DNA from: a virus
Strand: one strand, 5' to 3'
Virus record (IMG/VR): IMGVR_UViG_3300039106_000586
Span: 1 to 33,732 of that record
Length of the DNA stretch: 33,732 bases
Every line of letters begins with the position of its first letter. Position 1 is the stretch's first letter. This document shows positions 1 through 33,732 of this stretch, one piece after another. The notes under the pieces are model-generated. The model saw only the letters and a program-made list of their open reading frames with translations. It searched no databases and had not been told where the DNA came from. Both the position numbers and the translations under genes were made by a program.

Positions 1-413
1 GGATCCAGTACAACATCCTCAACAATGTCCGCTAGCGGGTCCTCTACAACGTCATCCAAATCTAGGATGTCTTCAATTTTCTTCTTTTTAGTGGCAGTTT
101 TAGGCACTTTCTTGGGCGCCATGGGTATGTGTTCCCATGTCATGATACGGAAAACCACCTCCGTATTTGGTATTTTTTTGGGATCAATCACTTCGCCTGT
201 TTCACGTTTGTGACGGTCAGCACGATTGCGGCGTGCTTCTGCAATGGTCTTTTGATTGATTTTGCTCACTGAAGGCAGGATCATGTCAAACTGATGATCA
301 GTCGTTCTGTCCCGAAAAGCACAGTAGGTATTTTTGCTGAGATGGATTTCTTTTAAGATGTCACGGTTGTTAAGGTAGTTAACCTTGGCTGCAGGTTTTG
401 CAATTAAAGTCAT
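1..413 (-). CDS. Conserved-looking hypothetical protein, C-terminus cut by window edge
   Basis: An open frame reads leftward from an ATG at 413 with no stop before base 1, giving 137 complete codons. The product starts MTLIAKPAAKVNYLNNRD. Its middle is basic (IAEARRNRADRHKRE, roughly residues 63-77). The tail has a run of lysines followed by an acidic, Asp/Glu-rich stretch (roughly residues 115-137). I see no enzyme motif, signal peptide or membrane segment. The start is supported by a GGAGAA Shine-Dalgarno (complement of 423-428) nine bases upstream and by a good sigma70-like promoter behind it. It is the only minus-strand gene here and diverges from the late tail genes, so it probably belongs to a different expression class. 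A charged, possibly nucleic-acid- or polymerase-binding role is conceivable, but function is unknown. The gene continues beyond the window. Confidence 0.8.
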   Translation of the reverse strand, partial: MTLIAKPAAKVNYLNNRDILKEIHLSKNTYCAFRDRTTDHQFDMILPSVSKINQKTIAEARRNRADRHKRETGEVIDPKKIPNTEVVFRIMTWEHIPMAPKKVPKTATKKKKIEDILDLDDVVEDPLADIVEDVVLD

Positions 414-440
414 TGTTGGGGGTTCTCCGGATATGTACTT

Positions 441-468
441 ATTGTAGCACAAATACAACGTTTGTCAA
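441..468 (-). promoter_or_regulatory. Sigma70-like promoter for the minus-strand gene
   Basis: On the minus strand a perfect TTGACA (463-468) is followed by a 16-base spacer and TACAAT (441-446). Initiation would fall near 434, giving a leader of about 20 bases that contains the GGAGAA ribosome site. This is host-type rather than T4-late architecture, which suggests early or constitutive expression. Confidence 0.7.
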
Positions 469-499
469 CCTCTTCTTAAACTACGTGGTTAAAAAATTG

Positions 500-507
500 G
501 GTAAATA
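500..507 (+). promoter_or_regulatory. Possible degenerate late promoter upstream of the tube-cap gene
   Basis: GGTAAATA differs from the T4 late box TATAAATA at its first two bases. It sits 17 bases before the ATG at 525, followed by an AGGAA ribosome site at 514-518, the same spacing pattern as at 27869-27898. The two mismatches make it weaker than the other candidates, but some promoter is expected at this start of the rightward block. Confidence 0.35.
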
Positions 508-524
508 ACACATAGGAACAAAGA

Positions 525-1787
525 ATGGCCACCACACGCTTTCCAGCTGAGCAGAATCCCGCAGTAGATCCAGAACTGCCACAACCATCTGGACAGTCAA
601 CTATTACTGCCCCGGCACCTGGCGAAGTAGCAGTGGCCAACACTAACACAGCAGTGCTGGAAGCCATTGGGATTCCAGCGGCGTCTCCACAAGCAGTCCC
701 CGCAGTAACCAATCAGGCTGCCGCAGAAGAAGTTGCCAGCAGTGCACCTGCACCAGTTGAAATATTTCGCGCACAGCAAAGCACTGTGACCACAGTAACA
801 AATGATGCTGCGGCTGTTAACGCCGCTGCCGCCAATATTCCCACTGGTGATCAAACCAACAGCACGATCACTGTTGGTGAAGATGAGAGTACTGCAGAAA
901 CCCAACGACTGGCCAATCAACAAGCAGCCGCCAAGCAACGCACACAAGAACAACAAGCGATTCAAGCCAGGTTTAATCAGCCAGCCAATGGCGATTGGCG
1001 TGTGCGATTACGATTAGCCCCTGACAGTGACTATCTTTACAACTCTACAAATCCAGGTATTTTAGCACCGCTCAAAGCCAGTGACGGTGTTATTTTCCCT
1101 TACACTCCAACAATTCAAACTTCATACAACGCCAACTACGACACAACTGATCTGGTTCACAGCAACTATCGTGGATTGTTTTACAAAAACAGTTATGTGA
1201 GTGAAGTAAATGTCAACGGTGTTTTTACTGCACAAGACACGCAGGAAGCTGAATATGTATTGGCCGTAATACATTTCTTTAGATCAGTTACAAAAATGTT
1301 TTACGGGCAAGACGCTGAACGAGGAACCCCGCCACCTTTGGTATACTTTTATGGACTGGGGCAATTTCAATTCAACAACCATCCTTGTGTGGTCAAATCA
1401 TTCAATTACAGTTTGCCCAATGATGTTGATTATATTCGCACACAACCCAACAACTATGGTGTGAATTTGTTAAACCGTAGAGTCAAAGCAATTAATTCTC
1501 CATCAAATACCTTGGCTGGTACTGTGGCTAGAATTGGCAATGCTGTGGACAAGCTAGGTAACTTGTTGAACATCGGTGCATTGCCCAAGTTTGGATCAGC
1601 TACTGCTGCTGGCACACCCGGGGTGTCTCAACAAGCAGTCAACAATACCAGCAATGCTACCTATGTGCCTACAAAAATTGAAATACAATTATCACTAATG
1701 CCCATACAAACACGCGACCAAATTAGTCAACAGTTCAGTCTAAAAGGTTTTGCCAACGGTGATTTACTGAGAGGAGGATTCTGGTAA
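525..1787 (+). CDS. Baseplate tail-tube cap/initiator, gp48/gp54-like
   Basis: A 420-residue protein. The first ~145 residues are Ala/Gln/Thr-rich low complexity, probably flexible or extended. The conserved part starts near DWRVRLRLAPDSDYLYN and runs through GVIFPYTPTIQ, VHSNYRGLFYKNS, a region around FFRSVTKMFYGQD, and a C-terminal section including NHPCVVKSFNYSLPNDVDYI. This pattern is typical of the tube-like proteins that cap the baseplate hub and nucleate the tail tube in T4-like phages (gp48/gp54, which share the gp19 tube fold). The start has AGGAA at 514-518. Its stop overlaps the next ATG (TAATG), so the gp53 homologue is translationally coupled. The Ala-rich N-terminal extension is not expected for T4 gp48. 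The choice between gp48 and gp54 is not settled by eye. Confidence 0.65.
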   Translation: MATTRFPAEQNPAVDPELPQPSGQSTITAPAPGEVAVANTNTAVLEAIGIPAASPQAVPAVTNQAAAEEVASSAPAPVEIFRAQQSTVTTVTNDAAAVNAAAANIPTGDQTNSTITVGEDESTAETQRLANQQAAAKQRTQEQQAIQARFNQPANGDWRVRLRLAPDSDYLYNSTNPGILAPLKASDGVIFPYTPTIQTSYNANYDTTDLVHSNYRGLFYKNSYVSEVNVNGVFTAQDTQEAEYVLAVIHFFRSVTKMFYGQDAERGTPPPLVYFYGLGQFQFNNHPCVVKSFNYSLPNDVDYIRTQPNNYGVNLLNRRVKAINSPSNTLAGTVARIGNAVDKLGNLLNIGALPKFGSATAAGTPGVSQQAVNNTSNATYVPTKIEIQLSLMPIQTRDQISQQFSLKGFANGDLLRGGFW

Positions 1788-2089
1788 TGAGTGCTAATTA
1801 TGATGCAACCAGTCCTTACTATACCACAGGATACAGCCAGTTCTTTTTGGATTCCATGGTCAACAGACCCATACCAAAAGAAAGCGACGATGTATTGTTT
1901 CCTATAAACCTTACCTATCAATACCGACCAGACTTGCTGGCACACGATTTATATGGTGATGCTAGATTGTGGTGGGTATTTTATCAACGCAATCCAAATG
2001 CCATAACAAAGCCGCCTTTGGATTTTCAAGTTGGAGTGGACATTTATCTACCCAAGATTACTACACTTAAATCAACGTTGGGATTCTAA
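1787..2089 (+). CDS. gp53: Baseplate wedge protein gp53
   Basis: A compact 100-residue protein matching the gp53 family: YQYRPDLLAHDLYGDARLWW (residues ~45-64), then FYQRNPNAI and VGVDIYLPK. In T4, gp53 joins neighbouring wedges around the hub and has a LysM-like fold. The family signature is the Tyr/Asp/Leu-rich 'DLLAxxLYGDxRLWW' stretch followed by an 'xNP' turn and a 'G..I..P' strand, all visible here. T4 gp53 is about twice as long, so this is a minimal version. The start ATG overlaps the previous stop and has a near-perfect AGGAGG at 1772-1777, implying strong translation. Confidence 0.88.
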   Translation: MSANYDATSPYYTTGYSQFFLDSMVNRPIPKESDDVLFPINLTYQYRPDLLAHDLYGDARLWWVFYQRNPNAITKPPLDFQVGVDIYLPKITTLKSTLGF

Positions 2090-2092
2090 AAC

Positions 2093-5020
2093 ATGCCTCT
2101 CTACGGACCAGCTGTGCCCACAGTGTTGCCAAACACCGCAGAAGCGCAACGCAGACAAATAACAGACTACATTCAGTCTGCACCCACAGCAGAGGTCACC
2201 GGACAGGCCTATGTAAATCAAACCAATACCAGTATACTCAATGCTATAAATCCCAGCAATCCAGATGCACCACAACCGGTTGCACAAGATGATCAGCCAC
2301 AAAATGCAGTAGGAGCCAACACACAACAGGCTGCTGTTGTAGCCGGTAATCTCTCAGTTAATTCTGTTATTGTGCCTCAATCCAACGTATTGGACAAATT
2401 TGCCAGCTCAACTTGGGCAGCCTCAGTATATCTGTTGAGTCCAAAACAATACACTGCACTGGTGCGAAGCAAGAAAAAGCAAGTGAATGGTTACAATTTG
2501 TTGTTTCAAAGCGGCGGTGCTCCAAACAATGTAGGTGGTTACCAAGGCGCAGCAGCACCAGGGTATTCGCCTAGTGACACCGGGGAAGGTGCCAATCAAG
2601 GAGTGGCTGCAGGAACTCCAGTTGGCGGCGCACCTGATGCCGGCCGCAATCCAGCGTTTACACAAGACTTTTACATTGAATCCGTCACGTTTGACAACTT
2701 GTTGCCTGGCAAGCAAACTCAAGGTGCGCACTCAGTCAGCACATTAAAATTCACAGTGGTTGAACCTGGCAACATCAGTTTGTTGGACCGCATTTATGCT
2801 GCTGTACAAGACATGGCGCAAACTCTGCCAGGCACCAATCAAATCAATTACACAGCAGCTCAGTATCTCATGGTCATACGTTGGTATGGTTACGATATAA
2901 ATGGTAAAATAGTGTCAGGTGTGCGATCCAACAATCAAGCTGCACTATCTGATCCCAATGCTGCGGTAGAAAAATTCATACCATTTGTGATACGCAACAT
3001 CAATTGGAGTGTGGCCAATAAATTAGTAAGTTACGAATTTGAATGCGCACCGGTGGGACAAAGCGTGGCTGGTGGCACACGCCGTGGTACTATACCGTAT
3101 GATGTACAACTCAGTGCGCAGACTGTGGGTGAACTTTTAAGTGGAGATACTGTGTATGCCAGTCTTAACTCTAAATTACAACAAGATTCTTCAGGCCGAA
3201 AAACTGCAGCCACTGATTCACGTTCGTTTACACGAGCCACTGTGGCTGACCAACCAAGAGTACCTGCAGCAGCCACACCTGCTCAAGTTAGAGCCAATGA
3301 TAACACTTCTACCACTGCTGGAGTTCCACCCAAAGCCAATGCTGCGCCCACTGACAAAACCACATTAAAAAGTGGCCTAGCTGGCGCCATGACTGACTAT
3401 GGTCAAAAACTGGTGTCAGAAGAACGTGTGTACACTGTGGCTGACACCTATCAAGTGATTTTTGATCAAACAGCCAAAGACATCAAAGATGCACAAATTA
3501 TTTTGCCTGGAACAATCTTGGACAAAGATGGTGTGCCCATGGGAGTACCAGCAGAAGAGAATCCCAATCAGTCGTTGGCCCCAGCTAAAAATCCCATGAA
3601 TGTCAAGGCACGAAATTGGAGCATCACAGCTGGACAACAGATGCTTCAATCCATTGACTTGGCCATTAGGAACAGCAGCTACATCTATAGTCAGGCACTG
3701 ACGCAATACGACTCCAACAGCAACAAAGAAATTTCCAACCCCAGTGCCAGCAAAAAAATCATGAAATGGTACAAGGTAACCATGCAAGCCACACCTGGCG
3801 AGTATGATCCTGCCAGAAACGATTTTGCTTATGACATTGTGTACATTATTAGCGCATATGAAATCCCCAATTTTGAAAGCAAATATTTTCCATTGGGACA
3901 ATTTCGCGGAGTTCACAAACGCTATCCCTATTGGTTCACGGGTGAAAACACCGCGGTGCTGGACTTCACTGCCAATTTCAATGCAGCCTATAATATGACT
4001 GTGAGCGGAGGTCCTGATGTACAAAGTGCTGATGCACAGCTCAAAAGCAGAGTTACCAGCAACACTCAAAATATTATCAAGTACAGTTATGCACCGTCTA
4101 GTTCTGAAAGTCGGCAAGGCGGCAAACTCAAAGGCAATGAAGTTTCGGCCAACGCAGCTGAATATTTGTATGCCATAGATCAACCAGGTGGCAGCACACT
4201 CAAAATTATTGGTGATCCTGCGTGGATTCAACAAGGCAGTTTGTGTGGCGGCATAACTGAAACTGATCTCAGTGTGACACCATTTGACGTTGATGGTACT
4301 ATTAATTTTGACAGCAGTCAAGTGCTATTTGAAGTTGCATGGCAACGTCCTGAAGATTATAATATCAATACTGGATTGGCCAATCCCTATGCTAGAACTG
4401 GTAACACACCTGGACAACCAGTACAAACCAATGTGTATCAGGCAGTCAAAGTCACCAATGAACTGCACGGTGGTAAATTTGAACAAACGATCACTGGCAT
4501 TCTCTATCATTTGCCAGTGCCAACCGGCAAAGGTGCTGAATCAGCAGCGGCCAATGAAGCGCAAGCGGCAAATTCAGCAGCCAACGGCACCACTCTGGGC
4601 GCTGATACTACCCTACCTGATGATGACAGTGTGAATCGTGCCGAAGACGCTAGATTTGCAAGACAAGGTAGACAACAAGCAGATACTCCTAGCGCAGACA
4701 TTAACTCAACGCCACAAATTGCTGGAACAGCATTATCTAATCCTTATGCCACTGCTGGTAGATTTGCCGCGTCTACACAAACTGGCACTATAACTGCACC
4801 AGTGTTTTCTACGCCTAACTATACTGGATCAGCCATAAGTGGCACATCATCATCGCCGCCGATAACACCGGCAGATACCATAACCAATAGTGGATACCCT
4901 GCCCCGCCAACTGGATCAGGTGTGTTGCCTGGGTTGTTTTCTCAACTAGCTCCAAAACCGTTGAATACCAATCCTTTTAACACAGCAGGGCGCACACAAA
5001 TTATTGCCAAAGACAACTAA
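2093..5020 (+). CDS. Large baseplate/hub structural protein, possibly filling a gp27-like role
   Basis: A 975-residue protein starting three bases after gp53. Residues 1-95 are Gln/Ala/Asn-rich. A first ordered domain begins near NVLDKFASSTWAASVYLLSP (~100-120) and includes DFYIESVTFDNLLPG (~192-206), LMVIRWYGYDINGKI (~262-277) and FVIRNINWSVANKLVSYEF (~302-320). A second starts near 515 (MLQSIDLAIRNSSYIYSQAL) with KWYKVTMQA and YDIVYIISAYEIPNFESKYF. The C-terminal ~200 residues are again Ala/Thr/Ser/Pro-rich and low in predicted structure. The position between gp53 and the gp5-like spike, and the paired beta-domains, fit a hub component such as gp27, but I see no decisive gp27 signature. It is certainly expressed within the structural cluster. 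No enzyme motif is visible. Confidence 0.6.
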   Translation: MPLYGPAVPTVLPNTAEAQRRQITDYIQSAPTAEVTGQAYVNQTNTSILNAINPSNPDAPQPVAQDDQPQNAVGANTQQAAVVAGNLSVNSVIVPQSNVLDKFASSTWAASVYLLSPKQYTALVRSKKKQVNGYNLLFQSGGAPNNVGGYQGAAAPGYSPSDTGEGANQGVAAGTPVGGAPDAGRNPAFTQDFYIESVTFDNLLPGKQTQGAHSVSTLKFTVVEPGNISLLDRIYAAVQDMAQTLPGTNQINYTAAQYLMVIRWYGYDINGKIVSGVRSNNQAALSDPNAAVEKFIPFVIRNINWSVANKLVSYEFECAPVGQSVAGGTRRGTIPYDVQLSAQTVGELLSGDTVYASLNSKLQQDSSGRKTAATDSRSFTRATVADQPRVPAAATPAQVRANDNTSTTAGVPPKANAAPTDKTTLKSGLAGAMTDYGQKLVSEERVYTVADTYQVIFDQTAKDIKDAQIILPGTILDKDGVPMGVPAEENPNQSLAPAKNPMNVKARNWSITAGQQMLQSIDLAIRNSSYIYSQALTQYDSNSNKEISNPSASKKIMKWYKVTMQATPGEYDPARNDFAYDIVYIISAYEIPNFESKYFPLGQFRGVHKRYPYWFTGENTAVLDFTANFNAAYNMTVSGGPDVQSADAQLKSRVTSNTQNIIKYSYAPSSSESRQGGKLKGNEVSANAAEYLYAIDQPGGSTLKIIGDPAWIQQGSLCGGITETDLSVTPFDVDGTINFDSSQVLFEVAWQRPEDYNINTGLANPYARTGNTPGQPVQTNVYQAVKVTNELHGGKFEQTITGILYHLPVPTGKGAESAAANEAQAANSAANGTTLGADTTLPDDDSVNRAEDARFARQGRQQADTPSADINSTPQIAGTALSNPYATAGRFAASTQTGTITAPVFSTPNYTGSAISGTSSSPPITPADTITNSGYPAPPTGSGVLPGLFSQLAPKPLNTNPFNTAGRTQIIAKDN

Positions 5021-5029
5021 GGAATTACA

Positions 5030-6532
5030 GTGCCAGAAGATATTCAACGAGGACGAGGAAGACCAGCAAACTACAAATCTGATCGTGGTGGAGTACCTGC
5101 AGAGTTTGGCCCATTCTCTGGTGTGGTCATGAACAACGTTGACCCCACTCGCAGCGGACGTTTGCAAGTGTATATTGAAACATTTGCTGGTGGCGGCATG
5201 CACGACCCCACCAAGTGGACCACAGTGTCTTACTTGCCAAATTTTTACGGCTATACACCGCCAGATAGTCAAGCAAAAAATGATACTGGCACATACCCCG
5301 GCAATCAAAACAGTTATGGCATGTGGTTCACACCCCCAGACATTGGAATCACAGTGCTGTGTGTGTTTGTCAATGGTGATCGACAACTGGGCTATTATAT
5401 TGGTGTAGTACCTGAGGATGGGCTAGGACATATGGTTCCTGCAATTGGCGGCAGTAACAAATATGTCACAGGCAACAAAAATCAAGAAACATATTTTGCT
5501 GACGCGGCGCTGTTACCAGTTTCTGAAATTAACACCAACAACACTGCAATCAGCAACAATGGTAGATTTTTTGATCAACCCAAGCCTGTCCAAGCAGTAG
5601 TTGCTGGTGCTATGTTTCAACAAGGTCTTGCTAACGACATCGAACGTGGTCCCATACGATCAAGCAGCCAACGAGAAACACCTAGTGCGGTGTTTGGTAT
5701 CAGCACCCCCGGCATACCAATATATCAAGGCGGCATGAAACCCAATGATATTAGAAAAAAAATTCAAAACAACGAATTAAAACCTGCTGATGCGCAAGTG
5801 ATTGGACGCATGGGCGGACATACGTTGGTCATGGACGATGGTGATCTTGAAGGCAACAATGCATTATTCCGTTTGCGAACACCCAAGGGTCATCAAATCA
5901 CAATGAATGACTCAGGCAACTTCTTTTACATCACTCATGCCAATGGACAGACATGGTTAGAGTTTGGTAAAGAAGGCACCGTGGATGTATTCAGCACAAA
6001 CAGTGTAAACATACGCACACAAGGCGACATCAACATGCACGCCGATCGAGATATCAACATGTTTGCTGGTGGTAACATACAGGTCAAAAGCACCAAGAGC
6101 ACCACAATAGAAGCAGTAACAGACTTGAACATATCCGCACAAAAAGATTTTAAAATTTACAGCAAAGCCACTATTGGTGTCAAAGCAGATGGAACCATGG
6201 CCTTGCAAAGTGCAGGTGGTTCATGGCTTGGCGGCAGTGATTTAAAATTCACAGCTGGCGGCATAGACTTAAATGGGCCTGCTGCACCTGCTGTAACAGC
6301 ACCTAAACCTATTGCCACAATTGAATTAGACGATACAAAATTCAGCAGCAGTAAAGGCTGGGAAGTTGATCCCAAGGCATTAAAAACTATTGTGCCCCGA
6401 GCACCCACACATGAACCTTATCCATATCACAACAAAGGTGTTGATGTAAAAATCAAATTCGAAGAAGGGCAACCGTCACCGCCACCAGGCGCTGAACCAG
6501 TCCCATCAGGATGGGATGTCAAGGCAAAATGA
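5030..6532 (+). CDS. gp5: Baseplate hub/spike protein gp5-like, without lysozyme domain
   Basis: A 500-residue protein with a GTG start at 5030, preceded by AAGGAA at 5019-5024. Residues ~23-140 form the gp5 N-terminal OB-fold: FSGVVMNNVDPTRSGRLQVY, then NSYGMWFTPPDIGITVLCVF and a GYYIG strand. After a linker with no lysozyme-like Glu/Asp/Thr triad, MGGHTLVMDDGD starts at residue 261 and leads into a repetitive beta-strand region (~334-397; for example INMHADRDINMFAGGNIQV) like the VgrG/gp5C triangular needle. T4 gp5 is 575 residues and carries lysozyme between OB-fold and needle; here that domain is missing. The role would be the membrane-piercing spike at the tail tip. Its last bases overlap the ATG of the next gene (ATGA). 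Confidence 0.85.
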   Translation: MPEDIQRGRGRPANYKSDRGGVPAEFGPFSGVVMNNVDPTRSGRLQVYIETFAGGGMHDPTKWTTVSYLPNFYGYTPPDSQAKNDTGTYPGNQNSYGMWFTPPDIGITVLCVFVNGDRQLGYYIGVVPEDGLGHMVPAIGGSNKYVTGNKNQETYFADAALLPVSEINTNNTAISNNGRFFDQPKPVQAVVAGAMFQQGLANDIERGPIRSSSQRETPSAVFGISTPGIPIYQGGMKPNDIRKKIQNNELKPADAQVIGRMGGHTLVMDDGDLEGNNALFRLRTPKGHQITMNDSGNFFYITHANGQTWLEFGKEGTVDVFSTNSVNIRTQGDINMHADRDINMFAGGNIQVKSTKSTTIEAVTDLNISAQKDFKIYSKATIGVKADGTMALQSAGGSWLGGSDLKFTAGGIDLNGPAAPAVTAPKPIATIELDDTKFSSSKGWEVDPKALKTIVPRAPTHEPYPYHNKGVDVKIKFEEGQPSPPPGAEPVPSGWDVKAK

Positions 6533-7935
6533 GCATCTTTACATTTGATTATCTTGGGAAAAAATTTGACATTCAAGGACCACCTGGGGCAACTGAAGCG
6601 CAGGCTCGTGCAGTATTTGATCAACAGGCCAAAACTGGTGCCTTGGTTGGACTAACCCCTGGTGACTCACTGAGCTCGTCGCAACAAGTATCAAAAGGAC
6701 TAGAAGCAGCCAAATCGCAACTGTTGCAAAGCGGCGCTGGCTTTCCTGGTACCACAGTCGGGGTGCAAAACTCATTTGCAAGTATTTCTGACAGCGCCAA
6801 GCAAGCATTGGCAGCCGGTAGTACCGGCAGTTTGCAATCTAGAATAACCAATGGTGGTTCAATACTACAACAAACCACCAGCGCCATTGGCGGATTATTT
6901 GGTACTCCGGCCCCAAACGGCATCAGCACTGCTGACTTTGCAAAAACATCTAGTGCATTGTCACCCATGGCAGGCCTCACCGCCACAGATGTTCGTGCTA
7001 CTGTGGCATCTGTGGGCACAGCCACTGGACAAAACTTTAATGAATTTACCAATTCAGCCGGAGTTGGTAAGTTTGGACTTGATGCCACACAGTTAGAATC
7101 AGCTGGATTACTCAAACCTGGTACCGCCAGCACATTTTTGTCAGGCGGCACAAACGATTTAACATCTGTGCTAAAAAGTCCTGCAGTATGGACTGGACGC
7201 GGCGGCATCAACAATCTTGACAGTTTGTTGAGCAATCCTGCAGCACAAAATTTAACACAACAAAATTTAATGAGCTCAGGACTGTCTGTGGCCAGCCAAT
7301 TAGGGGTGCCAGTCAACAGCCTCAAACCCAAGGATCTATCTGGTGTAGCAGCAAATTTTTCAAAATCAAGTGCTGAAAGTGCTAGTTGGATCAAGGGACA
7401 ACTGCCAGCTGACAAACAAGCAGAATTTGATCAACGTTTTAAAGATGCACAATTTGCTGTTGGCACAGCAGATGCAAAGCTCAATGATGCCATGCTACAA
7501 CAAGCACCTCCTGGAGAAGCAGTAGACACTGTGAATCGAGAAACACTGACTGCGGCAGTAAGCCGGGTGTTTGGCAATGACAAGATTCCACCTATAAATT
7601 ATGATGGTCCGCCACAACCACCTGCAGCTTTGTTTGCAGAATACAAACGATTAATCACGTTGTCCAAAGAACAACAAATCAAATTAGCAGACTTGGCAGC
7701 TCAAGAGCCCACTGCCAACACTGCTGATGCATTGATTGCACAATATGATGCTATTCGAAAATCTCTAAACACAATAGCCAAAGATCTTGAGAGTTTGAAA
7801 AATGACTTGCTCAAACAGCCTTACCCTTATGATATCACAGCCGAAGTAGATGCTGAGTTGGCCACAGTGTTGGGGTTAATATCAGACATTAGAACATTGT
7901 ACATTGCGAATTTGCGCAGAATCAAGGGTAGTTGA
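6529..7935 (+). CDS. Structural protein of unknown function between gp5 and gp25
   Basis: I place the start at the ATG at 6529, which overlaps the gp5 stop as ATGA and gives 468 residues; an in-frame ATG at 6511 would overlap further and is less likely. The N-terminus (FTFDYLGKKFDIQGPPGATE) resembles the small beta domain with a 'PxGATExQA' turn that opens many phage virion proteins. Residues ~55-330 are Gly/Ser/Ala/Gln-rich with short helices. Residues ~380-432 have a helical, coiled-coil-like pattern (KLADLAAQEP, then SLNTIAKDLESLKNDLLKQ). No catalytic motif is visible. Placement inside the baseplate operon suggests a baseplate or tail-tip component, perhaps spike-associated. Function is not assigned. 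Confidence 0.6.
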   Translation: MSIFTFDYLGKKFDIQGPPGATEAQARAVFDQQAKTGALVGLTPGDSLSSSQQVSKGLEAAKSQLLQSGAGFPGTTVGVQNSFASISDSAKQALAAGSTGSLQSRITNGGSILQQTTSAIGGLFGTPAPNGISTADFAKTSSALSPMAGLTATDVRATVASVGTATGQNFNEFTNSAGVGKFGLDATQLESAGLLKPGTASTFLSGGTNDLTSVLKSPAVWTGRGGINNLDSLLSNPAAQNLTQQNLMSSGLSVASQLGVPVNSLKPKDLSGVAANFSKSSAESASWIKGQLPADKQAEFDQRFKDAQFAVGTADAKLNDAMLQQAPPGEAVDTVNRETLTAAVSRVFGNDKIPPINYDGPPQPPAALFAEYKRLITLSKEQQIKLADLAAQEPTANTADALIAQYDAIRKSLNTIAKDLESLKNDLLKQPYPYDITAEVDAELATVLGLISDIRTLYIANLRRIKGS

Positions 7936-7937
7936 TC

Positions 7938-7945
7938 CATAAATA
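7938..7945 (+). promoter_or_regulatory. T4-type late promoter box before gp25
   Basis: CATAAATA matches TATAAATA in seven of eight positions, in the 15-base gap between the previous stop and the gp25 ATG. In T4 the box covers about -13 to -6, so initiation would fall at about 7951, the A of the start codon. Confidence 0.5.
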
Positions 7946-7950
7946 TTGTT

Positions 7951-8325
7951 ATGACCACATTTATCGGCTTTAACACCATTGATCAATACAAGAAATTCAC
8001 ACTCACAGACTATGATTTGATTCAGCGTGACTTGCTCAACGCCTTTAATATTCGCCAAGGCGAGTTACCAGGACGTCCAGGGTATGGTACTGTGATATGG
8101 AATTTTTTGTTTGAAAATCAAGTTGAACAACTGCAACAAGACATACGAGCAGAAATTCAGCGGGTGTGTGGTGGTGATCCTAGAATTATTTTAAATGATG
8201 TGCAGGCATTTCCGCAAGATAATGGCATATTGTTACAGATAGAAATCACTGTGGTACAAACAACCAATGCTGAAATTCTCAGCGTGTTCTTTGATCAACA
8301 AACTCGTCAAGCCAGTTACGTATAA
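7951..8325 (+). CDS. gp25: Baseplate wedge protein gp25
   Basis: A 124-residue protein matching the gp25/GPW family in length and sequence. RQGELPGRPGYGTVIWNFLF begins at residue 35 and holds the family's hallmark Arg-Pro-Gly turn; LQQDIRAEIQRV and the DPRIILNDVQ strand follow. In T4, gp25 sits at the wedge core and helps initiate sheath assembly; relatives are found in type VI secretion and other contractile systems (TssE-like). No clear Shine-Dalgarno lies in front of the ATG. Translation may depend on reinitiation from the gene ending 15 bases upstream or on a leaderless transcript from the adjacent late box. The next gene, gp6, is its direct structural partner. Confidence 0.92.
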   Translation: MTTFIGFNTIDQYKKFTLTDYDLIQRDLLNAFNIRQGELPGRPGYGTVIWNFLFENQVEQLQQDIRAEIQRVCGGDPRIILNDVQAFPQDNGILLQIEITVVQTTNAEILSVFFDQQTRQASYV

Positions 8326-8344
8326 CTGCGCCGTTTTCTTTATC

Positions 8345-8352
8345 AATAAATA
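8345..8352 (+). promoter_or_regulatory. T4-type late promoter box before gp6
   Basis: AATAAATA differs from TATAAATA only in the first base. It lies in the 46-base gap between gp25 and gp6, 19 bases before the ATG. Predicted initiation near 8358 would leave a short leader containing GAGAG at about 8363-8367. Confidence 0.55.
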
Positions 8353-8371
8353 AAGCACAGACGAGAGAACC

Positions 8372-11300
8372 ATGGCAACAACCACAAGACAAACAGCGAT
8401 ATTTGGCGTAGAAGATTGGAAACAAATCTATCAAACTTATCGCGAAGCCGACTTCCAGAGCTACGACTTTGAAACTCTTCGTAAAAGTTTCATTGACTAC
8501 TTGCGTTTGTACTACCCTGAAACATTCAATGACTACATTGAATCCAGTGAATTTATTGCCTTGTTGGACGTCATGGCGTTCATGGGCCAGGCTCTTGCGT
8601 TCCGTACTGATTTAAACACTCGTGAAAATTACATGGACACTGCTGAACGTAGAGATTCAGTGGTGCGTCTTGCAAACCTGGTGAGCTACACAGCCAAACG
8701 CAACACTGCTGCTGAAGGCTACCTCAAAGTATTCAATGTGACCACAACTGAAAATGTTGTGGATTACAACGGCGTCAACCTCAGCAATGTCACAGTTAAC
8801 TGGGCTGACCCCACAAATCCTGATTGGCAAGAGCAGTTTACGGCCATTATCAATGCCAGTTTGGTGGACAGCCAAAAAGTGGGCCGTCCAGGTAATCGTC
8901 AAACCATCTTGGGAGTTGATACTGCAGAATACGGTATAAATCTTGTGCCAGGATTTTTACCAGTGGTGCCGTACACTGCTGTGGTTGATGGGGTAAACAT
9001 GCCTTTCGAAGCCATGACGTCAACCAGTGTGGGGCAAAACTATGTGTATGAACCTAGCCCACAACCCAATACCACATTTAATGTGTTGTTTAGAAATGAC
9101 CAACTGGGATTCCAATCAGCTAACACAGGTTACTTTTTCTTGTTCAAACAAGGCATCTTGCAAAATCAAGATTTTAACTTGAGTGAACGCATTGCCAATC
9201 GCACAGTAGATATCAACATTGAAGGTGTCAATAACGAAGATCGTTGGTTGTTTCAGTTAGACAATCTTGGCAACATCAGTCAAGAGTGGAGATATGTAGA
9301 AAACATTTATCAAGCCGCAGCTGAACGCAGCACAAGTTTGATACCACTGTATTCTGTGACATCTAGAGCCAATGATCAAATCACCATGGTATTTGGTGAT
9401 GGCGTGTTCTCACAAATTCCTGTGGGCATTTTCCGTGCTTATGTTCGTGCTTCAAATGGATTGCAGTACATTATCAACCCAGAAGAAATGCAGAATGTAG
9501 TAATTCCTATCAGCTACATTGATCGCAACGGCAACCTACAAACAATCACATTTACCTGTGGCATCACACGTCCTGTGAGCAACAGCCAAGCACGTGAGCC
9601 CATTGCTGAAATCAAACAACGTGCTCCTGCACGGTACTACACACAGAATCGCATGGTCAACGGCGAAGACTATAACTTGTTCCCATACACTGCTTACAAC
9701 AGCATTATCAAGAGCAAAGCATTGAATCGTGCGTCAATTGGTACCAGCCGATATCTTGACCTTGTGGACAACACTGGCAAATATTCATCAACTAACACAT
9801 TCAGCAGTGATGGTGCATTGTGGGAAAATAATATATTACCTACAATACTGTTCTCTTGGACCAACCGCAACGAAGTAGCAGATTTAATTGCCAACCAAGT
9901 TCAACCTGCATTGATTGCTGCCACTATGAAGCAGTTTTACTATGCCAACTTTCCTAGAGAAACTGTAAACACAGGAAGCACAGCACTGAGCACCTGGCAT
10001 CAAAGCACCACATTGGCCAACGAAACCACAGGATATTTTGTAAATGCGTCAGGTACTCCTATAGCTGTGGGTGACAGTTCTAGCACAGTGTTTCAATATG
10101 CAATTACAGGCAGTTTAATTAGATTTGTACCACCCACAGGTTATTACTTTGATCGTAACAATCGACTGGTTCAAGGCACCCCCATGCGAGCAGACGAACG
10201 CATGGAAATTTGGGCTAGTCCGCAAGTCATTGTGGGCGATGGCTATAATGGTGGCATTGGTAATTTACCGTCTGGTGCAGGGCCAGTTACAATAAACAAC
10301 TTTGTGCCCACCGGTGCTATTGTAGATGTAATCATACCAGAATACGCTACCAGTTTGTCTAACTCAGTCAAACAAGCCATGGTAGAACAAATTTTGTTGT
10401 ACCGCAATTTTGGTCTAGGCTATGATAGCACAGGTTCAGTTACTGGAACTCCATATACTTGGTATTTGATTACCAGCACAAACTTAGCAACCGATGCTGC
10501 CTGGAGTCAACAATACGCTGGCAACACATCAGGCGCTAATTTGGATGCATCGTGGGTGGCACAATTTGTTGTGCAAAATCAAAACTACACAATCACACTG
10601 CGTGGGCTTGCTTACTATTTTGGATCAGTGTTGCAAACACGTTTCTTCTTCTACGAAGATCAACTGGTTTACGACAGCCGCACAGGCACCATCATCAAAG
10701 ACTTTATCAATGTGTTGGCAGTCAACACACAACCCAACTCAACAGAGCCATTACCCGGTGATATCTATACCACAATCATTGGTCAACCTGTGGAAAGTGA
10801 CGGGTATGTGGACGACTTCCAGGTGTTGGTAAGTTATCGCGATTCGGACAATGACGGTGTACCAGACAATCCTGATTTCTTTGAGGAAATTGTTGGCCCG
10901 GCTACCACTGCTGGACCATATGTGTTTTTACAACAAACTGTGGACTTTGACAATTTGCAACGTTACTTGTTGGCAGAACCTGGCGTGGTTAATTATGATT
11001 ATGGTACTTTAGACGAAATTGAATTAGTAAAAACAGAGTGGTCTCCAGGCCAAGTTTTTTATGCGTACGATCAAAACGCATTCTATCAACTCAGCATCTC
11101 AACCACAGGGGTAAGAACTTTGGTAGCAGTATCTAGTTGGATAGCTAGAACTGGTAGACAGGCCTTGTACTTCCAATATCGTCACAACAGTCCATTGACC
11201 AACAGAATTGATCCAGGGTCAACAAACATCATTGACTTGTATGTGGTCACACAAGCATATTACACAGCCTATCAAAACTGGCTGCGCGATACTACTGGAA

Positions 11301-11797
11301 CTGTGACAGAACCAGACCGTCCCACTATTGATGAACTCAGTACTGAATATCAAAAACTACAAGATTATAAAATGCTCAGCGACAACGTAATTGTCAACTC
11401 GGTGGTGTTTAAACCTTTGTTTGGCGCCAAGGCTGCGCAAGAATTACGGGCCACGATCAAAGTTATACGTGCTCAAAATTCAGTGGCCAGCACCAGTGAA
11501 ATTAAAAGTAGTGTGTTGGCAGAAATGAACAATTATTTCAGCATTGATAAATGGAATTTTGGGGACACATTTTATTTCTCAGAATTGGCTGCTTATTTGC
11601 ATCGTCAATTGGGCACCATTATCAGTTCTGTGGTTTTGGTACCCTTGGACCAACAAAAGTATTTTGGCGACTTGTATGAGATCCGTAGTCAACCTAATGA
11701 AATTTTTGCCAACGGTGCTACAATTGCCAATATTGATGTAATTGATGCACTGACCAGTACCAATTTGCGTACTGCACCAGGTAGTGGAGTAATTTAA
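8372..11797 (+). CDS. gp6: Baseplate wedge protein gp6 (baseplate J-like)
   Basis: A 1141-residue protein whose N-terminus is a clear gp6-family match: YDFETLRKSFIDYLRLYYPE, SEFIALLDVMAFMGQALAFR, then NTRENYMDTAERRDSVVRLA. T4 gp6 forms the dimeric ring that holds the wedges together. The family's central beta-rich region includes FGDGVFSQIPVG near residue 345, and the C-terminus has TIANIDVIDALTS. It is much longer than T4 gp6 (660 residues), with extra beta-rich sequence in the middle and C-terminal half. Residues 824-832 read DSDNDGVPD, a calcium-loop pattern like thrombospondin type-3 repeats. The stop overlaps the ATG of the giant gene (TAATG), so the two are probably translationally coupled. 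Confidence 0.92.
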   Translation: MATTTRQTAIFGVEDWKQIYQTYREADFQSYDFETLRKSFIDYLRLYYPETFNDYIESSEFIALLDVMAFMGQALAFRTDLNTRENYMDTAERRDSVVRLANLVSYTAKRNTAAEGYLKVFNVTTTENVVDYNGVNLSNVTVNWADPTNPDWQEQFTAIINASLVDSQKVGRPGNRQTILGVDTAEYGINLVPGFLPVVPYTAVVDGVNMPFEAMTSTSVGQNYVYEPSPQPNTTFNVLFRNDQLGFQSANTGYFFLFKQGILQNQDFNLSERIANRTVDINIEGVNNEDRWLFQLDNLGNISQEWRYVENIYQAAAERSTSLIPLYSVTSRANDQITMVFGDGVFSQIPVGIFRAYVRASNGLQYIINPEEMQNVVIPISYIDRNGNLQTITFTCGITRPVSNSQAREPIAEIKQRAPARYYTQNRMVNGEDYNLFPYTAYNSIIKSKALNRASIGTSRYLDLVDNTGKYSSTNTFSSDGALWENNILPTILFSWTNRNEVADLIANQVQPALIAATMKQFYYANFPRETVNTGSTALSTWHQSTTLANETTGYFVNASGTPIAVGDSSSTVFQYAITGSLIRFVPPTGYYFDRNNRLVQGTPMRADERMEIWASPQVIVGDGYNGGIGNLPSGAGPVTINNFVPTGAIVDVIIPEYATSLSNSVKQAMVEQILLYRNFGLGYDSTGSVTGTPYTWYLITSTNLATDAAWSQQYAGNTSGANLDASWVAQFVVQNQNYTITLRGLAYYFGSVLQTRFFFYEDQLVYDSRTGTIIKDFINVLAVNTQPNSTEPLPGDIYTTIIGQPVESDGYVDDFQVLVSYRDSDNDGVPDNPDFFEEIVGPATTAGPYVFLQQTVDFDNLQRYLLAEPGVVNYDYGTLDEIELVKTEWSPGQVFYAYDQNAFYQLSISTTGVRTLVAVSSWIARTGRQALYFQYRHNSPLTNRIDPGSTNIIDLYVVTQAYYTAYQNWLRDTTGTVTEPDRPTIDELSTEYQKLQDYKMLSDNVIVNSVVFKPLFGAKAAQELRATIKVIRAQNSVASTSEIKSSVLAEMNNYFSIDKWNFGDTFYFSELAAYLHRQLGTIISSVVLVPLDQQKYFGDLYEIRSQPNEIFANGATIANIDVIDALTSTNLRTAPGSGVI

Positions 11798-14700
11798 TGG
11801 CACGCACACGCTCAGTTGATTTCTTACCAGAAATCTTTAGAACACCAGTTAACAAACAGTTTTTAGGTGCCACACTTGATACACTGATTCAAGAACCAAA
11901 ATTCAAAAAGACTCAAGGATTTATTGGTCGCACAGTGGGTCCTGGGGTCAATCCCAACGACAAATATGTTGTTGAGCCGGACAGCACTCGTCAAAATTAC
12001 CAACTTGAACCTGGCATTGTCAGTCTTGAACCGGATATTGACAAGATAAAAAATGTCATTACGTATCCCGGCATTAATGATGCTATTGGTTTTCAAGGCG
12101 GCAATCAAACTAGACCGGATCAACTTTACAGCAGTGATTATTACACATGGGATCCATTTGTAAACTTTGACACATTTGTCAACTTCAGTCAATATTTTTG
12201 GTTGCCTAATGGACCCGATACTGTTAACGTGCGTTCCACTGGGGTGCTAACATCAGAAAATTTTGTAGTTACTAGAGCCAATGGTGCATACACCTTCTCT
12301 GGCCTAAATGGAAATAATCCCACTTTGGATCTAGTGCGCGGCGGCAGTTACACATTCCAAGTGGCACAGAATACCAAAGAAACAATAAATTATCGAGTTC
12401 AGAACAACGGCACCTCTTCATATATCTTAGATGGTGTTGCCAACCCCACTATTACTTTGGCACGTGGTAATACCTATGTGTTCAACCTCAACCTGACAGG
12501 TAACTTTCCTTTTTGGATCAAGACCCAAGCCACACTTGGCACAGGTAATGCTTATGACACTGGTGTAAGCCGCAATGGCAGTACCTTGGGAGTAGTCACT
12601 TTTGTAGTGCCACAGGATGCTCCTGATACTCTTTACTATGTCTCCGAGAATCAATTTAATTTGCGCGGCACAATCAATGTCGTCAACGGCACCCCCGGAA
12701 CCGGTCCAGGATTTTGGATTCAAACAGCGCCAGGTGTATCAGGCAATGATCCAATAAGTCCCAATCTGTCAGATCGTGAAGTATACGGGGTAGTCAACAA
12801 TGGTGAAGACCTTGGCGTGGTAACGTTTGAAGTGCCACAAAAAACTGACCAGGCATTTTATTTTAATTTGCCTGATGTAGGACCAGTTGACCTGTTAACT
12901 ACTTTACAATTTGATCAAATCAACGGCCAACCCTTGAACCAGTTTATCAACACCTATGGCGGTATTGATGGAACAACTTATCTTGATTCAAGAACTTTGG
13001 TTTTTACCAATCCTGTTCTAGATGCCGAAACTGGCGGATGGTTATACAACAGCGGGTTTGATCCATTGAGTCATGCTGTGCCCAGCAACGAAGGCGCGGT
13101 TGGCAGCTATGACACCACGCTGTACGCTGAGAGCATTCCAGTCCCTGCAGAAGACCGTTATCAAATTTGGCAAATCAACATTGTCAACGTTGATGGTGTT
13201 GAGTTCATACAGTTAGCCAAAATACAAAATGTAAATTTAAATGAAAAATTTACTATTCTGTATGGCACAGTGTATAGTAATACTAGTTGGTACAAAAACA
13301 GTACTGGATTATTTCAACGTATTCCTGCACTGACTGCCACACTAGATACATTGTATTACCAAGACGGCACTGATCCAGAAATATTTGGGCGCATAAGACT
13401 GCTAGAGCAAACCAGTAGTTCTACTTTGTTTGTATCAGAAATCTTGGGACGTAAAAATTACACTAGCCCCAACGGAGTGGCATTTACTAATGGACTCAAA
13501 GTTAAATTTACTGGTGAGGTATCACCAGCTGAATATGGATCTGGCTCAACGTCATTTACATGCACTGCCACAACTGGCGGTAGCAATTATATAACTTGTA
13601 CATCAACTGCTGGCTTGTACGAAGGCGAAGAAATAGTGTTCCCTAGCGGAACTCTAGGCGGGATAGAGACTGGAAAAGTTTATTTTATAAAAAGTATTTC
13701 AGCTAACGGCATTCAATTTTCAATCAGCACAGTCAAAGATGGCGCTACTGTGACAATAAGCACAGCCACAGGGTCTATGGCTGCCATAGCCATTAGCAAT
13801 AAAGAATACTATGTTTCTGGAGTTGGCACAGCCATTGAATTGTTGCCAGTGACTGATTTTATTACTCCCGAAACTTACGTAGTTGATGCTAATGACAGCA
13901 CCATAGCCAGTGAGCCTGACAAACTGGATTATTTGACCATCAATCGTGCCAGCAAGGATTTAAATGCATGGACTAGAAGCAACCGTTGGTTTCATATTGA
14001 TGTAATCAATGCAGTCGCTGCCTATAATGGCACATCAGCAGTGCTAGACAACAACTATAGAGCCAAACGACCAATCATTGAGTTTAGACCCAATCTGCAT
14101 TTGTACAACATGGGCAGTCAAGGCAAGCAACCAATTGACATTATTGATTTTTCACAAACAGATGCATTTAGCAATGTAGAAGGTACCACCGGCTATTCAG
14201 TAGATGGGTATACTTTTGTTGACGGATCAAGAGTGGTGTTTGCCAACGACATTGATCCAGATGTACGTGACAAAATTTATATTGTGCAGTTTATAACCCC
14301 AGACACAGTGCCTCCATTAATTGCACAACCAATTATAAATCTTGTATTGGCCAGCGATGGTGCGGTGCTGTTCAATCAAAGTGTTTTGTGCATTGACGGT
14401 GATACCTCTCAAGGTATTACATATTGGTATGATGGCACTCAATGGATCGAAGCGCAACAAAAAACTGCTGTACAACAGGCACCATTGTTCAATGTGTATA
14501 ATTTGCAAGGCATTAGTTTTGGAGACCAAACCACATATCCGTCAAGTACTTTTGTTGGCAGCAAATTGTTCAGCTATGCTGTGGGCGATACCACAGTATT
14601 AGATCCTATCTTGCAATTCCCATTGCAATACCTCAACATCAACAACGTTGGTGATATTGTGTTTGAAAACAACTTGTACAAAGATACATTTGTTTACGTA

Positions 14701-17700
14701 ATTGACAATGTAAGTACCGTACTTGATATTAGTTCAGGTGCAGTAAGAGAATATGTTGACCGTACAAATTTTGTTAAATTGATTGGCTGGCAAGATGCCA
14801 TTACCACCAGCGAAATTTATCAACAATTTAAATTCACTTACACTGGTGCAACCATCAAACTAGATGTAGCTGTCAACACCAACACTGTGGTGCCTGCTGT
14901 TAAAATTTATGTAGGCTCAGTGTTTCAGAAACCTGACACGTATACCTATGTTGTTGGTGCCAATACCACTACAATCACTCTCAGCAAAGTGTATGTCCCC
15001 ACTGACATTATTGAAATTTTGGTCTTGAGTGATCAGACCAGCACTCAAGGATTTTATCAAGTTCCAATCAATTTAGAATCAAATCCTTTGAACGGTAACA
15101 GCCCTAGTTTTACATTGGGTACAATTCGTACTCATTACGAAAGTATTTGTGAAAATCTCAACGACTTAACAGGAGCGGTCACTGGCGCAAACAACACTAG
15201 AGACTTGGGAAATATTGTTCCTTATGGTCTTGTAATATTGCAACAAAGCGCACCACTCACGTTGGCAGGGTATTTCTTGCGCAGTGAAAGCTATAATATT
15301 TTTGCGTCATTGCAGTACAACAGCAGAGAATATCAAAAATTCAAAGGTCAAATGCTAGAAGCAGTGACCCAGCAAGTTGTAAATTTTCAAACAGCCGGCG
15401 AAATATTAGATACTGCTATTGCAGACATTACAATGGGACGAGTTGAAAATCAACCGTTTTATTGGAGTGACATGCTGCCAACTGGGGCAGTTTATGAAAC
15501 CACTGCCTACACAGTGTCTTATACCACATCAAATGTATTTGATACTCAATACATTTATAACTATTCTTCGGCCAACTATCAAGGCATGAATGTGTATGTC
15601 AATGGCGAAATACTCACACGTGGGCGTGACTATGTTGTGGCCACAGATGGACCTAGAATCACAGTGTTGTCTACTTTAAACATTGGCGATGTTGTTACCA
15701 TTAATGAGTACACCAGCACGTATGGCAATTTTGTACCAAATACACCAACTAAGTTAGGACTGTATCCATCATGGAGACCAGAGTATATCAATCAGCGTAC
15801 TAGTACAGGTGAAGTTTTGTGTATTGTTGGGCATGATGGTAGTATTACCCGAGCATTTAACGACATACGTGATGAAGTATTGTTAGAGTTTGAAACTAGA
15901 ATATTCAACAATCTCAAGTTGGACGGAAATCCAGTGCCGCTGTCTGTGACCGATGTACTGCCAGGACAATTTAGAAATACTGGGTTTACCACAACAGATA
16001 TCAACAATATTTTAAACCAAAACTTTTTAAGTTATGTGGCTTGGAACAAACTAGACTACCGCACACAAGATTATCAAGCCAACAATGCATTTACTTACAA
16101 TTACAGTGGAAGTCAAAGCAAACTAGACAACGATGCATTGCCCGGAGCTTGGCGTGGTATCAATCGTTACTACTATGACACACAACAACCTGAGCAAGTG
16201 CCTTGGGAATTGTTGGGATTTAGTATTAAACCAGACTGGTGGAACACTGTCTATGGTGAAGGTCCGTACACACAGGACAACTTGGTGTTATGGGATGACT
16301 TAGAAGCAGGGTATGTTAGCGACCCTGTGGTGCCGTACTATCGTCCTGAATACGCAAGACCAGGATTGACCAGTGTTATACCTACTGGCACAGAAGGAGA
16401 ACTACTGCCACCATTTGATTACGTAGTAGGAAACTACAACGAATTGAGCTTCCGCAAAAGTTGGGCACTGGGAGATGGCAGTCCTGTAGAAGCATCTTGG
16501 TGGAACAGCAGCGATTATCCATTTGCAGTCATGCGACTACTGGCTCTTACACGCCCAGCTAAATTCTTTGCATTGTTTGCTGATCGAGATCTGTACAAGT
16601 ATAACACTGAATTCAATCAATACCTGTACAATGATAGATACAGATTAAATGCAAGAAATATTGAAGTTTACGGAGACGGAGTCAGCAAAGCCAGTTACAT
16701 TGACTGGATTGTGGACTTTAACCGTCAAAGCGGAATTAACAGCACTGCTGACCTCACAGCAGATTTGCAAAATCTAGATGTAAGACTGTGTTATCGCATG
16801 GCCTCATTCTCAGACAAACAATATATTAAAATTTACACTGAAAAATCCAGTCCCAACGCAACCAATACCACGTTCTTAATTCCTGATGAAAGTTATGATT
16901 TGGTGTTGTATAAAAATCAACCTTTTGACCGTGTTAGTTTTTCCAGTATAGTAATTCAGAAAGTAAGCAATGGATATGCAGTGTTTGGATACAGTAAAAC
17001 CCAGCCATTCTTTAACACTGTAGGTAGTCAATATACCGGACAACTTCAATCATTTACTGTGTCCGGTATAACCGTGCGTGTACCAACATTTTACACTGAC
17101 ACTGTGGTGCAAATACCCTACGGATATATTTTCAACGACGAAACTTCAGTATCAAACTTTTTATTGACTTATGGAAAATATTTAGAAAAACAAGGGTTTG
17201 ACTTTACTGATCAAACCAACGGGTATATTCTAAACTGGGATCAAATGGTTACAGAATTTTTGTACTGGAGTCAGCAAGGCTGGGACGAAAATGCACTGAT
17301 CAACTTGAACCCCTTGGCGTTTAAACTCAGCGTGACTCGTGAACAAGCTGTGATAGATAGCATTGCGGTACAAACAAGTGAAGATATTTTGCTTGATCAA
17401 AACAATCGTGAGTTGCCTACTAAAAATCTAATTATTACTAGATTGGACAACACATTCACAGTTGAGCCAGCCACTGACCAAACGTTAAGTTACATAGATC
17501 TCAAGTACACTTCTTATGAACACATGATTGTGTTGAACAATGCCAGTGCATTTGGTGATTTGATTTATCAACCCACAACAGGTGCTAGACAAAGCAGACT
17601 AAACTTAGTGGCAGCCACCACTACCGAATGGAATGGTAGTGTAGATGCTCAAGGTTTTATTTTAAATCAAGACAATATCAAGGCTTGGGATTCTTATCGT

Positions 17701-20700
17701 ACCTATGCCAAAGGCGAAATTGTAACATACAAAGGCGCATATTGGTCAGCAGCTGATATTGTTCAGCCTAGCACAGTGTTCAACCCTAACAATTGGTATC
17801 AAAGCGATTACACACGAATTGAACTTGGACTGTTGCCCAATTTGGCCAACAAAGCCGATCAACTGCAAAACAGCTACAACATCAACACAGCCAATTTGGA
17901 ATCAGATAATGATTTGTTGAGCTATGGATTGATTGGGTTTAGACCAAGACAATACATGACATCATTGAACCTAGATGACGTCAGCCAACTAAACATTTAC
18001 CGTCAGTTTCTTGGCAGCAAAGGTACCATACTCAGTGCCGAACTTTTTGCTCAGGCCAACCTTGGCAAGGAACAAGCCGACTACGACATTTACGAAAATT
18101 GGGCAGTTCAACGTGCTGTTTACGGAGCCAACGCCAATCGCAGTTTCTTCCAGCTCAGGTTAAATCGTGCCTTGCTCAGCAGTAATCCCAGCCTAGTGCA
18201 AGTAATAGACCCAGGTCAAAGCAGTCAGGCTGATCAAACCATATTGTTGGAAAATGTGTGGCGCCAAAGTTATCGATTGACATCGCCGGAAATTTTGCCG
18301 GTTACCACCCAGGTGCCAACAGACACTGGATTGCCATCGGCTGGGTATGTTAATTTTGATGACGCTGATATCACTGTGTTTGATCTTGCTGATAATACCA
18401 GTCTGGCAGCTAATATTAACTTAATAGAAGTAGGCACCAGTATTTGGGTAGCCAAAACAAATGCTTATGATTGGGACATCTATCGTGCTCAGGCAGTTCC
18501 AGGGGTACTACAACACATTTGTGACAATCTTGATGGCAGCAGTCTTGCAATTTTTAGTAAACAACATCAACTAGAAATTGGTGACAAACTCATAATCAAA
18601 TTCTTTGATGTAGAAGTTGATGGAGTCTACACAGTATTGTCAGTGGTAGATCTAAATACTGTGACTATTGCATTTAGTTTCACTGGTGATCGCACAGTGG
18701 TCAATGGCAATGGTCTTGGATTTACATTAGAAACTCAACGAGTGGCACAGGCCAGTGATGTTGTAAATTTACCATACGCCAACAGTATTCAACCAGGTGC
18801 CAAGGTATGGGTTGATAACAACGGAGCAGGATTGTGGGAAGTGATTGAAAAACAATCAGTATTCACCGAACTCATAGAATATGCACCTACATTAGCTGAT
18901 GTTGATCAACAGTATGGATCCGCTGTAACGCAGGCTCCAAATAAATTTGCTGCCTTGGTGGGCAGTCCAAGATACAGATTCCCCACTGGGTCCACATTGT
19001 GGAATCCGGCCAACACTTACGATACAAATGATATTGTATTCATTGCTGATCCTTATCAAACAGAATTTTTTCAGGCATTGTATGTGCCAGTTCCGCAAAA
19101 TACGCCACTGGATGCTTTAATTACTATCGTCCCCTACGTAGGACTTCCTTACTGGACTCCATATTCACTAGGCTCGTTGCCAAGAAAAGGCGGAGTGTAT
19201 GTATATGTCAAGAGTGATGTTAATGATAATCTCATACCAGTCAGTCCACTAGACCCAGCAGATGCTGTGTTTACTCTTGATGTCACAGGTGTTCGAGGTT
19301 ATGGTAACAGCGTTGATTTTGGTAATAGTACCTGGGCAGTAGCTGGCGCAAGTGCCAGTTTGGGGTCAACTAGTCAAAGCGACAATGGATATGCCTGTGT
19401 GATTTATCGCAATCCTGAACTTGGTTCTCCAGGAACTATTCCATATGACCAATGGCAGTTGTTAACCACGCCGGGCAGTGTCAGCGCAGATCAAAACAAA
19501 TTTGGTTACAGCGTTGCCATGAGCCTGGACGAACGTTGGATGTACATTAGTGCTCCGGGCAACAACCAAGTTTATGCATATGGTAGAGTAGACTGGCAAA
19601 AACAAATTATTAATACTGTAGGTAACGGGGTTAACACAATCTATCCTATAAGTGATGCAATTCAAATCAATGCAGCAACACAATTACAAATAGTTGTGGC
19701 CGGTGACATTTTGATCTTAAACACTGATTACACAGTTGATCCAGCCTATACTCAAGTGACCTTTTCTACAGCACCTGCTGACGGGGCCGGAGTTACAATT
19801 CAACGTGTTAGTCGCAAGTTACTGGATTACGAAACTTATTATAGCCTGTCAGGCACTGGAGGCACTGGATCTAATGCAACATTTACCGTTACCAGAAGTC
19901 GCGGTACTGTAGCAGTGTCGGTACAAACTGGCGGCTCAGGGTACGCTAATGGCGAGCCCAGCGCAGGCACTATCACTATTCCAGCGGCAAGTTTTGGCGG
20001 AGGTACTAGCCCCACCAATGACATTACTATGCAAGTGGTAGTATCTGGTGGAGTAATAACTGGCATATACGATAACCCAACTTATGTGGCGCCAACATTG
20101 ACCACTACATTTTCTCTCAATGAATATTTGTTTACTGCCACAAACATCAACAGTTTTAGCGTGTTGGTAGACAATGTATTACAACGACCCAACATTGATT
20201 ATACATTCAATGCAGGCACTTATGATTTGACATTTTTAAATTCTCCAACAACTGGTTCTAGCATTTTGGTCAGAGCCGAAGGATACTTCTTGTATGCTGG
20301 CAACATTACCGCAGCAGGACTAACAGTGGGAGATCAATTTGGATACAATATCAGTACCAGCACTGATGGTCGACAACTGTTGGTCGGTGCTCCAAACAGC
20401 ACTGAAAACAGCAAAGCAGAAGCCGGCAGTGTTTATGTGTTTGACAGAAACGTACAGCGTTTTATCTACAACACAAGTACCCCTACCTTGACATTTACTG
20501 TGTTGGGCACTGTAACTGCCCCAGTCGGTGTGTCCGTCAATGGAGAATTTTTAATAAATGAAGCTTGTGCTACTTTGGGTGCAAACAATACATTTACAGT
20601 TAGTGGAAATGATGTCACAATCAATGCAGACTTGCAAATTGGTGATATAATTGAAATTGAAACCAATCAATTTGCGTCGACACAACAAATCACACAAAAC

Positions 20701-23700
20701 ATAATAGAAGGTTTCAGTAACTTTGGACAAGCAGTAGACTTATGCAACTATAATTGCAGTTTGTATGCTGGGGCACCTCAAAGCAGTTTGCAAATAGTAA
20801 AAGGTGGCGTGGTTGAGCGTAGTGTAAATCAAAGTCGTGCATACGGCATCATCACTGCCACAGTGGCCAATCCATCATTGACACCTAATACTACACTGAG
20901 AGTAAACAATATTGATTGTTCAGTAACTAACTCAAATACGTTGGTAACAAGTGTAACAGAGTTGGCCGCCAACATCAATGCCACAGTGGCCAATGTCAAT
21001 GCCACAGTCAGTACTACAGGGTATCTAACTTTGGCTGTTAAAAACTCAGCCGCTGCCCCAGTGGGAGACAAACTACAAGTGGCACCGGGATCAGTAGGCA
21101 CAGTGTTTGACGTTTTGGGATTTGAAACATTTGTATACACCCAAACCATTCAAAGTCCTTATCCTACAGGATATGCTAGTTTTGGCAGCAGTATCAGTAT
21201 TGATGATTCAGCTGTGAATCTTGTGGTGGGTGCACCACGTGGTACTTTGTACATACTCACAGACTTTGACAACTTTACCACAGTGTGGGACGCAGGCGCC
21301 ACTGATTTCTTTGACTTGATTCTACAAAGTGGTGCAGTGTATGTTTATAATTTGTTACCAAGTTCTAATTCCAGTGTTACCAACCCTGACAAATTTGTGT
21401 TTGGTCAACAAATCAACAACGCTGATGTAAACAGTTATGACCAGTATGGAACAGCAGTAAGTTATGTAGACGGGGTGCTGTTGACAGGTGCGCCTGGCAA
21501 CGAACGAGACGACAGCACCTTGACTGGAAATTATGGCCGGGTGTTTGTAAGTCAAAATCCTAGTCGTGCGCTGTCTTGGACAGTGTCGCGTATTCAACCG
21601 CCCACAGTTGATATTAGATTGTTAAACAGTGCATACATCTATGACAGAATCAGTTCGGCCACAACACAATATTTTGATTTCTTTAATCCGTTGCAGGGCA
21701 AAATACTAGGTGCAGCCAGACAAAATATTGATTACATTGGCGCAATAAATCCCGCTGGCTACAACGTTGGTCCTGTGGGCATTCGTGGACAGACTTGGGG
21801 CAGCGACCACCTGGGAGAAGTTTGGTGGGACACTAGCACAGTTAGATTCATTGATCCCAGCCAAGACAACATAGTGTACGCAAGCCGACGTTGGGGACAA
21901 ATTTTTCCAGGCAGTTCAGTAGATGTATATCAATGGATTGTCAGCACAACCCCACCAGCCACCTACGCTGGCCCAGGCACACCATTAAACACCACTAGTT
22001 ATGTGATCAACACTGTGTTGAATCAAACTGGAACATTTGATACTGAATATTTTTTCTGGGTTAAAGGACTAACCACAACTGCTACTCAACAAGGTAAAAC
22101 TCTGCCAGTAAGCACAGTGGCCAATTATATTGCAGATCCTAGAGCCAGCGGTATTGCTTATATTGCACCCATTAACTCCAGTACTATTGCATTGTACAAC
22201 GCACAAGATTATATTGTGGCTGAAGATTCAATTATCAGTATTGAGTTTGATCGCGAATACACCGATGACAATGTGCATGTTGAATATGAACTTGTGGCCC
22301 AAAACAATGCCGACGGGTGGATCAGCAACAATTTATATCGCAAATTACAAGACAGTTTCTGTGGTGTTGACACTGCTGGAAATCTAGTACCTGATGTTAA
22401 TCTAGGCCCGGCTGAACGTTATGGCGTGCAGTTTAGACCTCGCCAAAGCATGTTTGTGGATAGATTTGCTGCTCTTAAAAATTATTTGACTCATGCCAAT
22501 TCAGTGCTGTCCCGCTATCCCATCAGCGAAAGTCGTTCATTTGTGCTGTTGAACAGCCGAGATCCTGAACCCAGTGCTATTAGTGGACAGTGGGATAAAC
22601 GTGTGGCCAATCAGGAAATATTAGGATTCCAAGATATCTATACAGTGCCAGTTGGTTATCGATATCTTGTTGTGTCAGACAGCAACAATAGAGGCCTTTG
22701 GACCATTTATACTGTGGTTCAATCTGGCGCTGTGCGCTCACTGGTGTTGACAAAAGTACAAAATTACAATACACCCAGTTACTGGAGTTATATCAACTGG
22801 GTGCGCCCTGGATACATAGCCAGCAAAAAAGTTTTGATGACTGTACCAAATTATGCAGGATTGGGTGCGCTGGATGTACCTATTGGTACCAGCGTTGAAG
22901 TCATGGCCAATGCTCAAGGCAAGTATGAAATTTATTTGTTTACTGATTTGGGTTGGGAAAGAGTGGTATTACAAGATGGTACTATAGAATTTTCTGCTGA
23001 ACTTTGGGATTATCAATTAGGAAGATTTGGATTTGATGTTGAAGTATTTGACGCACAATACTTTGATCAAGAACCTGTAATTGAAACACGTAAAATTATA
23101 CAAGCCATTAACGAAGAGTTATTTGTAAATGACTTGTTGATTGAACGCAATCGTTCATTGACCTTGATGTTTGACTTTGTGCTGAGTGAATTCAGTGCGC
23201 CTGGCTGGTTGATAAAAACAAGTTTGGTAGATGTTACTCACAGAATTAGAAGTTTGTTACCTTACCAAAACTACAGCAGGGACAATCAAGAGTTTGTATT
23301 AGATTACATCCAAGAAGTAAAGCCATATCATGTACAAGTAAGAGAATTTAATTTGATCTACAATGGATTTGATCAATGGTTTGGCGATATGACTGATTTT
23401 GATTTGCCAGCATTCTTTAACACCAATTTAGATGTGCCGCAATACACTAGTCCAATTTTGTTGCCGTACGATCACGGCACTGCCGCCAACAGCGAATCAA
23501 ACACCAAGAGTGATTTCCCTTCCAACAGCACAGTATGGAGTACTTGGCCGTATAATCAGTGGTACAGTACATATTTGTTGAGTCTTGATTCAGTTTACGT
23601 GATAGAAACTGGGTCAGGATATACCGAACCTCCTTTGGTAATATTCCAAGGTGATGCTTTGGTACCTGCTGAAGCCACAGCAGTGTTAAACAGTTTAGGG

Positions 23701-26700
23701 CAAGTTGTAGCAGTAAACGTAATTGACCCTGGTCAAGGATATAGATCTACACCTACTATTGTGTTTGATGGTGGCAATGGGTCGGGCGCAGTGGCATATC
23801 CAAGAATGACCAATGCTACCACAAGATCGTTCCGCACTGTGATTAGATACGATCGTTTTCAATATCAAACTTCTGTGCAAACTTGGAGTCCAAACGGAAC
23901 ATATGAAAACGGCACCTTGGTTAGATACGATGCTCGTGTATGGTCTGCTGCCAGCGCAGATGGTAGTAGTGCAGTGGTCGGACCGAATTTTGATATAGAA
24001 AATTGGACCTTGGTCAATGCAGCTAATTATACCTATCCTGGTGCAACACAACCCACAGGGTTAACTGGGGTTGATCGCACCATGGGCTTGTACGTACCAG
24101 GAGTAAACGAATACGGACTTGAATTACCGCTGTTGGTTGACGGAATAGATTATCCAGGAGTCCAAGTCTGGGGCAAATATTTTGCAGGATCAGAAAGTAC
24201 ATTGACACTGGATGCTGAGTATCAAAGCAGTTTTGCAGACATATATTTGGGCACTAGATTTACAGACATCAATGTTGATGGCGGAGAGTTTATTGGACTA
24301 TATGAAGGTCATGCACCTGAAGAGTTGGTCAATGGCAGTGAATACGACACGTTAGATTTGCGTGTTTACACTCGTCCAGGATCTGACTGGCAAAATAATG
24401 GACATAGTTTCCAGATTGGAACAATCAATTATGTTTATGATCCGGCAGCAACAGCTATTTACAGCTGGGCTGGTGCGGTACAGCGACCAGCTCAAATTAT
24501 AGTAAACAACCTAACCACTGGTATTCAGCTCACAAAAGATATTGATTACTTGGTTAATTGGGTAGGGCAAACAGTAGAAATTTTAAGCGGCATTGTCAGC
24601 GGTGAAATTATAAACATTGAGGTTTATGAAATCGGTGGCGGCAATCAGCTGTATAGAGCCATTTATCCTGGACAAGATGTTGCTAATTTTGCCAACTCAG
24701 TAATTGTGCCAGTAAATTACAAAGAAATTCTTGACATAGCAACGTTTATTAATGGCGCACCTGTGACATCTCCTGTTGCTGAACCTTGGTCTGAGTCACA
24801 ATCTTGGAATCTCAACGACACCTATGTATCCCTAGATGTAGTGTTAAATGACACTGCATTGACATGTACTGAAACTAATTCAACTTACAACACCATAACT
24901 TGTAACAACACCAGTGCGTTAACTGCAGGGCAACCTATTGTATTTTCTGGTACAACCTTTGGAGGTATATCAGCTGGTGTCACATATTATGTGCTAGAGA
25001 TTCCCAACAGTTTGCAGTTTTTCATCACTGATCAAGCAGGTTCTACAACACCATACTCATTGACAAATGCCACTGGTAGTATGACCGCACAACCAAAAGG
25101 AACTTATTATCGTGCCATACAAGATGTGCCTGCAGGCATATCATTGACCAATGCAAATTATTGGTTGCCTTTTATTCCATCTTTGTACAGTCGTGCAACT
25201 TTTGGCAATACAATCACTTCAAATGACGAAATATCATTGGTAGTATTGGGATCAACCACATCAAGTCCAGTTACTAACACTGCGGTTGGAACCAATGCAA
25301 TAACTATACAAGGCAGCACCAGTGGATTAACATTGGGACAAGAAGTAACATTCTTTGGAACATCATTGGGTGGCATTCCTGTTAATCAAACTTTGTATGT
25401 GTTAAACATAATTAACGGCACTAGTTTTACAGTAGAAATAACACAAGGCAGTGGCACTCCTGTCAACTTGTTGACTGATCAATCTACATGGGTTGGAGAA
25501 CTCACAGTAAAATTTGCGCCTAGCGAAATATATAGTTGGAGCACTCCAGTTATTGAAACCATGGTGGCTGACACTGAATTGGTTGTTTCAAAGATAATAC
25601 CAGTCAGCGCCACTTTAGAAGGCACAAACCCAGCCAATCTAGTGGTCACACAAAATGGATTGCGCCTGCGGCCGCCAGAAGGCATTGAATGGGCTGGTGA
25701 TGGCAATTCTGTAAGTTTTGGATTACCGCAACGTGGTGGGTACCCACAAAGTATTATCAATGCCCCTACTGATATCAATGTATGGGTAGACGGTATTTTA
25801 AAAACACAAAGCTATGGAGCAATCATTGGTGATTATAGTGTAACAAATTGGACTGGCAGCAACGTTCCTGGTCGACAAGTAGTTTTTAACACACCGCCAG
25901 CAGCTGGTGCTAATATTTTGATATCTGTAACTACACAGGCCGATTATATGGTGCTTGTTGACTCAATTGAAATTGCTTCAACAATCAACTTTGGTGATGT
26001 GTTTACAGTGACAACTTGGAATGATACACAACAACAAAACTTGTTGACATTGGTGTTCCAAGGACCAATCGCTACCGGCCTGGTAGTAAATGAACCATAT
26101 GACAGTACAAACTATGATACCGGTACTGTGGACTTTGATCCTGGCACATACGATTACACTCTAGGAACACAAACATTTATTAATGATTTTAATCTTCAAA
26201 GAGTTGGTATTAGTGCTGATAGACTATGGGTCACTTTGGATGGTTACAGACTGTTTGCTGGATCAGATTATACCGTGCAAGGACAGTATCTCATATTAGC
26301 GTCCGGCGCTATAGGAGCAGCTCAAGTCATGGCCATAACTGAAGTGGCAGAGAGTGTGGTGCCAGAAGCTATGGCATTTAGAATTTTCCAAGACATGCGC
26401 GGAGTTCAAGCAACTTATAGAATCACTGATACTACCACAACAGAGCTTGCTGCATCATTGTCAGCCACAGCTGATATAATTTATGTGAATGATGCAACCA
26501 AACTCACAGCACCCGATTTGCCAAATGGCGTGTTTGGAGTCATCACCATAAATGGTGAACGTATAATGTACCGCAATAGAGATACTGCACTCAGTACATT
26601 GTCAGGACTACAACGTGGCACCGCTGGCACTGGTGCAGCAGCACATCCAATAAGTAGCAGTGTGTATGATCTAGGTCGAGGCAACTTGCTGGACGAAGAG

Positions 26701-27099
26701 TACCAAGACTATGTGGTCAAAGATTCAACTCTAGCAGACGGATCAACCACAGTGTTTTATGCACCCAATATTGATATCACAGACTTTGGCGACTCTAGCA
26801 CAGCTTATATAGAAAGTATTGAAGTATATGTTGGAGGTATCAAACAATACAATTATAGCGATACCAGTGCCACCAGTGAATACCGTTACATTGTAACAGA
26901 TTTTGGACCATTGGCCATTGAATTCATAGTTGACAACAACCCAGTGTCCCCTATGTTGGCACCTCCTGCTGGAGTCGAAGTTACTATTTTACAACGTCGT
27001 GGATTGAGCTGGTATCATCCAGGATTGACTACCGCTAGTGACGGTGTAGCACTACAAGAAACCGACACAAAAGCAGCAAGGTTTTTGCGCGGTGGATAA
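11797..27099 (+). CDS. Giant mosaic baseplate/tail structural protein, 5100 residues
   Basis: A single uninterrupted frame of 5101 codons, coupled to gp6 by TAATG. It holds the place where T4 has gp7 (~1030 residues), but I see no gp7 similarity. The N-terminus begins MARTRSVDFLPEIFRTPVNK and continues with a Trp/Tyr-rich opening region. Modules in order: a nested cupredoxin-like pair (~169-358); a 'GGI...Y' repeat (~586-665); adhesin-like modules at 1035 and 1264; a long Trp/Tyr-rich core (~1300-2000); a CBM5/12-like module (1961); a probable seven-bladed FG-GAP propeller with inserts (~2365-3275); another Trp/Tyr-rich section (~3310-3900); two GxGY repeats (3939, 3979); and a C-terminal array of CBM-like, GGI and adhesin-like modules. 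It ends near GVALQETDTKAARFLRGG. No protease or transmembrane signature is visible. Likely a peripheral baseplate or host-adsorption protein; that role rests on synteny and domain style. Confidence 0.85.
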   Translation: MARTRSVDFLPEIFRTPVNKQFLGATLDTLIQEPKFKKTQGFIGRTVGPGVNPNDKYVVEPDSTRQNYQLEPGIVSLEPDIDKIKNVITYPGINDAIGFQGGNQTRPDQLYSSDYYTWDPFVNFDTFVNFSQYFWLPNGPDTVNVRSTGVLTSENFVVTRANGAYTFSGLNGNNPTLDLVRGGSYTFQVAQNTKETINYRVQNNGTSSYILDGVANPTITLARGNTYVFNLNLTGNFPFWIKTQATLGTGNAYDTGVSRNGSTLGVVTFVVPQDAPDTLYYVSENQFNLRGTINVVNGTPGTGPGFWIQTAPGVSGNDPISPNLSDREVYGVVNNGEDLGVVTFEVPQKTDQAFYFNLPDVGPVDLLTTLQFDQINGQPLNQFINTYGGIDGTTYLDSRTLVFTNPVLDAETGGWLYNSGFDPLSHAVPSNEGAVGSYDTTLYAESIPVPAEDRYQIWQINIVNVDGVEFIQLAKIQNVNLNEKFTILYGTVYSNTSWYKNSTGLFQRIPALTATLDTLYYQDGTDPEIFGRIRLLEQTSSSTLFVSEILGRKNYTSPNGVAFTNGLKVKFTGEVSPAEYGSGSTSFTCTATTGGSNYITCTSTAGLYEGEEIVFPSGTLGGIETGKVYFIKSISANGIQFSISTVKDGATVTISTATGSMAAIAISNKEYYVSGVGTAIELLPVTDFITPETYVVDANDSTIASEPDKLDYLTINRASKDLNAWTRSNRWFHIDVINAVAAYNGTSAVLDNNYRAKRPIIEFRPNLHLYNMGSQGKQPIDIIDFSQTDAFSNVEGTTGYSVDGYTFVDGSRVVFANDIDPDVRDKIYIVQFITPDTVPPLIAQPIINLVLASDGAVLFNQSVLCIDGDTSQGITYWYDGTQWIEAQQKTAVQQAPLFNVYNLQGISFGDQTTYPSSTFVGSKLFSYAVGDTTVLDPILQFPLQYLNINNVGDIVFENNLYKDTFVYVIDNVSTVLDISSGAVREYVDRTNFVKLIGWQDAITTSEIYQQFKFTYTGATIKLDVAVNTNTVVPAVKIYVGSVFQKPDTYTYVVGANTTTITLSKVYVPTDIIEILVLSDQTSTQGFYQVPINLESNPLNGNSPSFTLGTIRTHYESICENLNDLTGAVTGANNTRDLGNIVPYGLVILQQSAPLTLAGYFLRSESYNIFASLQYNSREYQKFKGQMLEAVTQQVVNFQTAGEILDTAIADITMGRVENQPFYWSDMLPTGAVYETTAYTVSYTTSNVFDTQYIYNYSSANYQGMNVYVNGEILTRGRDYVVATDGPRITVLSTLNIGDVVTINEYTSTYGNFVPNTPTKLGLYPSWRPEYINQRTSTGEVLCIVGHDGSITRAFNDIRDEVLLEFETRIFNNLKLDGNPVPLSVTDVLPGQFRNTGFTTTDINNILNQNFLSYVAWNKLDYRTQDYQANNAFTYNYSGSQSKLDNDALPGAWRGINRYYYDTQQPEQVPWELLGFSIKPDWWNTVYGEGPYTQDNLVLWDDLEAGYVSDPVVPYYRPEYARPGLTSVIPTGTEGELLPPFDYVVGNYNELSFRKSWALGDGSPVEASWWNSSDYPFAVMRLLALTRPAKFFALFADRDLYKYNTEFNQYLYNDRYRLNARNIEVYGDGVSKASYIDWIVDFNRQSGINSTADLTADLQNLDVRLCYRMASFSDKQYIKIYTEKSSPNATNTTFLIPDESYDLVLYKNQPFDRVSFSSIVIQKVSNGYAVFGYSKTQPFFNTVGSQYTGQLQSFTVSGITVRVPTFYTDTVVQIPYGYIFNDETSVSNFLLTYGKYLEKQGFDFTDQTNGYILNWDQMVTEFLYWSQQGWDENALINLNPLAFKLSVTREQAVIDSIAVQTSEDILLDQNNRELPTKNLIITRLDNTFTVEPATDQTLSYIDLKYTSYEHMIVLNNASAFGDLIYQPTTGARQSRLNLVAATTTEWNGSVDAQGFILNQDNIKAWDSYRTYAKGEIVTYKGAYWSAADIVQPSTVFNPNNWYQSDYTRIELGLLPNLANKADQLQNSYNINTANLESDNDLLSYGLIGFRPRQYMTSLNLDDVSQLNIYRQFLGSKGTILSAELFAQANLGKEQADYDIYENWAVQRAVYGANANRSFFQLRLNRALLSSNPSLVQVIDPGQSSQADQTILLENVWRQSYRLTSPEILPVTTQVPTDTGLPSAGYVNFDDADITVFDLADNTSLAANINLIEVGTSIWVAKTNAYDWDIYRAQAVPGVLQHICDNLDGSSLAIFSKQHQLEIGDKLIIKFFDVEVDGVYTVLSVVDLNTVTIAFSFTGDRTVVNGNGLGFTLETQRVAQASDVVNLPYANSIQPGAKVWVDNNGAGLWEVIEKQSVFTELIEYAPTLADVDQQYGSAVTQAPNKFAALVGSPRYRFPTGSTLWNPANTYDTNDIVFIADPYQTEFFQALYVPVPQNTPLDALITIVPYVGLPYWTPYSLGSLPRKGGVYVYVKSDVNDNLIPVSPLDPADAVFTLDVTGVRGYGNSVDFGNSTWAVAGASASLGSTSQSDNGYACVIYRNPELGSPGTIPYDQWQLLTTPGSVSADQNKFGYSVAMSLDERWMYISAPGNNQVYAYGRVDWQKQIINTVGNGVNTIYPISDAIQINAATQLQIVVAGDILILNTDYTVDPAYTQVTFSTAPADGAGVTIQRVSRKLLDYETYYSLSGTGGTGSNATFTVTRSRGTVAVSVQTGGSGYANGEPSAGTITIPAASFGGGTSPTNDITMQVVVSGGVITGIYDNPTYVAPTLTTTFSLNEYLFTATNINSFSVLVDNVLQRPNIDYTFNAGTYDLTFLNSPTTGSSILVRAEGYFLYAGNITAAGLTVGDQFGYNISTSTDGRQLLVGAPNSTENSKAEAGSVYVFDRNVQRFIYNTSTPTLTFTVLGTVTAPVGVSVNGEFLINEACATLGANNTFTVSGNDVTINADLQIGDIIEIETNQFASTQQITQNIIEGFSNFGQAVDLCNYNCSLYAGAPQSSLQIVKGGVVERSVNQSRAYGIITATVANPSLTPNTTLRVNNIDCSVTNSNTLVTSVTELAANINATVANVNATVSTTGYLTLAVKNSAAAPVGDKLQVAPGSVGTVFDVLGFETFVYTQTIQSPYPTGYASFGSSISIDDSAVNLVVGAPRGTLYILTDFDNFTTVWDAGATDFFDLILQSGAVYVYNLLPSSNSSVTNPDKFVFGQQINNADVNSYDQYGTAVSYVDGVLLTGAPGNERDDSTLTGNYGRVFVSQNPSRALSWTVSRIQPPTVDIRLLNSAYIYDRISSATTQYFDFFNPLQGKILGAARQNIDYIGAINPAGYNVGPVGIRGQTWGSDHLGEVWWDTSTVRFIDPSQDNIVYASRRWGQIFPGSSVDVYQWIVSTTPPATYAGPGTPLNTTSYVINTVLNQTGTFDTEYFFWVKGLTTTATQQGKTLPVSTVANYIADPRASGIAYIAPINSSTIALYNAQDYIVAEDSIISIEFDREYTDDNVHVEYELVAQNNADGWISNNLYRKLQDSFCGVDTAGNLVPDVNLGPAERYGVQFRPRQSMFVDRFAALKNYLTHANSVLSRYPISESRSFVLLNSRDPEPSAISGQWDKRVANQEILGFQDIYTVPVGYRYLVVSDSNNRGLWTIYTVVQSGAVRSLVLTKVQNYNTPSYWSYINWVRPGYIASKKVLMTVPNYAGLGALDVPIGTSVEVMANAQGKYEIYLFTDLGWERVVLQDGTIEFSAELWDYQLGRFGFDVEVFDAQYFDQEPVIETRKIIQAINEELFVNDLLIERNRSLTLMFDFVLSEFSAPGWLIKTSLVDVTHRIRSLLPYQNYSRDNQEFVLDYIQEVKPYHVQVREFNLIYNGFDQWFGDMTDFDLPAFFNTNLDVPQYTSPILLPYDHGTAANSESNTKSDFPSNSTVWSTWPYNQWYSTYLLSLDSVYVIETGSGYTEPPLVIFQGDALVPAEATAVLNSLGQVVAVNVIDPGQGYRSTPTIVFDGGNGSGAVAYPRMTNATTRSFRTVIRYDRFQYQTSVQTWSPNGTYENGTLVRYDARVWSAASADGSSAVVGPNFDIENWTLVNAANYTYPGATQPTGLTGVDRTMGLYVPGVNEYGLELPLLVDGIDYPGVQVWGKYFAGSESTLTLDAEYQSSFADIYLGTRFTDINVDGGEFIGLYEGHAPEELVNGSEYDTLDLRVYTRPGSDWQNNGHSFQIGTINYVYDPAATAIYSWAGAVQRPAQIIVNNLTTGIQLTKDIDYLVNWVGQTVEILSGIVSGEIINIEVYEIGGGNQLYRAIYPGQDVANFANSVIVPVNYKEILDIATFINGAPVTSPVAEPWSESQSWNLNDTYVSLDVVLNDTALTCTETNSTYNTITCNNTSALTAGQPIVFSGTTFGGISAGVTYYVLEIPNSLQFFITDQAGSTTPYSLTNATGSMTAQPKGTYYRAIQDVPAGISLTNANYWLPFIPSLYSRATFGNTITSNDEISLVVLGSTTSSPVTNTAVGTNAITIQGSTSGLTLGQEVTFFGTSLGGIPVNQTLYVLNIINGTSFTVEITQGSGTPVNLLTDQSTWVGELTVKFAPSEIYSWSTPVIETMVADTELVVSKIIPVSATLEGTNPANLVVTQNGLRLRPPEGIEWAGDGNSVSFGLPQRGGYPQSIINAPTDINVWVDGILKTQSYGAIIGDYSVTNWTGSNVPGRQVVFNTPPAAGANILISVTTQADYMVLVDSIEIASTINFGDVFTVTTWNDTQQQNLLTLVFQGPIATGLVVNEPYDSTNYDTGTVDFDPGTYDYTLGTQTFINDFNLQRVGISADRLWVTLDGYRLFAGSDYTVQGQYLILASGAIGAAQVMAITEVAESVVPEAMAFRIFQDMRGVQATYRITDTTTTELAASLSATADIIYVNDATKLTAPDLPNGVFGVITINGERIMYRNRDTALSTLSGLQRGTAGTGAAAHPISSSVYDLGRGNLLDEEYQDYVVKDSTLADGSTTVFYAPNIDITDFGDSSTAYIESIEVYVGGIKQYNYSDTSATSEYRYIVTDFGPLAIEFIVDNNPVSPMLAPPAGVEVTILQRRGLSWYHPGLTTASDGVALQETDTKAARFLRGG
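12301..12870 (+). other. Nested cupredoxin-like modules lacking copper ligands
   Basis: Residues 216-295 of the giant protein follow the phage/bacterial cupredoxin-like layout (NPTITLARGNTYVFNL, FPFWIKT, LGVVTFVVPQDAPDTLYY, then RGTINV). The four usual copper-ligand positions read Phe237, Ser283, Gln286 and Leu289 instead of His, Cys, His and Met. A first half-module (NPTLDLVRGGSYTFQVA, from residue 174) precedes it and a matching second half (FWIQT, then GVVTFEVPQ, ~306-358) follows. This suggests one copy is inserted inside another. Confidence 0.5.
13552..13791 (+). repeat. 'GGI...Y' beta-repeat, copy 1 of 3
   Basis: Residues ~586-665 of the giant protein: a Cys-containing lead strand (ITCTSTAGLYEGEEIVF), then GTLGGIETGKVYFI, and an ATGSM closing turn. 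Two diverged copies lie about 11 kb downstream. Confidence 0.6.
17677..17814 (+). other. CBM5/12-like carbohydrate-binding module, copy 1
   Basis: Residues ~1961-2006 of the giant protein: AWDSYRTYAKGEIVTYKGAY, then a Pro-containing loop and NNWYQ. The layout (Trp, 'Y..G..V.Y.G..Y.A', later 'P......W') matches small chitin/cellulose-binding modules common in tail proteins. The ligand is unknown. Confidence 0.55.
18889..21621 (+). other. Probable seven-bladed FG-GAP beta-propeller with inserted domains
   Basis: Residues ~2365-3275 of the giant protein carry seven 'Y/FG..V/I ... V/AGAP/SP' blade motifs, at 18913 (YGSAVTQAPNKFAALVGSP), 19300 (YGNSVDFGNSTWAVAGA), 19501 (FGYSVAMSLDERWMYISAP), 20338 (FGYNISTSTDGRQLLVGAP), 20722 (FGQAVDLCNYNCSLYAGAP), 21181 (FGSSISIDDSAVNLVVGAP) and 21445 (YGTAVSYVDGVLLTGAP). 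Most are followed by a closing strand such as GGVYVYV, GSVYVFD, GAVYVYN or GRVFVSQ. Spacings of 129, 67, 279, 128, 153 and 88 residues show that other modules are inserted between or within blades. It most resembles FG-GAP_2-type repeats, which lack the strict calcium loop of integrin alpha. Confidence 0.65.
18988..19164 (+). other. CBM5/12-like module inserted in the first propeller blade, copy 2
   Basis: Residues ~2398-2456: LWNPANTYDTNDIVFI, then FFQALYVPVPQNTPL and PYWTPY. It lies between the FG motif and the GGVYVYV closing strand of the first blade, so it would project from the propeller. Confidence 0.5.
23596..23810 (+). repeat. Tandem GxGY repeats
   Basis: Two adjacent units in the giant protein: GSGYTEPPLVIF from residue 3939 and GQGYRSTPTIVFDGGNGSGA from residue 3979, joined by an AxAxLNSLGQVVAV strand. 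A related single unit, GGSGYANGEPSAGTITIP, occurs at about 19933, inside the propeller inserts. Repeats of this type form short beta-hairpins in many tail proteins. Confidence 0.6.
23878..24030 (+). other. CBM5/12-like module, copy 3
   Basis: Residues ~4028-4078: TWSPNGTYENGTLVRYDARV, followed by WSAAS and NWTLV. Same Trp/'Y..G..V.Y'/Trp layout as the copy at 17677. Confidence 0.5.
24796..25191 (+). other. CBM5/12-like module split by a GGI repeat, copy 4
   Basis: Residues ~4334-4465. The opening half (SQSWNLNDTYVSLDVVL) and the closing half (GTYYRAIQDVPAGISLTNAN followed by YW) flank a complete 'GGI...Y' repeat at 24859-25092. The halves together give the usual module length, so the repeat appears to be inserted into it. 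Confidence 0.45.
24859..25092 (+). repeat. 'GGI...Y' beta-repeat, copy 2 of 3
   Basis: Residues ~4355-4432: ITCNNTSALTAGQPIVFSG, then FGGISAGVTYYVLEI and an ATGSMTA closing turn. This is the closest relative of the copy at 13552, including the Cys in the lead strand and the ATGSM ending. Confidence 0.6.
25270..25509 (+). repeat. 'GGI...Y' beta-repeat, copy 3 of 3
   Basis: Residues ~4492-4571: GLTLGQEVTFFGTSLGGIPV, then TLYVLNIINGTSFTVEI. It lacks the Cys and the ATGSM turn, so it is the most diverged copy. Confidence 0.55.
26430..26670 (+). other. C-terminal 'GERIMY...RGTAGT.AAAH' module
   Basis: Residues ~4879-4958: ADIIYVNDATKL, then GVITINGERIMYRNRD, then LSGLQRGTAGTGAAAHP. A strand with 'ingE.i.Y' followed by 'RG..GT.AAAH' recurs in tail and appendage proteins of environmental phages, usually near the C-terminus as here. 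Confidence 0.55.
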
Positions 27100-27103
27100 C
27101 ACG

Positions 27104-27111
27104 GATAAATA
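27104..27111 (+). promoter_or_regulatory. T4-type late promoter box after the giant gene
   Basis: GATAAATA matches TATAAATA in seven of eight positions, just after the giant gene's stop and seven bases before the ATG at 27119. Predicted initiation near 27117 leaves almost no leader for the micro-ORF. Confidence 0.5.
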
Positions 27112-27118
27112 ACTGACC

Positions 27119-27271
27119 ATGTCAAATACAGCAACAAAACCATCGACTGATCCTAAAACTGCTCCAACTCAGTCTCGCCGGCCCAATGAAACTGGTAGCA
27201 TCAGCGTTCAAGCCCACATGCGGATTTTTGATCCAAAAACACAAAAAACATACGTGGAGGGAAGAGCATGA
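27119..27271 (+). CDS. 50-residue micro-protein sharing a motif with the next gene
   Basis: The ATG at 27119 opens 50 codons ending in a TGA at 27269-27271, which overlaps the next ATG (27268) as ATGA. The first half is Thr/Pro/Ser/Lys-rich. The second half (SVQAHMRIFDPKTQKTYVEG) resembles the start of the following protein (KIEGFVKIHDPNTGEVLVDK): both have an aromatic/Ile-x-Asp-Pro-(Lys/Asn)-Thr turn between two strands, followed by a short basic segment. The coupling and shared motif argue that it is a real gene, perhaps a structural partner or truncated paralogue of its neighbour. The late-promoter box directly upstream fits late expression. There is no clear Shine-Dalgarno. Confidence 0.65.
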   Translation: MSNTATKPSTDPKTAPTQSRRPNETGSISVQAHMRIFDPKTQKTYVEGRA

Positions 27272-27873
27272 TTCAGCCTGGACTGTGCAAAATTGAAGGA
27301 TTTGTCAAAATACATGATCCCAATACTGGGGAAGTTTTAGTAGACAAAAAGAATGCAATTCATTATGAAAATATCAGTTTGGCCATGGCACAAACTCTAA
27401 GTGATCGAAACATTGGTTACATTTATGAAATGGCATTTGGCAATGGCGGCAGTAGTGTAGATCCCACAGGGGTCATTACATATTTGCCACCTAATACAAC
27501 TGGTATAAACGCTGACTTGTACAACGAAACCTACGCCAAAGTAGTGGATGATAATTCGGCGGCCAATACTGATCCTGAAAACAACAAAATGACACCGCTA
27601 CACACCAGCGGTAACGTTTACAGCGATATTCTTGTGACTTGTTTGTTGGATTATGGCGAACCCCCAACCCAACAAGCGTTTGATAATTCAACTAATTTCA
27701 ATGGTGAATTTGTTTTCGATGAACTTGGGCTAAAAACATGGAACGGATCAGTAGATAATCTACGTTTGATCACTCACGTGATTTTTCACCCTGTACAAAA
27801 GAGTTTGAATCGTCAGATTCAAATTGATTACACCCTGCGTATACAGACGCTGAGCAACATAAATGCTGTATAA
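27268..27873 (+). CDS. Conserved-looking virion structural protein, function unassigned
   Basis: A 201-residue protein with a strong GGAGG ribosome site at 27256-27260 (TGGAGGGAAG before the ATG). It opens with a small beta-hairpin (VKIHDPNTGEVLVDKKNAIH), then ISLAMAQTLSDR and an AFGNGGSSVDPTGVITYLPP loop. The C-terminal half has GEFVFDELGLKTWNG and LITHVIFHPVQKSLNRQIQI, ending in YTLRIQT. Aromatic strands and 'FDELGL...THVIFHPV' look like a baseplate-periphery or fibre-attachment protein of T4-like phages. By position it could take the place of gp8, gp9 or gp10, but I see no specific similarity to any of them. The last codons overlap the late-promoter box of the fibre gene. Confidence 0.6.
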   Translation: MIQPGLCKIEGFVKIHDPNTGEVLVDKKNAIHYENISLAMAQTLSDRNIGYIYEMAFGNGGSSVDPTGVITYLPPNTTGINADLYNETYAKVVDDNSAANTDPENNKMTPLHTSGNVYSDILVTCLLDYGEPPTQQAFDNSTNFNGEFVFDELGLKTWNGSVDNLRLITHVIFHPVQKSLNRQIQIDYTLRIQTLSNINAV

Positions 27874-27876
27874 ATA
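27869..27876 (+). promoter_or_regulatory. Perfect T4 late promoter box before the tail-fibre gene
   Basis: TATAAATA is an exact match to the T4 late consensus. It overlaps the preceding gene's TAA stop (27871-27873) and lies 21 bases before the fibre ATG. Predicted initiation near 27882 leaves a leader with AGGAA at 27885-27889. Confidence 0.75.
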
Positions 27877-27897
27877 TAGCAACTAGGAACAACTGAC

Positions 27898-29679
27898 ATG
27901 GCATATACAATCAATCTAACAGACGGCGCAGTTTTTGCTACCATCGCTGATGGTACTATCAACACCGCAAGTTCAATGACTTTGGTGGGTAAAAACTACG
28001 CTGGATACGGTGAGTTTTTGGACGAAAACTTTATCCATTTGCTGGAAAACGGTGCTAATACCACAGCCCCAGGTAGTCCACTTACTGGACAACTTTGGTG
28101 GGATAAAACTAATAATTTGCTCAAAGTATATAACGGCACATTGTTTAAAACAATCTCAGCAGCCACTAGTTCAGCCAGTGCTCCTACCAGCAACGTAACA
28201 GGTGATTTGTGGTACGATACATCAAATCAACAGTTAAAAGTCTACACTGGTTCTGCATTTTTAGTAGTTGGTCCTGGTTTCACCAGCTCCCAAGGTACGT
28301 CAGGTGCTATCCCTGAAACAATTCTAGACAATGTTGGAAATCCCAAATATATCACCAGTCTGTATGTGCAAAACACTCGAGTAGCTGTGGTATATTACCA
28401 ATCTAGTTTTACCCCACAGTCTAGTTTACAAGCAGCCTTCCCAACAATCTATCCTGGCATGACATTGAGTTCGTTGGTGTCTGGTGCAGTGTTTGCTGGC
28501 GATGCCACCAACGCACAATTACTATCCAACTTGCAAAGCTCTGACTTTATGCGAGCCACAGCCAACACTGCTACCACTGGTACTTTGCGTGTGCAAAATA
28601 ACACTGGATTGTTTGTGGGTGCAGCCAATGTATTCAACGTCAACACCACAACTACAGACGCCAATATCAAGAGCAATATCTCTGGTGGTAATTTAATTAT
28701 TCAAGCCAATGTCAGCGGCACCACATACAATGTAGCAACGGCTTTAGGCAGCAATGGTACATTCAGCATCAGCAATGCTGCAACAGTGGGCACCACATTG
28801 AGTGCAACTGGCAACATAACTGGCGGCAATTTAACAACTGGTGGTTTGATCACAGCAACTGGTAATATTACTGGTGGTAATGTCATCACTGCGGCACTGG
28901 TGCAAGGCGCCACAGTAAGTTCAACTGGCAACGTGCAAGGTGGTAACCTGCGTACAGCTGGCTTGATCTCAGCAACTGGTAACATCACATCAGCAGCCAA
29001 TATTGCTGGCACATATTTCTTGGGCAATGGGTCACAATTAACTGGCTTAAGTTTGGGCGTCAGCGTTACCAAATTTGTCAATGGCACGTCTGAAGGCAAC
29101 ATCGGAGCTCCAAATGGCAACATTAATTTTGATGTGGGCGGAACAGCAAATGTGGTTGTAATAGATACCACCACGTTGTATGCCAATATAAGCACAGGTA
29201 GTATTGATAAATTTGGCAGCAACGCTGTTGGTAACATTGGGTCAAGTTCTAACTATTTTAACCGTGTGTTTGCCACAGCCACTACAGCCTTGTATGCTGA
29301 CGTTGCAGAACGTTTTGCAGCTGATGAATATTTGGAACCAGGCACTGTGGTAGAATTAGGCGGTACAGCCGAAATTACTCGATCTCAACAGGATTTAAGT
29401 GAAAATGTGTTTGGTGTTATAAGTACAAATGCAGCGTACTTGATGAATGGCGGAGCAGGTGAAGACGACACGCACCCCCCGGTTGCAATGACTGGGCGTG
29501 TTCCTGTAAAATGTACTGGTACAGTACGCAAAGGCGATAGATTGGTCAGTGCAGGAAACGGTATTGCTAGAGCAGCACGTCCTGGTGAAGCCACAGCATT
29601 TAACGTGATTGGCCGAGCACTAGAACACAAGCACCTGGAAGAATTGGGCACAATTGAAGCGATTGTTGCCACAAAATAA
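27898..29679 (+). CDS. Tail fibre with repeat shaft and chaperone-like C-terminal domain
   Basis: A 593-residue protein. The N-terminus (MAYTINLTDGAVFATIADGT, then LVGKNYAGYGEFLDENFIHL) is typical of T4-like phage fibres that attach to the baseplate. Two copies of a 'G.LW.D..N..LKVY.G..F' motif follow (residues 64-83 and 102-121). The shaft has four ATGNITGGN-type repeats (~301-375), expected to form a trimeric beta-structure. The C-terminal ~130 residues from ~465 (LYADVAERFAADEYLEPGTV, then ENVFGVISTNAAYLMN, PVAMTGRVPVKCTGTVRKGD, VIGRALEHKHL) resemble a Peptidase_G2 or intramolecular-chaperone-like domain, which in other fibres helps trimerisation and may be cleaved off. Receptor binding is therefore likely but not shown. 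It has the best late promoter in the window and an AGGAA ribosome site. Confidence 0.78.
   Translation: MAYTINLTDGAVFATIADGTINTASSMTLVGKNYAGYGEFLDENFIHLLENGANTTAPGSPLTGQLWWDKTNNLLKVYNGTLFKTISAATSSASAPTSNVTGDLWYDTSNQQLKVYTGSAFLVVGPGFTSSQGTSGAIPETILDNVGNPKYITSLYVQNTRVAVVYYQSSFTPQSSLQAAFPTIYPGMTLSSLVSGAVFAGDATNAQLLSNLQSSDFMRATANTATTGTLRVQNNTGLFVGAANVFNVNTTTTDANIKSNISGGNLIIQANVSGTTYNVATALGSNGTFSISNAATVGTTLSATGNITGGNLTTGGLITATGNITGGNVITAALVQGATVSSTGNVQGGNLRTAGLISATGNITSAANIAGTYFLGNGSQLTGLSLGVSVTKFVNGTSEGNIGAPNGNINFDVGGTANVVVIDTTTLYANISTGSIDKFGSNAVGNIGSSSNYFNRVFATATTALYADVAERFAADEYLEPGTVVELGGTAEITRSQQDLSENVFGVISTNAAYLMNGGAGEDDTHPPVAMTGRVPVKCTGTVRKGDRLVSAGNGIARAARPGEATAFNVIGRALEHKHLEELGTIEAIVATK
28798..29022 (+). 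repeat. Degenerate ATGNITGGN repeats in the fibre shaft
   Basis: Four protein-level units, LSATGNITGGNLTTGGLI, TATGNITGGNVITAALV, SSTGNVQGGNLRTAGLI and SATGNITSAANIAG, with a period of about 17-22 residues. The DNA repeats the 'gcaactggtaa.at.ac' core with silent differences, so the similarity is visible at both levels. Confidence 0.75.
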
Positions 29680-29692
29680 TTAGGAAACAAAG

Positions 29693-30676
29693 ATGACATA
29701 TTCAAGCGGTGGATTGATTCAGGCCACAGATTACAATGGTTTTGTAGCCACAACTGCTGGCGCTAATATAAATGCAACATGGAACACCACCTATGGACAA
29801 ACCGCATTGGCGCAAGTGTCTACCGGAGGAACAGTAACCGCTACACAATGGGCCAGTTTAGTCAACACTTTAACTAACCTAGGTGCGCATCAACCCACCA
29901 CAATTACTTCAAGAACTGCGCCAGTAGCTGGAAATACAATTAATATTTTAGCCAACGTCAACACCGATATTACCAATTGTTATTCAAACCGCTACAATGC
30001 TTATGCAGTAGGTACTCAGTATACCGGCTGGACTGGTACCAATTCTAAAACTACGCAAACAGGAACTTCGGGCGGCGCTACCTGGACCATCACATTTACC
30101 AACACAGTGACCTGGTCCAGTGCTGCCGCCGCAACTTATTTTTTCAATGCCGGCGGTCTAATAAAAATTGACGTAGCCAAATCAAGCACTGGCTTAACTG
30201 GTGACCCAGAATGGAATGATCTGGCTACCACATTGTGCGGCGATATTTATATTAGTGGGCTAGGAACCTCGCATACCATTGCTGGTGTAGCCTACACCGG
30301 GACGACTAAAATTGGCGGCACAGGTACTCCTACTACATTAGCAACCGCCACTGGGTGGGATGCCTTGGTTGCCGGCGCCGCTGCTACCATTGTTTATAAA
30401 CAATTTGCTGACACCGCACCTTATACCTCAAACTATATTCAACACACTCTTGCTAAAAATGGTACCAGCACTGCATTGACTATCTCTACTACATGGGTAG
30501 CTGTTGATACCAATACAGCACCGGTGGGCGGAACTGATCCAATCACCGGTGGTACTGCTGCCTCAGGTGCAAGCCCTGGTACAGCACCTTGTACCATTGT
30601 TACATACTTCCCACCAGAAACCGTTTATCTAACCAATACGTGGGGCACACCCACAGTGGCTGCCACAACAGCTTAA
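29693..30676 (+). CDS. Thr/Ala-rich probable virion protein, last gene of the late block
   Basis: A 327-residue protein with AGGAAACAAAG before the ATG. It starts MTYSSGGLIQATDYNGFVAT and is rich in Thr, Ala, Gly and Asn with few charged residues. That composition fits an extended beta-rich fibre, collar or decoration protein. Recognisable points are a Trp motif (NATWNTTYGQ) near the start, aromatic strands around ATYFFNAGGLIKIDVAK, and a C-terminal YFPPETVYLTNTW. There is no signal peptide or catalytic motif. It follows the fibre by 13 bases and is closed by a strong terminator, so it is probably co-transcribed with the fibre. An accessory fibre subunit or capsid-surface protein are both plausible. 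Confidence 0.6.
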   Translation: MTYSSGGLIQATDYNGFVATTAGANINATWNTTYGQTALAQVSTGGTVTATQWASLVNTLTNLGAHQPTTITSRTAPVAGNTINILANVNTDITNCYSNRYNAYAVGTQYTGWTGTNSKTTQTGTSGGATWTITFTNTVTWSSAAAATYFFNAGGLIKIDVAKSSTGLTGDPEWNDLATTLCGDIYISGLGTSHTIAGVAYTGTTKIGGTGTPTTLATATGWDALVAGAAATIVYKQFADTAPYTSNYIQHTLAKNGTSTALTISTTWVAVDTNTAPVGGTDPITGGTAASGASPGTAPCTIVTYFPPETVYLTNTWGTPTVAATTA

Positions 30677-30679
30677 CCA

Positions 30680-30706
30680 AAAGGGGTTGTTGCCCCTTTA
30701 CTTTTT
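30680..30706 (+). terminator. Intrinsic terminator ending the structural block
   Basis: A seven-base-pair stem (AAAGGGG 30680-30686, CCCCTTT 30693-30699) encloses a six-base loop and is followed by ACTTTTT. It starts four bases after the stop of the preceding gene. On the minus strand the run of A's could also serve, but no minus-strand gene ends here. Confidence 0.85.
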
Positions 30707-30725
30707 CCCGCTTTTCTCGTATAAT
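30697..30725 (+). promoter_or_regulatory. Sigma70-like promoter for the glycan/heptose operon
   Basis: A perfect TATAAT (30720-30725) lies 17 bases after TTTACT (30697-30702, four of six matches to TTGACA). The -35 overlaps the 3' arm of the terminator. Predicted initiation is near 30732, at or beside the ATG of the first gene. The host-type promoter suggests earlier expression than the TATAAATA-driven genes. Confidence 0.6.
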
Positions 30726-30731
30726 GTCATT

Positions 30732-31040
30732 ATGAATACTGATGCCTTGGTTGCTCACGCACGAGCCCGATTTGATCATGCAGCCGCTCGTCGGGTGCTT
30801 AAAGAAAAGTACGAAGCACGGATGGTTTTTGCCTATGGCGGCGGAATGTGGCGTGCTGGGCCGGAACTGCTGACTACATTGTTGGCCTGCGCACAAGACA
30901 AAGATGTTGTGTTATTAGACTTGTATGAAACTCCAGTGCAAATTGTTGTAACAGACTTGTTTGCCCGAGCACATGAACGTTGGCAAGAACAAATGAACGC
31001 ATGGAAAGTGGAATGGGAAGAACTAAACCAAAAACGCTGA
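30732..31040 (+). CDS. Small conserved-looking hypothetical protein, first gene of the right-hand operon
   Basis: The ATG at 30732 gives 102 residues. An upstream in-frame TTG at 30687 would lie in the terminator loop and is rejected. The protein is helical and charged: ALVAHARARFDHAAARRVLK, then YEARMVFAYGGGMWRAGPEL, a short beta segment VVLLDLYETPVQIVV, and a C-terminal helix with NAWKVEWEEL. The Gly-Gly-Gly-Met-Trp segment suggests a tight turn, but no catalytic motif is clear. No Shine-Dalgarno is seen, and the promoter's predicted start is at the ATG, so the mRNA may be leaderless. It overlaps the next gene by 28 bases. Similar small proteins occur in other T4-like environmental phages, as far as I recall. 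Function unknown. Confidence 0.65.
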   Translation: MNTDALVAHARARFDHAAARRVLKEKYEARMVFAYGGGMWRAGPELLTTLLACAQDKDVVLLDLYETPVQIVVTDLFARAHERWQEQMNAWKVEWEELNQKR

Positions 31041-31831
31041 CACAAGGTGTCGTAATCTTTGCCTTTAACAATGAAGCTACAGATTACATTGCCATGGCTG
31101 CCTGGAGTGCTCGAAATATTCGCAGGCATTTGAACTTGCCTGTGGCCTTGGTCACCGACAACCCAGAAGCAGCCGCACAACATGAATTTGAACATATCAT
31201 TGCAACTGTAGCAGACACTGGCGGTACAAGACACTTTGCTGACTACAATGCCAACGTGACTTGGCACAATGCCGGACGCATCAATGCTTACGAACTGTCA
31301 CCGTTTGATCAAACCTTGGTGCTGGATGCTGACTATGTGATAGCCAGTGATAGATTATTGCAAGTACTAGAAATACCACAACAGTTTGCAGCCTTCAAGG
31401 ATGGGTTTGATCCCAGTAGTATGACCAACCTTGACACATTTGGTGCGTATAATATACCCATGTGGTGGGCCACTGTAATGATGTTCCGCCGTGGCAACAT
31501 CAGCCAATACATATTTGATAGTATGCAAATGATACGCAACAACTGGCAACATTACCGGGACTTGTACGGCATTCACCAAAGCAACTATCGCAATGACTAT
31601 GCACTGAGCATCGCCCTGGGCCTGGTAGCAGGTGCTGAACAATCAGTGCATGAGATATTTTGGCCCATGCTCAATGTCATGCCAGAACACGGATTGACTT
31701 GTGTGGAACAGGATCATTATGAAGTCACATACACCAACACCGAAGGTAGATTAAAAACTTTGAGTTGGGCTGGCTTAGACTTTCACGCCATGTGTAAAAA
31801 GCATCTGGAGGCTATAGTTGCAGCCAGTTGA
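31013..31831 (+). CDS. GT-A-fold glycosyltransferase-like protein 1
   Basis: The ATG at 31013 gives 272 residues; in-frame starts further upstream would overlap more of the previous gene. The N-terminal strand (GVVIFAFNN) leads into AAWSARNIRRHLNLPVALVT, the usual sugar-nucleotide-binding half of a GT-A fold. YELSPFDQTLVLDADYVIAS places a DXD-like motif at Asp105-Ala-Asp107, as expected for metal-dependent GT-A enzymes. A second conserved-looking stretch is PMWWATVMMFRRGNISQYIF. It would transfer a sugar, donor and acceptor unknown. It may be a paralogue of the next gene (shared order of NxxxxDY, LVT/LIT, DXD/EXD and a C-terminal Trp/His region). It overlaps both neighbours, so the operon is translationally coupled. 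Confidence 0.6.
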   Translation: MGRTKPKTLTQGVVIFAFNNEATDYIAMAAWSARNIRRHLNLPVALVTDNPEAAAQHEFEHIIATVADTGGTRHFADYNANVTWHNAGRINAYELSPFDQTLVLDADYVIASDRLLQVLEIPQQFAAFKDGFDPSSMTNLDTFGAYNIPMWWATVMMFRRGNISQYIFDSMQMIRNNWQHYRDLYGIHQSNYRNDYALSIALGLVAGAEQSVHEIFWPMLNVMPEHGLTCVEQDHYEVTYTNTEGRLKTLSWAGLDFHAMCKKHLEAIVAAS

Positions 31832-32588
31832 TGAACAAGGTTATGTGATTGTTGCTGTGAACAGCGACACTGTGGATTACTTGGACTGTGCCCGTACCCT
31901 GGCCAAGACCATACGATACTGGGATCCATCAGCGCGAATCTGTTTGATCACAGACAGTGCTTACACTGATCCCATATACGATTATCACCGACAACTTGTG
32001 CCACAAGCAAATCCATTTGCTAATGATGCACAACTATTCCGACTCACACCATTCCGTGAAACTATCAAACTAGAAGCAGATATGTTTGTTGTATCACCTA
32101 TTGCTCATTGGTGGGACCAGTTTAGACACAGAGATGTTGTAGTATCCACAGGCTGTAGAGATTGGCAGGACAACGTTAGCACAGTAAGACACTATCGCCG
32201 AGTATTTGATGCCAACAACTTGCCCGACGTTTACAATGCCATTACATATTGGCGGCGCAGTGAAACTGCTAAGGAATTTTTTGGTTGGGTTAGCAACATA
32301 TTTGCCAACTGGTTAGAATTCAAAAAACTCATAAAGTTTCCTGATGAAATACCATCAACCGATTTGGTTTATGCTATGGCAGCAGAGATCATGGGACCTG
32401 AACGTGTGACAATGCCATTCAGCACATATCCAAAGATAGTGCATATGAAACGACACATAGCAGGAACTGCCACTGAGGCCTGGACTAAAGAACTGGTTTG
32501 GGAATATCAGGATTGTCGTTTGCGAATACAAACAGTGGCACAAACAGGTGCATTTCATTACAATGTCAAACAATGGCGGGCACAATGA
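31818..32588 (+). CDS. GT-A-fold glycosyltransferase-like protein 2
   Basis: A TTG start at 31818 gives 256 residues, supported by a GGAGG at 31807-31811 with a six-base spacer. The nearby ATG at 31831 is out of frame. The N-terminus (YVIVAVNSDTVDYLDCARTL, then ARICLITDSAY) parallels the preceding protein. The DXD position reads Glu86-Ala-Asp88 (KLEADMFVV), an atypical first acid. A Trp/Arg-rich region (ISTGCRDW-like, then YWRRSETAKEFFGW) and HMKRHI near the end may contact substrate. The first acid change could mean altered metal binding or a non-catalytic partner of the previous protein. It overlaps the previous gene by 14 bases and the next by four (ATGA). Confidence 0.55.
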   Translation: MQPVDEQGYVIVAVNSDTVDYLDCARTLAKTIRYWDPSARICLITDSAYTDPIYDYHRQLVPQANPFANDAQLFRLTPFRETIKLEADMFVVSPIAHWWDQFRHRDVVVSTGCRDWQDNVSTVRHYRRVFDANNLPDVYNAITYWRRSETAKEFFGWVSNIFANWLEFKKLIKFPDEIPSTDLVYAMAAEIMGPERVTMPFSTYPKIVHMKRHIAGTATEAWTKELVWEYQDCRLRIQTVAQTGAFHYNVKQWRAQ

Positions 32589-32977
32589 AAAAAGTTTTTG
32601 TCAACGGCACGTTTGATATATTACATGTAGGACACATTGCCTTGCTTGACTATGCAAAGAGTCTGGGTGATCAGTTGGTTGTAGGCATTGACAGTGATGA
32701 CCGAGTTAGATTGTTAAAAGGATCTGATAGACCTATAAATTCTCAATTTGAACGAGGCACCTTACTCGCCGCACTTAAAAGTGTAGATGAAGTGTTTGTA
32801 TTTGACACAGACGATGAATTAAGAAGTCTCATTCAATCATGTGACGTCATGGTAAAAGGTTCTGATTACCGAGACAAACCCATAGTTGGTCAAGAGATAT
32901 GCAAACAAGTAGTTTTTTTTGAAAGATTAAATGGATACAGCACAACAAACAAAATACAAGATATTGCTAATCGGTGA
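32585..32977 (+). CDS. rfaE2: Heptose-1-phosphate adenylyltransferase (RfaE2, HldE C-terminal domain type)
   Basis: The ATG at 32585 overlaps the previous stop (ATGA) and gives 130 residues, the size of the HldE adenylyltransferase domain alone. NGTFDILHVGHIALLDYAKS carries the nucleotidyltransferase HxGH motif (His14-His17). It continues with LGDQLVVGIDSD, LLKGSDRPIN, VMVKGSDY and the family's GYSTTN near residues 117-122. The family transfers AMP from ATP to D-glycero-beta-D-manno-heptose 1-phosphate, giving ADP-heptose, the precursor of LPS inner-core heptose. In E. coli this domain is fused C-terminal to the kinase; here it is separate and encoded first. A related cytidylyltransferase substrate cannot be excluded, but the STTN ending favours HldE. 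Confidence 0.82.
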   Translation: MKKVFVNGTFDILHVGHIALLDYAKSLGDQLVVGIDSDDRVRLLKGSDRPINSQFERGTLLAALKSVDEVFVFDTDDELRSLIQSCDVMVKGSDYRDKPIVGQEICKQVVFFERLNGYSTTNKIQDIANR

Positions 32978-33686
32978 TGCTTGTGAGGACATTTACACAT
33001 ACGGATACGTAAATCGTATCAGTCCAGAAGCACCTGTGCCTATCTTTGAACCATGCCATACCATTTATCATGATGGCATGGCTGGCAATGTTCGAAAGAA
33101 TCTAGAAGCATTGGGATGTACAGTTGACTTCATACGTGGCAAAACCAGTCGAAAGAAACGCTTGATTGATCAACGTACCAAGCAACAGTTACTGAGACTT
33201 GATGAGGATGCCATCAGCGAACCTGTTACATTTGAAACAGCCATTCCTCCCATATACGATGCCATTGTGATCAGCGACTACAACAAAGGCACAGTCAGCT
33301 ACGAGCTAATAGAAGAACTAGCGAAAGAAGTCGACATACCCATTTTTGTTGATACAAAGAAAACAGATCTAGCAAGGCTTTCAGGATGTTATGTAAAGAT
33401 CAATGCACTAGAAAAAAGTCGTGCAACAAGTTTACCTGACACAGATCATTTGATTGTCACTCACGGAAGTGATGGTGCAGAATGGAACAGTTGGGTATTT
33501 CCTGCTGAGATTGCGGGAGATGTCACTGACGTATGTGGTGCAGGTGATACATTTTTAGCGGCTCTTGTGTACAAGTTTTTAGAAACAAAACACATGCCTG
33601 ATGCTGTTAAATTTGCCAACAAAGCGTCAGCAATCACAGTACAACACATAGGTGTGTATGCACCCCGCTTGGAGGAAATCAAATGA
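32931..33686 (+). CDS. rfaE1: Heptose-7-phosphate kinase (RfaE1, HldE N-terminal domain type), compact
   Basis: A 251-residue PfkB/ribokinase-family protein. The start motif LIGDACEDIYTYGYVNRISP with SPEAPVP at residues 31-37 is diagnostic of the HldE kinase. DGMAGNVRKNLEALG (48-62) corresponds to its 'GGAANVAxN' motif with the first Gly replaced by Asp-Gly-Met. QQLLRLDED follows, and DVCGAGDTF (200-208) supplies the anion hole and catalytic Asp206. It phosphorylates heptose 7-phosphate at the 1-position. It is shorter than the E. coli domain (~318 residues); the section after 'DFI' that normally carries the sugar-binding/lid region is reduced by roughly 24 residues. It overlaps the upstream gene by 47 bases; no usable later start exists. 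Ends with ATGA coupling to the next gene. Confidence 0.82.
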   Translation: MDTAQQTKYKILLIGDACEDIYTYGYVNRISPEAPVPIFEPCHTIYHDGMAGNVRKNLEALGCTVDFIRGKTSRKKRLIDQRTKQQLLRLDEDAISEPVTFETAIPPIYDAIVISDYNKGTVSYELIEELAKEVDIPIFVDTKKTDLARLSGCYVKINALEKSRATSLPDTDHLIVTHGSDGAEWNSWVFPAEIAGDVTDVCGAGDTFLAALVYKFLETKHMPDAVKFANKASAITVQHIGVYAPRLEEIK

Positions 33687-33732
33687 CAAGATTAAAAGGA
33701 CATGTGGAAAAGGGCTGGGGCTCAGAACTGAT
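33683..33732 (+). CDS. Start of a probable small cupin protein, cut by window edge
   Basis: The ATG at 33683 overlaps the kinase stop (ATGA) and has GGAGG at 33671-33675, a seven-base spacer. Sixteen codons are present, reading MTRLKGHVEKGWGSEL. The 'V.KGWG.EL' opening resembles cupin-fold proteins related to mannose-6-phosphate isomerases, which often accompany sugar-nucleotide genes. The metal-binding half lies outside the window, so this remains tentative. Confidence 0.5.
   Translation, partial: MTRLKGHVEKGWGSEL

Follow-up and report, generated by a model that had tools for sequence, protein, structure and literature searches.

Both beta-propellers of phage baseplates and integrin-like phage proteins that stand alone have already been reported, and their roles are unproven. 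The C-terminal domain of PhiKZ gp131 (PDB 4GBF) is a seven-bladed propeller at the baseplate periphery of a jumbo phage for which receptor binding is suspected (PMC4901313), and the receptor-binding protein of Staphylococcus phage phi11 has a baseplate propeller for which GlcNAc binding was proposed (PMC4901313). The latter is trimeric and has five blades, and an insertion-scaffold layout is not described for it. Also, gp213 of phage AP-J-162 was reported to be similar to human integrin 3VI3 (PMC11242549). This protein and the Atu_ph07 'hemagglutinin' are FG-GAP or integrin-like proteins of related jumbo phages, but they stand alone (~400 aa) and are separate from the protein that neighbours gp6. 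What is new in the locus studied here is that an integrin-type ring is part of a giant protein of the wedge region and that its loops have exchangeable modules. PhiKZ gp131 shares the seven-bladed propeller in a jumbo myophage, except that its propeller is a C-terminal domain whereas the present ring is an insertion.

In the window (the whole stretch of 33,732 nucleotides that was analysed) all seven blade motifs lie in one and the same ORF (11797-27099, + strand), which encodes a giant protein of 5,100 aa. Scaffold homology and the place after a gp6-like gene assign the protein to phrog_10938. The window shows the gene order gp25-gp6-giant protein, as do those cultured relatives that were examined, and the annotation of the PA5oct homologue gp355 states virion detection by ESI-MS/MS. 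The features are as follows.

8372..11797, + strand: gp6-like baseplate wedge gene, immediately upstream (phrog_10646, E 1e-273; phrog_219, E 4.7e-26)
11797..27099, + strand: giant-protein ORF with the propeller (family phrog_10938, 'virion structural protein')
15712..18381, + strand: scaffold segment that precedes the insertion site (residues 1306-2195), conserved and common to RaK2, 121Q, XaC1, Atu_ph07, PA5oct and others
18484..18732, + strand: small beta-barrel-like domain (residues 2230-2312) just before the ring, absent from RaK2/121Q
18856..18882, + strand: N-terminal ring strand (residues 2354-2362), aligning from integrin residue 1
18904..18993, + strand: blade 1, strands A and B (YG..GSP)
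18994..19182, + strand: CBM5/12-like module in the blade 1 B-C loop, optional (10 of 62 homologues), with no Pfam match of its own
19183..19284, + strand: blade 1, strands C and D (homologue alignment, model)
19294..19467, + strand: blade 2, strands A-D, divergent, conserved in 62 homologues and a blade in the model
19501..19593, + strand: blade 3, strands A-C, FGYSVAMSLDERWMYISAPG (Pfam, profile links, model)
19597..19812, + strand: insert Ia in the blade 3 C-D loop, T7-tail-fibre-N/adhesin-like (PF03906 E 1.8e-4, under the cut-off)
19813..20112, + strand: insert Ib in the blade 3 C-D loop, a GxGY module that is long, short or missing among homologues
20113..20280, + strand: insert Ic in the blade 3 C-D loop, a second Ia-type copy
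20281..20310, + strand: blade 3, strand D (model E549-556)
20335..20466, + strand: blade 4, strands A-C, the best FG-GAP_2 match (E 1.5e-8 / 1.1e-9)
20467..20667, + strand: insert Id in the blade 4 C-D loop, a third Ia-type module (hhalign to Ia 2.3e-4, to Ic 4.1e-4)
20668..20697, + strand: blade 4, strand D (model E670-685)
20719..20844, + strand: blade 5, strands A-C, with an invariant CxxxC in the A-B hairpin
20845..21126, + strand: insert Ie in the blade 5 C-D loop, a Flagellin_IN-like module
21127..21153, + strand: blade 5, strand D (model E831-838)
21178..21414, + strand: blade 6, strands A-D (profile links, Pfam, model)
21442..21597, + strand: blade 7 and exit strand (FG-GAP_2 E 1.2e-4; profile links, model)
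21589..23436, + strand: scaffold segment that follows the insertion site (residues 3265-3880), conserved and common to cultured relatives

The initial annotation had named seven FG-GAP_2-type motifs at 18913, 19300, 19501, 20338, 20722, 21181 and 21445, and each coordinate coincides with an F/Y-G blade start (residues 2373, 2502, 2569, 2848, 2976, 3129 and 3217). Two Pfam repeat families were tested, PF14312 (FG-GAP_2) and PF01839 (FG-GAP). Over the surrounding 1,300 aa FG-GAP_2 matches above its curated cut-off (E 5.2e-13, 49.4 bits, cut-off 23). Taken blade by blade, the check that had been proposed, the match stands for blade 4 (1.5e-8, 35.2 bits), blade 7 (1.2e-4), blade 6 (0.0023) and blade 3 (0.011), but not for blades 1, 2 and 5, which have no FG-GAP match in Pfam. 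In profile-profile comparison, with blade profiles built from 62 homologues, blades 1, 3, 4, 5, 6 and 7 form a connected network with best links of 4e-10 to 4e-6, while the non-blade segments used as control link to blades no better than 0.002. Blade 2 found no partner among the blades in this comparison; its motif GYGN..FG..AGA is conserved among the 62 homologues, and the model folds this segment as a blade. These comparisons support six blades as mutual homologues by sequence profile, the seventh repeat, blade 2, being counted on conservation and the model. At 75 of 80 relatives' loci, retrieved by a flank query (i.e. sequence outside the propeller), the seven blades occur in order. The ring sequence had no convincing match among PDB sequences, and its profile reached integrin alpha-6 only at E 0.4.

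An AlphaFold2 model of residues 2282-3349, made with 62 homologues, has a pLDDT of 80.4 and a pTM of 0.81, with the blades mostly >90. On structure alignment, residues 2354-3264 (model 73-983) superpose on whole seven-bladed propellers. Integrin alphaM is the top VIA-align match (Z 33.9, 2.7 A, 365 residues); alphaX, alpha4, alphaL, alphaV and other seven-bladed propellers follow at Z 31-33, and seven-bladed WD40 propellers score just below the integrin alpha chains. 4GBF is not among the 50 VIA-align matches listed for the ring, and the Atu_ph07 'hemagglutinin' protein is among the BFVD matches listed. Since Foldseek global alignments of the multi-domain model gave low TM-scores and high rmsd, the fold claim is based on VIA-align. 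The full-range alignment of the predicted structure to closed propellers supports a closed, seven-bladed ring, for which residues 2354-2362 are the probable closing strand. Thus the closed propeller that had been postulated, with integrin alpha chains as its best structural matches, is borne out by the prediction, and the contrary outcome of separate sandwiches was looked for and not seen there.

The likeness to integrins holds for the fold and not for strict membership. Shared with the integrin alpha propeller are the seven blades, the FG..GAP motif and the Z of 31-34 as top structural match, and alphaM and alphaX also have an extra domain (there the I domain) in a propeller loop. Sequence identity is however 17-20%, and the phage ring has several inserts, which are spread over the B-C and C-D loops of various blades. 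The DxDxDGxxD calcium hairpins that integrins have between strands A and B of the last blades are absent, the A-B loops having 1-2 residues, and a search for the motif found it in 3 of 62 sequences, elsewhere than in A-B hairpins. Because these calcium-binding hairpins are missing, the ring is integrin-like in its predicted closed seven-bladed fold and is not counted as an integrin propeller proper. Also, thigh/calf domains, a membrane helix and a beta-subunit partner were not found for the ring, whose C-terminal neighbour is the scaffold of RaK2-like phages.

Among the 62 homologues large insertions occur only in B-C and C-D loops, with A-B loops always of 1-2 residues and D-A loops of 5-17. 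The B-C insertions (blades 1, 2 and 4) are optional; the C-D loops of blades 3, 4 and 5 are always filled. The very uneven blade spacing is due to modules in specific blade loops, as had been proposed, and the modules that had been claimed are present: one that is CBM-like, an adhesin/T7-tail-like module in three copies (Ia and Ic are homologous at hhalign E 2e-10) and a GxGY unit. In the model, blade 4 has long C and D strands that extend into insert Id. The blades are constant while the inserts vary between relatives, which agrees with the earlier suggestion of a scaffold; on a tree built from blades only the fewest changes are 7 for the Ib type, 10 for the Ie type, 3 for the blade-4 insert and 1 for the blade-1 CBM. 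Loops of blade 1 and of blade 5 have one CBM-like unit in common (hhalign E 1.6e-9). A 'SVGTTDF' module recurs at several positions.

It may be noted that the module names denote likeness. The blade-1 CBM5/12-like insert has no Pfam match in the window or in homologue L045, no loop insert gave a CBM 5/12 profile match above cut-off, and CBM_5_12 matches elsewhere in the giant protein are all under the Pfam cut-off. Flagellin_IN (PF07196) passes marginally on the Ie of homologue L003 (22.8 bits against a cut-off of 22.7), and no Pfam match of this family is listed for the window's own Ie. This Flagellin_IN-like module had not been named before. A long version of Ie is present in 23 homologues, many of which have a nested CBM-like unit in it.

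In these RaK2-related jumbo phages the giant protein of the baseplate region has the ring inserted at one site. Homologues in RaK2, 121Q, XaC1, PA5oct, Vibrio 2.275, Salicola SCTP-2, Atu_ph07 and Phosso can be aligned on either flank of the ring but are without the propeller; its place is taken by 136-444 aa, or by other sequence of about 1,465 aa. The phrog_10938 proteins of RaK2, 121Q, XaC1, PA5oct and Atu_ph07 share the gene position and the scaffold on both sides (about 21-28% identity), though not the propeller at the insertion site. A large group of aquatic jumbo phages, all uncultured, has conserved an integrin-type ring that their cultured cousins lack, a natural example of a propeller serving as an insertion scaffold.

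Sequences and predicted structures together give the ring, its blade count, the inserts with their loop positions and exchange, and the absence from cultured relatives. On balance we lean towards reading residues about 2354-3264 as a single FG-GAP beta-propeller, closed, seven-bladed and of integrin-alpha type, that is a fixed frame for swappable, putatively host-binding modules. The adhesin-like Ia, Ic and Id and the Flagellin_IN-like Ie would stand in C-D hairpins of the consecutive blades 3, 4 and 5, by fold convention on one ring face, while CBM-like and other optional modules would be exchanged into the B-C loops of blades 1, 2 and 4, conventionally on the opposite face. Display of putative host-binding modules is the likeliest role of the ring, and the ring with its swappable loop domains hints at a platform for gripping bacteria. 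The modules may contact cell-surface glycans weakly and in many copies, and their exchange would retune attachment with the frame unaltered. As only the ring loops vary, and in a definable pattern, the contribution of the propeller to phage attachment becomes testable. Tentatively, the ring could also be an evolvable, two-faced phage equivalent of the integrin head, set as a fixed frame into the baseplate wedge, with constant modules in successive C-D hairpins on one face and, on the other, B-C sockets that repeatedly exchange adhesive modules; if so, attachment range would shift by loop swapping, not fibre swapping.

A purely structural hub, whose loops and inserts bind baseplate neighbours or tail fibres in assembly or contraction with no host contact, seems to us rather unlikely. 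The retention of the ring in virtually all group members, and of Ia, Ic, Id and Ie beside the blades in nearly all homologues, fits such a role too, as does the nearly equal match of seven-bladed WD40 hubs. Flagellin_IN-like and T7-tail-N-like modules, as present in the C-D loops, typically belong to parts that serve assembly or fibre attachment. But optional, exchanged CBM-like units and changes in the length of several loops are unusual for a pure assembly interface, and related phages with the same scaffold manage without the ring.

For the module-display reading the giant protein would sit in the wedge beside gp6, at or close to the place that gp7 has in T4, where it is put by synteny only, and this would give several rings per virion. 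The putative location at the baseplate edge, as suggested initially, has behind it the synteny with gp6 and the virion detection of the PA5oct homologue. A 7-sequence gp7 profile had no match with the family by hhalign (profile-profile), and the same kind of alignment found nothing for T4 gp6/8/9/10/11. The scaffold model (residues 1306-2345, pTM 0.45) has only local beta-barrel and CBM-like fold matches, and no wedge protein is listed among them at this low confidence. The missing gp7 homology, the FG-GAP repeats in other giant ORFs of Phosso and the elaborate tail fibres of RaK2-like phages (PMC10253068) would all suit a whisker or fibre component with the ring as fibre head domain. We regard this as improbable, since the gene comes immediately after the gp6-like and gp25-like ones, both in the window and in those cultured relatives that were examined, and the scaffold is conserved across phages of very different hosts.

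The barrel before the ring (residues 925-1007 of the second model) resembles an E1-type half-domain (Z up to 10) and the phage endosialidase barrel (Z 8.7), and phage tail propellers can be enzymes, as in endosialidases. Still, an enzymatic propeller, e.g. a glycosidase acting on capsule or exopolysaccharide, is very improbable as the top structural matches to the ring come from binding propellers (integrins, WD40) rather than from glycosidases. Tandem sandwiches are frequent in beta-rich phage proteins, but to seven separate motif-bearing beta-sandwiches in place of a ring, with no tool result in their favour, we give next to no credence in view of the pTM of 0.81, the full-length superposition on closed propellers and the constant A-B and D-A loops of the blades.

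Other contents of the insertion site were also considered in the relatives. The same-site payloads of Atu_ph07 and Phosso were rejected as divergent propellers, having no FG-GAP motif and no blade-profile match, and a LamG-like domain suspected by eye at the SCTP-2 site had no Pfam match. Elsewhere in their genomes, Atu_ph07 has a 409-aa FG-GAP ORF and Phosso has FG-GAP repeats in giant ORFs other than the homologue.

The 33.7-kb virus record carries a single ORF (11797-27099) coding for a giant protein of 5,100 aa, in which the initial annotation had placed seven FG-GAP_2-type motifs; each of the seven coordinates proved to be an F/Y-G blade start, at residues 2373, 2502, 2569, 2848, 2976, 3129 and 3217. 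The ring region matches FG-GAP_2 at 5.2e-13. When the blades are scanned singly, the family is recognised in blade 4 (1.5e-8), blade 7 (1.2e-4), blade 6 (0.0023) and blade 3 (0.011), and blades 1, 2 and 5 give no FG-GAP_2 match, so that the blade-by-blade HMM check bears out four of the seven. A viral contig scan yielded 79 related loci, of which 61 distinct ones span the whole region; with the window, these 62 sequences were used to compare blade profiles among themselves and with seven non-blade control segments. Blades 1, 3, 4, 5, 6 and 7 were found to be interconnected (best links 4e-10 to 4e-6), as against a best link not below 0.002 between blades and controls. Blade 2 had no score with other blades in this comparison, and its motif is kept in all homologues compared. 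A second sample, which partly overlaps the first, was collected using the downstream flank of the ring as query; 75 of its 80 loci have the seven blades in the right order, and in the other five the examined reading frame is short or cut. The motifs are therefore above chance. It may be noted that one locus (L040) has a deletion of ~39 residues in blade 6, which may be real or an assembly error. Also, blade 5 carries in its A-B hairpin a CxxxC motif (D-[LI]-C-x-x-N-C-S-L-Y; window 20743-20757, residues 2983-2987) that is unchanged in 62 of 62 homologues, at a position close to the calcium site of integrin blades; it may bind metal or form a disulfide.

AlphaFold2 on the 62-sequence alignment gave a model with pLDDT 80.4 and pTM 0.81, most blade residues exceeding 90 and low confidence lying mainly at the two termini. 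Using VIA-align, model residues 73-983 (protein 2354-3264) cover complete integrin alpha propellers, so that the proposed seven-bladed ring is upheld by structure prediction; the best match is alphaM (Z 33.9, 2.7 A, 365 residues), followed by alphaX, alpha4, alphaL and alphaV at Z 31-33. Seven-bladed WD40 proteins also score 31-33. As this lead of integrins is small, the label 'integrin-like' is based on the fold and the FG-GAP motifs together. The alignment starts at residue 1 of the integrin, which suggests that in the model the ring is closed by an N-terminal strand, as in integrin. Yet the calcium hairpins of integrin and the remainder of the receptor are missing, and therefore the ring protein is not an integrin.

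Loop lengths were measured across homologues, leaving out L040. Large insertions are confined to the B-C loops (blade 1, 3-71; blade 2, 4-128; blade 4, 8-94 residues) and the C-D loops (blade 3, 138-274; blade 4, 63-70; blade 5, 89-159 residues), the A-B and D-A loops being 1-2 and 5-17 residues throughout. By propeller convention B-C and C-D loops lie on opposite faces. The modules claimed to interrupt the propeller were all located in these loops: C-D inserts Ia and Ic (blade 3) and Id (blade 4) are three mutually related T7-tail-N/adhesin-like modules, Ib (blade 3) is a GxGY unit and Ie (blade 5) a Flagellin_IN-like module absent from the initial annotation, and the blade 1 B-C insert resembles CBM5/12, with no Pfam match of its own. 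In other phages, relatives of this CBM-like insert are also found within Ie (hhalign E 1.6e-9); an 'SVGTTDF' module is present at several positions. Mapped on a tree built from blade columns alone, the type of Ib needs at least 7 changes and that of Ie at least 10, the insert in blade 4 at least 3 and the CBM in blade 1 at least 1.

The giant gene lies downstream of a hub/lysozyme-like, a gp25-like and a gp6-like wedge gene, and its product is assigned to phrog_10938 ('virion structural protein'). The same gene order occurs in cultured relatives including 121Q, RaK2, XaC1, Vibrio 2.275, Atu_ph07, Phosso and PA5oct, the PA5oct homologue being annotated as detected by mass spectrometry. In the cultured relatives both flanks of the ring can be aligned with the window, and 136-208 aa stand in place of the ring; Salicola SCTP-2 has 444 aa of a type not recognised, and Atu_ph07 and Phosso have ~1,465 aa of other, GxGY-rich sequence without FG-GAP. 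In the six larger window-type contigs FG-GAP_2 was detected nowhere but in the giant protein, and none was found in the whole genomes of 121Q, RaK2, XaC1 and Vibrio 2.275. The one FG-GAP ORF of Atu_ph07 (409 aa) is not the scaffold protein, nor is any of the two giant and two ~400-aa FG-GAP ORFs of Phosso. The giant Phosso ORFs (PV764938, ~48.3-56.5 kb and 60.3-68.9 kb; 3,182 and 3,702 aa) hold dozens of FG-GAP_2 repeats and are probably several tandem propellers; the smaller ones have 429 and 398 aa. A second large stretch, at window 12232-13866 (residues 146-690), is another insertion site of the giant protein: RaK2, 121Q and XaC1 lack it, and it is largely missing in the other cultured relatives.

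On gene-order comparison, the giant gene occupies the place of T4 gene 7, whose product is a wedge protein present in six copies, among the baseplate-periphery proteins (PMC3004832). Profile comparison gave no gp7 homology to the giant protein, and for the model of the scaffold ahead of the ring (pTM 0.45) the only matches were to a small beta-barrel and to a CBM-like unit from the baseplate of Agrobacterium phage Milano; 'gp7-like' therefore denotes position only. In the receptor-binding complex of the Milano baseplate, one domain matches the scaffold's CBM5/12-like module (window 17671-17808, residues 1959-2004) with Z 6.6 and 1.2 A over 45 residues.

For PhiKZ gp131C (4GBF) a seven-bladed propeller at the baseplate periphery has been described, and for the phi11 RBP a propeller of five blades (PMC4901313, PMC6115969), and an integrin-like hemagglutinin was reported for a relative, AP-J-162 (PMC11242549). 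The present ring stands apart from these precedents in belonging to a giant scaffold protein and hosting exchangeable inserts. Our analysis shows a fixed ring with exchanged loop modules, at one insertion site, in a baseplate-gene neighbourhood. Most likely, each virion would carry several such rings at the wedge, with their modules facing outward, and swapping of loop modules may adjust weak binding to surfaces. The chief competing reading, less likely though not by a decisive margin, is that the ring is a hub binding other baseplate parts. Elsewhere in the window, 32498-32974 encodes a phrog_7878 nucleotidyltransferase akin to heptose-phosphate adenylyltransferases, with a possible link to surface sugars.
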